A DNA stretch of 64,000 bases from a virus: IMG/VR virus record IMGVR_UViG_3300031718_000003, positions 1-64,000 of that record. One strand, given 5' to 3'. Position 1 is the stretch's first letter, and every line of letters starts with the position of its first letter. The position numbers were made by a program, and so were the translations under genes. The notes below the pieces were generated by a model. The model ran no database searches, was not told where the DNA came from, and was given only the letters and a program-made list of their open reading frames with translations. Below, piece after piece: positions 1 to 64,000 of this stretch.

Positions 1-18
1 TTCTGGTTCACCCCGAAG
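1..18 (+). repeat. start-associated hairpin element, partial
   Basis: Only the CCCCGAAG end of the dispersed element is inside the window; its beginning lies to the left of position 1. Confidence 0.7.
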
Positions 19-41
19 AAATGAGTGTTAAGAAGTTGAAG

Positions 42-806
42 TTACGGCCCAATCACATAGGAATTGGAGAAGATGTTCCAGTTTCCTCGTGGGTCCCTGC
101 CGTTATTGGCTGATTCACACTGCGAGAGCATCGCCGGTGAGTTGATAGACCGGATAGTCCTCAGCGAGTTCCGTGCGGTTAGCATCGCACTCTCAGTCAT
201 CTTGCCGCCCTGGTTCTCAAAGCGATCGGCCAGGCGCATCGCGAGGTTGTATTCGATGGCCTCCTGATACGCCGGCGGAATAATCACCGTGTCACCAGAG
301 GTCACAAACTGCTCGACAGCCTGCCAGAGATACAGGGCGATCTGCCAGCCGTTCAGCGGAACCGGAAACACGCTGACGCGGCCATTCGGCACGCTCGGCT
401 CGTAGTAGAGGATGTACGGCACGTTCGATTGCAGGAGTTTTGGCGACACCGAGGCCCATTCCTGACTACCCCAGAGCACGCGCATGGGCTGCTCGATGAC
501 GGGGTCGACGTCGGTGAACAGGAAGCCAGCCTGCTCGATCTTCTCCGGTCGGTCGATTTCCCAGTCGATCGGTCCATCGGTAGGGTCCATGCCGATGATG
601 TAGGTGTCCTGGCCGGAGTTTAGCGGGAACACGTTGCGCGTCACCGCGTAGATCATGAGCCGCTGGGCCTTCCAGGCGTCGAGCATGGAATTCAATACGT
701 TGAAGCCCTCGGTCACTTGTTCGGGTGATGGGCCACGGCCAGGGGCGCCCATGACGTGGGCGATGCGGAGTGAGGTGTTGATGAGAGCGGAGACTAGTAA
801 GGGCAT
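42..806 (-). CDS. P22 gp4-like tail accessory / head-completion protein
   Basis: 254 residues. In P22 the gp4 adaptor binds under the portal and closes the filled head before the tail hub is added. The N-terminal stretch (GFNVLNSMLDAWKAQRLMIY, about residues 35-54) is the typical helix of this family, followed by the LNSGQDTYIIG turn and a middle beta-rich part. It is the last gene of the leftward virion run, at the position expected after coat in a P22-like order. The start is the ATG at 806, about 30 bases after a CCCCGAAG element end; no strong ribosome site is visible. Family call from remembered motifs. Confidence 0.75.
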   Translation of the reverse strand: MPLLVSALINTSLRIAHVMGAPGRGPSPEQVTEGFNVLNSMLDAWKAQRLMIYAVTRNVFPLNSGQDTYIIGMDPTDGPIDWEIDRPEKIEQAGFLFTDVDPVIEQPMRVLWGSQEWASVSPKLLQSNVPYILYYEPSVPNGRVSVFPVPLNGWQIALYLWQAVEQFVTSGDTVIIPPAYQEAIEYNLAMRLADRFENQGGKMTESAMLTARNSLRTIRSINSPAMLSQCESANNGRDPRGNWNIFSNSYVIGP

Positions 807-836
807 GAGAAGACTGAATTAAGAGAAAGATGATTT

Positions 837-885
837 CTTCGGGGTGAGCCAGGCGTCGCAATCGGCAACCCGCCGTTTGCGCCTG
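837..885 (-). repeat. start-associated hairpin element
   Basis: Variable centre folds as GTTGC / GCGAC with a 5-base loop; ends just before the gp4-like gene. Confidence 0.85.
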
Positions 886-906
886 TAGACAGGTGCGGGG
901 TAGTTC

Positions 907-1383
907 CTAAATCGGTCCGCGGGCGTTGAAATCGAACGCCAAGCCCCGGCGACGCTTACCCGAGAAGCGCGCCGGAGTTTTCAGGTGAATGGTATCGCCG
1001 ATTTTGAGGGACGAAGAACTGGCGGCGTCGTAGGTTCTGAATCTCTCCTCAGGGGCCATCTGAAGCCGCAACCGCGCCTCGCGTTCTTCTTCCCGATTCT
1101 TTACCAGCACTCCGCCTTTGGCGTGGTCCTCCGGGTCGCGCGGCTCCGGGTAGACCCACTTGGGGAATTCCTGGTCAACGCGAGCCGCTTGCTCTGGTGC
1201 TGCAGCCGCTTGCTCTGGCGCTGCTTCCTGGAACCGTGAGCGGCGGTGGGCTAGTTGCGGATTCGCGGCGGCAAAGATGTCGGCGAAAAGGGGCGTTTCC
1301 TCGGCTGGTTCGACGTGTGGAAACTCCACAACCGGCTGTGCGCCGCCGTACTCGCCGAGCTTCTGAGTGAACATCTCAGCCAT
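907..1383 (-). CDS. phage protein with FPKW...DPxDHAxG...LVxN motif
   Basis: 158 residues, no known function. A central motif (EFPKW...DPEDHAKGG.LVKNREEE, about residues 72-100) is shared with the 89-residue product at 4073-4342, so the two are paralogues. An alanine/glutamine-rich repeat (PEQAA) precedes it. A short part near the N-terminus (VEFPHVEPAEET) also occurs, as a captured fragment, at the end of the gene at 36018-36443. It overlaps the next upstream gene by a few bases, suggesting coupled translation in the virion operon. Confidence 0.7.
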   Translation of the reverse strand: MAEMFTQKLGEYGGAQPVVEFPHVEPAEETPLFADIFAAANPQLAHRRSRFQEAAPEQAAAAPEQAARVDQEFPKWVYPEPRDPEDHAKGGVLVKNREEEREARLRLQMAPEERFRTYDAASSSSLKIGDTIHLKTPARFSGKRRRGLAFDFNARGPI

Positions 1384-1945
1384 TTTCAGCGCTGCGGAAC
1401 AGATGGTTGCTCCATCTCACTTTCGCCGGATCGGCTTTTATTTCGTCGATCTTGGCGCGCACCGCGTCAATTCCACTTTTCATGGGCTCATTGAACAGGC
1501 GAAACAGAGAGAGCGCATTGTTATAGAAAGAGACGCCCTCACCGTCCGTTCCCCAGCAGGAGCCCAGGCCGCATAGTGACGCGAGAGCCTCCAGGCTTGC
1601 GCCGGGCATGGCTTGCGGATTCCAGTGCTCTACGATCCAAGCAAGCTCCGATTGTTCTGCTGCTCTGGCCTCGGCCTTGGCTTTCAGTTGCTCGATGGCG
1701 TCAGGTTCGGCTTTACGGACTAGCGTCAGCACTGGGGCATCGAACCACGAGCACTCGCCGCCGTCCTCGGTGAATATGAGGGAATAGTGTTGCCGGAGAT
1801 ATTCTGTATTAGGACCATTGCTGTCGCCGTAGAGATCGCTGTACGAGCCCAGTACAAGCGCCTCTCCCTTTCTCCAGCCACTCGAGATTACGAGGTCGCC
1901 GCGCTGAAACTTCTGTGCGTGGGTTAACATGTCAGCCGAGGTCAT
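1376..1945 (-). CDS. hypothetical phage protein
   Basis: 189 residues, not recognised. The N-terminal half looks like a small beta-barrel (FQRGDLVISSGWRKGEALVL). The start ATG overlaps the stop of the 1932-2171 gene; a second in-frame ATG lies five codons downstream, so the exact start is uncertain. Confidence 0.65.
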   Translation of the reverse strand: MTSADMLTHAQKFQRGDLVISSGWRKGEALVLGSYSDLYGDSNGPNTEYLRQHYSLIFTEDGGECSWFDAPVLTLVRKAEPDAIEQLKAKAEARAAEQSELAWIVEHWNPQAMPGASLEALASLCGLGSCWGTDGEGVSFYNNALSLFRLFNEPMKSGIDAVRAKIDEIKADPAKVRWSNHLFRSAENG

Positions 1946-2171
1946 CCCTCAAATTCCGTTCGAGGACGTCGAGTGCCTGCTCTTTGATCTGTTGTGGTGT
2001 GATTACCGAACCGTAGTTCGCTTTCACCATCCCAACTGCCTCGCAGGCCGCCCAGAGTTCGTCGCCATCAATCCAAAGGAGCATTCGGTCAACGAGTGGA
2101 TCGGTAATGCGGGCATCAACGAAACGCTTGCGCACCTCCTCCTTTAGCTTCTGCGTTGCGTCGTAGGTCAC
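1932..2171 (-). CDS. hypothetical phage protein
   Basis: 79 residues, charged and probably helical, not recognised. Its start overlaps the stop of the gene at 2168-2725 and its stop overlaps the next start, so the three genes form one translationally coupled unit. Confidence 0.6.
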   Translation of the reverse strand: MTYDATQKLKEEVRKRFVDARITDPLVDRMLLWIDGDELWAACEAVGMVKANYGSVITPQQIKEQALDVLERNLRDDLG

Positions 2172-2725
2172 ATCCCTTCACCCTCTTCGCAGTCGATGGT
2201 CACCTTCACACAGGCGATACGCGGTTCCTCGTAGATGCGCCCTTCTGGCTTGGTGAGGTGTAAAAAGATGCTGCCGTCCTTGAAGACGTTGATCCACACG
2301 TCCCGCTTGATGCGACGCGGCATGTTGACCAGGTCGAGGGTATCCAAACCCGAATAGTATTCGCCCCGCCCCGTCCATCGGCCCAACTGCCACTCGCCGG
2401 AGGTTGGCTTAGCAATAGACCCATGTATTGGATATGCCCCACCAGCATCCGTTGCGTAGATCCGCACCTCGCGTCCGTCCCGCGTGCGCATATGCTTTGA
2501 GAGATCGAGCGTCGGCTTCCCTGGCTCTCCCTTTGGGCCGGGGCAGTCGGTTCCCCCGGCATAGTAGATACCGCAGTTCTTGCAGCGCGCCGTGTCCACG
2601 ATGGTCCATTTGTGGTCCAAGTGTGTAACGACGCATGGATTGGAGTCTGTGATCCATCCGTTGTCACGGAGTTTGCCGCAGTTCTTGCAGCGCAGCTCCT
2701 CGATCGTGGTCCAGTCGTGTTTCAC
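2168..2725 (-). CDS. zinc-ribbon phage protein
   Basis: About 185 residues. Two CxxC pairs near the N-terminus (CKNCGKL and CKNCGIYY) suggest one or two zinc ribbons; the C-terminal half is beta-rich. I chose the GTG at 2725 because GGAGGG lies directly upstream. A longer reading frame to 2788 would only translate the adjacent repeat element. Function unknown. Confidence 0.6.
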   Translation of the reverse strand: MKHDWTTIEELRCKNCGKLRDNGWITDSNPCVVTHLDHKWTIVDTARCKNCGIYYAGGTDCPGPKGEPGKPTLDLSKHMRTRDGREVRIYATDAGGAYPIHGSIAKPTSGEWQLGRWTGRGEYYSGLDTLDLVNMPRRIKRDVWINVFKDGSIFLHLTKPEGRIYEEPRIACVKVTIDCEEGEGM

Positions 2726-2736
2726 GCGGTACCCTC

Positions 2737-2785
2737 CAGGCGCAAACGGCGGATCGTCGGGGGCCGCGCCTGGCTCGCCCCGAAG
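2737..2785 (+). repeat. start-associated hairpin element
   Basis: Right-pointing copy between the zinc-ribbon gene and the tRNA region. The GCGCCTGGAGGG read from its other strand supplies the ribosome site of the leftward gene. Confidence 0.8.
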
Positions 2786-2999
2786 CAAAAAGCATTTGTT
2801 TGAAGCTGGCGCCCACCCATCACAGGAAGCCTTGGAAGTTCCGGCTGGAGAAGAGAAAACAGTTAATTAACTATTCCGAGGACATTCAGCCGAACTGAAC
2901 GGCCCTAGATCCTTGCATCCATTCACCGTGCAACCTTACCATTTGTGAAACCTTACAACCTGGAGCCTGTAAAAACCTTGAGCCTTGAAGTTTTGCCAA

Positions 3000-3081
3000 C
3001 TGCCCCCCAGGAGGGCTTGCAAATTCATTATAATGAACGGGCCGATTCATTATCATGAATTCAAGCGCCCTTGGGGGGCAG
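3000..3081. repeat. long imperfect inverted repeat beside the tRNA
   Basis: Arms of about 36 bases begin CTGCCCCCCA and end TGGGGGGCAG, each with an inner TTCATTATAATGAA-like palindrome, around an 8-base loop (CGGGCCGA). It sits 4 bases past the tRNA 3' end, so it may be a terminator, a processing signal or part of a recombination site. The stretch 2786-2999 holds nothing else I can identify. Confidence 0.75.
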
Positions 3082-3085
3082 CGGC

Positions 3086-3160
3086 TGGAGTCTGAAACAG
3101 GATTTGAACCTGCGACACCTCGATTAACAATCGAGTGCTCTACCGCTGAGCTATTCAGAC
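3086..3160 (-). tRNA. tRNA-Asn (GTT)
   Basis: A full cloverleaf can be read: acceptor GTCTGAA/TTCAGAC, D-loop AGCGGTA, anticodon stem CTCGA/TCGAG with loop TTGTTAA (anticodon GTT), T-loop TTCAAAT and an encoded CCA. The discriminator base is T, unusual for Asn. Phage tRNAs can supplement the host pool, and tRNA genes are frequent attachment sites. Confidence 0.9.
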
Positions 3161-3279
3161 ACTTGAATTGCCATCAAGTGTTTAGTCTCGATCGCGAGAC
3201 CAGCGTCCCATCTTTCCCGGTTTTTATCTCTGCGTGTCGGGCGTGAATTGTCAAAGACCAAAAATCTGGAACTTCTTTG

Positions 3280-3396
3280 CTTCGGGGTCTCGACTAGAGG
3301 CCCGCACACGTTGCGGCCTTGTCTGCAGATAATCTCAGGCCCTTATCTGCGTCTCTAGCCAAGTCAATTGCCCTCACCCCTGTTCGTTTGCGCCTG
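3280..3396 (-). repeat. start-associated element with enlarged centre
   Basis: Normal element ends enclose about 70 extra bases containing two copies of an AGATAA/TTATCTG-type inverted sequence (GCAGATAATCTCAGG...CCTTATCTGCG). Confidence 0.7.
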
Positions 3397-3411
3397 ATCT
3401 CTCGACGGTTC

Positions 3412-3523
3412 CGAACGCAAACGGCGGATTGGACCACAGGCCGCTGAGGATACTCAGCCTTGTCCCCGGATAAGCAGGGACCTCCCGCGTGCCAATGGCC
3501 AGCGACAGCTACTCACCCCGAAG
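3412..3523 (+). repeat. start-associated element with 66-bp insert
   Basis: Opposed to the preceding copy. Its centre carries a segment (CCACAGGC...GGATAAGCAGGGACC...CCAATGG) that recurs inverted in the copy at 30912-31022. Confidence 0.75.
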
Positions 3524-3541
3524 TCATAAAAAAAAACAGCG

Positions 3542-4054
3542 CTACAGCCCTATCACATCCGTGACGGCATTGGTAACTTCTAATTGCGCATCGATGAGTG
3601 ATGGCTCATCGCGGTAGAGCGCGACTTTCTCATCCCGTGTCGCGGGATCGTAGTAGCGCCGGATCTTAACATCCACTGTCTGGCCAGCCGACTGCTGCGC
3701 TTTGCCTTCCCGCAGGTTGCGGTCGGTGAGCGAAGCCCAGATGGCCTGATCGAGTTTCGCCAGGTCGCGGCGACGGTGGACCCATTCGGCGATCGACTTC
3801 TTGATATGGTGGCCACCCAGCTCGATCGAGACGGTAGTCTCGATGTTGGTCTTCTGGATCGCGACCCGCAGCTTCAGGATGCGCTGCACCGAATCCGTGT
3901 ACGACTGGATCCACTCATCCACCTGGCGGCGTTGATCGGGATACACTGCGGTCTCGAAATCGAGATCCGCGCAATGTAGCGCTACCTTTTTCTGGAGATC
4001 GGCCAGCTTCTCGGCCAGCCGCTTGATCTCCTTCATGGCCTCAATGATCTTCAT
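3542..4054 (-). CDS. hypothetical helical protein (DIP1984-like?)
   Basis: 170 residues, rich in coiled-coil heptads at the N-terminus (MKEIKRLAEKLADLQKKVAL). The overall layout, two helical hairpins ending in VDVKI...YRDEPSLIDAQLEVTN, resembles the DIP1984 family of small bacterial proteins with no established function; this match is weak. First gene left of the tRNA region. Confidence 0.6.
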   Translation of the reverse strand: MKIIEAMKEIKRLAEKLADLQKKVALHCADLDFETAVYPDQRRQVDEWIQSYTDSVQRILKLRVAIQKTNIETTVSIELGGHHIKKSIAEWVHRRRDLAKLDQAIWASLTDRNLREGKAQQSAGQTVDVKIRRYYDPATRDEKVALYRDEPSLIDAQLEVTNAVTDVIGL

Positions 4055-4072
4055 TGAAGTCCAGTTTAGCGC

Positions 4073-4342
4073 TTATTTTCCTGCTGCTGCGCGCGCCCTG
4101 GCGTTCCGGCTCGGCGTGCGGACTGGCGCGGTCTCGGGTTCCGCCGTTTCCGGTTCCTCGGTTGGCTCGATTTCAGGGGAGAAGTGACCGTGCTTCTTAT
4201 GCCAGGCGGTCTCTTCCGCTTCATTGCGCACGAGGGTTTTGCCGGAGGCGTGGTCGTCTGGGTCCGCGTTAGGAGCGGTTAGCCATTTGGGAAATTCTTG
4301 GAAGACATACGGGGGCTTGGGGGGGCGTTCGTCGAGGTTCAT
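4073..4342 (-). CDS. small FPKW-motif phage protein
   Basis: 89 residues. FQEFPKW...DPDDHASGKTLVRNEAEE matches the central motif of the product at 907-1383, giving a paralogous pair in one virion region. AAGGAAC lies 6 bases before the ATG, and a hairpin element ends about 30 bases before it. The C-terminus is basic (SRNARARAAAGK). Function unknown. Confidence 0.7.
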   Translation of the reverse strand: MNLDERPPKPPYVFQEFPKWLTAPNADPDDHASGKTLVRNEAEETAWHKKHGHFSPEIEPTEEPETAEPETAPVRTPSRNARARAAAGK

Positions 4343-4370
4343 TATAGTTCCTTTTTCAAGATTTGGATTG

Positions 4371-4419
4371 CTTCGGGGTCGGTCAGAAGTCGCTATCGGC
4401 GGGCGTTCGTTTGCGCCTG
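4371..4419 (-). repeat. start-associated hairpin element
   Basis: Uses the AACGAACGCCCGCC variant of the conserved end; stops 28 bases before the start at 4342. Confidence 0.85.
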
Positions 4420-4434
4420 TTCAGGCCGCCGCTT

Positions 4435-4755
4435 TCATTCAATAAAGTGGCCCATGTGCTCACAGACGACTGACCGTGGTGGCGCGAGAGCCGGATCCAG
4501 ACCGAGTAAACTCCGCGCGTGCGTCAGCGACTCGGGCGTTACCCTCCAGGATTTTCCGGGGCAGTCCAGGTTAGGCTCAGCGGTCACGTATACCCAGACT
4601 GCAAACGGGTACGCGGATTGATTGCGAGCGGGTTTGGGTCCGCATATAGAACAGCCGTGTTCAACGAGGAATTGGCGCGTGGATGCTGCCGCCTCTTTGG
4701 TTGAGATCATGCCGTCGAGCGTCACGCTCCGCATCCCTTGGTTTCTAGTGCGCAC
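4435..4755 (-). CDS. hypothetical phage protein
   Basis: Up to 106 residues; a start at the internal ATG for MRSVTLDG (about 4734) is equally possible. Contains CSICGPKPARN and a conserved-looking AVWVYVTAEPNLDCPGKSW. Not recognised. Confidence 0.5.
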   Translation of the reverse strand: MRTRNQGMRSVTLDGMISTKEAAASTRQFLVEHGCSICGPKPARNQSAYPFAVWVYVTAEPNLDCPGKSWRVTPESLTHARSLLGLDPALAPPRSVVCEHMGHFIE

Positions 4756-4928
4756 CTACACAGCCTTCGCGCTTCGGCGATGGATTGCTCGGCGGTATCA
4801 AGGGAGCCATCCGCCGCGGCGCGGGCTGCGTCTTTGAGATTCTGCACAATCCCGCGCGTGAGCTGCTCGATGAGCGCGTGCCTGTAGTGCTTGTGGTCGG
4901 GATCGGGAACTAGTGTGAGGTCCGGCAT
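4722..4928 (-). CDS. hypothetical small phage protein
   Basis: 68 residues, helical (ALIEQLTRGIVQNLKDAARA), ending in a cysteine pair (RLCRCALE). Overlaps both neighbours, consistent with coupled translation. Not recognised. Confidence 0.55.
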   Translation of the reverse strand: MPDLTLVPDPDHKHYRHALIEQLTRGIVQNLKDAARAAADGSLDTAEQSIAEARRLCRCALETKGCGA

Positions 4929-5200
4929 CAGTGTTTGCTCCAGTGAGATCCGGGCTTGCCATCGCTCGATCTATTGTCGCCTTTCGGCATATGCCCTGAG
5001 CCGCCGAGTATGCGGTCGGCCTTGGCGTCGATCGAAGCCTTCTGCGCCGGGGTGATGTTTCCCGCGCTCTCCTGCTGTGAGGCGCGTGCTTTGGCATTGG
5101 CCGCATGACTAGCGTCCGGCATGGGATATTTTCGTTCCGCCGGCAGACCGAACGTGGAGGCGGGGAGCTTGTTGCGTTCTTCGGCGTGTAGTTTTGCCAT
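4928..5200 (-). CDS. small phage protein, LPxSxFxLPxxRxYP family
   Basis: 90 residues. The opening RNKLPASTFGLPAERKYPM is characteristic of a widespread family of small phage proteins that often lie near structural genes and have no assigned role. The rest is hydrophilic (AKARASQQE...AKADRILGG). ATG start overlaps the next gene's stop. Confidence 0.7.
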   Translation of the reverse strand: MAKLHAEERNKLPASTFGLPAERKYPMPDASHAANAKARASQQESAGNITPAQKASIDAKADRILGGSGHMPKGDNRSSDGKPGSHWSKH

Positions 5201-5238
5201 TTGTATTTTCCTTTGGATTTGCCGGGCGCGCCGAAGTT

Positions 5239-5287
5239 CAGGCGCAAACGGCGTATGGTCGAGAGAAGAGCCGGGCTGACCCCGAAG
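5239..5287 (+). repeat. start-associated hairpin element
   Basis: Right-pointing copy; GGTC / GACC outer arms. It lies between the leftward genes at 5200 and 5288, reversed relative to both. Confidence 0.8.
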
Positions 5288-6094
5288 CTAAGTGATTTGA
5301 CTCAAATCCGTAAATAGTTGTTGGTAGTGAAACCCACTTGGCGCGACCCCATTGGCTGCAATAAAGTCTTTTGAGAGGATTGCCCAGGCTTCCGAACCAT
5401 ATAGTTTCAAGAATCTCCAGGTGGCATCGTAGATCGTGGCCCAGGTGACGAGCTGCGTCCCCGCGTGGTTCTGCTGATCGACTCCATATGCCACGAGCGG
5501 TACACAGTGGCCGCCCCAGCTTCCCGGAGCGCCGTCGCCTGTCGTGTCCTGTGGGACATCCCATACCGGGCAGCCATTTATGCCGGGGAAGGTCTGTTGC
5601 GCCGTTATAGGAAGATTGAGACCGACGAAACAGCCGCCAAACAGCCAGATGGCCTGCTTGACCTCGGCCTGGTTCGTAATATCGACCGAGACAAAGGCAT
5701 CAATCTTGTGGCCGCCGATTCCGGTGTTGCGCCAGTACTTCAGTGCGTCCAGCATGACGCAACCGTTGTCGGTCGAGGGATCGCCAGCAACGTAGCCGCT
5801 GACATCCTCGTAGGCTGCGAGGATTTGATTTTCACTCGGGGTGCAGAGGCTTTCGGCGTTTGCGGTCCAGTCCTGGATCAAGTGCCCAGCGGCGGCGATG
5901 ACGCAGTCGCCCAATTCGTCGTTACCGAACATAGGAAAAGCTGGGACCTTGCCGGCATACCCGGAGTTTTCCGGGGGCGCCCATAGCCCGGTCAGGTACT
6001 TGCCCAGTTTGAGCGTTCGCTTGTCCGTTCTGGCCGGCTTTCGGCCCAGTTTGATAGGACCGTGAACCGGGTGCTGGAATGTCGGTAGGGTCAC
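5288..6094 (-). CDS. C39-like papain-fold protein
   Basis: 268 residues. Two segments suggest a cysteine-peptidase fold: FGNDELGDCVIAAAGHLIQD near residue 60 (candidate catalytic Cys) and GSWGGHCVPLVAYG near residue 195 (candidate His). Proteins of this shape occur in phages and in transglutaminase/C39-like families, where they cut or transfer peptide bonds; here the substrate is unknown. No signal peptide is visible. It overlaps the glycosyltransferase gene start by a few bases. Confidence 0.65.
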   Translation of the reverse strand: MTLPTFQHPVHGPIKLGRKPARTDKRTLKLGKYLTGLWAPPENSGYAGKVPAFPMFGNDELGDCVIAAAGHLIQDWTANAESLCTPSENQILAAYEDVSGYVAGDPSTDNGCVMLDALKYWRNTGIGGHKIDAFVSVDITNQAEVKQAIWLFGGCFVGLNLPITAQQTFPGINGCPVWDVPQDTTGDGAPGSWGGHCVPLVAYGVDQQNHAGTQLVTWATIYDATWRFLKLYGSEAWAILSKDFIAANGVAPSGFHYQQLFTDLSQIT

Positions 6095-6876
6095 TTGTGG
6101 TACTCCGATTTCTTGCGGGTCTCGCCAGGTTTTTCAGCCGCTGCGACTGGCGGCGAGAGGATTCCATCGGGCGGCCCGAATGGGGCTGTCGTACGGCCGC
6201 TCCAGTTCGCGGCAATATGCGCATCGGCGCTTTCGAGGTGATAGCCAACAATCTCCGGAATGAGCGATCGCTTCGCGCGGGGCCACTGCATGGCGAATAC
6301 GGTGTCGGTCCGGCCTGCGTCGGAGTGTTGCTCGGGATAGGTCAGCCTTCCACTCGCTGCGTGCCACAACTGGAAGAAGCCGAGCGGGATATAGCCCCAG
6401 CCCTCCGCTTCCACACAGAGGCGCGTCCCCAGCGGAAACTTGTCCAGGTGTACGTAGCTTCTCGATTCGTGCTGCAACTGCGGCAGGCTCATAAAACGCC
6501 GCCATTGCTGGTAGTCGCGGCAGACGTGACGGTCGATCCCGTACAGGAACTCAGGATCCGGATTCATAAACTCCAGGAATTTGCGTGTGAGCGGAGGGAG
6601 CAGAATATCGGCGTCCATGTGCAGCAAATAGGCATCGCGATCAAGGGCTTCCAGCCCCACATTGATCCCCCTGCCTTTGTAAAAGCTGCCCCAGCGCGTT
6701 TCGAAAAGGTCGGTCGGAATGCAGGTGACATTCCAGTACTCGCACACGCGGCGCGTGGCCTTGTCCTCGGGGGCCGTGACCACGACGAGCTTGTCGAATA
6801 GGACTCTGTTGTGGCAGAGGGTTTCCGCGAGGAAGTCGGCGTACCCAACCGACGTAACTACACACTCAATTTTCAT
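6091..6876 (-). CDS. glycosyltransferase (GT-A like)
   Basis: 261 residues. The N-terminal VVTSVGYADFLAETL and the DxD signature in LLHMDADILLPP (about residues 90-101) fit a nucleotide-sugar glycosyltransferase of GT-A fold, in which the DxD pair holds the metal. A later WGYIPLGFFQLWHA would be the acceptor region. Such phage genes often decorate virion or host surface sugars. The C-terminal 30 residues are disordered and basic. Confidence 0.75.
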   Translation of the reverse strand: MKIECVVTSVGYADFLAETLCHNRVLFDKLVVVTAPEDKATRRVCEYWNVTCIPTDLFETRWGSFYKGRGINVGLEALDRDAYLLHMDADILLPPLTRKFLEFMNPDPEFLYGIDRHVCRDYQQWRRFMSLPQLQHESRSYVHLDKFPLGTRLCVEAEGWGYIPLGFFQLWHAASGRLTYPEQHSDAGRTDTVFAMQWPRAKRSLIPEIVGYHLESADAHIAANWSGRTTAPFGPPDGILSPPVAAAEKPGETRKKSEYHK

Positions 6877-6888
6877 TCAATGCCTGGC

Positions 6889-7098
6889 TTAATGCCCGGA
6901 CCAGTGCGATTTTCCGCTGCCCTCGTGGGCGACGTGGTCCCGCTTGCCGCTGCGCTTGACCGCGTGGTTCTCGGGGTACTGCTCGGTGTTGGGCTGGGTG
7001 TTTGAGTTGCCGGTTTGCACATCTGGCTTGATGGGCGGCTCTTGGGTTGTGCCATTGTTCATGGTGTCGTAGTCGTTTGCGTTTGATGGGATTTTCAT
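6889..7098 (-). CDS. small low-complexity phage protein
   Basis: 69 residues rich in Asn, Gln, Pro and Thr (TGNSNTQPNTEQYPENHA); probably disordered. Not recognised. A right-sized gap of two paired repeat elements follows upstream. Confidence 0.5.
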   Translation of the reverse strand: MKIPSNANDYDTMNNGTTQEPPIKPDVQTGNSNTQPNTEQYPENHAVKRSGKRDHVAHEGSGKSHWSGH

Positions 7099-7128
7099 GG
7101 TTTGCTCCAGCGATAAAAGTCTTGATTG

Positions 7129-7176
7129 CTTCGGGGTGAGTAGTGTGCGCTCTGGACTAATCAGCGTTTGCGCCTG
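7129..7176 (-). repeat. start-associated hairpin element
   Basis: Left-pointing member of a back-to-back pair; ends 30 bases before the start at 7098. Confidence 0.85.
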
Positions 7177-7229
7177 AACAGGAGGGACTGGCCATTGGCA
7201 AGCGGTATCCCGCGGCCACCGGCCAGGAA

Positions 7230-7277
7230 CAGGCGCAAACGGCGGATGGTCGAGAGCGCACGCTACCGACCCCGAAG
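7230..7277 (+). repeat. start-associated hairpin element
   Basis: Clear two-part hairpin: GGTC...AGCG-CA-CGCT...GACC inside the conserved ends. Right-pointing member of the pair. Confidence 0.9.
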
Positions 7278-7350
7278 ATAAAAGGAAACAGCTTGTGTTA
7301 ATTGAAGAAATTCAAAGCGACGACTGCTCTTCTTCCCTTATTTTTTTCGC

Positions 7351-7566
7351 TTAGCATAATTCGGTTTCCGTATTCACTGGGAAGATGTGCAGATTGACCC
7401 GGTAACTCGTCGCGACGCCGGCGAGGGCGTCTTCTGCCTCCTCGCGGGTGGCGTAGTAGTAGAGGTGCTTGGCTAACCGCAAGGCTTCTACCCGATTCCG
7501 CGCAAGTGTAAAGACCACAGGAGGCAGCGCGCCATGCTTGGGTGCGATCTGTTTAGGGGGAACCAC
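7351..7566 (-). CDS. hypothetical small protein
   Basis: 71 residues; a compact alpha/beta pattern (VVFTLARNRVEALRLAKHLY). Not recognised. Confidence 0.55.
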   Translation of the reverse strand: MVPPKQIAPKHGALPPVVFTLARNRVEALRLAKHLYYYATREEAEDALAGVATSYRVNLHIFPVNTETELC

Positions 7567-7607
7567 CTTGTCTCGATTCTACGCGACTTCGGAAGTGATG
7601 ACCTGAC

Positions 7608-8006
7608 TCAGGCGGGATCGTAGGTCACAAGTACAGTATTGCCAGTCGTCCCGTCTATCCACATTTCAGAAATGTTGATTGCGGCATCGGGGTCGGTGTC
7701 GGAGTAGCTGCCGCCAGGGGTGTTGACATCGGCTGCTTTTACGAGCTCAGCGATCAGTTGGCCGGCGGTTCCGATCGCGGGCGCTCGGCCCTGACCGGCC
7801 TGGAGCACGTAGCCGGTTCCGCCGCCGGCATTCGGGAGCATCTGGATGAATAGCCGCTTTACCCGGAAGAAGGGCACAAAGAACGTCGAGCCGGTGGGCG
7901 CTAGCGTGCTAGTCCAGCCTGCCGTGGCCATGGCTGCGGCGGAAAGACCGGAGTAGAGATTGACTGGTGCTCCGTTGGTGAGGGTGAGGGTAAGAGAGAT
8001 TTTCAT
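7608..8006 (-). CDS. putative minor virion protein
   Basis: 132 residues, beta-rich and low in charge, with Gly/Thr-rich turns (TLTNGAPVNLYSG, PNAGGGTGYVLQAG). Composition and position two genes past coat suggest a small head or tail structural protein; no family recognised. Confidence 0.6.
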   Translation of the reverse strand: MKISLTLTLTNGAPVNLYSGLSAAAMATAGWTSTLAPTGSTFFVPFFRVKRLFIQMLPNAGGGTGYVLQAGQGRAPAIGTAGQLIAELVKAADVNTPGGSYSDTDPDAAINISEMWIDGTTGNTVLVTYDPA

Positions 8007-8038
8007 TTTGAGTCCGCGTTAGAGGATGAAGAAGGTTT

Positions 8039-8085
8039 CTTCGGGGTCAGCAGCCAACGCCCTCGTCGATCAACGTTTGCGCCTG
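8039..8085 (-). repeat. start-associated hairpin element
   Basis: CAACG variant; left member of a back-to-back pair, 32 bases before the start at 8006. Confidence 0.85.
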
Positions 8086-8104
8086 TTCAGACAGCACGGA
8101 AGAA

Positions 8105-8152
8105 CGGGCGCAAACGGCGGATCGCCGGGAGCAATCAACTACTCACCCCGAG
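8105..8152 (+). repeat. start-associated hairpin element
   Basis: Right-pointing partner; the terminal block is degenerate (CCCCGAGA). Confidence 0.75.
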
Positions 8153-8171
8153 AAAAGGCTTTAGAGTTAGC

Positions 8172-8957
8172 CTAATACGACGGAAAAAATGACGCTCCAT
8201 CCCAGCATTCAATGAGTGTTTTACCCACTACTGCTGTAGATGCCAGCCCTATATTCCCGGCGGTGGTGGTAGTGAAGATGCCGCTAGGAATCAAGTACAG
8301 GCATTGTCCCGCCTGCATGTTGGCTGGAACCGTGATGGTAGCGATGGCCGTGGTTCCCGAGACGTGGAACACTTCCACGGTCGGAGCGATGGTGGTGGCC
8401 GAAGCGATCGCCGCGGCGACAAGTTGCGCCGTGGGCGAATTGGTGTAGTCAGTGAACGTGGCCCACTGGTTGTTGGCGTTGCAGCCCCACATATTGCCCG
8501 TGGTGTAAACGATCCAGGGAGCGACAGACGGCGTGACGGTCGAGGTGCCCGTGGCCCCTCCGCATCCGCCCGAGGGATCGAAGTTATGGAAGTAGCCGGG
8601 AGGGCCAACCCATACGACGGCGCCCGAGATGTGCGCGGTGGCGATAGTCCCCGAGTAGCCGCGTTCCACCGTGATGGTGGTCGAATTGACGCCATTGACG
8701 CGCATCAGTTCGCGATCGACATAGAGCAGGGTGTAGTTGGGGGCGGTCGAGGCAGCGCCGCCGAGGCCGCCCTGCGAGATAGCGACCCCAGGGGCGGTGA
8801 TGCCGGTTGCGGAAGCGACGACGACGAAGCCTTTAGAAGTATTGGCGCTGATGCCGGCCGAGAGCGTGGTCTGGGTCATGGCGGTCTGGCCGTACATGAC
8901 AGCGTTGATGGCGCTAATCGCCAGCAAGAGGGTGAGTGAGCGAAGGATGTTTTTCAT
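8172..8957 (-). CDS. secreted or virion surface protein with signal peptide
   Basis: 261 residues from the ATG at 8957, which has AAGGAA 11 bases upstream; the frame is open further but codes for nothing conserved. Residues 1-25 form a signal peptide (MKNILRSLTLLLAISAINAV...). The rest is a Gly/Thr/Ser-rich beta protein containing VDRELMRVNGVNSTTITVER, a turn pattern common in phage tail proteins. It lies directly downstream of coat. A signal peptide is odd for a virion protein and may point to surface display or exclusion. Confidence 0.7.
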   Translation of the reverse strand: MKNILRSLTLLLAISAINAVMYGQTAMTQTTLSAGISANTSKGFVVVASATGITAPGVAISQGGLGGAASTAPNYTLLYVDRELMRVNGVNSTTITVERGYSGTIATAHISGAVVWVGPPGYFHNFDPSGGCGGATGTSTVTPSVAPWIVYTTGNMWGCNANNQWATFTDYTNSPTAQLVAAAIASATTIAPTVEVFHVSGTTAIATITVPANMQAGQCLYLIPSGIFTTTTAGNIGLASTAVVGKTLIECWDGASFFPSY

Positions 8958-8997
8958 GGTTGTAGTTTTTCCTTGTGTTTTTCTTGGGCTTCGCGGC

Positions 8998-10815
8998 TTA
9001 GCCCGGAATTCTACAGGCCAATTCTGGACGCAGAGTCTTACAGCCTCCGAGCACATCGAGACGCGTGATGCGCCGGTTGGTGCCCATGATGAACCCGCGG
9101 GTCAGGCGCATACTGAGCCCGATCTTGGGATTCGTTACACGTTCGGACCAGTCCAATCCACCCGGTGTCTCAAGCTGTACGACAACCAGCGTGAAAGCAT
9201 CCCTGTGAAATGCGAGGGCCTGTGGAGAGCTGACCGCCGACATCGCCGTGATGGTCGCGGCAACCGTCGAGTTCCAGATCTTGATCGAAGCGGAAGCGGC
9301 CGGCAATGCCGCCACGGTCTGGAACGGGTCCGTGGGGTCGGCGGAAATGGGCGGCGAGATGTTGACGGTCGCGGCGCCGGCGCCGGAACCACTCGTCACA
9401 TCCGCAGTCACCACGAACGTGCGCAGTACGCCCGTATCGCGATAGCTGATGGGATTGACAGAATTCACCCCGAGGATCGAGATGATGTCGCCGCGATTCA
9501 GCACCTGGGTGGACGCGGTCCAGCCGGTGGTGAGAATCGAGGAGCCGCTCTGATTGGCGGCGGTGGTCATGGTTGGAACCGAGAGCGTGAAGGCGCCGGT
9601 GGTAAACCGGGTCACGTTCTGGTCCATCGACCATTTGAAGCCCAGCCCGATACCCATCGTTCCCGAGAGGTACTGCTCGGAGATGGTCTTGGGCGGGTTG
9701 AATAGCGCCGCGCCGAACTCAACCGCCGCCGCTTCCATTTCGGGCGATACGGTCAAAGCGCGGAGTTTCCCGACGGGAGCGCCGGAATTGGAAAGCTGCA
9801 CGCCCGCCGAGGTGTAAACCGTGCGGGTCGTTGGCGTGACACCGGGCTGCGTGCCGATCGCCAGGTTGTAGACGTCGGCGTAGAGGTCGAGTACTTCGCC
9901 GTCGATCTTGTTGGCTATGGTTTGGACCGCAGGTTCGATGTATCTTTCACCGAATCTGTCGATCGTTAAAGTGAGGTCCTGGTCGGAAACGTCGAGATCA
10001 CACCTGAATGTTCAGTTCGGGGCGTTAGGCCGAACCCGTGGCCAAAAAGCCACCGCTGCACGTCACCGTGCACGAGCGGACCATGTCACAACCCCCAGGT
10101 TTCCCCGTGGGTTCTTCCCATTTCGGCTCACTTGAGCCTACGAGCTTTCGCTCTGGTCTCTGCGCCTTCTCCACGCTGCTCTGTGGAGCTTGGTTCACAG
10201 TTGTCTTCCGGATCGTTTCCATGGATTGAAAGAGATTCTGTGAGTTAAGGAAGTTTCTTCAATGGCGATTGCTCGCCAAGGGGGCTAGTTGATCCAACCC
10301 CACAAACGATTGATCGTGATGGGGACTGCGGTCTCGCGGATGTCCTCGGGCTGCGCGGCATCGCCGACGCGGCCACGAAACCTGACGGGAATTCTTCCGT
10401 TTACAGTGTCGTTGACGTTACGATAACTTCGCTAGAGATTATCGGAGCTTGCTCAGTTGAGCAAGGCTTGCTCACCTTTCGATGAGGACCAGACTATATC
10501 ATCGCCCCGAAGGGCGTCCCGCGCTTCCGGCCGCTCGGCCGTACTCCCCGAAGGGATAGTCGTTGAACCTTCTCATCGCTGAGCTTGGCTGCTGATTGCC
10601 CTGGCGTATTGCGCTTTAGGTTTCCAGCAATTCACGGGATTTACAGTCAGGATCACTCCTGACAGGGGCTACACTATTAACCCGATTTTGTTGCCGGGTA
10701 GGGCGAAGTCCTGATCGAACTCGCGGTTCACGTTCTTGAATTGGACCAGGTTGTTTTCCAACCGCATGAGCGAGTTCTGTAGAATCGCCACAGGGTTGAG
10801 TAGTTCGTTTGCCAT
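8998..10815 (-). CDS. P22-like major coat protein, gene split by two group I introns
   Basis: Exons read on the minus strand: 10815-10680, 10415-10297, 10002-8998. Joined, they give 419 residues, close to the 430 of P22 coat. Exon 1 begins MANELLNPVAILQNSLMRL; exon 2 supplies the DTVNGRIPVRFRGRVG segment; exon 3 carries the LTLTIDRFGERYIEPAVQ motif and the body. Without splicing, stops occur directly after each junction. The codon count is exact: exon 1 is 45 codons plus one base, exon 2 two bases plus 39 codons. Coat forms the icosahedral shell on the scaffold encoded just upstream. The C-terminal part (EQYLSGTMGIGLGFKW) is typical of this family. Confidence 0.9.
10003..10296 (-). ncRNA. group I intron 2 of the coat gene
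   Basis: 294 nt, no reading frame of note. The core can be read: CCAAGCUCC, a CUCCAC/GUGGAG P6 hairpin, GGAGAAGG, then P7 as AGACCA paired with UGGUC, and a P8 hairpin GGCUC/GAGCC. The 5' exon ends GGGGU and pairs with GCCCC 11 bases into the intron, giving the U-G pair at the splice site. The intron ends in G. Splicing restores the coat frame exactly. Confidence 0.88.
10416..10679 (-). ncRNA. group I intron 1 of the coat gene
   Basis: 264 nt without an encoded endonuclease. P1: exon GGGU with intron GCCC. P2: GUCAGGA/UCCUGAC. P4: UGCUG/CAGCA. The conserved CCAAGCUC...GAGAAGGUUCAACGACU is followed by P7 ACGACUAU / AUAUAGUC. Ends in G before exon 2 (UCAACGAC). The two introns differ in sequence but share the same P1 design. 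Confidence 0.92.
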
Positions 10816-10884
10816 CTTGCCTTTTTTGGTTTGGCGATCACCGCACGCGCGGGACGCCTGGGTTGAACAAACTGCAAAAACGAT

Positions 10885-12144
10885 TTACCGCGTTGCCTCT
10901 TCGGCTTCGTACATGCGCCGGTACACGTCGGGATCCAGCGCCTTCAACTGCTGGGCATTCAGATCCTTCAACGAACGGCGCGCGGTCGTGCCGCGGCTGC
11001 CCACGGGCCTGATGGGCGTGGACTTCGCGGTGTAAACGGGGGCAGGAACCACAACAGGAATCGGGCGCACTGGTCTCGCAGCAGCCACAGGTTCCACATG
11101 GATGGGGTCCTCGGGTACTTCTTCCGCCTGGGCGCCAGCTTCAGCATCAGCCAGCGCTTGTTGCTCCTCGGCGGTTAATCCGGCAAATTCTTGAGCTTCA
11201 GCCTCAGCCGCTTCCGTAGCCAGCTTCAGCGCAATGTTTTCAACTTCCCGATAAGCCAGGCTCAACAGGCGGCGCTGCTCAAACTGGGAGCTGCCAGCTT
11301 TTTGCATGGTCGCGTCATTAATGCGCTTCAGCTCTGCGTCGTGTGTCGCGAGGTAGTACAGCACTTCGCCGCCTGCGTCCGAGTCCCTCACGGCGAGCGT
11401 GAGAGGGCCAGAGAAGGGGCGATTGTTGTTTTCCGGTCGCTTCAGCACTTCGGGAAAATCAGGGTGTTCCGCTACAGCCGCGTCAAACTTGGTCTTCCAG
11501 CGCTCGGTTTCCGCTGCCTGCTCGGCTTCCGCTGCGGTGCGGGCCTCGCGGGCGGCAGTCGATTGACGCTCAGATTCCTCGCGTTCGCGCGTTTGCCGCT
11601 CGGTTTCTTTCTCGATCCTCCGGTTATCGCGGTAGGTCCAGCCTGCTAATGCTTCGATGAATTCTTCGTAGCTTGCGAAGTTCTCGAGGGCGGGCTTGCC
11701 TTCCGCGGCCGGCGGTTTGACTGCTTCCGGTTCGAGCTTCTTAACAGGTTCCGGGGCTTTTTCCACTAGCGGTGCAGCAGCTTGTGTAGTGGTTTTGGCT
11801 GCCAGTTCCCGTTTTAGACGCTCGTTCTCAGATTGGAGATTGACTATTTTCTTTCTGAATCCGCCCAATTTTTTATGAGGGACTACCGGAACTTCTTTTC
11901 CTTCCGGGTCTTGACCATCGGCACTCTCCAATTCCGTACCGTCCGGGGATAAGTTCGCCTGATCGGTCGCGGGGTCTGCGGCTGCTGGCTCTGCAACAGC
12001 TTCGGCAGTTTCAGGGTCCGGCTGATCGTTGACGGTTTCTGTGTGGACGTCGTTGAAACCTTCGTCCAGAATCTTCTGGATCGTTTCGGCGGATTGGGTG
12101 CGTGAGGTGACGATTAACTCGGGTAGTTCTTCGGTGACGCGCAT
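10885..12144 (-). CDS. capsid scaffolding protein
   Basis: 419 residues, highly charged, with long predicted helices and almost no beta structure. N-terminal acidic, Ala/Glu-rich region, a coiled coil near residues 95-115 (KIVNLQSENERLKRELAAK) and a Glu/Arg-rich helix around 190-240 (ETERQTREREESERQ). The basic C-terminal end (ARRSLKDLNAQQLKALDPD) matches the coat-binding tail expected of P22-type scaffolds. It lies between portal and coat, exactly where gp8 is in P22. Start ATG at 12144. Confidence 0.8.
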   Translation of the reverse strand: MRVTEELPELIVTSRTQSAETIQKILDEGFNDVHTETVNDQPDPETAEAVAEPAAADPATDQANLSPDGTELESADGQDPEGKEVPVVPHKKLGGFRKKIVNLQSENERLKRELAAKTTTQAAAPLVEKAPEPVKKLEPEAVKPPAAEGKPALENFASYEEFIEALAGWTYRDNRRIEKETERQTREREESERQSTAAREARTAAEAEQAAETERWKTKFDAAVAEHPDFPEVLKRPENNNRPFSGPLTLAVRDSDAGGEVLYYLATHDAELKRINDATMQKAGSSQFEQRRLLSLAYREVENIALKLATEAAEAEAQEFAGLTAEEQQALADAEAGAQAEEVPEDPIHVEPVAAARPVRPIPVVVPAPVYTAKSTPIRPVGSRGTTARRSLKDLNAQQLKALDPDVYRRMYEAEEATR

Positions 12145-12247
12145 GAGTGGTATGGTTCCTTTGATACAGGCCGCAGATCCCTAATTTCTTAAGGCCAGGT
12201 CTGTTGGGTTGGGATTAGGATTCCAGAAAGATAAAAATGCTTGTTGC

Positions 12248-12295
12248 TTCGGGGTCAGACACAAACTGCTTTCAGCCCCCAACGTTTGCGCCTGA
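12248..12295 (-). repeat. start-associated hairpin element
   Basis: CAACG variant, about 100 bases before the scaffold start, with the rightward gene at 12314 beginning 18 bases beyond its other end. Confidence 0.8.
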
Positions 12296-12313
12296 TCTGT
12301 CAGAATAAGAAGC

Positions 12314-12736
12314 ATGAGATCAAGTTCGGATGTTCGCAGGAGAATAAAGGTGGCCCGGAACGTTGTGAGACGGTTCGTTCGCCATACGCCGAATGCAAAG
12401 ATCGTCGAGCTGCTCGATGCGGCACGTCAAGGTAAGGTCACGTGCTTTAAGGCTGGGACCTGCCTTGTGGATAGCGTCTATGGGCGCAGGGCGTGGATGG
12501 ACAGAGCTGGCTTCCACTTTGGTCAGACGACTTACCATGCCTGGGTCTTGCTTGGTTTCAGGGGGAATGAGAGATCCTTTTCTATCCTGGCTGGAGGAGA
12601 CGATCGTCTGCGCAATCGGAGGCTGGTGCCTATCATTCTCGCGGAAGTGAAGCGGCGCAACGCTATCCATTGGCATTCCCCGGCAGTTGGGCTGGCCGGC
12701 CCTGCAGGCACGACCGTACTCGTATCTTGGCAATAG
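12314..12736 (+). CDS. hypothetical moron protein
   Basis: 140 residues on the opposite strand to its neighbours. The product has a plausible fold pattern (TYHAWVLLGFRGNERSFSILAGG, VPIILAEVKRR). A leftward frame of the same length exists here, but I prefer this one since it starts just past a repeat element, as the other rightward genes at 15107, 15840 and 16926 do. Role unknown. Confidence 0.55.
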   Translation: MRSSSDVRRRIKVARNVVRRFVRHTPNAKIVELLDAARQGKVTCFKAGTCLVDSVYGRRAWMDRAGFHFGQTTYHAWVLLGFRGNERSFSILAGGDDRLRNRRLVPIILAEVKRRNAIHWHSPAVGLAGPAGTTVLVSWQ

Positions 12737-12754
12737 TCCCACGCACCCATGTGG

Positions 12755-14980
12755 TTATTGTTCCCCTTGTGGCTGGCCCTGCTGTGCCTGCGCCTGTTGC
12801 TGTTGCGTAGCCATATCCTGCTGGTGCTGCTGATCGGTCTGCTGCATCCCCTGCTCGTGCTGTTGCTGTTGGTCGGCCTGCTGGGATTCCGCCTGGATGC
12901 CGACGTTGGCTTGCAAGAGATCGAGGCGATGCTTGATGGAACCAAATTCCAAGGCCGCGAGCTTCTGGGCTTCGGCGCTCTTAGCTGACAGCTCGGCGAC
13001 GACGATATTGGTCGCGTTGTTCTGGCTTGCGATGCGTTCGCGGCTCTCGAGATCCAATTGCTTGGTCTCGATGATCTGGCTTAGCTTGTGAAGCTGCTGG
13101 GTCATCATCTGGATCATGGTCTGTTGCTGCTGCATCTGGGCCTGGACCTGCGGTGGAACGGGGTCTTGGTCGCCGCTTTGTGCGACACCAGGGGGCATCA
13201 GGCGATCGGCGAGCTCCTGGGCTTGCGGGATGTCCAACATGCGAACCAGGATGTCAGCGCCGCGCGCCATCACCTGGGGCATGGCTTGCGCGAGTTGCAT
13301 GAGTTGATCGGCGCCCTGCTGACGGCGAGAGGCGTAGCTCGGCCCGGTGCCGATTGTGACGTCGTAGCGCGCGGGCCGGTGGTTGATGCCGATTTTGAAG
13401 ATCCTCTGGACCGCGCCTTCCTTAAACATCTGGTTGATCTTGATCTGCTTCACCGTTTGGTCCGGGTTCACGATGTTCATGACCCGAGGCTCGGAGTAGA
13501 CGTAGGGGATCAAGTCCAGCTTGATTCGCGCATCGTGCTTCATGGCGCGCGCCAGGTTGTCGTGATAATTGAAATGGGCGTTGTCGCTCTGCCTCTGCCG
13601 GGCATTGATTGCCACCCCGGACTTCTCCGGGGCGGGAGCGCCTAACGATGGATCAAACGTCGAGAGCGCGGCCTTGGTGTCGTCGGAAGCCGCCCTGATC
13701 GCCTGGGTGATCGCCTGGACGGCCGGCTCGGCGTTGATGCGAATCGGGGCCGGGATGGGGTCGTTCTGGTCGCCGATGTGTTTGTATTCGAGGTAGCTGA
13801 AGGCTTTGCGGTTCGCGTCCGCCCATGTCGCCTGATGGCCTTCGAGCTGGCCTTCTGCCACGAGCCATTGCGAGATTGGCGCGAGGCCGATGGCTTCGGC
13901 TTCCTTCGACCGCATGTAGTCGTATTGCAGGTTGGCATCCTGGGCCATGCGCACCATACCGTGCAACTGGCGTTTGCCGTCCTTGATGATTTCGCGCCCC
14001 AGTACCGGTACGAGCGGTATCCACTTACCCGGCCAATCGACCTTCTCGATGATGCCCATGCCGGTTAATTTCGCCATTTTGACCGTACGCTTCTCCACTT
14101 GCCGCTCACCCAACTGGCGCATACCATCGGGGACTTTGTTCTTCGCAACTACCTTCCGGTTATCGAGAAGGACGACGGTTTCCAGGTCGGTTTCGACATA
14201 CCAGTACTCCGCCACTCGCACGGCGCCGTTCGGGAACCACTCGGTCCGGACTTTGTCGCCGGTTGCCGAGAAATCGGCGAGTCCCGCTGCATGGGCGTCG
14301 GGGTACAGGTCTTCGAATACGTCCTTGTCGATGTCCTCGGTGACAAAGCAATAGCGCATGTCCGAGTAATCGAACTGGTCTGCGGCCGGGTCCGGATAGA
14401 CACAGAACGGGTTTGCGATGCGGCCGACGACGATCTTCTGCTCAAACGAGTCGTCTGCTTCGTACTCGAATAGAATCCTCCACCACGCCCGCCCGATCTG
14501 CACCGCAGGCTCGTAGGCGCTCATGTAGGCGATTTCGGCCGAGGAGTCCTGATCGATGTTGCGTAGGATGCCTTCCAGAATTTCCGCGGTATCTTTATCG
14601 GCGCCGGCGCCTACCGGGGAGATCCGCGCCTCGGGCGGCGATTGCCGCATGTCGTTGATGACTTGATCGATACTCGGGCCGATCTTGTCGAACACGAGAC
14701 AGGGACGCCCCTGACGCTCGGCCTTCATGACCGGGTCCCAGTGGTCGCCCGCGAGGAAGTTCAGTTCGCTTTGGGCTTTGATGCGCCATTCCGATTCGTA
14801 GGATTGGACGGTGCGGAATCGCTCGAGCGCCTGGTCGTGCAGGTCCTGATCGGCTTCGGAGACCGGTGCATCGCCCGATTTCACGCGGCTCGCAATTCCC
14901 ACGGCCATCGGTTGGCGCACGCTTGCACTGGTGGCTACGGTGGCTAGGGATTGTTGGGTATTAGGAGGAGAAGGAGACAA
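12755..14980 (-). CDS. P22-like portal protein
   Basis: 741 residues, near the 725 of P22 gp1. Portal rings form the DNA entry channel and bind terminase during packaging and gp4 afterwards. Diagnostic stretches include WRIKAQSELNFLAGDHWDP (about 65), GRPCLVFDKIGPSIDQVIND (about 92) and ANPFCVYPDPAADQFDYSDM (about 190). The C-terminal 90 residues are Gln-rich (QQADQQQQHEQGMQQ), a barrel-like coiled tail. The start is uncertain: TTG at 14980 has no clear ribosome site and an ATG exists at 14908. Confidence 0.9.
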   Translation of the reverse strand: MSPSPPNTQQSLATVATSASVRQPMAVGIASRVKSGDAPVSEADQDLHDQALERFRTVQSYESEWRIKAQSELNFLAGDHWDPVMKAERQGRPCLVFDKIGPSIDQVINDMRQSPPEARISPVGAGADKDTAEILEGILRNIDQDSSAEIAYMSAYEPAVQIGRAWWRILFEYEADDSFEQKIVVGRIANPFCVYPDPAADQFDYSDMRYCFVTEDIDKDVFEDLYPDAHAAGLADFSATGDKVRTEWFPNGAVRVAEYWYVETDLETVVLLDNRKVVAKNKVPDGMRQLGERQVEKRTVKMAKLTGMGIIEKVDWPGKWIPLVPVLGREIIKDGKRQLHGMVRMAQDANLQYDYMRSKEAEAIGLAPISQWLVAEGQLEGHQATWADANRKAFSYLEYKHIGDQNDPIPAPIRINAEPAVQAITQAIRAASDDTKAALSTFDPSLGAPAPEKSGVAINARQRQSDNAHFNYHDNLARAMKHDARIKLDLIPYVYSEPRVMNIVNPDQTVKQIKINQMFKEGAVQRIFKIGINHRPARYDVTIGTGPSYASRRQQGADQLMQLAQAMPQVMARGADILVRMLDIPQAQELADRLMPPGVAQSGDQDPVPPQVQAQMQQQQTMIQMMTQQLHKLSQIIETKQLDLESRERIASQNNATNIVVAELSAKSAEAQKLAALEFGSIKHRLDLLQANVGIQAESQQADQQQQHEQGMQQTDQQHQQDMATQQQQAQAQQGQPQGEQ

Positions 14981-15038
14981 GGCGAATTACTCAGAAAGGG
15001 GAAAAGCAGTTGATAACCGACACAAAGACAGATGATTT

Positions 15039-15085
15039 CTTCGGGGTCCGTGGTCGATTGCCCTCCGCGCTCGACGTTTGCGCCT
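15039..15085 (-). repeat. start-associated hairpin element
   Basis: Sits between the divergent portal gene and the rightward gene at 15107; CGACG variant. Confidence 0.8.
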
Positions 15086-15106
15086 AGAGGGTCTAAACTG
15101 TCAGAT

Positions 15107-15385
15107 ATGCCTTGTTCCGACTACCACGATCACGGGCCGACCCCAGAAGAGGTCCGCCGTCAGGACATCATGTGCCGTCTGGCGTGCGAGTACTGTTCGA
15201 CGCTAAAGACCACGGGTAAGGAAATTCCGCTCTACGCGCGAGAGTGGTGGCAGCAGCACGAACGTGACGATAAGGCTCGAATTGTCACAGAAGCGAAGCG
15301 CGAGCGCGTGCCTCAATTGGTGCGCTCCGGCCTTGCAAAACTGACCCCGAAGGAGTGCGAGGCGCTGGGCCTGCGGAAATTCTGA
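15107..15385 (+). CDS. small phage protein, MPCSDYxDH family
   Basis: 92 residues. The N-terminus MPCSDYHDHGPTPEEVRRQD and the central LACEYCSTL...WWQQHERDD are typical of a small protein seen in many soil phages, with no known role. It starts 21 bases after a repeat element whose outer side reads CGCCTAGAGGGTCTAAACTG, a stretch also found before the gene at 16926 and possibly its promoter. Confidence 0.75.
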   Translation: MPCSDYHDHGPTPEEVRRQDIMCRLACEYCSTLKTTGKEIPLYAREWWQQHERDDKARIVTEAKRERVPQLVRSGLAKLTPKECEALGLRKF

Positions 15386-15388
15386 CCT

Positions 15389-15724
15389 TTATGAGTACCC
15401 CGTTGTATCCAGTTCCTGCGCATGCCGCCGCATCCGGCTGAACATTGGGACGCGCGTGCCGGTTTTATTGCCCAGCCACACCGATTTCGCGGTATGGGCC
15501 ACGTGGTTGGACATCGCCTGCAATGCGCCTGGGTTTTTGAACACGAAAGATTTCGTGGCCTTTATTGCGTTCGGCCCCGAGCCGAAGTGGTGCGTGGCCG
15601 TGAATCCGTTCGCCGCGGGGTGAATATGGATCGAGGTCAGCTTGGGCGCGTGGACCGACAGCACCTTTGGAGGGTGCGGAGGCTTGGCGATAGCTAGCGT
15701 GGTTTTGGGTAGAGGCGCGAACAT
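15389..15724 (-). CDS. small phage protein, NGFxATHH family
   Basis: 111 residues, basic. LTSIHIHPAANGFTATHHF...FVFKN...LQAMSNHV parallels MEIEPADNGFVAMTHHHP...KVFMDSEDLGAHV in the product at 16498-16806: two diverged copies of one family common in Caudoviricetes near terminase genes. Confidence 0.7.
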   Translation of the reverse strand: MFAPLPKTTLAIAKPPHPPKVLSVHAPKLTSIHIHPAANGFTATHHFGSGPNAIKATKSFVFKNPGALQAMSNHVAHTAKSVWLGNKTGTRVPMFSRMRRHAQELDTTGYS

Positions 15725-15748
15725 TTAAGTTCTTCCGTTTCCTTTTTT

Positions 15749-15797
15749 CTTCGGGGTCGGCCCGGAACTGCCATGAGCCTCCAACGTTTGCGCTCGG
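15749..15797 (-). repeat. start-associated hairpin element
   Basis: CAACG variant with CCGAGCGCAAACG end; between divergent genes at 15724 and 15840. Confidence 0.85.
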
Positions 15798-15839
15798 TCC
15801 TTTGGTTTGATACTAATCAAAAGCGAGGAAAACACAGAA

Positions 15840-16226
15840 ATGGACAACATCCCCTTGGAGGAAGTAATTGCGCGTGTCTGCCACGCCGCTAATCGGGCCT
15901 ACTGCGAGTCCATGGGCCACAATTCACAGCCGCCGTGGGACGAGGCGCCCGAATGGGAGAGAAGTGTGGAAATCCGGGGCGTGCAACTTCATTTAGCAAC
16001 CCTCAAAGCTGGTGAAAAGCCTGGGCCTGGGACGTGGCACGAGAAGTGGATGGAGAAAAAACGTCGCGAAGGATGGTGCTACGGCCCGGTGGAAGATGCG
16101 GTTACGAAGCGTCATCCTCATTTCCTGCCTTATGTCGATCTGCCTATGGAGCTGCGGATGAAAAACCACATCTTTGTCGGTATCGTCGGTGGATTTTTCG
16201 AAGCGCTGGAGAGTTTCAGGAGCTAG
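15840..16226 (+). CDS. RyR-domain protein
   Basis: 128 residues from the ATG at 15840. IARVCHAANRAYCESMGHNSQ...WDEAPEWERS...GVQLHL...WMEKKRREGWCYGP...LPYVDLP is a near-canonical bacterial/phage RyR domain, named from the ryanodine receptor; it is widespread in phage genomes but its function is not settled. GAGGAAA precedes the start. An isolated rightward gene in a leftward operon, hence probably a moron. Confidence 0.88.
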   Translation: MDNIPLEEVIARVCHAANRAYCESMGHNSQPPWDEAPEWERSVEIRGVQLHLATLKAGEKPGPGTWHEKWMEKKRREGWCYGPVEDAVTKRHPHFLPYVDLPMELRMKNHIFVGIVGGFFEALESFRS

Positions 16227-16497
16227 GAAGTGGAAACTCTGGATCGAGCACCCATCCTTTCAGCACACGGCATCCATCGGCCCTGATTCGGCTGACCTCG
16301 AGGCCAAGCGGCAATTCTTCGCCGTAGTCGATCCTTACTAGCGCCAGCTGGTGGGCGTCAATGAATACAACGTTGTGCTCAATGGAATAGAATTCCGGCA
16401 CTTGTCGTCGCTCAGTGGTTTGATAGAGTCCGGCCGGCAGCGTGTCGAGATCGTAGCCAGGTGCGAGCGCCTGGCGCGCAAATTCCCGCCCTCGCAT
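16216..16497 (-). CDS. hypothetical phage protein
   Basis: 93 residues, not recognised; alternating beta pattern (VVFIDAHQLALVRIDYGEEL). Its 3' end overlaps the 3' end of the rightward RyR gene by 11 bases. Confidence 0.6.
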   Translation of the reverse strand: MRGREFARQALAPGYDLDTLPAGLYQTTERRQVPEFYSIEHNVVFIDAHQLALVRIDYGEELPLGLEVSRIRADGCRVLKGWVLDPEFPLPSS

Positions 16498-16806
16498 CTA
16501 CGCCGCCTTGGGTTTTTCCTTACCCTGCGCGGGCTGCGTTTTGACGCTCTTGGCCGGCGCGGCAGCATCTTTTTCCTTTGACTTCGGTTTCTTGCCGCCA
16601 CCGAAGGTGTCGTTTACGTGCGCTCCCAGGTCCTCCGAGTCCATGAACACTTTGCGTTCCGGCTCGGGGAAGGGGTCGTCTTTGGAGGTGGGGTGGTGGT
16701 GGGTCATGGCGACGAAACCGTTGTCGGCGGGTTCGATTTCCATGCGCCGTACCCCTTTATGGGCGGCTGCTGGCTTGCGGGCTGAGGCTGTGACTACTTG
16801 TTGCAT
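16498..16806 (-). CDS. small phage protein, NGFxATHH family
   Basis: 102 residues, paralogue of the product at 15389-15724. The C-terminal 35 residues are Lys/Ala-rich and disordered (KEKDAAAPAKSVKTQPAQG). Role unknown. Confidence 0.7.
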   Translation of the reverse strand: MQQVVTASARKPAAAHKGVRRMEIEPADNGFVAMTHHHPTSKDDPFPEPERKVFMDSEDLGAHVNDTFGGGKKPKSKEKDAAAPAKSVKTQPAQGKEKPKAA

Positions 16807-16846
16807 GAGGTGTGTTTCTCCTTTGAGATTTGGGTGAAGATGATTT

Positions 16847-16893
16847 CTTCGGGGTCAGACAAGACTCGCTCTCGGCCATCAACGTTTGCGCCT
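16847..16893 (-). repeat. start-associated hairpin element
   Basis: CAACG variant between divergent starts at 16806 and 16926. Confidence 0.85.
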
Positions 16894-16925
16894 AGAGGGT
16901 TTAAACTGAATTCAAGAGTCCCACT

Positions 16926-17207
16926 ATGAATCGCCGCCACTTCTTCGCGCTGGTTGCCGCTCTGTTCACGGGCCGGAAGGCGCTGGGCGCGACCCCGACT
17001 CCTGAGGCGTCGGTGGTCGAATACTCTTATCACCTTGTGAATGCGATGCCCGCCAACTTTCATCACTGGATAAGCCCGATGAAGCAGATGGGCCCCGAGT
17101 ACTTCTTCTGTGATGGAAGCGACATCTATGTTTGGCCGCCGTTGCGGAGGATCACCGAAGAGACGAGGCCCGCGAACAGCAGGAAGAAGCCAAGCGGCGG
17201 AAGATAG
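16926..17207 (+). CDS. small exported protein with Tat-like signal
   Basis: 93 residues. MNRRHFFALVAALFTGRKAL has a twin-arginine motif (RRHFF) followed by a hydrophobic stretch and an Ala-x-Ala-like end, so export is likely. The mature part is short and unrecognised; PSGGR-type basic tail. Isolated rightward gene, probably a moron acting in the host envelope. Confidence 0.65.
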   Translation: MNRRHFFALVAALFTGRKALGATPTPEASVVEYSYHLVNAMPANFHHWISPMKQMGPEYFFCDGSDIYVWPPLRRITEETRPANSRKKPSGGR

Positions 17208-17228
17208 TCGAACTTCGACGCGCTGAAA

Positions 17229-17711
17229 TTACGAGCCACTGACGATCGGCTTCTGCGCGACCGGGTGCTCGCGACCCTTCGCCACCTGGTGGATCGGGAC
17301 TACCTGCCCGTTCTTCACATGGTGGTAGAGCGCATCCGGGTCGTTCAGGGCAGATGACAACAGGTGGTACGGCCTGCCCTCGGGATCGTGAATCACGTGG
17401 CTCCCGTCGGTGGGAAGATGGCAGTGCTCGAGCAGCTCCTGGATCGACGTGTGCTGTTTCACTGTCGCGGTCTGCCGCTTCTTGTGCTCGCCGTATTCCA
17501 GTTCGATGCGCTTCGGCGTGAAGATCTCAGGTTCTTCCTTCTTGGCTGCGCCTTCTTCAGCCAGGGCGTCACCGAGCGTCGCGGCGTCCTGTTTCAGCTT
17601 AGCGCCCGATTCAGAGTCAGGGTCAGACGGTTCATAGTCAGGGTCAGACGGTTCATAGTCAGGGTCAGGCGTTGGATCGTTCGGGTCTGGAACAGCATTT
17701 TTGTTGGGCAT
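17229..17711 (-). CDS. hypothetical phage protein with DPDYEPS repeats
   Basis: 160 residues. Residues 8-35 contain DPDYEPS twice, with matching DNA direct repeats near 17625-17665. The rest (IELEYGEHKKRQTATVKQHT) looks like a small folded domain. Not recognised. Confidence 0.6.
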   Translation of the reverse strand: MPNKNAVPDPNDPTPDPDYEPSDPDYEPSDPDSESGAKLKQDAATLGDALAEEGAAKKEEPEIFTPKRIELEYGEHKKRQTATVKQHTSIQELLEHCHLPTDGSHVIHDPEGRPYHLLSSALNDPDALYHHVKNGQVVPIHQVAKGREHPVAQKPIVSGS

Positions 17712-17748
17712 TCAGGTTCTCCTTATTGGAGTTAAGTCTACTTCTTTT

Positions 17749-17796
17749 CTTCGGGGTCCGTGGTCATCGCACTGATCGGGCGTTCGTTTGCGCCTG
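17749..17796 (-). repeat. start-associated hairpin element
   Basis: Left member of a back-to-back pair; ends 38 bases before the start at 17711. Confidence 0.85.
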
Positions 17797-17810
17797 ATCT
17801 CTCGACCAGT

Positions 17811-17855
17811 CCGAACGCAAACGGCGGATTGGTGAGAGAGACAGCTACCCCGAAG
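17811..17855 (+). repeat. start-associated hairpin element
   Basis: Right member of the pair, with the CCGAACGCAAACGGCGG form of the conserved end. Confidence 0.8.
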
Positions 17856-17874
17856 CCATGATCTTTAGCTTTAT

Positions 17875-18411
17875 CTAATCCTCCAGCACAGCCAACACAT
17901 GCTGCGTGGTCTCGGCATCTTCGTGGAGGATCATATACTCCTTGCCTTCGAACATCACTTCTGAGCCTGGCCTCTGGAGGTAGAGGATGCGGTCGCCGAT
18001 CTTCAGCTCCATGGGCCGACGCTCGGTATACAGGTGGCCATCAGCTCCCGTGTGCAGTAGCTCGGTGTTGTTTGATCCGCAGTGTGGGCAGTTGGCTACG
18101 GCGTGACCGAAATCATTGGGGCCGCTGACGCGTCGAATTGTGCTCGTGTAAAAAGGATCTCTATGACCACTCACATCGCTACAGTGTCTACACCACAAGC
18201 CAATGGCGCGGTCTCCCGGACCCACCGCGATCACCAGGCCGGTGCGGTAATAAACTTCCTCCTGGCGCGCCCGCTCCGGAATCCAGATTGATCCGCGCAT
18301 CGCCGGCGCTTCGTCTGGGAGCACGAGCACCTGGTCTTCGAGGGGTTCGAAGGTGGCGGGGTCGAAGAATTGCCCCACGTATGCCTCGGTACGCTTATAT
18401 GTGAATGGCAT
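17875..18411 (-). CDS. GroES-like co-chaperonin with zinc-ribbon insert
   Basis: 178 residues against about 97 for GroES. Residues 20-65 (FEPLEDQVLVLPDEAP...GSIWIPERARQEE..YRTGLVIAVGPGDR) give the first half of a Cpn10 barrel with the mobile-loop position; residues 128-178 (MELKIGDRILYLQRPGSEVMFEGKEYMILHEDA) give the second half. Between them lie about 55 extra residues with CRHC...CPHC, a likely zinc ribbon. Phage co-chaperonins such as T4 gp31 adapt GroEL to fold the coat protein. The coat gene is in the same leftward run. Confidence 0.85.
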   Translation of the reverse strand: MPFTYKRTEAYVGQFFDPATFEPLEDQVLVLPDEAPAMRGSIWIPERARQEEVYYRTGLVIAVGPGDRAIGLWCRHCSDVSGHRDPFYTSTIRRVSGPNDFGHAVANCPHCGSNNTELLHTGADGHLYTERRPMELKIGDRILYLQRPGSEVMFEGKEYMILHEDAETTQHVLAVLED

Positions 18412-18420
18412 AACTAAAAT

Positions 18421-18696
18421 CTACTTCATGGCTTCGGGGTCGGTGGGCAGAAACAATCCGCAACCCGCCGTTTGCGCCTGGAGCGTCGAGTACCATTGGA
18501 AACCCCGCTCTGCGCTCATTGCTCCGCGGAGATATTGCTCTCGGACTTTTGGTTCGTTCTTCACGCATGCGTCCAGGAAGTCGTGAATGTGTGCAGTAAG
18601 TTCCTCAAGGGCCGGGGGTCTCGTCAGCCCAGGCGCAAACGTTGAGCGCGGGGAGCAGCGCCGGGCGGACCCCGAAGTAATCGGCATTGCGTTCAT
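18421..18696 (-). CDS. hypothetical protein bearing element-coded ends
   Basis: Up to 91 residues. Both ends are translated repeat elements: SARRCSPRSTFAPG at the N-side and LQAQTAGC...TDPEAMK at the C-side. The unique middle (LEELTAHIHDFLDACVKNEP...VREQYLRGAMSAERGFQW) faintly resembles the EQYLSGTMGIGLGFKW stretch of the coat. Start uncertain; it may lie downstream of the element. Confidence 0.45.
   Translation of the reverse strand: MNAMPITSGSARRCSPRSTFAPGLTRPPALEELTAHIHDFLDACVKNEPKVREQYLRGAMSAERGFQWYSTLQAQTAGCGLFLPTDPEAMK
18432..18480 (-). repeat. start-associated hairpin element
   Basis: Overlaps the 3' end of the preceding reading frame and ends 20 bases before the GroES-like gene. Confidence 0.85.
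18630..18677 (+). repeat. start-associated hairpin element
   Basis: CAAACGTTGAG variant, right-pointing, inside the reading frame at 18421-18696. Confidence 0.8.
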
Positions 18697-18703
18697 CTTG
18701 GAG

Positions 18704-18910
18704 TTAATTCAGCCTCGCGAGAGCTCTCTCAACACTGGTAACCACGGATCGCTGCCAGTTTTGATCGACCATTTGAAAATAAACGCGCAGCGCTTCAGCC
18801 AAGCTCATGGTTCGAACGGCGCCGATCGAGGAATAGCCACTGCCGAATAAACCGCACCAGTAAGCTTCTGGTGGTTTGCCAACAGGCAGAATGCGGAGGC
18901 TGGGTTTCAT
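18704..18910 (-). CDS. hypothetical small protein
   Basis: 68 residues. I take the ATG at 18910, which overlaps the upstream stop as TGATG. MKPSLRILPVGKPPEAYWCG then a helical end. Not recognised. Confidence 0.55.
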   Translation of the reverse strand: MKPSLRILPVGKPPEAYWCGLFGSGYSSIGAVRTMSLAEALRVYFQMVDQNWQRSVVTSVERALARLN

Positions 18911-19332
18911 CACACACTCCGCGCATACTCCAGGCATCGGCTGTCATCTTGGCGTATCCGCTGCTGCGCCGCCCAGATAAATGCGCCGTGAATCTCGCGA
19001 TGCGCTTTATCCCCCCGAGGTTTTACGCTCGCGAGCAGCCTCACGTCCTCAGGTTTCATCGCCGCCACCTGGTCGTGGGCGAGCTGAAATACGTCGGTCG
19101 GCTCCGGCTCACGAAAGCTGAAGCCTTCCATGCGCACTGGCTCGTACACCCACTTGGCGGAGCCACTAGCGGCTTCGGCTAGAACCGCCTGCGCGGTTGC
19201 GGTCGAGAACCGGCTGTCGAGCAGCATCTGGGTGTAAGTGTAGAATAGCCAGTGCGATCGCTGCCATTCCAGCTCCTGAGCGATCAGGCTGACACGGGTT
19301 CCGCGCGTGAAGGTTGGATTTTTTTGTCGCAT
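18910..19332 (-). CDS. hypothetical phage protein
   Basis: 140 residues, helical, with QLAHDQVAAMKPEDVRLLAS. Not recognised; coupled to the gene downstream. Confidence 0.6.
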   Translation of the reverse strand: MRQKNPTFTRGTRVSLIAQELEWQRSHWLFYTYTQMLLDSRFSTATAQAVLAEAASGSAKWVYEPVRMEGFSFREPEPTDVFQLAHDQVAAMKPEDVRLLASVKPRGDKAHREIHGAFIWAAQQRIRQDDSRCLEYARSV

Positions 19333-19343
19333 TCGCAGCAGTT

Positions 19344-19583
19344 TTAGCCGGGTAATTTGGGTTCAGCGGCGACGGTGGCCGCCTCGGTTTCGGCGATTGT
19401 CGAGTGCGCGTTGAAGTCCTTGCTCATGACGCCCATGGCGGCAAGGCCGCCTACCATTGCGTATTTTGAAATCGCAACGAGCCAGGGCATATGCACGAAC
19501 AGCTCCGGGGAGAACACTACGAAACCGAAGCTCGCAGTGATAACGGACGTTACCGACGTCTTCCAGTTCTTCCAGAGGTTCAA
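19344..19583 (-). CDS. holin-like membrane protein
   Basis: 79 residues from a TTG that overlaps the upstream stop (TTGA). MNLWKNWKTSVTSVITASFG...LVAISKYAMVGGLAAMGVMSKDFN has two short membrane segments and a charged C-terminus, as small holins do. Its position directly after a papain-like hydrolase supports a lysis role, but no family was confirmed. Confidence 0.55.
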   Translation of the reverse strand: MNLWKNWKTSVTSVITASFGFVVFSPELFVHMPWLVAISKYAMVGGLAAMGVMSKDFNAHSTIAETEAATVAAEPKLPG

Positions 19584-20020
19584 ACTGAGGCCTCGGCAAG
19601 AACCAGTGCCATGGAATACAACTGGCCCGGCGATACCTCGCGCGCCAGGAAGCCGGGGAAGATTCCATCCTGTTGCAGCGCGAGCACGCAGGAACCCGAG
19701 CACATCAGATCGTTGCGCTCGTCGGGGAGAAACGGCAGCGCAAACCCGATATCGGCGGCCCAGTCGTAGCCACGGCCGGTCTGAGCCTGCGCCCATGCGC
19801 GCACTGGAGCTTCGGGATATTTCGACGGGATCTCGACAAAGTCCCAGAGCTTGTCTGATCCGTCGAACGGCAAAAGGTTCACGGCGGGCGTTTTTTCCGC
19901 GCGCGCGCTGAACGCCACACCATCGGTAAACACCAGCTCTACGTGCGAATAGGGGGAATGCGTGCCGTATTCGATGGCAACCGACAGGATGCCGGCGCCT
20001 TTGTGGAATGCCAGTTTCAT
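19580..20020 (-). CDS. NlpC/P60-like permuted papain-fold protein
   Basis: 146 residues from the ATG at 20020. Key stretches: THSPYSHVELVFTDG (His of a permuted papain triad, about residues 20-34), WDFVEIP, and DERNDLMCSGSCVLALQQDG (candidate catalytic Cys near residue 105). Such proteins cleave peptide or lipid bonds; in phages, neighbours of holins are often cell-wall hydrolases. The start of the next gene overlaps its stop. Confidence 0.65.
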   Translation of the reverse strand: MKLAFHKGAGILSVAIEYGTHSPYSHVELVFTDGVAFSARAEKTPAVNLLPFDGSDKLWDFVEIPSKYPEAPVRAWAQAQTGRGYDWAADIGFALPFLPDERNDLMCSGSCVLALQQDGIFPGFLAREVSPGQLYSMALVLAEASV

Positions 20021-20195
20021 TGGAATTTGCCCTAAAATGGAAGAATCTGTGGCCCTTTGTCGCGGCCAGTGTTCGGGAGACACTGACACAATAAAACACA
20101 GATGAGCAATCGCATCGAATCGAACGCGGGAAACAACCTCTTCCCAAAGCCTAGTGGGCGAGCCGTCTTAATCGGGCCGGACGGCTCCAGGGCAT

Positions 20196-20396
20196 TCAAA
20201 CTTTTGGATGCTGCTCCCGAATCTCAGCCTGGAAGAACTTTCCTTTCGAACCGGATTCCAGAAATCGCTTGACCTTCGCGAGTGGAATTATATGCCTGCT
20301 GACTGCGCCGCTATGCCAGTGAATGCGGACCTGGTTGGTTGCGGGATCGTGCTCGATCGCCTGGATCGCAGAGGAGTCTACGGGATGGAAGTTCAT
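20196..20396 (-). CDS. KTSC-domain protein
   Basis: 66 residues matching the KTSC domain: VDSSAIQAIEHDPATNQVRI (residues 6-25), HSGAVSRH, then LESGSKGKFFQAEIREQHP. The family is common in phages and mobile elements, is often fused to other domains, and has no firmly established activity. Start overlaps the stop of the LuxR-type gene. Confidence 0.88.
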   Translation of the reverse strand: MNFHPVDSSAIQAIEHDPATNQVRIHWHSGAVSRHIIPLAKVKRFLESGSKGKFFQAEIREQHPKV

Positions 20397-20671
20397 GAGG
20401 CACTGTCGCCGCGCGCGGCATCAGCCATCCGCTTCTTCCAGTAGGTGACGACAAACTTGACCATGGACTCGCCAGCGATGCCGAGGAGTGCGCGTGCGCG
20501 GCTTACCTGCACCTTGACCGTAGCCACCGAAGTGCCAAACCGCTCCGCAATCTCCTGATAGCTCAGGCCCTCCTCGCAGATCAGTTTGATGATCTCACGC
20601 TCGCGCGGGCTGAGTCCGCGCTCGTGTTCGCCGGTACGGCCATCCAGGCTGATGCGCGCATCCCCTATCAT
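20393..20671 (-). CDS. LuxR/sigma-4 type HTH regulator
   Basis: 92 residues. LSPREREIIKLICEEGLSYQEIAERFGTSVATVKVQVSRARALLG (about residues 20-64) is a GerE/LuxR-type DNA-binding helix-turn-helix; there is no receiver domain. A free-standing domain of this type probably controls phage or host promoters. A second one is encoded at 45035-45352. Overlaps both neighbours. Confidence 0.85.
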   Translation of the reverse strand: MIGDARISLDGRTGEHERGLSPREREIIKLICEEGLSYQEIAERFGTSVATVKVQVSRARALLGIAGESMVKFVVTYWKKRMADAARGDSAS

Positions 20672-20949
20672 TTTACCGGCTCGACATACTCGGCGGGCAT
20701 CAACCGCACGCGGTTCGCGATGATTTGGCCGACGTGATTCACTTTAGCGGGAATCTCAATGTGCGCGAGGCCGTTCTCGATCTTGATGAGCTTGCCGATT
20801 ATTTCCATGCTCGGGTCGAACGCTGTGGGACCGCGGTAGCGCACGGCATCGCCGGGCCGGAGATGCGGGTGCAGGATGAGATTCTTGACGCGCTCGGCTT
20901 CGCCCGCCTGGCGCGCCGTCCACAGTTCGGCTTGGGTTGGGGCTACCAT
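20668..20949 (-). CDS. hypothetical phage protein
   Basis: 93 residues from ATG at 20949, which overlaps the stop of the preceding mini-ORF; a TTG four codons earlier is possible. HLRPGDAVRYRGPTAFDPSMEIIGKLIKIENG looks like a small beta-barrel (KOW or SH3-like). Not recognised. Confidence 0.6.
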   Translation of the reverse strand: MVAPTQAELWTARQAGEAERVKNLILHPHLRPGDAVRYRGPTAFDPSMEIIGKLIKIENGLAHIEIPAKVNHVGQIIANRVRLMPAEYVEPVK

Positions 20950-21053
20950 AGATCCATCCAAATAAAAGACGGGGCCTTGCCTGGCAATTGATCGCGGATG
21001 GCTCGTTCGGACACTCTGCGCCGACGGCAGGTAGGGCGGAAGCCTAACGTCAC
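20943..21053 (-). CDS. possible 36-residue peptide
   Basis: GTG start overlaps the terminase stop (GTGA) and the stop overlaps the next ATG. Product MTLGFRPTCRRRRVSERAIR... is basic. Tight coupling is the only support. Confidence 0.35.
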   Translation of the reverse strand: MTLGFRPTCRRRRVSERAIRDQLPGKAPSFIWMDLW

Positions 21054-22480
21054 GTCATCCAGCTCCGATCCCCGCCTGGCACATGGACAGCCGACGGCCT
21101 CGGCTGCGGCTTCGATGTCAAAGTTTTCAGACCCGTGGTGGACAGGACGTACCGGACGCAATCCATCAAATGGTCGTTTTTCTTCACGATCTTGCCCTTC
21201 TCGTCCCGATGATAGCGCGAGATCTCGCGGCGAAAGTTCTGAAGATGCTCCTGAACCTTCAACCTCCCCGATACCAGCCGCTCCCACACGATTTGAATGC
21301 CGGTCTCGACAGCGTTCTCACAGGGATGGAGCATCAGACCGGCCTTGCGGTAATGCTCCATCAGAGAACGGCCATCCACCTGCGAGCTTTGGAGGCAGCC
21401 GGGATCGACTACGCCATGTATCCACTCGCCCCTGGCGCGGATCGCCATCGCGTGGGAAGCTGGCTCGCCGGCGCTTTGATAGTGTTCGTCGTAGAGGACC
21501 AACTGCCCGTTGCCGGGATTCTCGGCCGCCCACAAGGCCGCCGTGAGCCGCCAGCCCACATCGAGTGCATAGACGCGCCGCCAGGAGGCGGGAATGGGCG
21601 CGGTCTTGATCAGGAAGTCCTCTTCCGGCAGGGGATAGATGGCGCCCGCGCCGAGCGACGGCTCGCCGAGTGTCCGCGCTTTGATCTGGTAGGCGGGAGT
21701 CGTGGCAATCAGGATGTCCTTCTCCGCCTGCTCCATGTGCGGAACGTCCTTCCAACCGGCCTGTATCCAGAATTTGTGCGCCGCGGCGCCTTCCTTCGGC
21801 TCCAGAAATCCGGTTACAACCTCACTCATGCCCTGGAGCGGCGTGAAAGTGGTGTAGAGAATCCCGCGGGTTGTGACGGTGCGAAACAGGATCTCGGTAT
21901 AGATGTCCTCCGGAGGCTCTTCGTCGAGCCATGCGAAGTCCAGTGAGACTCCCTCGAAGCTCTTCCGGCCCTGCTCGTAGGTCTTCAGCCCAACGCTCGA
22001 CCAGGCGCCAGAGACGTGCTTTACCCAGATCGTCTCGATCGATCCGCTGAGACCTGAGCGGCGCGGAAGCGTCTTCACGATCCGGTCCGCCGGGATCATG
22101 CCAGTGCCCTGCGCTTCGAGTGTGCCTGCGAGTTTGAACTGCACGATATTGCGAGTGCTCTCCGAGGTCGTGCCGCACGCCCAGCCCGCGGTAGGTCCAC
22201 TGAAGCGCTTCCCCGTCCACCACACCGGATAATTTCCAGTTAGATGACAGGCGGTCTCGTACGCGCCCGCATCTGACTTCCCGATGCGATTCGCGGCGCA
22301 GAATAATCTTTCCTTGTACGTCGCGCCGGCGGCGAAGAATTCGAGCTGCTTCGGATAAAGCGCGCGCCGGCGCGGCCCCGTCTCCGGGAAATATCCCCGC
22401 CACTTGTTGCGCTTCTGGAAGTCCAGGGCCGCCTGAATGGTGCCCAGATCGACCATGTCCGGTAAGCTGACAACGGTCAC
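21050..22480 (-). CDS. terminase large subunit
   Basis: 476 residues from the GTG at 22480, which has GGGAGG upstream and overlaps the previous stop (TAGTG). The protein pumps DNA through the portal and cuts it. ATPase motor: ERLFCAANRIGKSDAGAYET (Walker A-like) and LDFAWLDEEPP (Walker B plus catalytic Glu). Nuclease domain: YALDVGWRLTAALW, GVVDPGC and a C-terminal KKNDHLMDCVRYVL supplying the acidic residues. Size fits the P22 gp2 class. Lies between terminase small and portal. Confidence 0.92.
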   Translation of the reverse strand: MTVVSLPDMVDLGTIQAALDFQKRNKWRGYFPETGPRRRALYPKQLEFFAAGATYKERLFCAANRIGKSDAGAYETACHLTGNYPVWWTGKRFSGPTAGWACGTTSESTRNIVQFKLAGTLEAQGTGMIPADRIVKTLPRRSGLSGSIETIWVKHVSGAWSSVGLKTYEQGRKSFEGVSLDFAWLDEEPPEDIYTEILFRTVTTRGILYTTFTPLQGMSEVVTGFLEPKEGAAAHKFWIQAGWKDVPHMEQAEKDILIATTPAYQIKARTLGEPSLGAGAIYPLPEEDFLIKTAPIPASWRRVYALDVGWRLTAALWAAENPGNGQLVLYDEHYQSAGEPASHAMAIRARGEWIHGVVDPGCLQSSQVDGRSLMEHYRKAGLMLHPCENAVETGIQIVWERLVSGRLKVQEHLQNFRREISRYHRDEKGKIVKKNDHLMDCVRYVLSTTGLKTLTSKPQPRPSAVHVPGGDRSWMT

Positions 22481-22902
22481 TAGCCTCCCGAGTCCGCAAT
22501 CGCCTCGCGAATCTGTTGCGCCGCGAGGCCGGGCCACTGCGCTTCCGGCATCCGCACGTACGTCCATGCGTCGAGGCCGGCAATGCGCCACTGCCCGCGC
22601 GGCGTCTGGTAGAAATATTGCTCCGCGTTTGCCGAGTAGGGTCCCGTTCCATAGGGATTTTCAGCCTTGATCTGCCCGTTCCCGAACGTTTCAGCCATAT
22701 ACTGGGCCGTCGCCTCGGTCGCAAAATACATGGGATTCAGGCCCGTCGATTGCCCCGTCTGTGAATTGGTTACCGCCGGCACGATGAACGTAGGGACAAA
22801 CGGAGGCGCAACCGGAGCCGCGCCCGGCGTGGGAGCAGGCGAGGGCGCAGGTCCGGAGATCTCAAATGGTCCCCAGGTGGGGGGCGGCGTGGAATTACTC
22901 AC
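22480..22902 (-). CDS. hypothetical phage protein, Pro-rich N-terminus
   Basis: 140 residues from GTG at 22902. The first 45 residues are Pro/Ala-rich; then YFATEATAQYMAETFGNGQI...PRGQWRIAGLDAWTYVRM. The position just before terminase large suggests a packaging or structural accessory role; no family recognised. Confidence 0.65.
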   Translation of the reverse strand: MSNSTPPPTWGPFEISGPAPSPAPTPGAAPVAPPFVPTFIVPAVTNSQTGQSTGLNPMYFATEATAQYMAETFGNGQIKAENPYGTGPYSANAEQYFYQTPRGQWRIAGLDAWTYVRMPEAQWPGLAAQQIREAIADSGG

Positions 22903-22921
22903 AATGTGTTTTCCTTTTTTG

Positions 22922-22970
22922 CTTCGTGGTCAGTAGACTGCGCTCTCAGCGATCCGCCGTTTGCGTTCGG
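22922..22970 (-). repeat. start-associated hairpin element
   Basis: First block altered to CTTCGTGG. Directly abuts the duplicated replication-gene fragment. Confidence 0.8.
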
Positions 22971-22982
22971 ACCCGTCAAGAG

Positions 22983-23167
22983 ACTCGAGGTGCAGTTTTC
23001 CCTTGCATTTCCACTGATTCCCATTTAGACTGTAAAGCGTTGATAGAGCGCAGTTTATGTGAAAATATTTCATTGAACACTTATCGCCCCCCGATAAGTG
23101 TTCCGTTCGATTTCCCAATGTTTTGGCACTTTGTCGATTTGCGCTCGGCTGGGCATAGAAAAACAGG
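22983..23167 (-). repeat. 185-bp duplicate of part of the replication gene
   Basis: Nearly identical to 40777-40961, inside the initiator-like gene. It carries the same reading frame fragment (GNRTEHLSGGDKCSMKYFHI) without the rest, so it is a dead copy or a duplicated regulatory site. It includes the AACACTTATCG palindrome at 23076-23102 and an AT-rich run. The gap 22903-23222 holds this, a hairpin element and a solitary CRISPR repeat. Confidence 0.9.
23076..23102. promoter_or_regulatory. CACTTATCG palindrome
   Basis: AACACTTATCG / CGATAAGTGTT around CCCCC, a perfect inverted repeat shared with four other loci in the window. Confidence 0.75.
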
Positions 23168-23185
23168 AAATCAGCGTTGTCTTTA

Positions 23186-23222
23186 GTTGCAATATCCAGC
23201 TCACGGAAGAAGGTAGTGAGAC
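23186..23222 (+). CRISPR. solitary CRISPR repeat A
   Basis: 37 bases, GTTGCAATATCCAGCTCACG then GAAGAAGGTAGTGAGAC, differing from the main array consensus at few positions and closest to the repeat at 61960-61996. It abuts the stop codon of terminase small. Confidence 0.92.
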
Positions 23223-23804
23223 TCAGCTTCTGCTTTGCGCTCTCATCAGTTTCTGCTTTGCGCCCTCAAGCTCCTCTGCTGTAAATAGCTCCGCGAGCGC
23301 CGTAACGGCTACTGGGATCGCTTGGCCGCCTGGTCCGCTCAGTTCTTTGCGATCCACCCAGTCGCCCATCTCGTGCGCCACCTGTTCCTCGTGGAGGCGC
23401 ATCTCGCGCAGTATCCCGGTATCGACGAGGAACTCTTCTACGACTTGGCTCTCATCGCCCGCGCCGATCGACTTCAGTTGGCAGATAACCAGCCCGGTGC
23501 TGCCGCCTGGCGCTTTGCCGGCCAGCTTCGCGGCACGCTCACGGACGACCTGGTCCATGAGTGCGAGCCGCCGGTTCAGCCGCGCGAGGCGAACTTCCTT
23601 GACCGCAGCGCCGGACTCCTTCACGCGCTTGCGCCATTCCCCGACCCAGTGGTCCACCTCGCGGGCGAACTCCGGGGTGGCCTTCCAGCGTTGGATCTGC
23701 CGCGCGCTCACTCCGAGCCGCTTGCCGATTTCATCGTTCGTCAGGCCGCCGAGCGACACCATGCGCGCGGCTTTGTAACGCGTTTTATCCCAGGCCCAGT
23801 CCAC
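23223..23804 (-). CDS. terminase small subunit
   Basis: 193 residues, GTG start at 23804. N-terminal helix-turn-helix GLTNDEIGKRLGVSARQIQRWK (about residues 19-40) binds the packaging site; the rest is a long helical oligomerisation region. It is first in the virion operon, ahead of terminase large. The last codons contain a 23-base tandem duplication (CTTCTGCTTTGCGC twice on the plus strand). Bases 23698-23734, inside the HTH, match spacer 5 of the CRISPR array at 36 of 37 positions. Confidence 0.82.
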   Translation of the reverse strand: MDWAWDKTRYKAARMVSLGGLTNDEIGKRLGVSARQIQRWKATPEFAREVDHWVGEWRKRVKESGAAVKEVRLARLNRRLALMDQVVRERAAKLAGKAPGGSTGLVICQLKSIGAGDESQVVEEFLVDTGILREMRLHEEQVAHEMGDWVDRKELSGPGGQAIPVAVTALAELFTAEELEGAKQKLMRAQSRS

Positions 23805-23807
23805 GAG

Positions 23808-23948
23808 TTAGCGCACCCGGGGCACAGACCCCATCGAGCCACTGAAGATGCCGAAGACACTCAGCAGCCACAGCACGACGCAGATGATAACCACGACGTT
23901 CAGGAAGTTCTTGATGGGCGGGGCCATCGGAATTAGGGCGCATGTCAT
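23808..23948 (-). CDS. small membrane protein, Thivi_2564-like
   Basis: 46 residues: PPIKNFLNVVVIICVVLWLL, one membrane segment and a short tail. Similar tiny proteins occur in pairs in other phages. Start ATG overlaps the stop of the next upstream peptide (ATGA). Confidence 0.6.
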   Translation of the reverse strand: MTCALIPMAPPIKNFLNVVVIICVVLWLLSVFGIFSGSMGSVPRVR

Positions 23949-24013
23949 TCAAGGTCATCCCACAAAAGCAGCACTATGACGACCAGGGTGATGATGAGAC
24001 TGATAATCGGCAT
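23945..24013 (-). CDS. 22-residue membrane peptide
   Basis: MPIISLIITLVVIVLLLWDD plus two residues: almost entirely a membrane helix. Coupled to the 46-residue gene; the pairing of two such peptides argues that both are real. Confidence 0.5.
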   Translation of the reverse strand: MPIISLIITLVVIVLLLWDDLE

Positions 24014-24037
24014 GGCTTTTTTGTTCCTTTTTCAGAC

Positions 24038-24060
24038 ATTCCCATTTAGACTGTAAAGCG
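24038..24060 (+). repeat. 23-bp partial copy of the duplicated module
   Basis: ATTCCCATTTAGACTGTAAA plus GCG, identical to 23017-23039, here joined directly to a solitary CRISPR repeat. Confidence 0.88.
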
Positions 24061-24097
24061 GTTGCAATATCCAGCTCACGGAAGAAGGTAGTGAGAC
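24061..24097 (+). CRISPR. solitary CRISPR repeat B
   Basis: Identical to solitary repeat A over all 37 bases. It lies three bases beyond the stop of the 24101-24499 gene, so both solitary copies follow stop codons. Confidence 0.92.
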
Positions 24098-24100
24098 TTT

Positions 24101-24499
24101 TCAGACCTTGGCAGTTTCCGCCGGCAGCATGGGAAGTATGATCGGCGCCGTATCTCCCGGGCTCAAAGCAACGAGTTTGGCCATTCCCTGTCGCAGCAAT
24201 TCCATGCGAATCGTTTCCATCAGCACCATCTGATGTGTCGCGGCTTGGCGGGCGAGCTCGGCAACCTCCTTGGCGGACGTCACCGCTGTTGCGTTGACAA
24301 CGGTCGCGGCTTCGAGACGGTTCATTTGGTCCTTCAGGCTCGAGCCGGTATCCGTTTTGAATTCCATCGCCATCGCGAGAAGCACGGGATGCAGCCTGGC
24401 GACCACGCCGAGAAAACTAATCAGCTTCCAGAGCGCGGCAAAAATAGCGATTGTGCTTACAGCGCAGCCAGCGACCGCGGCTAAGGTTACCCAGTTCAT
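24101..24499 (-). CDS. membrane-anchored helical protein
   Basis: 132 residues: an N-terminal membrane segment (WVTLAAVAGCAVSTIAIFAA), then a long helix with coiled-coil character (SSLKDQMNRLEAATVVNATA). Such proteins in phages may be spanins, holin partners or exclusion factors; nothing decides. Stop and start overlaps link it to 24496-24654. Confidence 0.6.
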   Translation of the reverse strand: MNWVTLAAVAGCAVSTIAIFAALWKLISFLGVVARLHPVLLAMAMEFKTDTGSSLKDQMNRLEAATVVNATAVTSAKEVAELARQAATHQMVLMETIRMELLRQGMAKLVALSPGDTAPIILPMLPAETAKV

Positions 24500-24654
24500 T
24501 CACTCCCTCCCCACTGGCTGATCTTCGCGCGGTGAGCCATCCGCCGTTTGCGCCTGAACTGTTCGCTACCATCTAGATAAGGCAGCGCGAGCGCCGCCGC
24601 ACGCAGCCCGAAAAAGAAGACGGCAACCACCACGATGACAACAACGTCAGTCAT
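24496..24654 (-). CDS. small membrane protein
   Basis: 52 residues from ATG at 24654 (overlaps the upstream stop as ATGA). MTDVVVIVVVAVFFFGLRAA is a membrane helix; a basic tail follows (RRKRRMAHRAK). The tail is partly coded by a degenerate hairpin element. Confidence 0.6.
   Translation of the reverse strand: MTDVVVIVVVAVFFFGLRAAALALPYLDGSEQFRRKRRMAHRAKISQWGGSE
24523..24556 (-). repeat. degenerate start-associated element
   Basis: Shortened copy (CTTCGCGCGGTGAGCC...CCGCCGTTTGCGCCTG). The left part, CTGATCTTCGCGCGGTGAG, recurs alone near 25530. Confidence 0.65.
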
Positions 24655-24965
24655 TCTCTGCCCAACCGGTACTCCGCCATCCCCAGCTCGCAGACGACCG
24701 ACATCTTGCGGCACAGGACTCCCAACCGTATGAGCACCTGCTCATGCGGTAGGCGCCGGTATTCGGCGTCAGACGCGGCCACCCTGATCTCGGCGCGCAG
24801 CATCTGGAAGCGTGCAAGCAGTGACTCCGCCGGAGGCTCGTAGTCGCGCGAGAAGGCCGCAGCGAGCTCCGCGGCTTCGCTCTCGTCCTGCGCCATAGAT
24901 TTCACTGCGCTTAAAGCGGTCATCGATCGCCCGCGTCCTGCCTTCGTTTTGGGCTGCGCCCGCAT
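24651..24965 (-). CDS. hypothetical helical protein
   Basis: Up to 104 residues; start may be the internal ATG for MTALSAVKS. Helical, Ala/Glu-rich. Not recognised. Confidence 0.55.
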   Translation of the reverse strand: MRAQPKTKAGRGRSMTALSAVKSMAQDESEAAELAAAFSRDYEPPAESLLARFQMLRAEIRVAASDAEYRRLPHEQVLIRLGVLCRKMSVVCELGMAEYRLGRE

Positions 24966-25045
24966 CGCTGAAAAAGGAGAGTTGCGCTCGGTTCAAAATC
25001 GCGATATGCTCTTTCGGTCCGCGTCCCTCGCGAAGGACTACGGCA

Positions 25046-25069
25046 TCACTTATCGATGTCGATAAGTGA
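25046..25069. promoter_or_regulatory. CACTTATCG palindrome
   Basis: TCACTTATCGA-TG-TCGATAAGTGA, perfect 11-base arms, overlapping the last codons of the lipoprotein gene (IDIDK stop). Confidence 0.75.
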
Positions 25070-25687
25070 CTGGCTGGCCGCGCCCGCGCCTCTTTGGGGA
25101 TCTGACACGGTAAAGCCGGTCCCGCGCCCGCCGAGCGCTACGGCTGTTTCACAGTCGTTCGCGCCAACTCGCACCACGTCGTGATCACGGACCAGAAGCT
25201 GGTACCAAGCGGGCATTCCCGCGGGCGCTTTCTTCTGCGCCAGTGGCAGCAGCGTGTTGAGCACCCCGGCTGCTACATTGCCCGTCTTCACCAGCGAGGG
25301 CTTCGCTTTTACGACGTCCAGATTCATCAACGCAGCCAGGCCCGCCGCGGCGTAGGAGCCATACGCAAACGCCTGCGCCCAGAACGACTGTGTCTCGACG
25401 GTGGCTAGCAAATCGTTGGCTTGAGTGTTGATCAGAAAACCTATACCGTGCGCGGCCAGCTCCTGGTATATCTGGCCCGCCGGAACGTCCTGCTGCCCGC
25501 ACGCCACAACGTTCCAGACTGTGTAACTTGGCTGATCTTCGCGCGGTGAGTAGGTACGGCTGACCGCGCCAGGCACGGGCATACTGGTCGCGACACGCGG
25601 CTCTGGCGGAAGCTTCACCGCCGCGCGACGCGCGATACACGCGGTAAGAGCCAGCAACAAAATAGGAACGAATGCGCGACGACGCAC
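25046..25687 (-). CDS. lipoprotein
   Basis: 213 residues. RRRAFVPILLLALTACIARR is a lipoprotein signal with lipobox LTAC; the mature protein is anchored at Cys16 or nearby. The body (AFAYGSYAAAGLAALMNLDV) is mildly hydrophobic. Phage lipoproteins can act in superinfection exclusion or as outer spanins; the length is too great for a typical spanin. Not matched to a family. Confidence 0.7.
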   Translation of the reverse strand: MRRRAFVPILLLALTACIARRAAVKLPPEPRVATSMPVPGAVSRTYSPREDQPSYTVWNVVACGQQDVPAGQIYQELAAHGIGFLINTQANDLLATVETQSFWAQAFAYGSYAAAGLAALMNLDVVKAKPSLVKTGNVAAGVLNTLLPLAQKKAPAGMPAWYQLLVRDHDVVRVGANDCETAVALGGRGTGFTVSDPQRGAGAASQSLIDIDK

Positions 25688-25690
25688 CGC

Positions 25691-26053
25691 TTAGAATTTA
25701 TCCTTGTCTTTCTCGATCCAGCCCGGATCGGAGAATAATTTCCGCCACGCTTGCCTCACGATGTGCGCTTGCTTCGCGTTGAACGTGCCCTTGGCTTCGA
25801 GCTCGTCTTTGAGACGATTCATTTCGGTCGCAACTGCGTTGAACTTCACGCGGAACTGCTCGAGCGCGTATTCGGTGGCGCGCCTGTTGGCTTCGCTGCT
25901 TTCGGATCCCCGATCCTGGAGCATCCGCGCAAACGCCTGGCGGTTGTACTCCACATCCTGTTGCGCGGTTTCCTGGTGGACCTGCTGAGCCAGGATGCTC
26001 GACGACACCAGCAAAACAAAGCAAGCGGCAACGCGAATAGCGGTGTGTGGCAC
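25691..26053 (-). CDS. small exported helical protein
   Basis: 120 residues. Signal peptide MPHTAIRVAACFVLLVSSSI ending LAQ; mature helical domain (QAFARMLQDRGSESSEANRR...). Four bases from the lipoprotein gene, probably same transcript. Not recognised. Confidence 0.65.
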   Translation of the reverse strand: MPHTAIRVAACFVLLVSSSILAQQVHQETAQQDVEYNRQAFARMLQDRGSESSEANRRATEYALEQFRVKFNAVATEMNRLKDELEAKGTFNAKQAHIVRQAWRKLFSDPGWIEKDKDKF

Positions 26054-26094
26054 GGGGCACGCTGAGGAAAAGTGGAATTGGGACTCAGGAAGAT

Positions 26095-26352
26095 TTAAGG
26101 CAGGACGTTGCCGCTAGCCTGGGGACGGTCAAGTACAACAAACGTCACCATCGGCCAAATAGTGTCGAGCGTCAGGACGCTTTCCAAGCCGGTCCATCCG
26201 TCCACGTAATCCACCGGGCCCAGATCGTGCCGCCTGGTGCGCAGATGAATGCGTTCCCGTGTGAATACTCCGTTTCGCCGGATCGTCTCGCGCCCCACGA
26301 CGCCCACGTCGCCGGCGCTGAAAGCGGTCCGCTGATGACTGTCAACGTGCAT
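26095..26352 (-). CDS. hypothetical protein
   Basis: 85 residues from the ATG at 26352, which overlaps the NusG-like stop (ATGCACGTTGA). The product has a plausible beta pattern (PMVTFVVLDRPQASGNVLP). Not recognised. Confidence 0.5.
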   Translation of the reverse strand: MHVDSHQRTAFSAGDVGVVGRETIRRNGVFTRERIHLRTRRHDLGPVDYVDGWTGLESVLTLDTIWPMVTFVVLDRPQASGNVLP

Positions 26353-26866
26353 GAGCGGCGCGCGCGTCCCTGCGGACGGGAATGATTTCAACGTCGGAAA
26401 CATCGACTTCAGTTGACGCGCCGGAACGCAGCAGATCGATCGCTATAACCAGCCGATGCTGCTTCTTAACACGAATAAGAACGCCCTCCAGGCCTTCGAG
26501 GGGTCCGCGCTTCACCCGTACGCGCGTGCCGGCCGTGAGTCCGGCGTCCCCATGGACCGGCTGCGGGGAGCTCATGAGTAGACGAAGCGCTTCAATCTCG
26601 CTATCCGGGATCGCTTCGATTTCCATGCCATGCCCCAGAATACGCGAAACTCCGCTGATTGAGAGCACGCTTACGCGCTGGTCGGCGGTGTCGGCAAATT
26701 GGCAAAACAGGTATCCGCGAAACAGTGGGACATCGACGAGGAGCTCGCGGCGCACGATCTGGATGCACGGAAGGAAGACGCCTAGCGCGGGCTTGCGGGT
26801 GATTTCGACAGAAACGCGTTGCTCGCAGTTGGAACGGGTCTGAACCGCATACCATCGACTCAGCAA
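26342..26866 (-). CDS. NusG-paralogue transcription factor
   Basis: 174 residues from TTG at 26866 with AAAGGGG upstream. N-terminal NGN domain (LSRWYAVQTRSNCEQRVSVE, FLPCIQIV, PLFRGYLFCQF) and a C-terminal KOW domain (GTRVRVKRGPLEGLEGVLIR). Specialised NusG paralogues (RfaH, LoaP, UpxY) ride RNA polymerase and suppress termination on chosen operons; RfaH reads a DNA element and LoaP an RNA hairpin leader. A phage copy may thus act at the repeated hairpins in this genome. That link is inference. Confidence 0.85.
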   Translation of the reverse strand: MLSRWYAVQTRSNCEQRVSVEITRKPALGVFLPCIQIVRRELLVDVPLFRGYLFCQFADTADQRVSVLSISGVSRILGHGMEIEAIPDSEIEALRLLMSSPQPVHGDAGLTAGTRVRVKRGPLEGLEGVLIRVKKQHRLVIAIDLLRSGASTEVDVSDVEIIPVRRDARAAHAR

Positions 26867-26961
26867 GGCAGCGCTTCGCCCCTTTCATTGCAAGCACGAT
26901 CCGGTCATTTGGATATATCGGCAGGGAGGGGTACGTTGTCCCAAAATCCAAATGCTTATGG

Positions 26962-27010
26962 CTTCGGGGTGAGTCGTTGTCGCACTGAAGCCGTCCGCCG
27001 TTTGCGCCTG
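26962..27010 (-). repeat. start-associated hairpin element
   Basis: Left-pointing copy between the protease gene and the NusG-like gene. Confidence 0.85.
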
Positions 27011-27065
27011 ATCACTCGAGCGCGCAAAGAACCAGGGCGCGGAGGGATAGCCAAAGCGGTAAGCG

Positions 27066-27698
27066 CTACTTGATATTCTGCGCCAACCGCGCGAGCGCGA
27101 TTGCGGCAGGTGTGATCGCCGTTCTGTGGGTGGCCGCTCCCATATCCACGCCGTACGTAGGGTCCATCAGTGGATCACCGACAATGTGCGGCACGCCGAG
27201 GATGTGCCCGACTTCGTGCGCCATGATGGTGTACGCGTCCATTCGGTCTTGATCCAGGTTCGTGACTACAATTCCGCCATTCGTCGCGCACGCGATGGAT
27301 TGCGGGCAGGCACAATTGTTTCGCAGTAGTTTCGGCGCCTTGATCTTTACCCCTAACGCAATCTCCCAGTCGCGCGTGGCTGTGGTGACCGCTTGGCGCA
27401 GCGTCGGGTCGAGTATTTCGTCTTCGTAACACACCTGGTCATAGAGCACCGAGAACACGCGAGCAGGAGCAAACAACGTATTCCCGCCCACCTCCGCGAA
27501 TACGCCCACCGTACCTTCATTGCGCATTTCTGTCCTCACGTGGTGGCCCCACGCGACGAATATCGCCGCGCAGATGAAGGCACCCGGAGGCGCCAGGAGC
27601 GCCACCAGCACGACGCAGTAGTACGCTCGGCGGCGGCGTTGCTCGCGACGCTTCTCGACAAACTGTTGCACCGTCCAGGTGTCGAAATCGTGTTTCAC
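27066..27698 (-). CDS. membrane-anchored matrixin-like metalloprotease
   Basis: 210 residues. Basic N-terminus (EKRREQRRRR), membrane helix at about 26-48, then a zincin domain. HEVGHILGVPH (about residues 165-175) is the HExxHxxGxxH zinc signature and DPLMDPTYG the Met-turn, together matching matrixins/metzincins. Topology would place the protease outside the cytoplasm. Target unknown; could process envelope or virion proteins. No pro-domain switch is evident. Confidence 0.85.
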   Translation of the reverse strand: MKHDFDTWTVQQFVEKRREQRRRRAYYCVVLVALLAPPGAFICAAIFVAWGHHVRTEMRNEGTVGVFAEVGGNTLFAPARVFSVLYDQVCYEDEILDPTLRQAVTTATRDWEIALGVKIKAPKLLRNNCACPQSIACATNGGIVVTNLDQDRMDAYTIMAHEVGHILGVPHIVGDPLMDPTYGVDMGAATHRTAITPAAIALARLAQNIK

Positions 27699-27910
27699 TT
27701 CGCCTCTTTAAACTTTCGGAACCGCGACATTTGCGGACGGAAGGGACAAATTTCCGCTTCTGCCGATATTAACGATGGTAGAACATTGTTAACCGGAAAA
27801 GGTTGACGGCCCAACTTTCGCGTTTCGCCGATTTCCCCGGTTTGGCGCGGCGTTGAGCGGTTTCCGCCACCGAAGCGCTACTCTCAAACCAAACAGAACG
27901 GAAGGGCAGA

Positions 27911-28555
27911 ATGCCATCCAAAACCAAAAACATTGACCAAAACAGCCCTATTTCAGCCCCAGTCGAACAGAATTGTCAAACTGTACGCCTCAGACGCCGA
28001 AGTTCGCCGGAACCGCCGAAACACCTCTCTCCTACGCAGCTCGAGGATCTGTTCCGCGTGATCTACTCGAAACGCGACGAGGCCATCTTTCGCATCGTCT
28101 ATTGCAAAGCCCTGCGCGCGAGCGAAGTCGGCCGCCTGGAACTCAGTGACTGGGATGAACGCGAGAAGATGCTGAGCGTACATCGACTAAAAGGATCTCG
28201 CTCGGCGGCCTTCGCGATGCACGACAAGGAGCTGCGCGCGCTGCGCGCCTGGCTAAAGGTCCGCGGCCGAGCGCCGGGCCCGCTGTTTCCCAGCCGCAAC
28301 CATCGCCCAATCTCGCGCATTCGCATCTGGGAACTGATGCGGCAGTACTGCAAAGAAGCTGGCATCCCCATGCGTCTCGCACATCCGCACGCGCTCAAGC
28401 ACTCCCGCGGCTCACACTTACTCGAGGAGACGGGCAAGATCCACGTGGTGCAGGACGCGTTAGGACACAAAAGTATCGCGTCTACGATGATCTACGCGCA
28501 AGTTTCCAACCGCGATCGGACGGAGGCCATAGCGCTCAATCGCAATAAATACTGA
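27911..28555 (+). CDS. minimal tyrosine recombinase / integrase
   Basis: 214 residues. The catalytic domain is complete: RASEVGRL (first Arg), RLKGSRS (Lys), HPHALKHSRGSHL (HxxR), LGHKSIASTMIYAQV (second His and the Tyr nucleophile). The usual N-terminal SAM-like core-binding domain is absent; only about 40 residues precede the catalytic part. It could integrate the phage, resolve multimers or need a host partner. Transcribed rightward, away from the virion genes. Confidence 0.85.
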   Translation: MPSKTKNIDQNSPISAPVEQNCQTVRLRRRSSPEPPKHLSPTQLEDLFRVIYSKRDEAIFRIVYCKALRASEVGRLELSDWDEREKMLSVHRLKGSRSAAFAMHDKELRALRAWLKVRGRAPGPLFPSRNHRPISRIRIWELMRQYCKEAGIPMRLAHPHALKHSRGSHLLEETGKIHVVQDALGHKSIASTMIYAQVSNRDRTEAIALNRNKY

Positions 28556-28571
28556 TGCGCTCACTTTTCTC

Positions 28572-28600
28572 TTGACGCTGTTTGCGCATTCTGCTATGAT
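28572..28600 (+). promoter_or_regulatory. sigma-70 promoter
   Basis: TTGACG, 17-base spacer, TATGAT. Start of transcription near 28607, ahead of the gene at 28654. A small hairpin CCCGA/TCGGG lies in the leader. Confidence 0.8.
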
Positions 28601-28653
28601 ATCTTTGTGATCGAGAGATCAAAAGCCCGAATCCATCGGGCGGGAGAAAGAAA

Positions 28654-28893
28654 ATGAAAAAAACGTGGACTATCAACAACGGCTGGAACCGGCTTAACAA
28701 TTGTGGCCAGATGATTCTTTGTGAGGTCGGCCCGCGCGACTTCGACCCAGACTGGGAACGGCACGAACAGAATGCTGCAGCTGGTGTGCATACAGCGCCT
28801 TACGTAAACAAAGGAACCGCCTACGTTTTCGCGAGAAAGCGAGACTGGGAGGCCGCTGTCGAGTACTTGCGCGCGAACGGGTTTCTGGGCTGA
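28654..28893 (+). CDS. hypothetical small protein
   Basis: 79 residues, GGAGAAAG upstream, strong promoter ahead. TWTINNGWNRLNNCGQMILC and ARKRDWEAAVEYLRANGF suggest a compact fold. Not recognised. Confidence 0.65.
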   Translation: MKKTWTINNGWNRLNNCGQMILCEVGPRDFDPDWERHEQNAAAGVHTAPYVNKGTAYVFARKRDWEAAVEYLRANGFLG

Positions 28894-28928
28894 CTGGGCT
28901 GACTCAGGAGAAAGAGGAGAAAGAAAAA

Positions 28929-29183
28929 ATGAGCCAAACAGAAACAAACACAAGATGTGCGCGCATGAAGAAGATCGGCGGAAACGAGTTTTTCTCGACA
29001 TTGCGCGGAGCGAAAAGCGCCGGCAAGCGAAGGGGCTATGCGAGTGGCGCGAAAATTCTCGACACGGAAGAGGGATTCTGCCTTTTAGCTTTAGGGGAAG
29101 GCGCAAGCCAACGGTCTTATAATCTTCTGCGCCACTCCTCGACCATCGCAGAAATGCGCAATGGACGTTGGGAGGAATACTGA
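28929..29183 (+). CDS. hypothetical basic protein
   Basis: 84 residues after two AGGAGAAAG-type ribosome sites. GGNEFFSTLRGAKSAGKRRG is basic. A leftward frame also spans this region, but the ribosome site favours this one. Confidence 0.5.
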   Translation: MSQTETNTRCARMKKIGGNEFFSTLRGAKSAGKRRGYASGAKILDTEEGFCLLALGEGASQRSYNLLRHSSTIAEMRNGRWEEY

Positions 29184-29324
29184 CGTGTCCCGCATGGTCA
29201 AAAGTGCGTAACAAGCTCCGCCGCGTGCCTCGGTCGCGCGAGCGATCCTCCGCATAAGCAGAGCGTCCGAAGGGAAATCGGGGCCGGGTACGTAACTCCG
29301 GCGAAAGGTTCTAACACGGAAAAA

Positions 29325-29477
29325 ATGAGCCGAACCCTGACATCGACCGCTGCTCGCCGCATGGCCGCAAGACGCAAGACCTACGCCGGCGGCAGGCCTC
29401 GTAAACCGACAGCCTGTCCGAAATGCGGCGCCGACTGCAAATCCTACCGCCTCGCCCAGGTCCACTGCGCCCGCTGA
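29325..29477 (+). CDS. 50-residue zinc-ribbon protein
   Basis: Basic N-terminus then GGRPRKPTACPKCGADCKSYR and LAQVHC: a CxxC...C pattern. Small proteins like this are frequent in phages. Missing from longer-ORF predictions because of its size. Confidence 0.6.
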   Translation: MSRTLTSTAARRMAARRKTYAGGRPRKPTACPKCGADCKSYRLAQVHCAR

Positions 29478-29481
29478 GCCT

Positions 29482-29901
29482 CTACGCCGCTTTTGCTTTC
29501 GCCTTCGGCACAAACTCCACAGACCGCTCGCCGATCCGTTCCTTCGCAATGAATTTCGCGTGCTCGTGTTTCGGCAGCAGCTTGCGCAACTCGCCCAGTG
29601 GTATGCTCACCCACTTTATCGCTTCCTCTTTGCCGAGCCTCGCGATTACCTTCGCTATGTCGATGATGCTGGATTTGTTGCCGCGCTCGCTAACCACAGC
29701 CATGTACTTGTTGCCCGAAACGCTTACGGCTTCGGCCGCACGCTGTTTTGGAAACCACGTTGGGATCGAGAGCCGGATGAATTCCAAGCGTGCGCGACGG
29801 GTTGCGGTGGCTGCATCATGGGCTATGTCTTCCTTATTGAGCGCTGCTTTTAGTGCTCCTCCTTCATCGATCAGCCGTATACGTTCGGGTGGTAATTTCA
29901 T
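29482..29901 (-). CDS. hypothetical phage protein
   Basis: 139 residues from ATG at 29901, ten bases after a CCCCGAAG element end. YMAVVSERGNKSSIIDIAKV and a basic C-terminus (PKAKAKAA). Not recognised. Confidence 0.6.
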   Translation of the reverse strand: MKLPPERIRLIDEGGALKAALNKEDIAHDAATATRRARLEFIRLSIPTWFPKQRAAEAVSVSGNKYMAVVSERGNKSSIIDIAKVIARLGKEEAIKWVSIPLGELRKLLPKHEHAKFIAKERIGERSVEFVPKAKAKAA

Positions 29902-29912
29902 AACGCTTCTTT

Positions 29913-29962
29913 CTTCGGGGTCGGCCCGGCGCTGCACTCAGGCTTTCCGCCGTTTGCGCCTG
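29913..29962 (-). repeat. start-associated hairpin element
   Basis: Ends 12 bases before the start at 29901, the tightest spacing to a leftward start in this part. Confidence 0.85.
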
Positions 29963-30270
29963 ATCGGTCGTGCAACTTTAATCGGGCCTTCCGCCGGAGC
30001 GTACAAGCGCGCTACGGTCCTGTACAGCGCTGCCACCTCCCTGGAGCCCAGCAGAAAACTGCGCCGATACGGCCCTGGACCGCCCGTGCCGTCGATTTTC
30101 ACTGTGATCACCGCACCGCCGCGTGGAATATAGTGTCGAAGATATGGCCGCTCGAGGGTGAAGGTCATAGTCTGGGCGTCTTCAACCGCGAACAGCCTCA
30201 GGGAGACGCCTTTGGTGCGAGCCATATCTTCGCAATCCAACGTAACTCTCTTTTTCTTCTGACGCGCCAT
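29938..30270 (-). CDS. hypothetical phage protein
   Basis: 110 residues from ATG at 30270, overlapping the sigma-factor stop. TFTLERPYLRHYIPRGGAVI, then a basic tail (ARPIRRKRRKA) coded partly by the hairpin element. Not recognised. Confidence 0.6.
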   Translation of the reverse strand: MARQKKKRVTLDCEDMARTKGVSLRLFAVEDAQTMTFTLERPYLRHYIPRGGAVITVKIDGTGGPGPYRRSFLLGSREVAALYRTVARLYAPAEGPIKVARPIRRKRRKA

Positions 30271-30271
30271 T

Positions 30272-30946
30272 TTACGCTGCCTTTCTGCCCCGCAGCTCCA
30301 TGTGCCTCCGCATGTGATCGAGCGCACGGCGGTGCAGCCGGCTCGCATCGGAGCGCTTCAGCCCCAACTCCTCGCCGGCGGCCCTGATGCTTGTTTCCAG
30401 TCCGAAGTAGTGCCTATCGATCATGGCCAGCTCGTCGGCGCAGAGGCTTAGCCGTGCCTGCCGGATGTCTCGCCGCTGCTCGTTACGCTCGGTGAGATGG
30501 TGCGCCAGGCCGCCACCCGCCCGGTCGGCCGCCGGCATCTCCACCAGCTCGCCGTCCCGCAGCCGGTGATCTCCCCCGCAACGCACGGAATCCATGATTG
30601 CGTCGTGGATTCGCAGCTTCGCGAAGACCCAAAACGGAACTTTACACCGGGGCGCCTGATACCGTTCCGCGGCATGAATCAGTCCGATGCACCCGGCGCC
30701 CTTCAGATCATCCAACTCGAACCGGCGCGGGAGTTTTGCCTGCATGTCCTTGGCAACGATGTCTACCAGATGTAGATTGAGGAGAACGCGGTCATCGCGG
30801 ACACTTAGAGACGCTAGGTCAGGGAAATGGACGAGTTTGGCGTGAGATTTGATGCTTCTATTATCGGCAGGATGGGAGGATTTGTCCCAATCACGCGGAA
30901 ACTGCTTATGACTTCGGGGTGAGTAGCTGTCGCTGGCCATTGGCAC
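30272..30946 (-). CDS. sigma-70 family RNA polymerase sigma factor
   Basis: Up to 224 residues; the first 20 or so would be coded by the repeat element, so the true start is probably a non-ATG codon downstream. Region 2: VDIVAKDMQAKLPRRFELDD...GCIGLIHAAERYQAPRCKVPFWVFAKLRIHDAIMD fits the core-binding and -10 recognition helices. Region 4: AAGEELGLKRSDASRLHRRA is the -35 HTH. Of the FliA/SigF length class. It would redirect polymerase to phage or host promoters. Confidence 0.82.
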   Translation of the reverse strand: MPMASDSYSPRSHKQFPRDWDKSSHPADNRSIKSHAKLVHFPDLASLSVRDDRVLLNLHLVDIVAKDMQAKLPRRFELDDLKGAGCIGLIHAAERYQAPRCKVPFWVFAKLRIHDAIMDSVRCGGDHRLRDGELVEMPAADRAGGGLAHHLTERNEQRRDIRQARLSLCADELAMIDRHYFGLETSIRAAGEELGLKRSDASRLHRRALDHMRRHMELRGRKAA

Positions 30947-31022
30947 GCGGGAGGTCCCTGCTTATCCGGGGACAAGGCTGAGTATCCTGCTGGCCTGTGG
31001 TCAAATCCGCCGTTTGCGCCTG
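30912..31022 (-). repeat. start-associated element with 66-bp insert
   Basis: Centre holds the segment GGCACGCGGGAGGTCCCTGC...TATCCGGGGACAAGGC, the inverted twin of that in 3412-3523. Confidence 0.8.
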
Positions 31023-31026
31023 ATCC

Positions 31027-31389
31027 TCAGTGCGCCAACATCGAGCGCCACCGTTCCGCCGTCAAGGTAGGGTTTCCGGATGGTCCGGATACGGTCTCGC
31101 CAGGAAACTCGCGGCCATTACTTAGATTGGCGACTATCCTTGCGTGGCCAGCCAGAGCCTCGGACTCGCTCGCATACGCCTCGTGGTACAGGCCCTTACA
31201 CGAACCCTCGTGAAACACCATTGTTTCGAAAGGCCACGGCTCCTCGGCAGCATAATCGGACTCCCAAAACGGACACAGGGCAGGCCGATTGTCTCCGCCG
31301 CCGCCTGAGTAGGTTCGAATGGTGCTCACGTCAAACCGTTCGCCTTGTGGATTAGCTACAGAACCAGAAAATCTGACCTTTTCACTCAT
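31027..31389 (-). CDS. hypothetical phage protein
   Basis: 120 residues. RTYSGGGGDNRPALCPFWES and FPGETVSGPSGNPTLTAERW. Not recognised; overlaps the next upstream start. Confidence 0.6.
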   Translation of the reverse strand: MSEKVRFSGSVANPQGERFDVSTIRTYSGGGGDNRPALCPFWESDYAAEEPWPFETMVFHEGSCKGLYHEAYASESEALAGHARIVANLSNGREFPGETVSGPSGNPTLTAERWRSMLAH

Positions 31390-31580
31390 AGTTGGCCTTC
31401 CCCGTCAAACAGCGGCAGTCTTCGTTTTTCGCAGTGCCCACGGTGGTGGCGCTCGTAGTGCCGGCCGGAGAAATAGCGCGCGCAATCCGGGCACAGGATG
31501 AGCCGGATCGAGCGCGAACGCGACTTCAGCCGCTCGGGCTGGCCGCGCCACACATGGAAGCGAATCGGTAGTGGATGCAC
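31386..31580 (-). CDS. small zinc-finger-like protein
   Basis: 64 residues, very basic, with LCPDCARYFSGRHYERHH...HC resembling one zinc finger (CxxC...HxxxH). Function unknown. Confidence 0.55.
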   Translation of the reverse strand: MHPLPIRFHVWRGQPERLKSRSRSIRLILCPDCARYFSGRHYERHHRGHCEKRRLPLFDGEGQL

Positions 31581-31596
31581 CTAACGTGTAATATAT

Positions 31597-31899
31597 ATGG
31601 GAATGGGGAGTTTTGCTAGGGTCTTGCCGGAATCGCGTCAGTCTGGCTTAGCACTCGTCGGTGGCCGCGCCGCCGTCGCGATCCCCCTGCGCGAAGAGTT
31701 ACGCGCTCTGTTATGGGACTCGCACCTTCAGCGCCAGCAGCAGTTGCAACGCATAGAAAACGCCGAGGAGCGCCAGCTTTTTCTCATCGCCCTCACTCTC
31801 GATCTACAATTCGAACTCGCCAACAACATGCTCGTCTCCAGAACCCAGACCCCCTTAATTAACCCCGGTCCGGGATCAGCACCAGAACAAGGCAAGTAA
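31597..31899 (+). CDS. hypothetical helical protein
   Basis: 100 residues, or 98 from the second ATG. Gln/Glu-rich helix (QRQQQLQRIENAEERQLFLI). Ends 20 bases before the IS1595 insertion. Not recognised. Confidence 0.5.
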   Translation: MGMGSFARVLPESRQSGLALVGGRAAVAIPLREELRALLWDSHLQRQQQLQRIENAEERQLFLIALTLDLQFELANNMLVSRTQTPLINPGPGSAPEQGK

Positions 31900-31919
31900 G
31901 ATCCTTACGATCTGCGTCT

Positions 31920-31927
31920 CTAATTTC
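31920..31927. repeat. 8-bp target duplication, left
   Basis: CTAATTTC; same bases at 34661-34668. Confidence 0.92.
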
Positions 31928-32011
31928 GGCAATTATATACTTGCCTCAAACACGGCACCGGGCGTACAATGAATCCGGACGAGGAGCCAGTTTCGCACGA
32001 GGCAGAAAATC

Positions 32012-32137
32012 ATGGTAACCGGTCCTGCCGCCTTCGATAATTTCAAGCGGCTAATGCAGGCGTTGCTGAGGGCACCGAAGGAAAAGAGCGCAGGCGCTAA
32101 GCCGCCCACACGGCGAAGAGCGCGTCGCAAAGCGTGA
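32012..32137 (+). CDS. 41-residue cargo peptide
   Basis: MVTGPAAFDNFKRLMQALLR... then a basic tail. The pattern FDNFKRLMQALL recalls short antitoxin-like or helper peptides; unproven. Its stop overlaps the start of the membrane-protein gene. Confidence 0.5.
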   Translation: MVTGPAAFDNFKRLMQALLRAPKEKSAGAKPPTRRRARRKA

Positions 32138-32568
32138 ACGTCTTTCGGCGGCTCGTCGTTATGATGCGCTGGAATCTTCTCTGGCTGCGGCTCCCTGTGG
32201 TTTTCTTCTTGCTCTTGGCCGCTTACGATGGATTGGAAGCGTACAAGTATGGCCGCGTTTTAATCGAGCATTGGACATGGGGCCTGCTACTTTCTCCCGC
32301 TGCTGACTTGTGGATTATGCTCAATTTCGTCGCCGTTCTATTGCCCGTACAAGCGTCGCTTGTGATTCCAACATTCTTTGATCCCAAAGCGGAAGAATTA
32401 TACGCGCACCGTACGCGCAACACGCTGACGTGGGCATTCGGTCTTCCGGTCGCGGTGTTTGTTCTGTGGGTGCTCATGTGGGGATCTTTCCCGCTGGAGA
32501 ATAACGCAGATGGCACCTACATGCGGATGCTCCCGTTTATTCCGTGGCCATCGGCTCCGTTCTTCTAA
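32134..32568 (+). CDS. membrane protein, IS cargo
   Basis: 144 residues from GTG overlapping the upstream stop (GTGA). Three membrane segments: LLWLRLPVVFFLLLAAYDGL, LWIMLNFVAVLLPVQASLVI and WAFGLPVAVFVLWVLMWGS. Not recognised. Convergent with the DUF3800 gene. Confidence 0.65.
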   Translation: MNVFRRLVVMMRWNLLWLRLPVVFFLLLAAYDGLEAYKYGRVLIEHWTWGLLLSPAADLWIMLNFVAVLLPVQASLVIPTFFDPKAEELYAHRTRNTLTWAFGLPVAVFVLWVLMWGSFPLENNADGTYMRMLPFIPWPSAPFF

Positions 32569-32580
32569 TGGGCGAGCTTC

Positions 32581-33513
32581 TTAGCTTGGCTTGCGAAATC
32601 CGACCTTCATGTCTCGGTCGAATTTCTGCTCCATAATAACGTCAAGGTTAAACGGCTCTCCGGGTTTGTGGGTGGCGACAATTCTCAATAGATTCGCTTT
32701 ATCGGCATACTGTATAAGAAACACGGCCCCCGCATCATCCAAGATCTCGAACTGCTTTCGCAAATATCCTTTTCGTTGCCCGAGTTCCAGGTTGAGCGCT
32801 CGACGAATCTCGAAGACAACTGCGTCCGCCGCTTGTAGGGGGTCGCATTCTTTCTCGTTCATTTTGGAAAAACTTGCCATGTATTTCGCGGCGTCTGGAT
32901 TGGTGCGTGTCAAATTATCGTAAGCATCGCTCGCAAGCGCGCTGTGTTCTTCGTCTTGGTCGCAGACGTAGGACACCCTATCGGGCTTTTCTAGCCCCTT
33001 CATGGCCCTGGCACACTGAATCATCGCCAAATCGTATGCTAGCCGGTAGGGGTTGTCGCCTAGAATAGCGCGGGCATTTGCATCCTGAATGACATCGTAA
33101 AAATCTTCCTGCACGATACCTATGCCAGCAAGTGTTCGATAATTCCCGTATGAGCGCGGATCGACGATCACCTTCAGGAATTCGTGACTGATCGAGTCAA
33201 GCCGTTCACGTTCGGCAGGCGTGATGTTCTTTTCGTCCGCAACAAACTTTGAAAATTCCCCGGTGCCCCGTTCGCATTGGGATGCCTTGAAGTACTTAAT
33301 GCCGATGTCGGGCCTCTTTCGCAGGGCCTTCCACGCGCGTTCCAGCTCAAAGATTGCAGTGCCTCGCGCGAGTAAACCGCCCACAGCAAAAATACCCGAC
33401 TGTCTCATGTCGAAACTTTCGTCCATGTACGAGTCGATCACAGCGTAACAGCTTTCTTTGAATCTGCTTATGCGAATAGCTTTCGCCAATTCCTCGAACG
33501 GCCACTCCTGCAT
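32581..33513 (-). CDS. DUF3800-domain protein, IS cargo
   Basis: 310 residues. YAVIDSYMDESFDMRQSGIF near residue 23 holds the early acidic pair, and MNEKECDPLQAADAVVFEIR near 225 is the conserved DPLQxAD motif; both define DUF3800, a predicted RNase H-like fold often found in defence and mobile contexts, with activity not established. Inside the IS1595 element, between the membrane gene and the transposase. Confidence 0.85.
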   Translation of the reverse strand: MQEWPFEELAKAIRISRFKESCYAVIDSYMDESFDMRQSGIFAVGGLLARGTAIFELERAWKALRKRPDIGIKYFKASQCERGTGEFSKFVADEKNITPAERERLDSISHEFLKVIVDPRSYGNYRTLAGIGIVQEDFYDVIQDANARAILGDNPYRLAYDLAMIQCARAMKGLEKPDRVSYVCDQDEEHSALASDAYDNLTRTNPDAAKYMASFSKMNEKECDPLQAADAVVFEIRRALNLELGQRKGYLRKQFEILDDAGAVFLIQYADKANLLRIVATHKPGEPFNLDVIMEQKFDRDMKVGFRKPS

Positions 33514-33673
33514 CCCACTCCCTTCCGGGAATTTGCTACACTTCCCTGCAGGAAGGGCTTTGGATGCAACGGTGGCACGCTGCGGCCAGCTAAGCCCGCC
33601 AAAAAAAGCACAATAAGACGGCCTGTAAACTCAGGCCGTTCTGCGTTTCGGTCTCCGTCCTCGCCGGATGGCT

Positions 33674-34612
33674 TTAGTTCGCGGTGGCGCCCACCTTGCC
33701 AGTCAATTCCGCATACGTGAGCCGCTTGCCAGCGATCCGCGACAGCACGGTCGTGAATCGCTCCGTGTCGCTAGCTTCATGGCGATTGTTGTAGCGAAAA
33801 GATTGTTCGTCGATGTAGCGGGCTAGGTGATAAGGCTCGACGCTAATGTACGTTCCGTGCAGCCCACGCTTTAAGAGCGACCAGAAATTTTCCATCGTGT
33901 TGGTATGGACGTTTCCGTTGGCGTACTCAATGGCATGGTTGATGACAGCGTGTTGATAATCAGTCTCTAGCCCTTCATACGATTTTAGTTCGTCGCTGAA
34001 AATCGCCGATCCAGCTTCCACATGCTCGCGAACCTGCTTTTGCAATTGCTTCTTGCGGCGGTTGTCCACCACGAAAGCCCGAACATCGCCGCCGCGCTCA
34101 ACCATACCGAGGACAATGGTCTTGTCCTTACCGCCGGTTCCGGTGATGACGCGCTCTCGTTTCTCCTTGTGCATGTTGCGCGCTTTGCCGCCGATGAAAC
34201 TCTCGTCCACCTCGACCTCGCCGCCAAGCTTCGTAAACCCGCCGCTGCGCATGACGCGGCGAATTCGGTGAAGCATGAACCATGCGGTTTTCTGGGTCAC
34301 GTTCAAATCTCTGGCAACCTCACAGGAGCTAACGCCGTTCTTGCAATTGGCGATCAGCCACGCGGCGGCAGCCCACTTATCCAAGCCAATCGGGGAGTCC
34401 TCGAAAATCGTGCCGACCTTAACCGAGAACTGCTTCTGGCAGGCTCGGCATCTCCACAGATCGCGGGTGGAGATAACGGCAATGTTTTTGGAATCGCAGC
34501 GCGGGCAGATCGGGCCGTCCGGCCAGCGCCACTTGGCGATGAAGTCCAGCGCGTTCTTCGGATCGGAAAAGAATTGGATTGCTTCGAGAAGGCTTCCAGG
34601 TGCGCTGTCCAT
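33674..34612 (-). CDS. IS1595 family transposase
   Basis: 312 residues. N-terminal zinc ribbon CPRCDSKN...CRACQKQFSV, HTH around residues 85-110, then an ISXO2-type DDE domain: EVEVDESFIGGKARN (first Asp), IFSDELKSYEGL (second Asp), HTNTMENFWSLLKRGLHGTY (the Asn/Glu position). Complete, so the element may be active. Confidence 0.92.
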   Translation of the reverse strand: MDSAPGSLLEAIQFFSDPKNALDFIAKWRWPDGPICPRCDSKNIAVISTRDLWRCRACQKQFSVKVGTIFEDSPIGLDKWAAAAWLIANCKNGVSSCEVARDLNVTQKTAWFMLHRIRRVMRSGGFTKLGGEVEVDESFIGGKARNMHKEKRERVITGTGGKDKTIVLGMVERGGDVRAFVVDNRRKKQLQKQVREHVEAGSAIFSDELKSYEGLETDYQHAVINHAIEYANGNVHTNTMENFWSLLKRGLHGTYISVEPYHLARYIDEQSFRYNNRHEASDTERFTTVLSRIAGKRLTYAELTGKVGATAN

Positions 34613-34660
34613 GTATCAACTATGCGCTTTTTTTGTGTTTGAGTCAAGTATATAGTTGCC

Positions 34661-34668
34661 CTAATTTC
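34661..34668. repeat. 8-bp target duplication, right
   Basis: CTAATTTC, matching 31920-31927. The following 240 bases hold a strong hairpin (GGGCCGCAG/CTGCGGCCC near 34723-34752) and no gene I can support. Confidence 0.92.
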
Positions 34669-34908
34669 TTGTTGTCAAGGGATAATTGCCATGATCATTA
34701 AAAAGCAGGGGGGGGGGAACTGCGGGCCGCAGATGGCGCATCCCCTGCGGCCCTTCGCGTTGATAGCCCTCCGGTATCGATCTTTCGACGAGCAGCTCAG
34801 CAAACCGGATGCGCCCGGTACACGCTGGCCTCTAGGTCTGCACCAATCGACTTCGGCAGACTCACACCGCCCGGAACTGCGGGCCTCTCTCTCAGTGGTA
34901 TGTCGAGA

Positions 34909-35181
34909 TTACGAAGACGCTCCGGCTCCGGCTCCGGCCGCCATGGTTTTCGGCTGTGCTCCGATCGGGGCGCTCGTCCGCGCGATCTGGTAGTAGTCGA
35001 AGGTGATGCGGTTCCCACCGATGCTGAGCGCGATATTGCGCAGCTCGTTCAGTTCGTTCTCGTCGACCAGGCATTGGCCATGATCGTTCAAGCGCGTCAC
35101 GCTCATGTGAAACCCTGGCGGAGTTCCCTGCGAAGCCGCGGTATTCTGTTGCTTTGCTTTCCATCCTGTTGGACGTGGCAT
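34909..35181 (-). CDS. hypothetical phage protein
   Basis: 90 residues, AAGGAG eight bases before the ATG. LNELRNIALSIGGNRITFDY in the middle, Ala/Gly-rich end. Not recognised. Confidence 0.65.
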   Translation of the reverse strand: MPRPTGWKAKQQNTAASQGTPPGFHMSVTRLNDHGQCLVDENELNELRNIALSIGGNRITFDYYQIARTSAPIGAQPKTMAAGAGAGASS

Positions 35182-35239
35182 TGATTCTCCTTACGAATAA
35201 ACTATATAAAGCACTATATAACAAGTTGAAGCATCATGG

Positions 35240-35288
35240 CTTCGGGGTCGGTCAGGCTCTGCCGTCAGCGATCCGCCGTTTGCGCCTG
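35240..35288 (-). repeat. start-associated hairpin element
   Basis: Inner CGGC-AGA-GCCTG arm pair; overlaps the end of the gene at 35265-35480, adding QAQTADR to its product. Confidence 0.85.
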
Positions 35289-35480
35289 GTCCGTCGATGG
35301 CCCTGAAGAAAACGCTTTTCCGACTAACCGCACGGCAGGCTCAACACATCCGGGCGACTGCAGTTTGTGCTCGTAATAGATTACGGTCCGCAGGGTGTGT
35401 CTGGTCGCTTCGCTGAATTCTACCGAGCCGGAAGTTCTGCAATTAGCGCAACGCCACCGTTGATGAAGACGGGGAAGCAT
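35265..35480 (-). CDS. small protein with element-coded tail
   Basis: 71 residues. RWRCANCRTSGSVEFSEATR has one CxxC; the last seven residues, QAQTADR, are the translated hairpin element. Not recognised. Confidence 0.55.
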   Translation of the reverse strand: MLPRLHQRWRCANCRTSGSVEFSEATRHTLRTVIYYEHKLQSPGCVEPAVRLVGKAFSSGPSTDQAQTADR

Positions 35481-35481
35481 A

Positions 35482-35775
35482 TCAGCAAGACGATTTCTTC
35501 GGGGTCGGTGTTCCTGCGCCTTCAGCGCTCAACGTTTGCGCCTGTTCCAGCTCCAGCTCAGACTTCACCAGGTCGAACTGTTCCTTGTCGGCGAGTACCA
35601 GGCCACCGACCACCTTCCGGTCCAGCAGGACCGCGACGAAATCTCCTCCAACGCCAAACGTTAGTTGCGTACCAGCTTTTACTTTGCGCGCTCGTAGCAC
35701 GTTCGACAGTGGAGCATACCAGACAGACATGGAACGCTCGCACATGCTCTTCAGCACATCGAAGCTGTTGATCAT
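35482..35775 (-). CDS. hypothetical protein with element-coded tail
   Basis: 97 residues from ATG at 35775. The body LTFGVGGDFVAVLLDRKVVG is beta-rich; the tail EQAQTLSAEGAGTPTPKKSS is coded by the element at 35497-35544. Start overlaps the upstream stop. Confidence 0.55.
   Translation of the reverse strand: MINSFDVLKSMCERSMSVWYAPLSNVLRARKVKAGTQLTFGVGGDFVAVLLDRKVVGGLVLADKEQFDLVKSELELEQAQTLSAEGAGTPTPKKSSC
35497..35544 (-). repeat. start-associated hairpin element
   Basis: CAACG variant, inside the 3' end of the preceding gene. Confidence 0.85.
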
Positions 35776-36011
35776 CGCTCGGCCCTCAAGGCGCAAACGG
35801 CGGGTTGCGGATTGCTTCCGCCCACCGACCCCGAAGAAAAACGCATTTGCTTCATAGTAGTTTCCTCAGTAATCTCAACCCAATGACCCCTATTGAATAC
35901 CCACCAGGGATGAAACAACATCTGAATCTGGTAACTCAAAAGCCGTTTCGGACGGAAACTGAATTGGTGGATCAACTTTCCCCGTTTTGTCCAGAGGTTC
36001 ACTACCAGCAC
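35772..36011 (-). CDS. doubtful small protein
   Basis: 79 residues from GTG at 36011 with GGAG upstream; the last 25 residues (FSSGSVGGSNPQPAVCALRA) are the element read from its reverse strand. Confidence 0.4.
   Translation of the reverse strand: MLVVNLWTKRGKLIHQFSFRPKRLLSYQIQMLFHPWWVFNRGHWVEITEETTMKQMRFSSGSVGGSNPQPAVCALRAER
35788..35836 (+). repeat. start-associated hairpin element
   Basis: Right-pointing copy overlapping the preceding reading frame. Confidence 0.8.
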
Positions 36012-36017
36012 CTAGAT

Positions 36018-36443
36018 TCACTCCATGGCTTCGGGGGTCTTGACGCTGCTCGCGGCGTCAAAGATGTCGGCGAAAAGGGACGTTTCCTCGGCTGGTTCGA
36101 CGTGTGGAAACTCCACCGTTTGCGCCTGCGTATTCAACTCCCATCGGGCCCAATGCCCGTTTCGATAAGACAAGAAGCGTATCGAGTAAGGCGTGCCCCT
36201 GATCAGGGCAGCATGGGTCGCCTCTCGCATACGCGCGAGGGCTGCTTTGACCGCAGATATAGTGGTGCAGCAAAGCCCCCCGTCGAGCGAGTACCAGCCG
36301 TTCGAAACGCGCCGAATCGGTACAACGGAAATGTAGAAGCGGATGTGGCCGAGTTCTTTATCCCATGCCCAGCGCTCGTCTGGCGATGGAGCGGGAGGCT
36401 CCTGCATGTGCCAAGGCAGGATATCGGCGTTATGTGTGGGCAT
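36018..36443 (-). CDS. hypothetical protein ending in a captured fragment
   Basis: 141 residues. The first 105 look like a genuine domain (HIRFYISVVPIRRVSNGWYS). The end reads TQAQT (element) followed by VEFPHVEPAEETSLFADIFD, which is copied from the gene at 907-1383, then KTPEAME (element end). Confidence 0.6.
   Translation of the reverse strand: MPTHNADILPWHMQEPPAPSPDERWAWDKELGHIRFYISVVPIRRVSNGWYSLDGGLCCTTISAVKAALARMREATHAALIRGTPYSIRFLSYRNGHWARWELNTQAQTVEFPHVEPAEETSLFADIFDAASSVKTPEAME
36029..36128 (-). repeat. chimeric start-associated element
   Basis: The variable centre has been replaced by about 60 bases of the gene at 907-1383 (AAAGATGTCGGCGAAAAGGG and onward), which keeps the same reading frame. 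Confidence 0.85.
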
Positions 36444-36822
36444 CTGATGACTCCTCGATATCTACCATCCCCTGGACCGCCTGGACCGCCCTGCGCAACG
36501 CCCCGAGCGTCACGGTCAGATTGCCGTGGATTTCGCTCTCAGGGTTAAATGGCCAGTCGCGGAGCAGTTTCGTCGCGAGTTGCGTCTCGCGCAGCGCCAC
36601 ATGGAGCATCGAGAGCTGCGTCGGTGGGGGTTCGGGATCCGCGCAAGTATTCTTGCCCTCGCTATGCAAGGATGCTTGCGCCATTGCGGAAGAGTTCGGA
36701 TGTGCTTGCGGGTTACTGTTTCGTGGTGCGGTGTGGGCGGTGTGGGGCATGGGTTGGCTTCTCTTCTTCCAATCGGGCGGAGTGAAGGGCTGTTCAGTGG
36801 GGGGGAACCAGAGGGATTTCAT
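36430..36822 (-). CDS. hypothetical protein
   Basis: 130 residues; disordered Pro/Ser/His-rich first half, helical second half (LSMLHVALRETQLATKLLRD). Start not certain. Overlaps the next start. Confidence 0.5.
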   Translation of the reverse strand: MKSLWFPPTEQPFTPPDWKKRSQPMPHTAHTAPRNSNPQAHPNSSAMAQASLHSEGKNTCADPEPPPTQLSMLHVALRETQLATKLLRDWPFNPESEIHGNLTVTLGALRRAVQAVQGMVDIEESSDAHT

Positions 36823-36827
36823 ATCGG

Positions 36828-36998
36828 TTATCTCGCCTCGCGATTAGTCACTGCCGGCGATATCAGACGATCCAGGCCGAATGACATCTCGAAGACCGGC
36901 AGCCTGAAATCCTTCCATTCCCCGTCCTCGTGCTGGTGTGCCCCAGGGGCTTTTAGCTGCCGGCCACAGTCCGGGCACTCATAGGTCATGATCGTCAT
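36828..36998 (-). CDS. 56-residue zinc-ribbon protein
   Basis: MTIMTYECPDCGRQLKAPGA... then HQHEDGEWKDFRLPVFEMSF. GGAGGG lies six bases before the ATG and is part of a hairpin element end. Not recognised. Confidence 0.6.
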   Translation of the reverse strand: MTIMTYECPDCGRQLKAPGAHQHEDGEWKDFRLPVFEMSFGLDRLISPAVTNREAR

Positions 36999-37008
36999 TT
37001 AGACCCTC

Positions 37009-37022
37009 CAGGCGCAAACGGG
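37009..37022 (+). repeat. half of a start-associated element
   Basis: Only CAGGCGCAAACGGG remains. Confidence 0.6.
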
Positions 37023-37029
37023 TAGTTCG

Positions 37030-37242
37030 CTAAATCTGCGTTGATAGTTCTTCACGTATGCTCTCCGGTACAGGCAGGCCCTTCGCGATCAGATCCCGCA
37101 CGATCCGAATGGAGTTGTCCAACTGATCGACCCGCCGCGCCGCTTCGTCACGCTTGGCCTGGATATCGCGAAGCAAAGGCAGCCATGGACTTTCGGCACT
37201 TTGCACGTTCTCTGTTTTTTCTCTTGCATATCGTTTACCCAT
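37030..37242 (-). CDS. hypothetical helical protein
   Basis: 70 residues from ATG at 37242. Coiled-coil helix (LLRDIQAKRDEAARRVDQLD). Start is back to back with the rightward gene at 37241. Not recognised. Confidence 0.55.
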   Translation of the reverse strand: MGKRYAREKTENVQSAESPWLPLLRDIQAKRDEAARRVDQLDNSIRIVRDLIAKGLPVPESIREELSTQI

Positions 37243-38173
37243 GATGCGAACCCTACTCCTATTCGTGTCTCTCTGTCCTGTAGCATCACCATTCACCCCT
37301 CAGCCACCGGAACGTCCACCAGCTCCACCAGTGGCCAAACAACAACGCACTGAAACCGGAGCCAGAAAAGAAGACCCCGACGGCCAAGGCAAGAACGCCA
37401 GGGATAGGTCGTCCCCTGAAGATCAAAAGGTCAAAGCCAACGAGGAAAAAGGCGCCTCCAAGACCGAGTCCGATGAGAATTTGGAGGTAAATAGGCGGCT
37501 CGCGACGTTCACTGGATGGTTGGTGGCCGTCGGCGTCGTCCAGTTCGCGGCCCTCTTTGCTCAAGCTATTATCTTTTGGCGCACCCTGAAGGAAAACCGC
37601 AAACTCATTCACGCTAGCCAGCGTTCTGCGGATGCAGCTAAGCTGAGCGCCGATGCCGCGATAAAAATCGGTGATACCCTCATTGGCGGCGAGCGAGCCT
37701 GGCTTCTTCCAGTAGATATCAAGCCGCCATCGCTTTTTGAAATGGGGGCCGGTGGTAGCGTATTCAACTCGTTTACGTTCGACCTGATAAACCAAGGCCG
37801 AACCGTAGGACGGCTGACCGGTCCCTTCAAAGCGAGATTCCGTTCGCTCCCGCGAAGTGCGGATCTGGCAGATGTTCCAGATTACGGCGGAATGGGTTCC
37901 ATAGCTCCCGAAGCCATCTTCGGGCGTGTTCTCGCTCCCGGAGAGCGCAACGGCCTTATATCCATCCCTCTCGGAGAAAATGTTGACAAACAAATGCTGG
38001 CCCGCATCGAATCGCAGGAGACACTGCTCCACGTATACGTTTCCCTGACGTACTTCGATTCTTTCGATAAGAAGCGGGAGCTTCAGTTCGGCTACATGTA
38101 TCGGCCCACAAGAGGCAGCGAGCCGGCCCGTTGGGATCTGATCAATAAACAGGAGTACAACAAGCACACGTAA
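37241..38173 (+). CDS. membrane protein with signal and one TM helix
   Basis: 310 residues. Signal-like MMRTLLLFVSLCPVASPF, a Lys/Glu-rich disordered stretch, a TM segment near 85-115 (GWLVAVGVVQFAALFAQAII), then a soluble domain (ERAWLLPVDIKPPSLFEMGA, ESQETLLHVYVSLTYFDSF). The pattern recurs in uncharacterised environmental bacterial proteins. Isolated rightward gene in a leftward operon: likely a moron. Confidence 0.65.
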   Translation: MMRTLLLFVSLCPVASPFTPQPPERPPAPPVAKQQRTETGARKEDPDGQGKNARDRSSPEDQKVKANEEKGASKTESDENLEVNRRLATFTGWLVAVGVVQFAALFAQAIIFWRTLKENRKLIHASQRSADAAKLSADAAIKIGDTLIGGERAWLLPVDIKPPSLFEMGAGGSVFNSFTFDLINQGRTVGRLTGPFKARFRSLPRSADLADVPDYGGMGSIAPEAIFGRVLAPGERNGLISIPLGENVDKQMLARIESQETLLHVYVSLTYFDSFDKKRELQFGYMYRPTRGSEPARWDLINKQEYNKHT

Positions 38174-38210
38174 AGCAACGAACGCGACCAACGCACATTT
38201 AGCGCAGTAC

Positions 38211-38256
38211 CCGCAAACGGCGAATCGCGCCAGTGCGCCAATCACTGACCCCGAAG
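38211..38256 (+). repeat. start-associated hairpin element
   Basis: Right-pointing, lacking the CAGG at its start. Confidence 0.8.
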
Positions 38257-38265
38257 AAATCGTTT

Positions 38266-38454
38266 TCATGTTCTTAGAAATCGCCTTTTTTCGTGAATTG
38301 GATGGCAATGTTCCTCCATTCTCCAAGCCAGATCCCACACCCAGAAGAGCTGAGCGTTGTGGGTGTAGGGATTCTCGCTCTGGGGTACGCCTGTATTGTG
38401 GTGCGCTGCCCCCAGGTTGAATACCGTGTCCCATTGGGATTCTGACCAGGCCAT
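38266..38454 (-). CDS. small protein, faint Rmf/CrpP-like pattern
   Basis: 62 residues, GGAG upstream of the ATG. SENPYTHNAQLFWVWDLAWR recalls the NPY...W..GW motif of ribosome-modulation-factor-like proteins; weak evidence. Confidence 0.5.
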   Translation of the reverse strand: MAWSESQWDTVFNLGAAHHNTGVPQSENPYTHNAQLFWVWDLAWRMEEHCHPIHEKRRFLRT

Positions 38455-38456
38455 GA

Positions 38457-39029
38457 CTACTCCAAACCCGATGCTTCTAATTGCTTCGGGGCCGGCCCGG
38501 AGCCGCTATCAGCAGTCCGCCGTTTGCGCTCGGAAAAGTCGTGGTCGCCTTTGTGCTTGCGCTGTAGCGTGCAGCGGCGTTTGTGGCCGCCGATGTCCGC
38601 CCGGCCCATACAGCGCCGGACGGGCTTCTCGCCCAGCATGAACGCGCGGAACTGGTTCCAGCCCCTGAACCGCTTCGGGATTCCACCGCGCATTCCACGC
38701 CACGCCTCGCGCAGCTTTTCGATCTCGCGGCGGCGCTCGGCCGCGAGGAACTGTTCCCATAGCTTGCGCCGGTTCTCTTTTGAGCGCGCCCGGGCCTCTG
38801 GCGTAGCTTCCTCGTCCAGTTCCGGGTGGAACCTCCGCAGCTCCTTCACCGCGCGCGAGAAGGCTAGTTTCCGGCCCCGCTCGATGCTATAGGTATCGCC
38901 CGGCCGGCAGATCGCCCTGACAGTTACAATCTCATGGTAGTTTTCGTCCGCGGTCCTCAATGACTGCTCGATGATGATGCGTTCAGTGCGGTGGTACTTG
39001 GTATGTTCGTTTACTCGTAAATCTGGCAT
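38457..39029 (-). CDS. hypothetical basic protein with element-coded tail
   Basis: 190 residues, Arg/Glu-rich. FRAFMLGEKPVRRCMGRADI and C...HKGDH suggest a small zinc site. The end SERKRRTADSGSGPAPKQLE is the translated element. Not recognised. Confidence 0.6.
   Translation of the reverse strand: MPDLRVNEHTKYHRTERIIIEQSLRTADENYHEIVTVRAICRPGDTYSIERGRKLAFSRAVKELRRFHPELDEEATPEARARSKENRRKLWEQFLAAERRREIEKLREAWRGMRGGIPKRFRGWNQFRAFMLGEKPVRRCMGRADIGGHKRRCTLQRKHKGDHDFSERKRRTADSGSGPAPKQLEASGLE
38484..38533 (-). repeat. start-associated hairpin element
   Basis: Good hairpin: GGA-CTGCT / AGCGG-TCC with GAT loop and one bulge. Confidence 0.88.
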
Positions 39030-39299
39030 TTAGAAACTCCTCCTTCTTTCTTCGGGGTCGGTAGCTGTCGCTCTCGATGATCCGCCGTTTGCGCCTGATC
39101 GATCGAGCGCTTCGCAGTTGTCGCACTTTCGCCGGCCACGGGGGTAGTGCGAAATGTCCACACCACAGCGGGCGCAGAAGTGTAACCAGTTGGCGCGTTT
39201 GTTGGCCGACGCCGGCACTTCACCCATCTTGAGCAATCTGTCCAGGTACCTAAGGCGCTGGCGCCCGGCACGCAACGCGTATGTCTCGCGCCAGCTCAT
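39030..39299 (-). CDS. zinc-ribbon protein with element-coded tail
   Basis: 89 residues from ATG at 39299 (ATGA overlap). FCARCGVDISHYPRGRRKCD and CEAL give a CxxC...CxxC ribbon; the tail ANGGSSRATATDPEERRRSF is element-derived. Role unknown. Confidence 0.65.
   Translation of the reverse strand: MSWRETYALRAGRQRLRYLDRLLKMGEVPASANKRANWLHFCARCGVDISHYPRGRRKCDNCEALDRSGANGGSSRATATDPEERRRSF
39050..39097 (-). repeat. start-associated hairpin element
   Basis: Ends 20 bases before the start at 39029; overlaps the end of the zinc-ribbon gene. Confidence 0.88.
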
Positions 39300-39547
39300 T
39301 GGATTGCTTTCGCCGGCTGCGTGTTGATCCACGCGTCCCTTTGTTCCTGCTGCTCTTTGCTCAGTGGAAAGCCCATCTCCCGCGCCACACCCCAGCATTG
39401 CCCCCATGGAACCTCGGCAAAGTTCGTCACGCCTAAACGGCTTTTGATGGCGCGCCACATCAGCTCGTCGAGGTTTGGCCAATACTTTCCCTGCGCCTGG
39501 AGATCGGCGACTTCCTGCGCCGCGACATCGTACTCGCGGCGGCTCAC
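39296..39547 (-). CDS. hypothetical phage protein
   Basis: 83 residues, helical (REYDVAAQEVADLQAQGKYW). Overlaps both neighbours. Not recognised. Confidence 0.6.
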   Translation of the reverse strand: MSRREYDVAAQEVADLQAQGKYWPNLDELMWRAIKSRLGVTNFAEVPWGQCWGVAREMGFPLSKEQQEQRDAWINTQPAKAIQ

Positions 39548-40236
39548 GGGACGCGCTCCATGCTTCCATGGAGATTCGCTTCTAGTTCACGAATTTCGCG
39601 TTCCCGCTCTTCGTCGCTTTTTCGCGGCGTTTTTGCCATGGAGTCGGCAAGTTCCTTCTCCATAACCCGCGAGTTGCCAGGCGCGCACTGCGCGATCTTC
39701 CGTTTCTTCTGTGCGGCCTGATACTCCTCTTCCGGGTACAGGTGGCGGATCGCTTCGAGGTCCGCAGCTTGTGGGCGGGGTATTCGGGAGTGCTGGATCA
39801 CACGCGCTACGAGTTTGTCGGATTGAGCGTCGTTACTGGCGATCTGGCCGGGTAATAGCCTCGCTCTTGGTGGCGCTTCAAGTTCCGGGGTGATCACGGC
39901 GCCCAGCAGCTTCTTTTGCTCCGCTGCGGTGAGGATCTTCGGGCCGGCCCAATTCGGGTTCTCGGAAGGGACCCCGTCCGGATATACGGTGGAGTGGACT
40001 TCAAAGCCGTCGAGGGGTGTGAATTTTGAGCAGTACACCGCACGTAATTCGAGTGGGCCAGGCCATTCATTAAATAGAGCCACAGCGCGCGCTGCTAGCC
40101 AGCAGACCTGTGTATCATTCGCGCACATGCGCCCGATTAGATTGCCGATCTCCGCCCGCGTGCCGGGTTCCGACGGGAAGAACTTGAGCTGCGCCAGGAC
40201 GTCGAGAGCTTCGTTTAAAGCAAGCGCGCTAACCAC
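39544..40236 (-). CDS. hypothetical protein next to replication gene
   Basis: 230 residues. AEIGNLIGRMCANDTQVCWL and AVALFNEWPGPLELRAVYCS occupy the first half; the C-terminal third is charged and helical. Its start overlaps the initiator-like gene's stop. Position suggests a replication accessory (helicase loader-like), but no motif proves it. Confidence 0.6.
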   Translation of the reverse strand: MVSALALNEALDVLAQLKFFPSEPGTRAEIGNLIGRMCANDTQVCWLAARAVALFNEWPGPLELRAVYCSKFTPLDGFEVHSTVYPDGVPSENPNWAGPKILTAAEQKKLLGAVITPELEAPPRARLLPGQIASNDAQSDKLVARVIQHSRIPRPQAADLEAIRHLYPEEEYQAAQKKRKIAQCAPGNSRVMEKELADSMAKTPRKSDEEREREIRELEANLHGSMERVP

Positions 40237-41434
40237 GGGGTTCCTTTCTCATTTGCCGCGCGTAGAGAATCTGCATCGCTTCCTGGTTTTTACCCGCTGC
40301 CCTTCCGCCGCGCGGATCCGGCGGAATTGACTCCCATTGCCGGTTATCGATCATGTCGCTCAGGGTGGGTTTGCAGAATTGCCAGCCTTTTATATCCCAG
40401 TACACGGCCCATGCAGCGATGCCGGATTCAATGTCATCGAGACGCACGCCGAGTCTGACCGCATCGCGAATCATCGTCTGGCAGGTATCGCGGCTGGCCC
40501 GGCGTCCAGCGCCGGTTTTTTTCCAAGAACGAAAGAGCTTGTCGAAGCGTGTCCGAAATTCCGGGTCGGAGAGTGTAGGCCGAGGGGGGGGGAATTCGCC
40601 GCCCCCCGCTTGCGGGGGGTAGGGGGGTTTCTCCTTAGTAGTTACAGTAGTCACATCCTTATATGTAGTTATCGGGGGGAGAAAGTGTTCGAGGGTCTTT
40701 TCGATAAGTGATGCGACCCCGGCTTCGATCTCTTTTTCGATAAGTGATCGCTTATCGATTTCGATAAGTGATGGTAACTCGAGATGTAGTTTTCCCTTGC
40801 ATTTCCATTGATCCCCGTTTAGACTGTAAAGCGTTGATAGAGCGCAGTTTATGTGAAAATATTTCATTGAACACTTATCGCCCCCCGATAAGTGTTCCGT
40901 TCGATTTCCCAATGTTTTGGCACTTTTTCGATTTGCGCTCGGCTGGGCATAGAAAAACAGGCGTGTAGGAGAGCCGGGGCCACCTCTCGATCCACGGCGA
41001 ATCTCACCGTCTTCGGCCATCGCCGTCAGCTCTGCGGACACGTTCGGCAATAGAATCCCCGTGTCTCTCGCGGCGTCCTGTGGCCCGGCGGGGACTTTCG
41101 CCAACTTGCCTTGCCGGTTGACGAGTTTCATGGCTGTCCGGCCGTGAAAGCGCGGCACGCCGGCCTTTGTGATGGAGTGCTGAATACTTCCGATGCCAAC
41201 CGTGGCCAGAGTGAACCAGGCGCGTAACCGCTCCCGCCGGGAGCATAGGGGACTGCGCATGATGTATTCCGCCCGGCGGCGGATGTCCTGAAAATAGCGT
41301 CCGGCGTCAAGCCCTAGATCTTTCGCGAGCACTTCATCGCGAGCGAGCCCCAGGCGCCGTAGCCAACTGGGATGGTCGGGCCCTTCTTTACCGACGGGTT
41401 TTCTTGCCTGGCGTTCCGCGGCGGAACCGAGCAT
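40229..41434 (-). CDS. replication-initiator-like protein containing iterons
   Basis: 401 residues. A basic helical N-terminal half with a winged-helix-like SPLCSRRERLRAWFTLATVG and SAELTAMAEDGEIRRGSRGG, then a hydrophilic linker coded by repeated CACTTATCGA units (SLIEIDKRSLIEKE...SLIEKTLE), then a helical C-terminal domain (DTCQTMIRDAVRLGVRLDDI, WQFCKPTLSDMIDN). Lambda O has the same plan: a DNA-binding initiator whose gene contains the origin iterons. Family not confirmed. Confidence 0.6.
   Translation of the reverse strand: MLGSAAERQARKPVGKEGPDHPSWLRRLGLARDEVLAKDLGLDAGRYFQDIRRRAEYIMRSPLCSRRERLRAWFTLATVGIGSIQHSITKAGVPRFHGRTAMKLVNRQGKLAKVPAGPQDAARDTGILLPNVSAELTAMAEDGEIRRGSRGGPGSPTRLFFYAQPSANRKSAKTLGNRTEHLSGGDKCSMKYFHINCALSTLYSLNGDQWKCKGKLHLELPSLIEIDKRSLIEKEIEAGVASLIEKTLEHFLPPITTYKDVTTVTTKEKPPYPPQAGGGEFPPPRPTLSDPEFRTRFDKLFRSWKKTGAGRRASRDTCQTMIRDAVRLGVRLDDIESGIAAWAVYWDIKGWQFCKPTLSDMIDNRQWESIPPDPRGGRAAGKNQEAMQILYARQMRKEPRG
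40701..40896. other. candidate replication origin (iterons plus palindrome)
   Basis: Four TCGATAAGTGAT-type units between 40701 and 40773, partly arranged as inverted pairs, then 100 bases on the AACACTTATCG/CGATAAGTGTT palindrome at 40870-40896, next to AT-rich GAAAATATTTCATTG. All inside the initiator-like gene. Confidence 0.6.
40777..40961 (-). repeat. 185-bp segment duplicated at 22983-23167
   Basis: In-frame part of the initiator-like gene; this is probably the parent copy, since here the frame is intact on both sides. Confidence 0.9.
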
Positions 41435-41455
41435 CTCTTCTCTCCCTCTTTTCTC

Positions 41456-41545
41456 TCAGCGTGTGATGTAGGCTATCCAGGCGCTGAGGGAGCCGATAGC
41501 GAGGGCGACTGCTGTGGCGATAGTCCTGAGTTTTCGGGTGGTCAT
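41456..41545 (-). CDS. 29-residue membrane peptide
   Basis: MTTRKLRTIATAVALAIGSL then SAWIAYITR: a positively charged start and one membrane helix. It begins just past a hairpin element. Size keeps confidence low. Confidence 0.4.
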   Translation of the reverse strand: MTTRKLRTIATAVALAIGSLSAWIAYITR

Positions 41546-41559
41546 AAACACATTTCTTT

Positions 41560-41609
41560 CTTCGGGGTCGGTAGCCTGCACAGTTCGGCTATCCGCCGTT
41601 TGCGTTCGG
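41560..41609 (-). repeat. start-associated hairpin element
   Basis: Strong hairpin: GGA-TAGCC / GGCTA-CC, loop of ten. Ends 15 bases before the start at 41545. Confidence 0.9.
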
Positions 41610-41628
41610 AACGATCGAGCGATCAGAC

Positions 41629-41871
41629 TCATGCCGCACCTCGCGCGATCTTCTCGAGCTGCCATTCGCGCACCAGCAGCTTGAGCACTTCCGATTGGCG
41701 CGTCCCGATCGTCAGATCGGCATACCAGTCCTTGACCGCGTGAGCCCAGACTTCGCGGCGCTCTATATCTTCGGCGTTTGCCTCGGCCCACTCGAGAATG
41801 CGCAGCTCCGCTTCGCGCAGGCGGTCACGCTCGGGTAGGGAAGTGGCGTTGCAAGTAGCTGGCGCGCTCAT
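41629..41871 (-). CDS. hypothetical helical protein
   Basis: 80 residues, EAELRILEWAEANAEDIERR. Not recognised; overlaps the next start. Confidence 0.6.
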   Translation of the reverse strand: MSAPATCNATSLPERDRLREAELRILEWAEANAEDIERREVWAHAVKDWYADLTIGTRQSEVLKLLVREWQLEKIARGAA

Positions 41872-42368
41872 GACTCTCGCTCCTGGCTCTCCGTGATCCG
41901 GAAATGCTTCACGTTTCCGGCCATGGCCTCAAGCTGCTTCAACCGCGCCTTCATGTCCGCGAGATGTTGCTCGCCCTCCTCAATCCATTTTTTGAGCTTG
42001 GGGCGGTCCTCTTCAATTTGTTCGCGCGTTGGACTCAGGCGGCGCTCCAGGCGCTCGGCCTCCCGGCGTTGCTCCTCTTCTTCTCTTTGCTGCCGCCAGC
42101 GTTCGCGGCGCTGCTTACGGGTCTCGTAAAACTGCGGGTCACATAGCAAATCGGCTGTTTGTTTGATTCCGCGCTCGGCGCCGACCGCAAAACTGTGAGC
42201 TACATCGCGGACGACGCATTCCGTGTACGTGGTCAGCCAGCGCAAAACGTCGGGAGTTCGCAAGGATGCGGGTGCTCGGTTCGCATACCGCTCTACCAGG
42301 CATGCAGCCGAATCAAAATGATTTCGTTTTGAAACCGCAGGGGGCAATTGGGCGTTCTCCGCGCTCAT
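41868..42368 (-). CDS. coiled-coil phage protein
   Basis: 166 residues from ATG at 42368. A globular start (ACLVERYANRAPASLRTPDV) is followed by a long Arg/Glu coiled coil (EEEEQRREAERLERRLSPTR). Not recognised. Confidence 0.6.
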   Translation of the reverse strand: MSAENAQLPPAVSKRNHFDSAACLVERYANRAPASLRTPDVLRWLTTYTECVVRDVAHSFAVGAERGIKQTADLLCDPQFYETRKQRRERWRQQREEEEQRREAERLERRLSPTREQIEEDRPKLKKWIEEGEQHLADMKARLKQLEAMAGNVKHFRITESQERES

Positions 42369-42634
42369 ACCGCCCCGCCCGCCGCACGCACGCGCTGGCG
42401 CGGATCGATGTAGCGATTGCGCTTGCGGTGTTCCTTTTGCTCCAGCTCCACAACTGCGCGCTCGTAGCTCTCGCCGAAGTGAGGAATGCGAATGTAGAGC
42501 GCGCTCTGCGTCTCCGGCGCCAGCCGGTGGAAGCAACGGCCACAGAATGCGTGCTTGCGCTTCTTGCTGCGCCCGCAGTGGCAGCGCTCGCTTTGCAGGA
42601 TGGCGTATTGCTCGCGCTCGGTGAGGGTTGTCAT
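42365..42634 (-). CDS. zinc-finger phage protein
   Basis: 89 residues. CHCGRSKKRKHAFCGRCFHR gives a CxC...CxxC knuckle, as in small phage zinc proteins of unknown role; the rest is basic. Upstream (42635-42871) I see only a direct repeat, GCACAGCATCGTGTTT, at 42772 and 42801. Confidence 0.65.
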   Translation of the reverse strand: MTTLTEREQYAILQSERCHCGRSKKRKHAFCGRCFHRLAPETQSALYIRIPHFGESYERAVVELEQKEHRKRNRYIDPRQRVRAAGGAV

Positions 42635-42871
42635 GCCGCGCCTCCTGTTTCAGGGCGACACGGAGCCCGCACCAGCGACGGCGCAGCGCGCCGAAGCGGC
42701 ATCAACAAAACAAGCTTTTCTAAGGGATCTCCGACTTGACTATCAAGCCGATACAGGACAGAATCAAAAAAGCACAGCATCGTGTTTGCCCTCCTTTTTT
42801 GGGCACAGCATCGTGTTTTGTGTACCTGTGGCTGGTTTGGTTTTCGTTCGCTCTCAAGCCCTTCGAAAAGT

Positions 42872-43138
42872 TTAGGAGTGAACGAAAGGAGGACTCAGTT
42901 GCGGGGGCGGCCTAGCGGCCGCCGGCATAATACACGTTGTCGGGAGGCTTTTCTCCCGGCGACCGGGTGAGTCAGCCTCCCGCGACTTAACCGTGACTTC
43001 CGATAACGAATAACTTGTCCCGGTAACTTCCCCACCCAATTTCCACTGCTGTAAAACGAGAGCGCATGAGGTGCGCCTCTCGTGCGCATGGCGCAAGAAG
43101 CTATGGAATACGTACGCGACATCTGCGAGGAGCTTCAT
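42872..43138 (-). CDS. hypothetical protein
   Basis: 88 residues; GGAGAG before the ATG and immediate proximity to the upstream stop support it. Composition is otherwise uninformative. Confidence 0.4.
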   Translation of the reverse strand: MKLLADVAYVFHSFLRHAHERRTSCALVLQQWKLGGEVTGTSYSLSEVTVKSREADSPGRREKSLPTTCIMPAAARPPPQLSPPFVHS

Positions 43139-43423
43139 TCACTCTCCAGAACCGAGAGCCTGGCGAGCGGGGGTGTTCTGAAGGGCCTTAGGGAAAGCCC
43201 ATCCCCCGCTGTCAGGATCCTTTACTGCTATCCAACGGGCTGGCCGGCCACGTCGAACCATTCCACTATACAGGATTCCACAAATTTCGCAATTGAGTTT
43301 ACTAGGGCATCCCCGTCGCCAATAAACTTCGGTAGGCGTTTTTCCAGGGTACGTCCACAGCAATTCCACCGCAAGGGCACCCGTCGTTTCCCGGTCACGC
43401 GATTCGCGCGAGCAGGCTGTCAT
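43139..43423 (-). CDS. hypothetical protein
   Basis: 94 residues from the ATG at 43423, inside the end of the previous gene in another frame. VELLWTYPGKTPTEVYWRRG and NCEICGILYS look protein-like. Start uncertain. Confidence 0.4.
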   Translation of the reverse strand: MTACSRESRDRETTGALAVELLWTYPGKTPTEVYWRRGCPSKLNCEICGILYSGMVRRGRPARWIAVKDPDSGGWAFPKALQNTPARQALGSGE

Positions 43424-43922
43424 CGAGCATCGCGCACAAACGCCGGTCACCCCCAACCGGAGCGCCTTCCAGCTCCATCTCGAGGAATCGGAGCACCCTA
43501 TCCCGCGCGCCCTCGTAGTCGAACGGAACAATGTGCTCGGGATCGGCGCGTAGTTCCCGGACCGCTATCGGCCGGATGGCCACAGCCCATTCATAGCCCG
43601 TGGCACGCACCTGGGCGAGATCGCGAAACTCGCGCCGCTCGCGGTCGTAGCGCCACAGTACCCAGAGATATTCCCGCCCGCCAGCGGACCCGGCATATTC
43701 GAGCAGAATCGCCGGCTCCGGGAGTTCCACTCGCGGGATGGCGTCGCCAGGCCGTAGTACTTTACCCTCGAAACCGAACCCGTCGAACGCTTTCGGATCG
43801 ACGCGGGACAGTACTTTGATCCAATCGCCCGCATGGCGTTTCCGCGCCGACCGCGGCAGCCGCACATCGTCTTCGCGGCAGATCGCGCGTCCGCGGATAA
43901 AGGGTTTGGGACTTATATACAT
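43395..43922 (-). CDS. hypothetical phage protein
   Basis: 175 residues from ATG at 43922. YLWVLWRYDRERREFRDLAQ and HIVPFDYEGARDRVLRFLEM. Its start overlaps the TnpB stop region, so the insertion of tnpB may have removed its native leader. Confidence 0.6.
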   Translation of the reverse strand: MYISPKPFIRGRAICREDDVRLPRSARKRHAGDWIKVLSRVDPKAFDGFGFEGKVLRPGDAIPRVELPEPAILLEYAGSAGGREYLWVLWRYDRERREFRDLAQVRATGYEWAVAIRPIAVRELRADPEHIVPFDYEGARDRVLRFLEMELEGAPVGGDRRLCAMLDDSLLARIA

Positions 43923-45031
43923 GACTCCCCGAGCCTCTGTATAGATTCTGCCGATGCTCCGACAGCGCTCATCCCGAGCGCAAGGTGATTCAAAGCTGCG
44001 TTGTGATCGCGTCCAAGCGTTAGCCCGCAGGCGCACGCGTGCGTTCGTTCGGCGAGCGTCTTAGGAACGATCTTTCCGCAGCCAGAACACTTCTGAGATG
44101 ACCGCCATGGATTGACCGGCACAGCCCAACGCCCAGCTTGTTCGGCTTTGTACGTCGTGCACCAGATCAATACTCCCCAGGCAGCATCCATGATCGACTT
44201 TGCAAGATTCGACCGCGCCATGTTGCGAATCGTTAAATCCTCATAGGCGATCAAATCGTAGTTTGAAACCAGCCACTTTGAAACGTGATGAATGTAATTC
44301 AGCCGGGCATTCGCAGCTCGCTGATGAGTACGCCGCAGCGCTTCACGGGCGCGTACGCGATTCTTTGAGCGTTTCTGCTTACTGGATAGAGACCGGCTCG
44401 CCGCCGCAATCCGGCGCTCGTGTTTCCGGGTCCAGCGCGGATTCTCGATGGCCGAGCCGTCGCTGAGCGTTGCGAGTGACGTTAAACCTACGTCGATTCC
44501 AACAGGATTCGAGACGGCGCACTTATCCGGCGCGGGGCCGGCGTCGCACACTACCGATGCCGTCCAGCGCTTGCCGCCGCGCTTGATCGAACAAACCTTC
44601 GCGCGCCCTTCAATCTTCCGGCCGCCGCGCGCGCGTATATCACCAACGTTGGGAATCTTAATGGACTTCTCCCGGCACACTGGGAGACCGAACGCGAAGG
44701 AATCGTAGCGCCGCCAGGATCGGAAGCGTGGAAACCCCGGCTTTTCGCCGGCCTTGCATCTCCGGAAGAAAGCTTTGAACGCCCGGTCCAGCCGCCGTAA
44801 CGGGTCGCGTTGGATATCGCACGCCATCCACTGGAATGCCGGATCTTTACGCAACTCCGTCAGTTCGTCCTGTTGATCGCGATATGTGATGCTTTTTCGG
44901 GCCATGCGCCAAGCGTCCCGTCTCTCCTGGAGCGCTGCGTTGTATGTCTCGCAATTGTCAGTCAGGATGCGTTCCAAGGCTGCCGTTTGCGCAGCATTCG
45001 GACGAAGACGGAATTGAAATGTCCTCAGCAT
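43913..45031 (-). CDS. tnpB: TnpB RNA-guided nuclease (IS200/IS605 type)
   Basis: 372 residues. TnpB cuts DNA next to a TAM using a guide made from the element's right end. N-terminal FQFRLRPNAAQTAALERILT; RuvC Asp in NPVGIDVGLTSLATL (near 192); Glu in LIAYEDLTIRNMARS (near 275); zinc ribbon CSGCGKIVPKTL...HACACG; third Asp in LGRDHNAALNHLA (near 347). All catalytic positions are present. No TnpA is found, so it is stand-alone. The guide RNA should overlap the 3' end of the gene, toward 43900. Confidence 0.93.
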   Translation of the reverse strand: MLRTFQFRLRPNAAQTAALERILTDNCETYNAALQERRDAWRMARKSITYRDQQDELTELRKDPAFQWMACDIQRDPLRRLDRAFKAFFRRCKAGEKPGFPRFRSWRRYDSFAFGLPVCREKSIKIPNVGDIRARGGRKIEGRAKVCSIKRGGKRWTASVVCDAGPAPDKCAVSNPVGIDVGLTSLATLSDGSAIENPRWTRKHERRIAAASRSLSSKQKRSKNRVRAREALRRTHQRAANARLNYIHHVSKWLVSNYDLIAYEDLTIRNMARSNLAKSIMDAAWGVLIWCTTYKAEQAGRWAVPVNPWRSSQKCSGCGKIVPKTLAERTHACACGLTLGRDHNAALNHLALGMSAVGASAESIQRLGESCI

Positions 45032-45065
45032 AGGTCAGTCACGGGAATTATCTATATAAATCCCC
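45027..45065 (-). repeat. tnpB upstream palindromic segment
   Basis: On the minus strand GGGGATTTATATAGATAATT continuing CCCGTGACTGACCTATGCT. The same segment, with two small differences, precedes the HerA-like gene at 54647. Could be the subterminal hairpin of the element's left end. Confidence 0.75.
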
Positions 45066-45352
45066 TTATTTTCACATCCCACCAACCGTTCCCTCACGGC
45101 AAACAATACTGCTTCCACAACCGAGTGAATCCCAAGTTTCAGGTACAGCCGGCTTCGATGCGTATCAGAAGTTTTAGGTGAAATACCCATACGGAATGCT
45201 ACTTCCTTGTTGCTTAATCCATGGGCTAATAGGATGAGTACCTGGGTCTCTCGTGAGGTTAAGGATAGAACCTTTAAGATCTCGCTGCGTCCTTCTTCGG
45301 GGTGAGCCAGGAGCTGCTCCCGGCGGTCCGCCGTTTGCGCCTGTGGCGTCAT
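45035..45352 (-). CDS. LuxR-type HTH regulator with element-coded N-terminus
   Basis: 105 residues. LSLTSRETQVLILLAHGLSN...KEVAFRMGISPKT...SRLYLKLGIHSVVEAV is a GerE-type HTH. The ATG at 45352 overlaps the upstream stop (ATGA), so residues 2-25 (TPQAQTADRREQLLAHPEE) would be the translated hairpin element. The last codons lie in the tnpB-side palindrome. Confidence 0.8.
   Translation of the reverse strand: MTPQAQTADRREQLLAHPEEGRSEILKVLSLTSRETQVLILLAHGLSNKEVAFRMGISPKTSDTHRSRLYLKLGIHSVVEAVLFAVRERLVGCENKGIYIDNSRD
45295..45343 (-). repeat. start-associated hairpin element
   Basis: Best hairpin of the set: GCCGGGAG-CAG-CTCCTGGC, eight pairs. Lies inside the regulator's reading frame. Confidence 0.92.
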
Positions 45353-45543
45353 AGGGTATCCTTTGCATCGATTCTCCTGAGCAATTCACGCGCTCGTATC
45401 ACAGCGGGCGGATCATTACCTGGTTGGTCCCAGACCACACCGGAGCGATATAGGGGTCCCGCGATCCATGCGTCAAAGAGGCTAAGAAGATCACGGAGCG
45501 CCTGGGCCAGCTCCCCGTCAGCGGCTTGTGCCCGTGGTGTCAT
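45349..45543 (-). CDS. hypothetical small protein
   Basis: 64 residues. Begins MTPRAQAADGELAQ, similar to the start of the next gene (MTPQAQTADRREQ), so it too may begin in an old element. Overlaps both neighbours by ATGA. Confidence 0.6.
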   Translation of the reverse strand: MTPRAQAADGELAQALRDLLSLFDAWIAGPLYRSGVVWDQPGNDPPAVIRARELLRRIDAKDTL

Positions 45544-45833
45544 GCGGTCTCCTTTGCTTCGGGGTCAGTGGTTGTCGCACTGGGGCGATTCGCCGTTTGC
45601 GCCTGTGGCGTTGATGGATCAGGCGCAAACGTTGAGGGCTGACTGCTGCCGTCTACTGACCCCGAAGAAATCAGCGTTCGTGTCTGTGAAATTGTAGTCA
45701 CCTGGGGGTACCGTGTGTGCGTCTGGGCCCCGGATTCCCATTGAATAACCGTGCATTCAGGACACCTACGGATCTTGGAGGGCACTGGGAATACGTCCAT
45801 TTCCGCGCCGCACGCTGGGCACAGGTACGTCAT
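45540..45833 (-). CDS. zinc-ribbon protein ending in two elements
   Basis: 97 residues. YLCPACGAEMDVF...RRCPECTVIQWES is a clear zinc ribbon (CxxC, CxxC). The last 45 residues are the two facing hairpin elements read through: SSGSVDGSSQPSTFAPD, then QAQTANRPSATTTDPEAK. Confidence 0.65.
   Translation of the reverse strand: MTYLCPACGAEMDVFPVPSKIRRCPECTVIQWESGAQTHTRYPQVTTISQTRTLISSGSVDGSSQPSTFAPDPSTPQAQTANRPSATTTDPEAKETA
45557..45605 (-). repeat. start-associated hairpin element
   Basis: Left-pointing member of a pair; ends 13 bases before the start at 45543. Confidence 0.88.
45620..45667 (+). repeat. start-associated hairpin element
   Basis: Right-pointing member, CAAACGTTGAG variant; entirely inside the zinc-ribbon gene. 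Confidence 0.85.
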
Positions 45834-46015
45834 TGGCGCCGCCCTCCTATCAGTCTCCGCACTGTCGCAAGAACCGCGACGGCAATCAGCAGACCGATCA
45901 TCAGATCGGTGTTAGGCGCATTCGGGATCTGACACTCGGCCAGGGCCATCTGACCAAAGATCCCGCCGGTGCACAACAAAATGATGAACACATATTCAGT
46001 CCAATCGCTTTTCAT
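45830..46015 (-). CDS. small membrane protein
   Basis: 61 residues from ATG at 46015. Two membrane segments: EYVFIILLCTGGIFGQMALA and DLMIGLLIAVAVLATVRRLI. Not recognised. Confidence 0.65.
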   Translation of the reverse strand: MKSDWTEYVFIILLCTGGIFGQMALAECQIPNAPNTDLMIGLLIAVAVLATVRRLIGGRRQ

Positions 46016-46320
46016 GCGCTCCTCCGCGCTGATAGTTGCCCTGCGGCGAAGCCGTGTTGCCGCACCTGGTGAAATAGGGCGCGCACGGCATTGTCTACCA
46101 CGAGGATGGCTTGGTAATCGCCCTGGTTCCAGCCGCACTGCGCCAGGCGCTGGGCCAAGTAGTGATTGACGCTGAGCAGAAAAGAGAGTGCGCTGAATTC
46201 GTTGCCATCGAATAGCAGGGAGTAGCGCAGCCACGCTATGTCGTCGCTGGGGCGGACATCGGGAACCTGCATCTGGCGACGAGCGCGGGCTTGATTGAAT
46301 TTCGTAAAATCGTTCGGCAT
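46012..46320 (-). CDS. hypothetical phage protein
   Basis: 102 residues from ATG at 46320. FSALSFLLSVNHYLAQRLAQ and QAILVVDNAVRALFHQVRQH, helical. Not recognised. Confidence 0.6.
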   Translation of the reverse strand: MPNDFTKFNQARARRQMQVPDVRPSDDIAWLRYSLLFDGNEFSALSFLLSVNHYLAQRLAQCGWNQGDYQAILVVDNAVRALFHQVRQHGFAAGQLSARRSA

Positions 46321-46322
46321 GA

Positions 46323-46547
46323 TTACTTCGCTTTCCGCCGCAGTGCGGCTTTCTCTCGCATCCGTTCTTCCGCTACACGCCGGGCTGCGAGCCACAGGGC
46401 AGCATCGTAGGCCAGGGTATAGCGCTGGCGCGTGCCCTTAAACCGCATCTCCATGTGCCGGGGATGCAGCGTCACCAGGAGCGGCTTGCCGTGGTCGATG
46501 AAGGCGGTTTCTCGGGTGAGTGGGGAGTCTGGTTTGATCAGGGTCAT
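46323..46547 (-). CDS. hypothetical phage protein
   Basis: 74 residues: GKPLLVTLHPRHMEMRFKGT, then RQRYTLAYDAALWLAARRVA. A beta hairpin plus basic helix; possibly nucleic-acid binding. Not recognised. Confidence 0.6.
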   Translation of the reverse strand: MTLIKPDSPLTRETAFIDHGKPLLVTLHPRHMEMRFKGTRQRYTLAYDAALWLAARRVAEERMREKAALRRKAK

Positions 46548-46550
46548 GAA

Positions 46551-46811
46551 TCAACTTCTCTTTTCTTCCGGGTCAGTGGGCGGAAGCTGTGGCCGGTCCG
46601 CCGTTTGGGCCTGATCCGTCTTTCGCGGCCACCACGGAGAGTTGATGATCGGGTTGAGCGCGCATTGCATCCACCGCGGCTCCTGACCATTGATTTCCAT
46701 CTGGCAAGGGGCAAAGCGATCGGAGATCAGGGCGCATTCGTTACCACCCTGTCCCATGAATCGCCCAGCCATTAGCGCCACGTGGGACTTTCCGTAAAAA
46801 TGGCAGCTCAT
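46551..46811 (-). CDS. hypothetical protein with element-coded tail
   Basis: 86 residues from ATG at 46811. Body GNECALISDRFAPCQMEING; tail DQAQTADRPQLPPTDPEEKR from the element. Not recognised. Confidence 0.6.
   Translation of the reverse strand: MSCHFYGKSHVALMAGRFMGQGGNECALISDRFAPCQMEINGQEPRWMQCALNPIINSPWWPRKTDQAQTADRPQLPPTDPEEKRS
46565..46613 (-). repeat. start-associated hairpin element
   Basis: Slightly diverged (CTTCCGGG, TTTGGGCC); overlaps the gene's 3' end. Confidence 0.8.
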
Positions 46812-46812
46812 G

Positions 46813-46980
46813 CTATACCTCCGTCTCATCCGGCTCGACTTCCAGGATCTCGCCTACCGCCAGCAGGCGCTCGATATCCAGTTCCGCCTCGTGGGCGATC
46901 CTCGCGACGCGGATTCGGGCTTCTTCTCCGGTGTCGGCATCGATGTTCAACCAGACTGTCAGATTTACGAGAACTTTCAT
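46813..46980 (-). CDS. hypothetical small protein
   Basis: 55 residues, MKVLVNLTVWLNIDADTGEE...LEVEPDETEV: an antiparallel alpha/beta pattern. Not recognised. Confidence 0.6.
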   Translation of the reverse strand: MKVLVNLTVWLNIDADTGEEARIRVARIAHEAELDIERLLAVGEILEVEPDETEV

Positions 46981-47207
46981 CGTCCTTCCCCCACACAGAG
47001 ACTGAGTTCCTTCTTTAACGGCGACGCGGGCGAGATCCTTTCCGCAAAGCCAGGCGGAAAAATATAGCACGGCGGGACGATGTTGAAGCGCGATCCGCAT
47101 TCCGGGTTGGCGCACATGATGTTCTCGCACATGCCGCCCTCCGGACCATGGAAAAAGCCATCCTTCCCATGACAGTCCGGGCATTTGCCGTTCGTGAAAA
47201 GACTCAT
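46977..47207 (-). CDS. zinc-ribbon protein
   Basis: 76 residues from ATG at 47207, ten bases after GGAGGAGG. CPDCHGKDGFFH...CENIMCANPECGSRFN is the metal site, similar to conserved phage 'CPxCxGxG' proteins. A longer frame from a GTG at 47312 would translate a reversed element. Confidence 0.65.
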   Translation of the reverse strand: MSLFTNGKCPDCHGKDGFFHGPEGGMCENIMCANPECGSRFNIVPPCYIFPPGFAERISPASPLKKELSLCVGEGR

Positions 47208-47239
47208 CCTCAGGGCGTCCTCCTCCACGGCAGACTCTT

Positions 47240-47289
47240 CAGGCGCAAACGGTGGAGCACTGAGGGTGGAATCCTGGCTCACCCCGAAG
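47240..47289 (+). repeat. start-associated hairpin element
   Basis: GGTG-AGC / GCT-CACC arms with one bulge; right-pointing. Confidence 0.85.
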
Positions 47290-47308
47290 CCATGAGCATT
47301 TTTATGTT

Positions 47309-47560
47309 TCACTGAACCTCCTTGGATTGACGAATTGTACGGCTAACAGGGTAAGGCAGCGCAATCTGCCCCTTCAACTCGCTCACCTCGAATACCCGAT
47401 GCGTTCCACGGCGATACGCCCGGCGGACGGCCTCCACGTGGCGCCGGCAAAGATTGGCACAGCCGGTTCCCCAAAAGCAGTGCTTGGCCGCTGGCTCGTG
47501 GCCATTGTCGAAGGCGCAGCGGTCGGTGTGGCGCGAGGGTTTCAAGTAGCAGGGCATCAT
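47309..47560 (-). CDS. Cys/His-rich phage protein
   Basis: 83 residues. MMPCYLKPSRHTDRCAFDNG...HCFWGTGCANLCRRHVEAVR: several Cys and His, probably zinc. Start overlaps the upstream stop. Not recognised. Confidence 0.6.
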   Translation of the reverse strand: MMPCYLKPSRHTDRCAFDNGHEPAAKHCFWGTGCANLCRRHVEAVRRAYRRGTHRVFEVSELKGQIALPYPVSRTIRQSKEVQ

Positions 47561-47820
47561 AGCTGCACCTTGAAATTCGGCCCTGCTGTCTCGGGATGCT
47601 CGACCACGTACTCGGCTTGGGCCTTGGTGCAGGGATGGTAAACCACGACGACCGGTCCGTCCGTGCATACGTGGGATTTGTTGTTATACGCCCGCTCCAT
47701 CTGCCTCACGATGTCGTCGTCATCGAGCAACACCTCGAACAGCCCTTCGATGCGCCGGTTCATGCGGTCGGTGCAGCCGAATTGGAGATGAATGCGGCGG
47801 AGATTGCGTTTTTCTGGCAT
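47557..47820 (-). CDS. hypothetical phage protein
   Basis: 87 residues: QFGCTDRMNRRIEGLFEVLL, VCTDGPVVVVYHPCTKAQAE. Alpha/beta pattern, not recognised. Confidence 0.6.
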   Translation of the reverse strand: MPEKRNLRRIHLQFGCTDRMNRRIEGLFEVLLDDDDIVRQMERAYNNKSHVCTDGPVVVVYHPCTKAQAEYVVEHPETAGPNFKVQL

Positions 47821-47823
47821 AAG

Positions 47824-48270
47824 CTAACTCCCTTTTTCTTCGGGGTCAGCCGGGTTCTTCTCCCGGCGGTCCGCCGTTTGCGCCTGGGGTTTCCAGTGGT
47901 AGATGTGGCCCTCGAAAGGCAGGCGCCCCGCCCAGAAGCCGATCATGTCCAGGAAGGAGTTGAAGCCGTCCCGGCGAGCGAGCAGCTCCTTTTCGGAGTC
48001 ATCGAGCGCCACGCCGTTAATGTATACGTCCGCATAGCAGCCGCGCGGGCCCGGCGCCATCCGGATTTCCTCCACCTTCACGCAGAGCGCCCGAAGCAGT
48101 AGTCGCGCTCCCTTGCGCCGCAGCCCCGTATACAGATGCATCGTGCCGCCGACGAGGTCTATCAAGCCTGGGCGTCCCCTGCGCGAGCGGCGCGGAGCGC
48201 GGATGGTATGCGTCTTCCGTCCGTCCAGGATGAACGGCACGAAGCGCGGCTGGAAATTGTAGATGCCCAT
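47824..48270 (-). CDS. ASCH-domain protein with element-coded tail
   Basis: 148 residues. NFQPRFVPFILDGRKTHTIR then RAPRRSRRG...GTMHLYTGLRRKGARLL is the ASCH (PUA-like) pattern: a short helix, the GxKxxTxR basic loop and a beta barrel. ASCH proteins bind RNA or modified nucleotides; some cleave RNA or deacetylate acetylcytidine. The tail QAQTADRREKNPADPEEKGS is the translated element. Confidence 0.8.
   Translation of the reverse strand: MGIYNFQPRFVPFILDGRKTHTIRAPRRSRRGRPGLIDLVGGTMHLYTGLRRKGARLLLRALCVKVEEIRMAPGPRGCYADVYINGVALDDSEKELLARRDGFNSFLDMIGFWAGRLPFEGHIYHWKPQAQTADRREKNPADPEEKGS
47838..47886 (-). repeat. start-associated hairpin element
   Basis: Hairpin GCCGGG-AGAAGAA-CCCGGC; inside the ASCH gene's 3' end, 18 bases before the start at 47820. 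Confidence 0.9.
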
Positions 48271-48488
48271 TAGATCCCCTGTCCGTTCGGCCAGTCAGTG
48301 AATGGCTCACGTTCCCGAGTCAGTGGCTCGCCGAGTTCGAGGTATCGGTCGTCCCTCCACGCTCGACGCGCCTCGCGCAAACAACGCTGATGCGTTGGCT
48401 CGTCCAGGTATCCAGCGAATTGCCGCTCCCCATCGGCGAACTGGTCTCCGCACCAGTCGCATCCTCTCGACGCCATGTACACGCTCAT
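48270..48488 (-). CDS. small zinc-binding-like protein
   Basis: 72 residues from ATG at 48488. SRGCDWCGDQFADGERQFAG has CxxC; charged helical end. Overlaps the neighbouring start and stop. Confidence 0.6.
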   Translation of the reverse strand: MSVYMASRGCDWCGDQFADGERQFAGYLDEPTHQRCLREARRAWRDDRYLELGEPLTREREPFTDWPNGQGI

Positions 48489-48871
48489 AACGCCTTCCTC
48501 ACCTTCTGGCTGAACGCCTTCTCCTCCTGATACTCCTCCCTCAATTCCTGGATCGCATCGTCCAGATTGATGCCGTAACGCTGCTCCCATGCCCGCCGGC
48601 CATGTTCAATCGAGTAGCGCCCGAATCCGTGTAGGTGTTGGCATAGTGGGAGTGGTACCGTCCTGTGATCGTTTTTCTGCGCCCCAGCGCACTCTTTGAC
48701 GTGGTGGGCGGTGGTGTAGCAGCGTCCCGAGCAGAGCGGATCGTGCTCGGTGACGAGCGGGGCCTGGGCGTGAATCCAGTGGAGATATTTGCGGTCCACG
48801 GTCCTACCGCGACGCGGCCGCGCGCGCCGGAAGTTTGGGCGCACGCGGCGAAGGATGGAGAAGAAGCTCAT
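48485..48871 (-). CDS. HNH/DUF968-like nuclease
   Basis: 128 residues. CSGRCYTTAHHVKECAGAQK, NDHRTVPLPLCQHLHGFGRY and the helical GRRAWEQRYGINLDDAIQEL follow the DUF968/Ref-type HNH plan (His-His, Asn-Asp and a late His with flanking Cys). These proteins act in phage recombination. Lies next to the Gp157-like and annealing-protein genes. Confidence 0.72.
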   Translation of the reverse strand: MSFFSILRRVRPNFRRARPRRGRTVDRKYLHWIHAQAPLVTEHDPLCSGRCYTTAHHVKECAGAQKNDHRTVPLPLCQHLHGFGRYSIEHGRRAWEQRYGINLDDAIQELREEYQEEKAFSQKVRKAL

Positions 48872-49482
48872 TTGCGCACCAGCGACAGCTTACCGAAAGC
48901 CATTTCTGCGCCCATGACCGGCTCTTTCGCATCCAGGGCCTTCTTCACAGCAGTTTTGCTGATTACCAGCTTGGGATTCTTGACGGCTTCCAAAACCTTG
49001 GTATTCAGGTCGATGTCGAGCGAGCCGATCAGCTCCTCCCACAGCACGGCGGGTAGGCTGACGGTTGCTGTCTTGTAGTCGGCGGGCACGGCGGCTTCGT
49101 CCGTGATGTTTACCGTATCGGGGCATTGGCGTACGCTGAGTGTAGAGACGTTACCTTCCAATTTTCTGTAGCGCCCTTTCTCGTCCAGCCCGATCGCTTC
49201 GATGACGTGGCAGACATAGCCTTCGAGCCGTTCCTGCTGCCGCTCGTACCACGCTTTACGTTCTATGAGCCGCTTGATCTCCTGGGCGGCGAAAGCCTGC
49301 TGCATTTCCAGATGCGCGAGGTAATGCGCCACACGGTCCCGCTTGTCGGCCGCGGCGAGTAGTGCGGCGCCGAAGTCGGCCAGAAACTGCTCCTGCTGCT
49401 CGGGGGTCACGGTTTCGGTGGATTCCGCCAGGGCGAGGACATTGTCCTCGCAGTCGTATAAAGTCAACGCTTGGGCAGCCAT
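48868..49482 (-). CDS. Gp157-like phage protein
   Basis: 204 residues. LTLYDCEDNVLALAESTETV, a central coiled helix (EMQQAFAAQEIKRLIERKAW) and the C-terminal NPKLVISKTAVKKALDAKEP...GAEMAF match the Siphovirus Gp157 family, regularly beside single-strand annealing genes and thought to aid resistance or recombination; role not proven. Confidence 0.82.
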   Translation of the reverse strand: MAAQALTLYDCEDNVLALAESTETVTPEQQEQFLADFGAALLAAADKRDRVAHYLAHLEMQQAFAAQEIKRLIERKAWYERQQERLEGYVCHVIEAIGLDEKGRYRKLEGNVSTLSVRQCPDTVNITDEAAVPADYKTATVSLPAVLWEELIGSLDIDLNTKVLEAVKNPKLVISKTAVKKALDAKEPVMGAEMAFGKLSLVRK

Positions 49483-50438
49483 TATTTGGCCTCCTTTTCA
49501 GCGATCCCGACGAGCTCGCGGTATGCCTTTACTGCGTCTTCGGTTGAGGTGAATTGGGCGGCATTGGTCAATGACACGCCGGTGGCGCCGTGGTAGTGAT
49601 TCAAAACAGCGAAGTACTGGACTTCACCGACACGTTCACGGAGTTGATCCATGAGTACGATGAATTGCCGCTTGCCTGTCCATGGCTTAACAAAGGCAAC
49701 GCTTTTTGCTTCCGGGTGAGTGGTCGATTGCTGTGCGCTATTCGCCGTTTGGGCCTGAACTTTCGCTTTCAATTCGGCTTCGGCTTTATTGAACGCTTCG
49801 ACCTTGGCGTCCGCCACGGCCTTCTGGGCTGCGGTTGGGGTTACCGCCGGGCCGTCGGTGGCTTCCGGGTCGGAGGCGTTACGGCGGCGGCGCGTTTCCG
49901 TGGGCGGGGGATTATTGTCCCGGCCCTTGTAAACCTCCATGCCGATCCCCAGATGGGAAGCGATCTTGGTCAGGGCGTCGGTGCAGGCGCCCTTGTAGGC
50001 GTCGCCGCGATCCTCGTTGTCATTGCCGCCGTAGGCTTCCATGTGTATGCCGTAGCGCGGGACTGTGAAGTACGCCTTCATGACCACCATGGTGGCGGGA
50101 CGCTCGATGGTCTTTCCATCCTTGGTGATCGTCTTGGTGAATGCCTGGGACTCGACGAATTCGTACACTTCGTGCCATCCGCCTGGCCCGAAGACTTCGT
50201 TCAGCCGCTCGATGACGTACGCGGGCTTGATGCTGGACAGGTAGGATTTGGTGGGGTGCGGGGTAATCGCTCGCGCCGGCAGCGGGGCATTCAACTTCTC
50301 GATCATCGCGGGGGGTACTGGTTCCGGCTGTGCTGGAAGGACCACAGGGCGCGGCTGCTTCTCCTCGTAGACTTTCATGATGGAGGCTTCAAGCATGCGC
50401 TCCATATCGGATTTCGGGGTGAGTTCCAGGCTGCTCAT
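49482..50438 (-). CDS. Rad52-like single-strand annealing protein with in-frame element
   Basis: 318 residues from ATG at 50438. The annealing core is at about 60-185: SYLSSIKPAYVIERLNEVFG, GGWHEVYEFVES, MVVMKAYFTVPRYGIHMEAY, GDAYKGACTDALTKIASHLG. This is the Rad52/Sak class, which pairs complementary strands during phage recombination. Near residues 230-250 a hairpin element is translated in frame (QAQTANSAQQSTTHPEAK), and a separate C-terminal domain (KRQFIVLMDQLRERVGEVQY) follows. Confidence 0.85.
   Translation of the reverse strand: MSSLELTPKSDMERMLEASIMKVYEEKQPRPVVLPAQPEPVPPAMIEKLNAPLPARAITPHPTKSYLSSIKPAYVIERLNEVFGPGGWHEVYEFVESQAFTKTITKDGKTIERPATMVVMKAYFTVPRYGIHMEAYGGNDNEDRGDAYKGACTDALTKIASHLGIGMEVYKGRDNNPPPTETRRRRNASDPEATDGPAVTPTAAQKAVADAKVEAFNKAEAELKAKVQAQTANSAQQSTTHPEAKSVAFVKPWTGKRQFIVLMDQLRERVGEVQYFAVLNHYHGATGVSLTNAAQFTSTEDAVKAYRELVGIAEKEAK
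49709..49757 (-). repeat. start-associated element inside a gene
   Basis: Diverged copy (CTTCCGGG, TTTGGGCC) forming the linker between two domains of the annealing protein. Confidence 0.82.
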
Positions 50439-50629
50439 TTGCCTGCTCCTTTCGTCGCCAGCGCAAAACCGAAAAGAAACATTTCCAGAAGGTTGCAACC
50501 GGGCGCGGGAAGCGGTATGGTTTCCTGTATCCGATTAACGACGACAACATGATCAACCGGCCCTGAGCACTTATCGGCGTCGATAACTGATAGTGTTCGG
50601 GGCCGGGCTTCGGTCTTTAATTCCTGCAT
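50435..50629 (-). CDS. first gene of the leftward early operon
   Basis: 64 residues, AAGGAG 9 bases upstream. VIDADKCSGPVDHVVVVNRI. Its coding region holds the CACTTATCG operator at 50567-50594. Not recognised. Confidence 0.65.
   Translation of the reverse strand: MQELKTEARPRTLSVIDADKCSGPVDHVVVVNRIQETIPLPAPGCNLLEMFLFGFALATKGAGK
50567..50594. promoter_or_regulatory. CACTTATCG operator-like palindrome
   Basis: GCACTTATCG-GCGT-CGATAACTGATAGTG, imperfect; close to both divergent promoters. Confidence 0.6.
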
Positions 50630-50678
50630 TTTGCTTCGCTCCTTTTCCCCCCTGTAGGGGAATCTCTGTACCGCAACC

Positions 50679-50708
50679 ACTATAATGCGTAGCGGCTTCG
50701 CATGTCAA
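50679..50708 (-). promoter_or_regulatory. leftward sigma-70 promoter
   Basis: Minus strand TTGACA, 18-base spacer, TATAGT. Drives the recombination/replication operon. Confidence 0.82.
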
Positions 50709-50746
50709 GGAAAAACTGCGGAGCTGCTGCGCATAAAAACCTTGCA

Positions 50747-50775
50747 TTGCTGAGCGAACCGGCTTAGCATATACT
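50747..50775 (+). promoter_or_regulatory. rightward promoter
   Basis: TTGCTG, 17-base spacer, TATACT. The predicted start of RNA is at or just before the ATG at 50784, so the first message may be leaderless. Confidence 0.6.
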
Positions 50776-50783
50776 TGTCGCTC

Positions 50784-50936
50784 ATGAGGAAGCGGCAAAA
50801 GGTGAAACTGATCGATCCTGCCAAGATTGGGAAAAAGGGAGGGAAGCAGCGCGCCAAGAACATGACGGCGCAGGAACGCAGCCAGAGCGCGCGCAAGGCA
50901 GCGCAGGCGAGGTGGAAGAAGGAAGCGGGCGCGTGA
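50784..50936 (+). CDS. 50-residue basic protein, GG...ARKAAxARW motif
   Basis: KIGKKGGKQRAKNMTAQERS then QSARKAAQARW, a motif found in many small bacterial DNA- or RNA-associated proteins; also seen in the product at 61226-61486. Stop overlaps the next GTG. Confidence 0.65.
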   Translation: MRKRQKVKLIDPAKIGKKGGKQRAKNMTAQERSQSARKAAQARWKKEAGA

Positions 50937-51157
50937 GGCTGAGGAAGCTGTGGCCTTGGCTGAGGGCTGTGGCGCTTTGGTTATTCAGCGTGGCGATACT
51001 GCTGGTCTGGAACCATGGGTTTCATTTGTTCTATCCCGACACCTGGGAAGGGTACCGGAACGGCCACTACAACAAGTCGGCGTTCTCGCTCGTGGTGCTC
51101 GCCGGGGTGACGTACTGGCTGGTTTGGATGACGCGAAAGAAGAAGGCGGGCGGCTAA
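50933..51157 (+). CDS. small membrane protein
   Basis: 74 residues from GTG (GTGA overlap). Two membrane helices: WLRAVALWLFSVAILLVWNH and SAFSLVVLAGVTYWLVWMTR, with a basic end. Not recognised. Confidence 0.65.
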   Translation: MRLRKLWPWLRAVALWLFSVAILLVWNHGFHLFYPDTWEGYRNGHYNKSAFSLVVLAGVTYWLVWMTRKKKAGG

Positions 51158-51199
51158 AGAGGAAAAGCTCAAAGGCGAAGAAGAGGGAAAAAGCAGACT

Positions 51200-51745
51200 G
51201 TGGCTGAAGTAGGTCATCCATTTCGCTACCACTCAGGAGTGGTGAATACCAAGAAGGAAATCCTGGCGCGGGCCATCGAGCTTGTTCGGAACGCCATAAT
51301 CCTTGCGCCCGATCTCCCGTCCCATGCGCTCGCTGCGCAGGTCATCGAAGAGGCCGACCACGAGTTACTCTCCCCGCTCGGTACCGGTCTTGTGCAGACC
51401 TTTTTCGTCCGGTTGATTTATCAGGAACGTGCAAGGATTGCGCGCCAGGCGCAACTAAAGTTGCCGGGGTTTGAGGAACTTCCGCTCCGTATCTCGACTC
51501 CAGAGGGAGGCCGCCCGCTTCTGGAGAGGTCTAGAATTACGCAGGTACGCGGGTACTTGGTGGTCCTGAAAAAGCGTCACCATGAACGCTTAAGGAACGA
51601 TCCAAAAATCGCGCTGGTTGAGGCGCTAATCAAACGGATGCTCAAGTACACCCGCAAGCATCCGGGTATAACAGTTGGCGAAATCGTAAAACTGGAAGTG
51701 GAAAACCGGGATTTTACGCAGGGCGGTTTTACGGGAAATCAATAA
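51200..51745 (+). CDS. hypothetical phage protein
   Basis: 181 residues, GTG start. ARAIELVRNAIILAPDLPSH and HHERLRNDPKIALVEALIKR; helical. Not recognised. Confidence 0.6.
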   Translation: MAEVGHPFRYHSGVVNTKKEILARAIELVRNAIILAPDLPSHALAAQVIEEADHELLSPLGTGLVQTFFVRLIYQERARIARQAQLKLPGFEELPLRISTPEGGRPLLERSRITQVRGYLVVLKKRHHERLRNDPKIALVEALIKRMLKYTRKHPGITVGEIVKLEVENRDFTQGGFTGNQ

Positions 51746-51815
51746 CTTGCAGAAATGCAATATATCCCAAACCCGCTACAGAAACGACGTGGGGCGAAAG
51801 AGGAAGGCGGCAAGA

Positions 51816-52103
51816 GTGAGTGACAACCAAAATGCAGTAGCCAGATGGAAGCGCTACCCGGTACGGATCAGCCAACTGATTGAAGAGTTACAGGAACTGA
51901 AGGCGGAGCATGGCGATCTCGAAGTCTGGCACGAGTACGATCCCCTCAGTTGCTCTGATGATCCAATACGCGAACCGGTCTTGCATATCGAAGAGATCGA
52001 CGATGCAGGCGACCAGGAGAGGAAGCGCGTGGTGATCGGTCGCGTTTGCGTGGACGACGTGGACGACGACGAAGATCCCGGTGAAGGGAAGGAGGGCCGA
52101 TAA
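51816..52103 (+). CDS. hypothetical acidic protein
   Basis: 95 residues from GTG at 51816 (GGAAGG upstream). ISQLIEELQELKAEHGDLEV, WHEYDPL, acidic end (DDVDDDEDPGEGKE). This 'LIxxLxxLxxxxGDLxV' pattern recurs in phage proteins of unknown role. Confidence 0.65.
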   Translation: MSDNQNAVARWKRYPVRISQLIEELQELKAEHGDLEVWHEYDPLSCSDDPIREPVLHIEEIDDAGDQERKRVVIGRVCVDDVDDDEDPGEGKEGR

Positions 52104-52104
52104 A

Positions 52105-52803
52105 GTGCGCAGGCGGTTCTGGAGCGATGCCGAGGTCGCTCGCTTGCGGAATCTATTCCCAACGCGGCCCACCAAAGAAGTTGCCCGGATGCTGAACCGC
52201 ACCGTGTGCGCGGTCAACGGAACAGCCCACAAGTACGGCATCGCCAAGTCCCAGGAGTTTCTCGATAGCGGGGAAAGCGGCCGCTTGCGCAAGGGCCATC
52301 ACGATGGACGGGGAAGCCGCTTTCGATTCCAGAAAGGCATCGTACCGTTCAACAAGGGTCTGCGCCGGCCACGCTGGCACACGGGGCGCATGCGCGAGAC
52401 GCAATTCAAAAAAGGCGAGCGGTCGGGAATGGCCGCCCGGAACTACCGGCCCATCGGCACGATCATGCCCGATACCCAAGGGTTCCTGCACATCAAGGTG
52501 CAAGACCACGAGGGGCGGATGGGCTGGCACCCGGAAGTCTGGCCCATGTACAACCGATATCTGTGGGAGCAGCATCACGGCCCGATCCCTCCGAAGCACC
52601 TGGTCGTGTTCAAGGACGGGAACCGCGCGCATTGCGTGATCGAGAACCTGGAGCTGATTTCAATGGCCGAGAACGCGCGGCGCAATCGGATGTGGAACAT
52701 TCTGCCACGCGAGTTGGCGGAGGTGATTCAGTTGCAGGGCGTACTGAAGAGAAAGATCGGGAGGCTGAGAGATGGCAAAGAACAAAATCAGCGACCTGCG
52801 TGA
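52105..52803 (+). CDS. HNH endonuclease
   Basis: 232 residues from GTG at 52105, GGAGGG upstream. N-terminal HTH (SDAEVARLRNLFPTRPTKEV...MLNRTVCAVNGTAHKYG) then an HNH-3 type core: YNRYLWEQHHGPIPPKHLVV, FKDGNRAHCVIENLELIS. These are typical phage homing or packaging-associated nucleases. Overlaps the next gene. Free-standing, so it could be a homing enzyme; neither coat intron encodes one. Confidence 0.85.
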   Translation: MRRRFWSDAEVARLRNLFPTRPTKEVARMLNRTVCAVNGTAHKYGIAKSQEFLDSGESGRLRKGHHDGRGSRFRFQKGIVPFNKGLRRPRWHTGRMRETQFKKGERSGMAARNYRPIGTIMPDTQGFLHIKVQDHEGRMGWHPEVWPMYNRYLWEQHHGPIPPKHLVVFKDGNRAHCVIENLELISMAENARRNRMWNILPRELAEVIQLQGVLKRKIGRLRDGKEQNQRPA

Positions 52804-53059
52804 CCACTTGTTCGAAACGATTGAAGCGCTGAAGGACAAGGACAAGCCGATGGAGCTGGAGCGCGCCCGCACCATCAGCGCGGTTGCGCAAACAATCATC
52901 AACAGCGCCAAGGTTGAAGTGGATTTATTGAAAGCGATCGATGGCACCGCTATCGGGAGCAGCGCGTCCTTCTTCGGCGTTCCCGACGATGGCCCGGACC
53001 TCCGCAGGCCGAAGCGGATCAACGGAGGGGCGAACGGGCATGAGAGGTTCGCATCATGA
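52772..53059 (+). CDS. phage protein, KISDLRDHLFxxxE family
   Basis: 95 residues. NKISDLRDHLFETIEALKDK and ISAVAQTIINSAKVEVDLLK are typical of a frequent phage helical protein with no assigned role. Overlaps neighbours. Confidence 0.68.
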   Translation: MAKNKISDLRDHLFETIEALKDKDKPMELERARTISAVAQTIINSAKVEVDLLKAIDGTAIGSSASFFGVPDDGPDLRRPKRINGGANGHERFAS

Positions 53060-53379
53060 CCCACGAACCCAAATGCCGTATCTGTTCGTGCACCGAGGAT
53101 CACGCCTGCGCCGGTGGGTGCTCCTGGGTGCATACGCCGCTCGATCGGAAGTTAGGGCCGATCTGCAGCACGTGCATCGGATTGATGGAGAAGTTGGCGG
53201 TGTTCACCGAGGATAGCCGGAACGGGAATCTGGCCGCTGTGATCCGGGCGTACAAGGAAGTGACGGCGCGGGCGCGGGCGCGGACAGACCAGGAAAGGCG
53301 GGAGGATAAACGGCATGAATCACGTTTACGAAGTGAAGTTCGAGACACGGTACACGGGATGGGGATGGCTGGAGGATAG
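53056..53379 (+). CDS. zinc-binding phage protein
   Basis: 107 residues. CRICSCTEDHACAGGCSWVH...CSTC is the common phage CxxC...C..GGCxW...CSxC motif. Function unknown. Confidence 0.7.
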   Translation: MTHEPKCRICSCTEDHACAGGCSWVHTPLDRKLGPICSTCIGLMEKLAVFTEDSRNGNLAAVIRAYKEVTARARARTDQERREDKRHESRLRSEVRDTVHGMGMAGG

Positions 53380-53548
53380 TGCCCGCGTTCTCGCAAATGG
53401 AAGCGCCACGAAGGCCGTTGAGATGGTTCGGCGGCACGAGATGAAAGAGTCTTTTGAGGACTTCACCAAGGGCCACAAGCGCGTTATTCGCCGCGCCATT
53501 GGTTTTAGGATGACGGGCGTCCAACAGTTGACCCATGTCGACTACTAA
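53315..53548 (+). CDS. hypothetical phage protein
   Basis: 77 residues. GGAGGATAAACGGC before the ATG. YEVKFETRYTGWGWLEDSAR suggests a ferredoxin-like fold. Overlaps the previous gene in another frame. Confidence 0.65.
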   Translation: MNHVYEVKFETRYTGWGWLEDSARVLANGSATKAVEMVRRHEMKESFEDFTKGHKRVIRRAIGFRMTGVQQLTHVDY

Positions 53549-53606
53549 CGGAAGTGACGCGCGAGGAGATCGCGACATTCGAGCGCGAGCTACGAAAGGC
53601 CGGCGC

Positions 53607-53885
53607 ATGACGAAGGCAAAAAGGCAGTCACCTCTTATCAGTTTGGCACGCGCGGCACGAAATAATCCGGGCGCGGCCTTGCAATTGGCTGCGATCAAAT
53701 ACCTGAAGGCCAAGGGCTGGAATGTGATTTTGATTGGTGAGATCGAGATTCAGACCTGGGACGCCGGAGATGCAGCCAAAGGGAAACACAAGCTGGCCGT
53801 CGGTTTCCAAGGTATCGGCGCTCAATCCTCTAGGCGCAAACGGCGGATCGGTGAGGGCAGCATCCGACCGACCCCGAAGCCATGA
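53607..53885 (+). CDS. hypothetical protein with element-coded tail
   Basis: 92 residues from ATG at 53607. AALQLAAIKYLKAKGWNVIL, IGEIEIQT; the end (SSRRKRRIGEGSIRPTPKP) is the next element read in a different frame. Confidence 0.55.
   Translation: MTKAKRQSPLISLARAARNNPGAALQLAAIKYLKAKGWNVILIGEIEIQTWDAGDAAKGKHKLAVGFQGIGAQSSRRKRRIGEGSIRPTPKP
53832..53879 (+). repeat. start-associated hairpin element
   Basis: Right-pointing, TCGGT / ACCGA arms. Followed by AGGAG and the ATG at 53899: the clearest case of an element just ahead of a rightward gene. Confidence 0.9.
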
Positions 53886-53898
53886 AGGAGACGAAATA

Positions 53899-54618
53899 AT
53901 GTTCTTTCAGCGATTGCTCACTTTGGCGCTGCTGGCAACAGCAGCAAATGCGGATTCCTTGAGTTGGACCCTTGGCACAGTACTACCTGCCGGGGAGTAC
54001 CGGCTCGAGCCGTTTTCCGACCCGGCTGGTGTTTCCGTGGCAACAGCCGTAAACGGCGACGGCATCATAGTTGGGGATGTAAGTCCTTTATGGGGTGGGC
54101 CGCCTGTCTATGGCGTAATATGGGCGCCTACCGAGGACTTTCAGGGGGATGTGTACCCTGAATTTGTGTTTCCCCCCTATGCAGACGGAGACTCGGGCAC
54201 GCAAGCGCTGGATATTACCGATAGCGGGCTCGTTCTATTCTCGTACGACCTGTCCAATTCAGGGCGGCCTGGAGGGTACGATATCTATGACATGAACACG
54301 GGCACGTGGTCCCTGCCCGGAGATAGCCCCGCAGACCTCGGCTGGGACCACACGCCGAGCCTCACCAATGACAAGGGCTGGAAAATTGAGTACGGGACGA
54401 TTTATGACCTACCGGAAGTAGGCCACCCGGTTATCGGCGATCAAGCGTTTCTTGTCGAGACGCCGGAGCCAGGAGGATTGTGGTTGATACTGCCGCTAGC
54501 TATGCTCCTTGTCGTTGCGCTTAACCGTTCTTCCGTGAAGGGTCGCGCACCAAGCGAAGAGGAGATTGCCGCCAACAAAGCGGCTGAGGAAGAGTGGAAT
54601 CAGATGGGAGGCATTTGA
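53899..54618 (+). CDS. exported PEP-CTERM-like protein
   Basis: 239 residues. Signal peptide MFFQRLLTLALLATAANA; beta-rich body with repeats of the VNGDGIIVGDVS type, resembling HAF/extracellular repeat proteins. Near 190-215, VETPEPGGLWLILPLAMLLV then basic residues is a PEP-CTERM sorting signal, normally terminal but here followed by about 30 charged residues. PEP-CTERM systems occur in Gram-negative soil and aquatic bacteria, hinting at the host. Confidence 0.78.
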   Translation: MFFQRLLTLALLATAANADSLSWTLGTVLPAGEYRLEPFSDPAGVSVATAVNGDGIIVGDVSPLWGGPPVYGVIWAPTEDFQGDVYPEFVFPPYADGDSGTQALDITDSGLVLFSYDLSNSGRPGGYDIYDMNTGTWSLPGDSPADLGWDHTPSLTNDKGWKIEYGTIYDLPEVGHPVIGDQAFLVETPEPGGLWLILPLAMLLVVALNRSSVKGRAPSEEEIAANKAAEEEWNQMGGI

Positions 54619-54646
54619 CCCTGATGACGGTGGACGAGGATTCAGA

Positions 54647-54686
54647 GGGGAATTATATAGATAATTCCCGTGACTGACCTAATGCT
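54647..54686 (+). repeat. palindromic segment shared with tnpB upstream
   Basis: GGGAATTAT-ATAG-ATAATTCCC followed by GTGACTGACCTAATGCT. Twin of 45027-45065. The HerA-like gene starts at the GTG within it. Confidence 0.85.
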
Positions 54687-56469
54687 AAAGATCTCAGACG
54701 ATCTCTCTTTGCCAAGAAATGCTGTAACCGAAAAACTGGCATGGATCGGAAGGACTGGTTCTGGGAAAACCTATGGAGCCACGAAAGCGGCTGAGCAGAT
54801 GCTCGCTGCTGACGCTCAAGTCGTTACTCTCGATCCTGTTGGAGTGTGGTACGGATTGCGTCTGGCTGCGGATGGTAAATCTCCAGGGCTGACATTGCCA
54901 GTATTCGGCGGCCTCCATGGAGACATTCCGCTTGAGCCCGGAGTTGGTGCGATGATGGCCGATTTAATCGTAGATCGTGGTCTATCTGCTGTTCTGGATG
55001 TGAGCCAGTTTGAACACGACACCGAGAAGGCGCGATTCGCCGGCGACTTCGCTAGCCGCTTCTTCTTCAGGAAAAAGGCGCGGCCATCTGCCGTTCATAT
55101 CTTCATTGAGGAAGCGCAGGAATTTTGCCCGGAAGAGCCGCGACGAGGAGAAGAGAACATGGTGCATGCGTTCACCCGCATGTGGAAACTCGGGCGTAAC
55201 TTTGGCATTGGCGGCTCCCTAATTACGCAGAGGCCGCAGGAAGTTAGTAAGAAGGTGCTGAACCTGGCGGAATGTGTTTTTGCTTTTCAGTTAACGGGTC
55301 CCCATGAGCGTAAGGCACTAGAAAAGTGGATAGCGGAAAGAGGCATCGACGAGGATATCGGGGCGATTCTGCCGAAACTCACGGTCGGGCAAGTTCGCGT
55401 CTGGAGCCCTGCATGGCTAAAGATATCGAAGACGATACAGATTTTACCCAAATCTACGTTCGACGCATCGAGCACTCCGGGAGTCGGCAAGCGTGCGGCC
55501 GTACGAGAACTCGCACCGATCGATCTTGAAAGATTGCGCGTCGATATGGCCGCGACCATCGAAAAAGCCAAGGCTGAAGACCCGCGTGAGCTGCAACGCC
55601 AGGTCCGCGAGCTGAAAGCGAAGATCGCGCAGATGGATAAGGCCGCACCGGTTACGAAAGGCGGCGCGCCGGCAGACGCGGAACAGTTAAAGCGCGAATT
55701 CGACCGTGGGGCGAATTCAGTGAAGGGCCTCCTGGCTAAGGAGCTGCGCGCCTGCTCGAAGACCGCTGCAGCCATCCAGCCCGCAACGCTTGCCGCACTG
55801 CGCGACATGGCGGCAGCGGCGGCACGGGCCATAACACATGTCGAGCAAGTCCAGATGCCATCCATGCCGAGCCTCGAAGGTGTCATCGAGCAAGCGAAGG
55901 CAACACGCTCGCCAGCGGTTCTCCCGGTGCGCACAAAAGTTCCCGTGGAGCGCACGAAAATGGCCGCCGCGAACGGAGAGGCATCCAAAATCGGCAATAC
56001 CGGTCTTCGGCGCATGCTGATCGCTCTCGCGCAGCGCCGTAACGGGATCTCCACCAAGCAGCTTGGGGTGCGAGCGGGGATCTCTAGTAAAAGCGGAACC
56101 TTCGGGACATACCTCGGGCGTGGAAGGGCCAATGGCTGGATCGCGGGAGAACGCGGGCAGTTGAAAATAACCGAGGCGGGAGTTGCGGCGCTGGGAAATT
56201 ACGAGCCGCTTCCGGAGGGTAGGGAACTGCTGGAATATTGGCTGAACGAATTAGGGGATAGCGGGGCCGGGCGCATGCTTAGCGCGCTCGCTGAACGCTA
56301 CCCGCAGGGTTTTACGGCGGAGGAGCTGGGGAAACAAGCGGATATCAGTTCTGCGAGTGGCACGTTTGGGACGTACCTGGGGAGATTGCGGTCGTTGGAG
56401 CTGATTAGTGGGTCGAGGAGTGAGTTGAAAGCTAGTGATGAGTTTTGCCTATGGCTTCGGGGTCGGTAG
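54670..56469 (+). CDS. HerA/FtsK-type ATPase with tandem C-terminal domains
   Basis: 599 residues, GTG start (ATG at 54682 also possible). Walker A WIGRTGSGKTYGATKAAEQM (about 26-45); Walker B AVHIFIEEAQEFCPEE (about 135-150); sensor-like GGSLITQRPQEVSKK. This is the HerA/VirB4/FtsK motor class, which moves DNA or protein. A coiled coil lies near 305-325. The C-terminus has two related winged-helix-like units, each with SGTFGTYLGR. Located next to the effector gene but also seen alone in phages. Confidence 0.82.
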   Translation: MTDLMLKISDDLSLPRNAVTEKLAWIGRTGSGKTYGATKAAEQMLAADAQVVTLDPVGVWYGLRLAADGKSPGLTLPVFGGLHGDIPLEPGVGAMMADLIVDRGLSAVLDVSQFEHDTEKARFAGDFASRFFFRKKARPSAVHIFIEEAQEFCPEEPRRGEENMVHAFTRMWKLGRNFGIGGSLITQRPQEVSKKVLNLAECVFAFQLTGPHERKALEKWIAERGIDEDIGAILPKLTVGQVRVWSPAWLKISKTIQILPKSTFDASSTPGVGKRAAVRELAPIDLERLRVDMAATIEKAKAEDPRELQRQVRELKAKIAQMDKAAPVTKGGAPADAEQLKREFDRGANSVKGLLAKELRACSKTAAAIQPATLAALRDMAAAAARAITHVEQVQMPSMPSLEGVIEQAKATRSPAVLPVRTKVPVERTKMAAANGEASKIGNTGLRRMLIALAQRRNGISTKQLGVRAGISSKSGTFGTYLGRGRANGWIAGERGQLKITEAGVAALGNYEPLPEGRELLEYWLNELGDSGAGRMLSALAERYPQGFTAEELGKQADISSASGTFGTYLGRLRSLELISGSRSELKASDEFCLWLRGR

Positions 56470-56502
56470 TCCGCTCTATCAGCGGGCGTTCGTTTGCGCC
56501 TG
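56455..56502 (-). repeat. start-associated hairpin element
   Basis: Reversed relative to the effector gene that starts at 56553; overlaps the ATPase stop. Confidence 0.85.
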
Positions 56503-56552
56503 ATCCCTCGACCACAGGAGCGCAACAGTTAAAATGAGGGAGATTAGTAAAA

Positions 56553-58289
56553 ATGGCCGTGGAAACGAAAACTTATATCGCTTATACTTACGGCTGCCCC
56601 CAGCCCAATCACCAGGTATTTAATTATGCCTTGGCCGAGATGCGCCGCCGCAACGATCTCTGGAACAAACTAGTCGAAATAGATCGCCGATTTCGCCTAG
56701 CTTCCTGGAATATCTATGCGGATGTCCCCGAACAGAAAATCGCCGATGAGTTGGCGGGCGTGATCAGGGCGTGGCGCGAAGAACTCAAGGGCCGCCGGCA
56801 AAAGGCGCGCCGCCGCGTGGATGCCACGGATCTCGTGGAAAAGATCAAAACTGCGAAGATGGAATTACGAGTCGCCTCTAAAACCGCTAGAATTGCCCGC
56901 CGTGCGGCCATCGAACGAAACCGGGCGGCGCTGAAGACCCTGGACGAATTACGCCGGTCCGAAGTCAATAAGGCGTGTCTTGCGAGCAATCTCTACTGGT
57001 GTAACTGGGATGAAGTGCTCGCAAAATACGAAGTAGCGCGAGTTCGCGCCATGAAGGCCGGGGTACTGCTACGTTTTCATGCATGGAGCGGCGTTGGAAA
57101 ACTCACTGTGCGGTTCCAAAAAGGGCTCGCTTCCGATCTGGTGTTTGGTGGGGATACGAGATTGCAAATCGATCCCGTCAACAGTGACGCCTGGAATTCC
57201 CCGGCGCGCAGTGTCCGCGGAAAAAGTATGTATACAAAAATTCGTATACGCATGGGATCACACAATCGCAAACCTGTATGGTTCGAAGCGCCCATGGCGA
57301 TGCACCGCCCGTTGCCGGAGAGAAGCGTGATCCGCACCGCCGCGATCGCCTCCGAGCAGATCGGAGGCGTTTTGCGCTGGCACGTCATCCTAACGCTTGA
57401 ACTGCCATCTGCGCGTCAGGCGAGGATCGGTCCGGCGGTAGGTGTAGATATCGGATGGCGCTTACTGCCTGGAAGGCTGCGGGTCGCATACTGGGTCGAT
57501 GAATATGGCGGCAAAGGCGAAATCGCGCTCTCCGACTCCATTGTCTCGCAATTCGCAAAAGTACGGGATCTTGATGCAATCTTGGGAAATCATTTCGAAC
57601 TCGCAAAGGTAAAACTTGGTGCGTGGCGCGCGGGGTATTTCGAACCGCTGCCGGAATGGCTCAATCTCACCCGTATGGATCAGTGGAGAGATCAGCGCCG
57701 GTTCTATGAGCTTTGGACACTCTGGAAGGATTCCCGATTTGCTGGCGACACTTATGGATTCGATACCGTATCCGAGTTTGCCGAGCGCTACGCTCATTTG
57801 CGGAACTGGCGCGAGAACTTACAGGATCAGGTCATCGCCCGCAGGAAGGACACGTACCGGAAAGCCGTATGCGATCTGCTCCGGAACCACGGGGACGTGT
57901 TTCTTGAGAAATTCGATCTTCGCAACATCGCTGAAACACCGGACCCGGAGACGAGTCCCACAGTAGTAGTAATGGATTCGGCTCGCCGCCGCGTGATTGC
58001 CGCGCCTGCGAGTTTGCGTGAGATGCTGGTCCATAAGGGCCAGTGGATGGAGGTTCCAGCACCGGGGACCACGCAGGAATGCGCCTGGTGCGGTTATGCC
58101 GCTGCCTGGGATGCGGCCCCAAGCATACTGCATCGTTGTGGAGGATGCGGAAAGCTCTGGGATCAGGATGAGAATGCAGCAGTCAACATCCTGCGGCGTG
58201 GTTTAGCGCAGATTGGGAGGGATTGGAAGCCGGAATTCGATCCGCGAAAAGCGGACGGGATGGAAGTGGCCGAAACCGTTGCGGGTTAA
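56553..58289 (+). CDS. cas12m: miniature type V effector, Cas12m-like
   Basis: 578 residues, ATG with GAGGGAG upstream. Resembles type V-M (V-U1) Cas12m: N-terminal TYGCPQPNHQVFNYALAEMR; LYWCNWDEVLAKYEVARVRA near 145-165; RuvC-I VGVDIGWRLLPG (D299); RuvC-II DVFLEKFDL (E452); zinc ribbon C510/C513 and C529/C532; RuvC-III DQDENAAVN (D539). All three acidic positions are present, whereas characterised Cas12m proteins as I recall have a degenerate site and bind DNA without cutting. The array begins 14 bases downstream. No cas1, cas2 or tracrRNA was seen. Confidence 0.87.
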   Translation: MAVETKTYIAYTYGCPQPNHQVFNYALAEMRRRNDLWNKLVEIDRRFRLASWNIYADVPEQKIADELAGVIRAWREELKGRRQKARRRVDATDLVEKIKTAKMELRVASKTARIARRAAIERNRAALKTLDELRRSEVNKACLASNLYWCNWDEVLAKYEVARVRAMKAGVLLRFHAWSGVGKLTVRFQKGLASDLVFGGDTRLQIDPVNSDAWNSPARSVRGKSMYTKIRIRMGSHNRKPVWFEAPMAMHRPLPERSVIRTAAIASEQIGGVLRWHVILTLELPSARQARIGPAVGVDIGWRLLPGRLRVAYWVDEYGGKGEIALSDSIVSQFAKVRDLDAILGNHFELAKVKLGAWRAGYFEPLPEWLNLTRMDQWRDQRRFYELWTLWKDSRFAGDTYGFDTVSEFAERYAHLRNWRENLQDQVIARRKDTYRKAVCDLLRNHGDVFLEKFDLRNIAETPDPETSPTVVVMDSARRRVIAAPASLREMLVHKGQWMEVPAPGTTQECAWCGYAAAWDAAPSILHRCGGCGKLWDQDENAAVNILRRGLAQIGRDWKPEFDPRKADGMEVAETVAG

Positions 58290-58303
58290 CGATTTGCGGA
58301 GCC

Positions 58304-58479
58304 GTTGCAATACCCAGCTCACGGGCGAAGGAAGTGAGACAATCAGTCCGGTTGGTCCCGATTCAGTCCCGATTCAGGGTTGCAATACCCAGCTCACGGG
58401 CGAAGGAAGTGAGACGATAGACACGGCAGCATCGAAAACGACACTAAATATGTTGCAATACCCAGCTCACGGGCGAAGG
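58304..58479 (+). CRISPR. CRISPR array, first part (repeats 1-3)
   Basis: Repeats at 58304-58340 and 58379-58415, and the first 28 bases of repeat 3 at 58452-58479, where the transposon begins. Repeat 37 bp: GTTGCAATACCCAGCTCACG then GGCGAAGG[A/G]AGTGAGAC, with a CTCAC/GTGAG hairpin near the 3' end. Spacers 38 and 36 bp. Confidence 0.97.
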
Positions 58480-58647
58480 GGTAGTGGGGTCTTTTGAATT
58501 TCCACCGTCTTGATTTTCAGTCATGCTGGAATTGTGATTCCTCCGGCGTTTCCTCACTTGCTGCCTCGCTTTCCCGGCGTCCCGTGGCGCTATCCGCGAC
58601 CGCTCCCGCAGGTATATCCTTGGAAGGCTCCAAGGAGAGCAAGAGCC

Positions 58648-59451
58648 ATGACGATAGCGGTCGGGGTCCTGGCAGGTGATGGGGTGGTGTTAGCAGCGGA
58701 CACGGAGTACACGTGGGGCTATCTCAAAACGAGCGGAGAAAAGATATGGACCGCTGAAGGCCACGGAGCCTTGGCCATTGCGGGCGCTGGCAATGGTGCG
58801 TACTTGTCCGCAATCGCTCAGCAGATGATTGATGCGTTTAAAGCTGCGCCGAAGACGATCTCCGTCGAGCGCCTTTACGAGAAATTCTCAGAAATCCTGA
58901 CAGACTTTCATAGCAAGCATGTCATAAGGTTCGCGCATCTCGGCAGTTCGGTCGCTATTTCGCTGCTAGTCGCGCTCCAACGAGGCAAGGAGGCGTATCT
59001 TTGGGCAAGTGAAAACGATTCCCTGGAGAGATGCGGACCCTATGCGTCCATTGGTTTGGGCTGCGAATACGCCAATGCCCTTTTGGGTGAGATGTTCGCG
59101 GGTACGGCGGTGTCTTGGAAGGCGAGCGTTCCGTTGGCTGAACGCATCGCGGCCTATGCGGTGTTTGAGACGAAAAACAACGTACGGGAGTGCGGAAAAA
59201 AAACCTCTCTCGTCGCCATCCAGAAGGGGCACATTGTGGAAACGAGCGCACAGAAGATGCTGCTCATTAATTCGCACCTCAATGCGTTTTCTGAGATCCG
59301 GATCTTGGGGACGAAATATGCTCTTGGGTTCCCATACCCCGACGCGACAAGTGCGTCAGAAAAACTCATGGCCTACTTGGGCGGATTGCGGCAAGACGTG
59401 CTCGCGATTGAAGGCCAAACCTTCGAAGGAAAAGGGCGGAGTCTTGAATAA
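58648..59451 (+). CDS. proteasome-like Ntn hydrolase, transposon cargo
   Basis: 267 residues from ATG at 58648, AAGGAG 12 bases upstream. MTIAVGVLAGDGVVLAADTE matches the start of beta-type proteasome/HslV subunits; Thr2 would be the nucleophile after Met removal, with Asp18 and later Lys expected to help. GALAIAGAGNGAYLSAIAQQ is the following strand-helix. Longer than HslV (about 175) and without a regulatory ATPase nearby. Substrate unknown. Confidence 0.75.
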   Translation: MTIAVGVLAGDGVVLAADTEYTWGYLKTSGEKIWTAEGHGALAIAGAGNGAYLSAIAQQMIDAFKAAPKTISVERLYEKFSEILTDFHSKHVIRFAHLGSSVAISLLVALQRGKEAYLWASENDSLERCGPYASIGLGCEYANALLGEMFAGTAVSWKASVPLAERIAAYAVFETKNNVRECGKKTSLVAIQKGHIVETSAQKMLLINSHLNAFSEIRILGTKYALGFPYPDATSASEKLMAYLGGLRQDVLAIEGQTFEGKGRSLE

Positions 59452-59456
59452 CCTCT

Positions 59457-60305
59457 CTAGGCGACACGGCTCAGTTCTCTCGTCTCGGACAACGCGACGA
59501 TCTCTTCGAACGACCACACATGATCCGCGATCCCGGCTGCCATTGCTGGCGTAACTCGTAGCGTCTGATGGATGCGCGCGAAGTTGTAATACATGTAGTG
59601 GAGGGCCACGGCTGCCTCGTGGTTCTCGATCTTCTTTGAAAAGCCGTTCGTCAACCGAGTGAAGCGGCGCATGGACATCCGCATTGTGAGATTCTGGCGT
59701 TCCACATAGCTCGTGCTGATATGCCTTGGTTCGGGATCGCCGAGTCGGATGATCTTCTCGGCGCCGGTGCAAACCGCAGGGCTGTACCGCTTTTGCGGCT
59801 CGGGTTCGTTGCCGAAGTATTTCACGAGCTGCGCGTAATCCACTTCGTCGGCGAAAGCATCAATCACGGCGTTGAGGTAAACTTTGTGGCCGTCCGTGGT
59901 AAGTTGGACACGATGGGCGAGTTTGCGTTCCAGAGCGGCGATGAATTCCGTGGCGCTGCCAGCTCCCCTATCGCCCACGAGCCAGCATGGAACAAGCTTG
60001 GTATCCGCGTCGATTGCGACCCAGACCCAAGCGTCGCCTACGACGCGCTCTTCGGCCATCTTCGTGGTGACGTTCTTCTGCTTGCAGCCGATATAGCTCC
60101 AGATCTCGTCACATTGAATACGTCGGCATTTCAGGTTGCGGAAGACGCGGTCCTGATAGCGGTAGCAGGCGATCCCGACCTCAACGAGGAGACGCGTCAC
60201 CGGGCGCTTCTCGTGGCCCGTCATGCGGCAGATGGAACGGATGGAATTTCCTTCGACGAGTGCGGCAATGATTCGGGCGCGTTCTCCGATGCTCAGCCTG
60301 TTCAT
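59457..60305 (-). CDS. IS1-family transposase
   Basis: 282 residues, single frame. HTH ARIIAALVEGNSIRSICRMT; catalytic DEIWSYIGCKQKNV (first Asp), LTTDGHKVYLNAV (second Asp), STSYVERQNLTMRMSMRRFT (Glu) with the basic RRFTRLTNGFSKK signature of IS1. No programmed frameshift is needed, unlike classic IS1. Intact. Confidence 0.92.
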   Translation of the reverse strand: MNRLSIGERARIIAALVEGNSIRSICRMTGHEKRPVTRLLVEVGIACYRYQDRVFRNLKCRRIQCDEIWSYIGCKQKNVTTKMAEERVVGDAWVWVAIDADTKLVPCWLVGDRGAGSATEFIAALERKLAHRVQLTTDGHKVYLNAVIDAFADEVDYAQLVKYFGNEPEPQKRYSPAVCTGAEKIIRLGDPEPRHISTSYVERQNLTMRMSMRRFTRLTNGFSKKIENHEAAVALHYMYYNFARIHQTLRVTPAMAAGIADHVWSFEEIVALSETRELSRVA

Positions 60306-60346
60306 AGGTCTATTATGCGCTAGCGCTCGCGCATAGTCAAGGGGAA

Positions 60347-60820
60347 ATGACGATGGCTAACTGGATAGATGAGTTATGCGAGGAGATTCTCCGGGATGGC
60401 CGCCACAAAAGCGTGGCGGAGGAATTGCGATTACACCGCGCCGGGGTACTGGAGCAGGAGGGCCGGTTTTTCTTTGAAGAGCTGAGGCGAGAGGTTAAAG
60501 ACGGGCTGCCGACCATAGGCACGCGCCTGGGCCTATCCCCAGCGGACCTCCGATTCGAGGGAAAGGACGATTTCTTCCAGATAACAAACCATTCTCACTA
60601 CCCAGTGGTCACCGTCAAGGCCGAATACATGCTGAAGCGGGTTTTGCTCAATATCAAGAGGAAGCAGGCTGATGTCCGCACTCCAGCGGAAGAGACGCGG
60701 GATTCTATCGATTTTTGTGTCAAGGCTGACGATGAGCTTTACTTCTGCCACAAAGGAACGACACTCCCGGGAATTGATGAGGCGGTAAAATTGGTATTCA
60801 GGCCGCTATTTTCCACCTGA
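60347..60820 (+). CDS. hypothetical cargo protein
   Basis: 157 residues, starting MTMANWIDELCEEILRDGRH. SVAEELRLHRAGVLEQEGRF and VTVKAEYMLKRVLLNIKRKQ. Not recognised. Confidence 0.65.
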   Translation: MTMANWIDELCEEILRDGRHKSVAEELRLHRAGVLEQEGRFFFEELRREVKDGLPTIGTRLGLSPADLRFEGKDDFFQITNHSHYPVVTVKAEYMLKRVLLNIKRKQADVRTPAEETRDSIDFCVKADDELYFCHKGTTLPGIDEAVKLVFRPLFST

Positions 60821-60839
60821 TCCTTCAGTGCCCGTTAGC

Positions 60840-61229
60840 CTATTCGCCGGGCTGTTTGGCTGCTTGTAGCGCTTTGCGCCGGGCCGCCGCCGATACACTA
60901 TCGATCTCAGACTGAGGCGCGCCATTAGCTTTCAACGCAACGATCCGCAAGGCCTCCGGCACAGGAATCGCAAGATTCTCGGGTTCCTGATAGAACCGGT
61001 CTACGGCTTTTACTAGCTCAACCATGCTGAGCGGTTCTGGAATGTACGGGCGTGACGGAGAACGAGCTGCCCGTAACCCATCCAGAAAACCGACTAGGTA
61101 ATTCCCCTTGTCCATGAAAACCTGCCAGTGCCGCCCGTTGCACATGCCATTCGTAAAGGGCGGAATGGCTGGCTTTTCCTGAGCTACAGAGAGCAGAGTT
61201 AACGCAAGCAGAATCAAGGCAGGTTTCAT
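60840..61229 (-). CDS. exported cargo protein, Rap1a/Tai-like size
   Basis: 129 residues. Signal peptide MKPALILLALTLLSVAQ; then FTNGMCNGRHWQVFMDKGNY...VGFLDGLRAA and a helical end. The NGxxWxxxxxxxKxxYLxGxxDG layout is common in small secreted bacterial proteins. Role unknown. Overlaps the 61226 gene. Confidence 0.65.
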   Translation of the reverse strand: MKPALILLALTLLSVAQEKPAIPPFTNGMCNGRHWQVFMDKGNYLVGFLDGLRAARSPSRPYIPEPLSMVELVKAVDRFYQEPENLAIPVPEALRIVALKANGAPQSEIDSVSAAARRKALQAAKQPGE

Positions 61230-61486
61230 CGGGGATCTTTACCCGTTTTTCCCCACCGCGCCTGCGCAGCTCGCTTGGCCGAAGCCTTGCGCTGCGCTGG
61301 GCTGAGCCTTGCGTTCAAGGTGGCCGCGCCCTTTAGCCCGCCACGCCGCCCCATTTCGCGCATGATCTGAGAGACGGTGGAGCGGTCATCGAGATCTACG
61401 GGCAGTTCGGAGCCGGTGCTCTTAGCTACGATGGATGCAGCAAACTGATTGATGTCCTGCGATTTTGTCCGCGTGCGCTTGGGCAT
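61226..61486 (-). CDS. cargo protein with GG...ARW motif
   Basis: 86 residues. MGRRGGLKGAATLNARLSPA then QRKASAKRAAQARW, the same small-motif family as 50784-50936. Unknown role. Confidence 0.6.
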   Translation of the reverse strand: MPKRTRTKSQDINQFAASIVAKSTGSELPVDLDDRSTVSQIMREMGRRGGLKGAATLNARLSPAQRKASAKRAAQARWGKTGKDPR

Positions 61487-61554
61487 GACAGCTTCAAGTA
61501 TGGCAGGTTACGGGCCAACGTCAAGCCTGTGGAAATTCAAAAGACCCCACTACC

Positions 61555-62721
61555 GGCGAAGGAAGTGAGACTAGGAAGCTGTATCCGGCTCCCCGCGTTC
61601 ACATTCGTTGCAATACCCAGCTCACGGGCGAAGGAAGTGAGACCGATCAGTGCAAGGCGTACTCGCCGAATCACAAGGGGTTGCAATACCCAGCTCACGG
61701 GCGAAGGGAGTGAGACACGAAATCGGCAAGCGGCTCGGAGTGAGCGCGCGGCAGTTGCAATACCCAGCTCACGGGCAAAGGGAGTGAGACCTAAACGGCG
61801 TTCCAGTTCCGGCGGAATGCACTCCGTTGCAATACCCAGCTCACGGGCAAAGGGAGTGAGACGTGTCAAGGCGTGGCTGAAAGCAGTCAAGCTGCTCGCC
61901 AGTTGCAATACCCAGCTCACGGGCGAAGGAAGTGAGACAGCATCACGACCGTAAGGCCGGTTGCAATATCCAGCTCACGGAAGAAGGAAGTGAGACGCTC
62001 AATCTCATGTCGCTGTGACGCCCGGATAACTGTTGCAATACCCAGCTCACGGGCGAAGGGAGTGAGACAAGATTTAGAAACAGGTTTAACTGGAAGCAGG
62101 AAGGGTTGCAATACCCAGCTCACGGGCGAAGGAAGTGAGACAATATGGTGCTGCTTCGCTTTTCAGAAGTTGCAATATCCAGCTCACGGGAGAAGGGAGT
62201 GAGACGAGACGAAAGAATCGCAGCAACAGCGGGGGTGGGGGTATTGCAATACCCAGCTCACGGGCGAAGGAAGTGAGACTATTATGCCCCTCGGCATGTG
62301 TGAAAAGACCAACCGTAGTTGCAATACCCAGCTCACGGGCGAAGGGAGTGAGACCGTTAAAAGCATAGGCTAGGGGAAGACGGATTTTCGTTGCAATACC
62401 CAGCTCACGGGCGAAGGGAGTGAGACCGGAGCATATCCCGCTGAAGGTTCTTTGGAACGGAGTGTTGCAATACCCAGCTCACGGGAGAAGGGAGTGAGAC
62501 TCGGCAGATTTCCAGCGGGACCAAAGCCCGCAGAGCGGTTGCAATACCCAGCTCACGGGCGAAGGGAGTGAGACACATCTTGAGGGTTTCACGACAGAAG
62601 AGATGCCAACAGGTTGCAATACCCAGCTCACGGGCGAAGGAAGTGAGACAAACAAGTGCCCAGGTCAACAAAAATGTTTGGGGAGTTGCAATACCCAGCT
62701 CACGGGAGAAGGAAGTGAGAC
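61555..62721 (+). CRISPR. CRISPR array, second part (repeats 3-19)
   Basis: After the duplicated 8 bases, the end of repeat 3 (61563-61571), then repeats starting at 61607, 61680, 61754, 61826, 61902, 61960, 62032, 62105, 62169, 62243, 62318, 62390, 62464, 62538, 62613 and 62685. Total with the first part: 19 repeats, 18 spacers. Spacers are 35-39 bp except two short ones, 21 bp (61939-61959) and 27 bp (62142-62168). The repeats at 61960 and 62169 carry the AATATCC variant; 62243 begins with A. Confidence 0.97.
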
Positions 62722-62885
62722 GTGGTCAACCGTTCCGAACGCAAACGGCGGACCGCTGAAGGCAGAGCCGGGCTGACCCAGGAAGAATTATGTGTGCGTT
62801 GCCAATTGGGGTCAAATGGGTCTTCATCCGGCCAGCGATCATACAAGAAAATGTCATCCTGTAAATTCACGGCATAGCTTGGCAT
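62700..62885 (-). CDS. small protein ending in the last CRISPR repeat
   Basis: 61 residues. MPSYAVNLQDDIFLYDRWPD...PFDPNWQRT is the unique part; the rest is a reversed hairpin element, and the stop lies inside repeat 19. Probably truncated or extended by chance. Confidence 0.45.
   Translation of the reverse strand: MPSYAVNLQDDIFLYDRWPDEDPFDPNWQRTHNSSWVSPALPSAVRRLRSERLTTSHFLLP
62737..62785 (+). repeat. start-associated element at the array end
   Basis: Diverged last block (GACCCAGGAAG), starting 15 bases beyond the final CRISPR repeat. Confidence 0.8.
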
Positions 62886-62888
62886 AGT

Positions 62889-63245
62889 TCACCGCTGCTC
62901 CTTTCGGAAATCGGTCAGACGTTTCTTCCGCCCAGCCAAAAAGCCATCGTCACCATCAGCCTTTCGAAATCCAGCCGGGACTCCCCACAAACGGAAATGC
63001 TCCTCGAGCGCCGCCCAGAATGAGCTAACCGGAGATCGCGGTTCCGGGCCGGTCCAAACCTTGCTCTGATCAAATCGCAGCCGGTTGTGAAAGCGGTAAT
63101 CTTCGGACCTCTGGAGTTTCCGTAGTGGTTCATTTTTAAGCTTGTCGCGCAACTCCTCTTGCATCTGAGCCAGTGGAATTTTCGGTGTGGATTTACTGCC
63201 CCGCGGGCGTCCTCGAACGGGTTTGGCCGTAAGTTGCGGTAGCAT
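62889..63245 (-). CDS. hypothetical basic protein
   Basis: 118 residues. VRGRPRGSKSTP is an AT-hook-like start; the rest (FHNRLRFDQSKVWTGPEPRS...WAALEEHFRLWG) is unrecognised. Next to the tailspike gene. Confidence 0.6.
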   Translation of the reverse strand: MLPQLTAKPVRGRPRGSKSTPKIPLAQMQEELRDKLKNEPLRKLQRSEDYRFHNRLRFDQSKVWTGPEPRSPVSSFWAALEEHFRLWGVPAGFRKADGDDGFLAGRKKRLTDFRKEQR

Positions 63246-63251
63246 AGCAGC

Positions 63252-64000
63252 TCAGAACGTCACTACCGAACCAACATTCACAACGTTCCCCAAAGTTACC
63301 GTTACCCCCGGACCCGCAGCCGATGACGAGACCACCAACTGGATTGGGGACACTTGCTGGAATCCACAAGCGTTGGTAGCCGTGATCGTTAAGTTGTAGA
63401 CGTTAGGCAGTGTTGGCGTCCAGGTGAATACACCGCTACTGCTGATGCTGGCGCCGCCTGGAAGTATCCCCGTCCAAGTAATCGGGCTGTCGCCCGTAGC
63501 GCCAAATGTAATACTGTATGGACTGGCAACGAACCCTGAAGGTAATGGGCTAGTCGTAGTAATGACCGGCAACGTGCACGTCGTCAGCGACTCGGTAGAT
63601 GACGGGTTGCCATTCGTCGAAGTTACCGACACGGTGAATGTCGATGTGCTCGGAGACGTGCCGCTAGGCATTCCGCTCACCACATTCCCCGACAAGGAAG
63701 CCCACCCCGGTAGTGAGCCACTCGTGATACTCGTGGATGGGGACGGGCAACTAGCGCTGGGCACGGTCACGCTGTAAGACGAACCAATATGGGCGCTCGG
63801 AAAGCCGTTGATCTGACAGGTACTTGCCTCGTAAGCTCCTACGGACGGTGGACTTGGCCGTACGATTCCCGCAAAATCAGCGATGGATTCCAGAACAGCC
63901 GTGCCACCCGCAAGTGCTGGACTGCTCGACTGTAATGTGAGGTCCCCCGTAGCCGGGCTGGTGTATTGTGGGTCCGTGATCGTGCCGAACGTTGCAGCTT
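63252..64000 (-). CDS. tailspike-like beta-helix protein with Ig-like domain, partial
   Basis: The frame is open to the right edge, so the N-terminal part is missing. The visible start (SSSPALAGGTAVLESIADFA...RPSPPSVGAYEAST) is the usual end of a right-handed parallel beta-helix. It is followed by one or two Ig-like domains (ITTTSPLPSGFVASPYSITF, FTWTPTLPNVYNLTITATNA) to the C-terminus. P22-like phages use beta-helix tailspikes to bind and cut surface sugars; the Ig-like end could aid surface binding. Confidence 0.72.
   Translation of the reverse strand, partial: AATFGTITDPQYTSPATGDLTLQSSSPALAGGTAVLESIADFAGIVRPSPPSVGAYEASTCQINGFPSAHIGSSYSVTVPSASCPSPSTSITSGSLPGWASLSGNVVSGMPSGTSPSTSTFTVSVTSTNGNPSSTESLTTCTLPVITTTSPLPSGFVASPYSITFGATGDSPITWTGILPGGASISSSGVFTWTPTLPNVYNLTITATNACGFQQVSPIQLVVSSSAAGPGVTVTLGNVVNVGSVVTF

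What the first reader, a model, noticed from the sequence alone, without database searches (positions are those of the whole stretch)
61717..61753. Spacer 5 matches the phage's own terminase small gene with one silent difference
The 37-base spacer equals 23698-23734 (minus strand) at 36 of 37 bases. The only difference is spacer position 2, C in the spacer and T in the genome, the third base of an Asp codon in the HTH. The match is too long for chance. It suggests a spacer taken from a close relative carrying the GAC codon. The flank on the PAM side is ACG, not the TTN I recall for studied Cas12m, and position 2 is in the seed, so self-attack would be weak. This looks like inter-phage competition.
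Basis: partly seen in the sequence, partly recalled or inferred. Interest (0 to 1): 0.93.

Follow-up and report, generated by a model that had tools for sequence, protein, structure and literature searches.

The report
Phage CRISPR spacer nearly matching itself
A phage carries its own DNA-silencing CRISPR system with a guide that fits its own DNA-packaging gene except for one silent base in the sensitive start of the guide; this is best read as a weapon aimed at close relatives that spares its owner, a known trick among viruses but here with a different CRISPR type and with two lone CRISPR repeats around the matching gene.

Summary
Observation confirmed. Spacer 61717-61753 equals 23698-23734 (minus) at 36/37; the mismatch is position 2, a silent GAC/GAT difference in the small-terminase HTH; chance expectation about 1e-14. 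The locus is type V-M: an intact Cas12m (56553-58289) and one array, split by a 3,075-bp transposon, in a 74,759-base IMG/VR phage record. No relative with the matching allele was found in the IMG/VR or INPHARED copies searched, so a kin origin is inferred. But among 14 viral V-M elements, two others (a third doubtful) carry spacers 2-3 mismatches from their own genome, every one with a mismatch in the first eight bases (P about 0.01, post hoc), two with TTC PAMs. Solitary repeats recur in 5 of 14. This resembles the published SPV1/SPV2 interviral conflict (PMC6858448). Caveat: the own flank is ACG, so a relative sharing it would also lack a TTN PAM. Most likely: kin-derived spacer for excluding relatives, self spared. 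New variant of a known kind.

The parts
61717..61753 (+). spacer 5, near-match to own terS
   Evidence: 36/37 to 23698-23734 (-)
23698..23734 (-). near-self protospacer; 5' flank ACG; mismatch at spacer position 2 (GAT here, GAC in spacer, both Asp)
23223..23804 (-). terS-like gene (HTH_23; PHROG terminase small subunit, weak), just upstream of terL
   Evidence: HTH_23 E 2e-7; phrog_2538 E 5e-7
21050..22591 (-). large terminase gene
   Evidence: Terminase_6N E 2e-22; phrog_2 E 3e-24
23186..23222 (+). solitary CRISPR repeat R1, abuts the terS stop codon, antisense to terS
   Evidence: 4 mismatches to array repeat; null best 15 mismatches
24061..24097 (+). solitary CRISPR repeat R2, identical to R1, 3 nt from the stop of gene 24101-24499 (-)
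24038..24060 (+). promoter-like 23-mer directly before R2, exact copy of 23017-23039
   Evidence: promoter score weak (P 0.13)
56553..58289 (+). cas12m, 578 aa, RuvC D-E-D residues and zinc ribbon intact
   Evidence: PADLOC Cas12u1 E 1.8e-102; PDB 23vw E 5.7e-110
58304..58479 (+). proximal array part: two repeats, two spacers, and the left part of the third repeat
58480..61554 (.). 3,075-bp transposon inserted in repeat 3 (8-bp target duplication GGCGAAGG, 20/20 inverted ends), IS1-like transposase 59457-60305 (-)
   Evidence: NF033558
61555..62721 (+). distal array part: rest of interrupted repeat, then 16 full repeats and 16 spacers
27911..28555 (+). tyrosine recombinase (phage integrase), suggests a temperate phage
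   Evidence: PF00589 E 6e-34

Best explanation
The phage carries a stand-alone type V-M system: Cas12m, no adaptation genes, and an array read from the cas12m side. Spacer 5 was taken from the terS gene of a close relative that had the GAC codon. Its crRNA would make Cas12m bind that relative's terS and block its transcription (by analogy with characterised Cas12m), so that a cell already holding this phage excludes or disarms the relative. The owner's own terS is spared because it differs at seed position 2 and has ACG rather than a T-rich PAM. Shown: match, gene, effector family, handle structure, absence of Cas1/Cas2, recurrence of seed-mismatched near-self spacers in other viral V-M elements. 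Inferred: source in a relative, silencing without cleavage, expression of spacer 5, exclusion in cells. The two solitary repeats flanking terS are probably transcribed handle RNAs that bind Cas12m (decoy or guide); their link to spacer 5 is suggestive only.
For: 36/37 match, one silent difference. Cas12m and V-M repeat handle; one pseudoknot pair changes on both sides in the solitary repeats and in array repeat 61960 (C10-G22 to T10-A22). No Cas1 or Cas2 in the record. In a survey of 168 spacers of 14 viral V-M elements, near-self matches occur in G013 (two spacers, 3 and 2 mismatches), G019 (own cas12m gene, 2 mismatches) and weakly G020; all have a mismatch in the first eight bases (P 0.011; 7 of 12 mismatches there, P 0.005), two have TTC at the PAM position; no spacer matched another phage's genome with 4 or fewer mismatches. 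Four bacterial or plasmid V-M arrays showed no self-match. Integrase present. Published precedent: in SPV1/SPV2 the orthologous loci of the spacer-carrying virus bear point mutations or deletions that prevent self-targeting (PMC6858448); phage spacers target core genes of other phages (PMC7162821).
Against: No relative with the exact allele was found: an 18-nt core of the spacer has one IMG/VR hit, unrelated; terS has no homologue found in IMG/VR, INPHARED or beside 80 related terL genes. The Asn codon before the protospacer gives ACG; a relative so similar would probably share it and then lack a TTN PAM too. Spacer 5 lies beyond a 3-kb transposon with no predicted promoter reading into the distal array. 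The seed statistics are post hoc on five spacers, one of them low-complexity. Cas12m here keeps the DED residues, so silencing without cleavage is assumed from tested homologues.
Confidence: 0.55

Rival explanations
1. The spacer was taken from the phage's own terS (or its immediate ancestor) and the gene later escaped by a silent seed mutation.
For: One mismatch, silent in terS and in the seed: exactly what selection against self-targeting would leave. No relative found.
Against: Requires the lineage to survive self-targeting until the mutation; the own flank has no T-rich PAM, so there is no need to escape if the PAM is TTN. The G013 and G019 cases have 2-3 mismatches including non-seed ones, as divergence between relatives would give.
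Confidence: 0.2
2. Relic: the distal array is silenced by the transposon in repeat 3, so the near-self spacer is tolerated because it is not expressed and has no present function. (This concerns present function and can hold together with either origin.)
For: Insertion between cas12m and spacer 5 with intact ends and target duplication; no + strand promoter found at its right end; the first distal spacer lacks a complete handle.
Against: All 16 distal repeats remain intact with paired stems; weak promoters are not excluded by a consensus scan; does not explain the origin of the match.
Confidence: 0.3
3. Own-gene regulation: Cas12m with spacer 5 tunes the phage's own terS expression.
For: Cas12m represses transcription without cutting (PMC10442227, PMC11013384); the target is a packaging gene flanked by solitary repeats.
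Against: Seed mismatch and non-T PAM at the own site; Gln189, aligned to the T(-3)-reading Gln197 of Cas12m2 (PMC10442227), is conserved while the site has A at -3.
Confidence: 0.07
4. Assembly or strain-mixture artefact.
For: Metagenome contig; 37-nt repeats can mislead assemblers.
Against: The terS-flanking repeats carry a variant (GGTAG) absent from the array, so a jump through array repeats is unlikely; the spacer sits in regular register.
Confidence: 0.05

Closest known systems
SPV1/SPV2 virus-borne mini-CRISPR arrays (Medvedeva 2019, PMC6858448; model PMC7099407)
   Same: Virus-carried spacers against close relatives, with point mutations in the carrier's own orthologous locus that prevent self-targeting; stand-alone repeats also occur in such viruses.
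   Different: Those are 1-2 spacer arrays that use host Cas proteins; here a phage has its own Cas12m and 18 spacers, and the relative itself is not in hand.
Type V-M CRISPR-Cas12m of plasmids and prophages (PMC11013384, PMC10442227, PMC11656645)
   Same: Effector family, array directly after cas12m, repeat handle, no adaptation module.
   Different: Phage-borne, DED RuvC residues kept, a spacer near-matching its own packaging gene.
Huge-phage CRISPR systems that target other phages (PMC7162821)
   Same: Phage spacers against core genes of competitors.
   Different: Smaller record, V-M effector, near-self match.
Solitary repeat units / RNA anti-CRISPRs (PMC10651486)
   Same: Lone full-length repeats in intergenic phage DNA, handle structure kept.
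   Different: The phage also encodes the matching effector; two identical copies bracket one gene.
Virus Rctr197k (KX853510)
   Same: Phage with Cas12m (30% identity) and adjacent array.
   Different: No self-match among 18 spacers and no solitary repeats.

Membership tests
Type V-M (Cas12m) | Cas12m effector homology | tested here: met
   PADLOC Cas12u1 E 1.8e-102; PDB Cas12m 23vw E 5.7e-110, Cas12m2 E 2.4e-29
Type V-M (Cas12m) | array next to cas12m with stem and pseudoknot handle ending in GAGAC | tested here: met
   array 14 nt after the stop; stem and pseudoknot pairs in all 20 copies
Type V-M (Cas12m) | no dsDNA cleavage | not testable with these tools
   RuvC reads D-E-D like clades 3/4 (PMC10442227); all homologues tested in PMC11013384 bind without cutting
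Type V-M (Cas12m) | 5'-TTN or T/C-rich PAM | tested here: inconclusive
   own near-self site ACG; two near-self sites of other V-M elements have TTC; no true target known
Virus-borne CRISPR for interviral conflict | array carried by a virus | tested here: met
   IMG/VR record with terminases, portal, head genes
Virus-borne CRISPR for interviral conflict | spacer exactly matches a close relative | tested here: inconclusive
   no such relative in collections searched, but records very near the window's own may be left out of those scans
Virus-borne CRISPR for interviral conflict | carrier's own locus altered so that self is spared | tested here: met
   seed mismatch at position 2 and non-T flank
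Virus-borne CRISPR for interviral conflict | interference between the viruses | not testable with these tools
   needs experiment
Solitary repeat units / Racr | lone full-length intergenic repeat away from any array | tested here: met
   R1 and R2 34-38 kb from the array, 4 mismatches versus null best 15
Solitary repeat units / Racr | directly downstream of a promoter | tested here: inconclusive
   R2 P 0.13, R1 P 0.54
Solitary repeat units / Racr | RNA inhibits the Cas complex | not testable with these tools
   needs experiment

The most novel reading that the evidence does not exclude
The two solitary repeats and the near-self spacer form one device: repeats placed at the ends of terS make handle RNAs that either shield terS from the phage's own Cas12m or turn the adjoining own gene sequence into guides against relatives that lack the repeat, with self spared because the repeat itself occupies the PAM position. 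R1, inserted between CTTTA and terS, would have had a TTA PAM in an ancestor without the repeat, but the other six solitary repeats examined do not show a TTN flank.
Probability: 0.08. Interest if true: 0.85.

Novelty: new variant of a known kind. Interest (0 to 1): 0.55.

Why it matters
If true, Cas12m systems on phages serve kin exclusion, with self spared by seed changes. This extends a rule shown for archaeal viruses that use host Cas proteins to phages with their own effector. It gives concrete allele pairs (GAC versus GAT terS; the G013 and G019 loci) with which self/kin discrimination by a single seed base can be tested. The recurrence of solitary repeats in V-M phages (5 of 14) opens a testable question about their role beside the phage's own effector.

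Tried and rejected
Search for exact relatives: an 18-nt spacer core in IMG/VR gave one unrelated hit sharing 20 nt, about what chance gives. terS protein, and a degenerate HTH pattern: only unrelated HTH proteins. Targets of the other 17 spacers: none in phages, plasmids or fetched loci. Repeat pattern in IMG/VR and GTDB contigs: none outside this record. Trans targets of the sequences after the solitary repeats: none beyond short seeds. Common gene context of solitary repeats in other V-M phages: none near a terminase. Proximity of near-self targets to repeats: only a weak tendency. The first genome-contig scan with a broad alignment could not run; a closer alignment gave 7 loci.

Full report
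The match. Spacer 61717-61753 sits in regular register between two 37-nt repeats and equals 23698-23734 on the minus strand at 36 of 37 bases; only position 2 differs (C in the spacer, T in the genome), and its 5' flank in the genome is ACG. Expected chance matches of this quality for all 18 spacers are about 1.6e-14. In the frame of the terminase-small-like gene the change is GAC/GAT, both Asp, inside the HTH.

The setting. The record is an IMG/VR virus of 74,759 bases with portal, scaffold, head and terminase genes, a tyrosine integrase and Mu-Gam/Rad52-like genes. The effector is Cas12m: best PADLOC model Cas12u1 (V-U1, now V-M) E 1.8e-102, best solved relative 23vw, a Cas12m, E 5.7e-110, and Cas12m2 E 2.4e-29. 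Its RuvC residues read D-E-D, unlike the H-D-D of Cas12m2, but every Cas12m tested in PMC11013384 bound without cutting. There is no Cas1 or Cas2 in the record.

One array, broken. The array starts 14 nt after the cas12m stop. Its third repeat is split by a 3,075-bp transposon (58480-61554) with perfect 20-nt inverted ends and an 8-bp target duplication. Spacer 5 is therefore in the distal part. No + strand promoter was found at the transposon's right end, so whether spacer 5 is transcribed is open.

Solitary repeats. Two identical full-length repeats, 23186-23222 and 24061-24097, both on the + strand, bracket terS; the first touches the terS stop codon. They differ from the main repeat at four positions, but the pseudoknot pair C10-G22 has become T10-A22, so the handle is kept; one array repeat (61960) has the same variant. 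The 23 bases before the second one are an exact copy of part of a 185-bp duplicated element.

Comparison. A scan with an alignment of seven Cas12m proteins found 36 IMG/VR loci; arrays follow cas12m in many of them. Whole contigs of 15 were read. Of 168 spacers in 14 elements including this one, near-self matches were: this one (1 mismatch, position 2, flank ACG); G013, two spacers (mismatches 1, 4, 22, flank TTC; and 1, 8, flank CCA); G019 against its own cas12m gene (6, 28, flank TTC); and a low-complexity one in G020 (7, 10, 29, 32, flank CGT). Apart from copies of the same contig, no spacer matched another genome with four or fewer mismatches. Every near-self match has a mismatch in the first eight bases (P 0.011; seven of twelve mismatches lie there, P 0.005), a post hoc test. 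In G013 the first spacer's three differences are all silent in the open frame, the second's two are not; in G019 one of two is silent. Four bacterial or plasmid V-M arrays, and Virus Rctr197k, show no self-match. Solitary repeats occur outside the array in 5 of 14 V-M viral contigs, against a null best of 13-15 mismatches; in G006 the stem has two compensatory changes (CTCAGA/TCTGAG to CTCATG/CATGAG, read from the sequences).

Interpretation. The pattern, spacers that fit close relatives while the carrier's own locus differs enough to be spared, was described for SPV1 and SPV2 with host Cas proteins (PMC6858448) and modelled (PMC7099407); phage arrays aimed at other phages' core genes are also known (PMC7162821). 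The present case fits it with a phage-borne V-M effector. The weak points are that no relative is in hand, that a relative sharing the ACG flank would not be targetable under TTN, and that the distal array may be silent. Self-acquisition followed by a silent seed change remains possible.

What is new. A V-M instance with its own effector; recurrence of seed-mismatched near-self spacers in viral V-M elements; and lone repeats flanking the matched gene. I do not claim that the lone repeats and the spacer form one mechanism.

Noticed in passing
window 10470-10688 (-): Group I intron (RF00028, 88.7 bits) between the scaffold gene and the major head protein gene.
   Followed up: no
window, e.g. 2733-2797, 7225-7290, 26950-27013, 35234-35297, 45293-45350, 53827-53891, 62731-62780: At least 18 copies of a ~50-nt intergenic element (CAGGCGCAAACGGCGGA...GACCCCGAAG), often just before a ribosome-binding site; no Rfam family at gathering score.
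   Followed up: partly
window 22983-23167 and 40777-40961: 185-bp duplication (97%) with a hairpin; its TTCCCATTTAGACTGTAAAGCG part recurs before solitary repeat R2.
   Followed up: partly
window 58480-61554: 3,075-bp IS1-like transposon in a CRISPR repeat, carrying a proteasome-beta-like (Ntn hydrolase) ORF and others as cargo.
   Followed up: partly
window 43913-45031 (-): TnpB-like OrfB_IS605 gene in the same phage as Cas12m.
   Followed up: no
L210 9751-9790: In a Nitrospirae contig a lone V-M repeat sits about 75 nt upstream of cas12m; candidate self-regulation.
   Followed up: partly
L113 near 11750: An IMG/VR cas12m followed by a single lone repeat instead of an array.
   Followed up: no
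L126 spacer 11791: A viral V-M array carries a spacer 2 mismatches from its own cas12m gene (TTC flank).
   Followed up: partly
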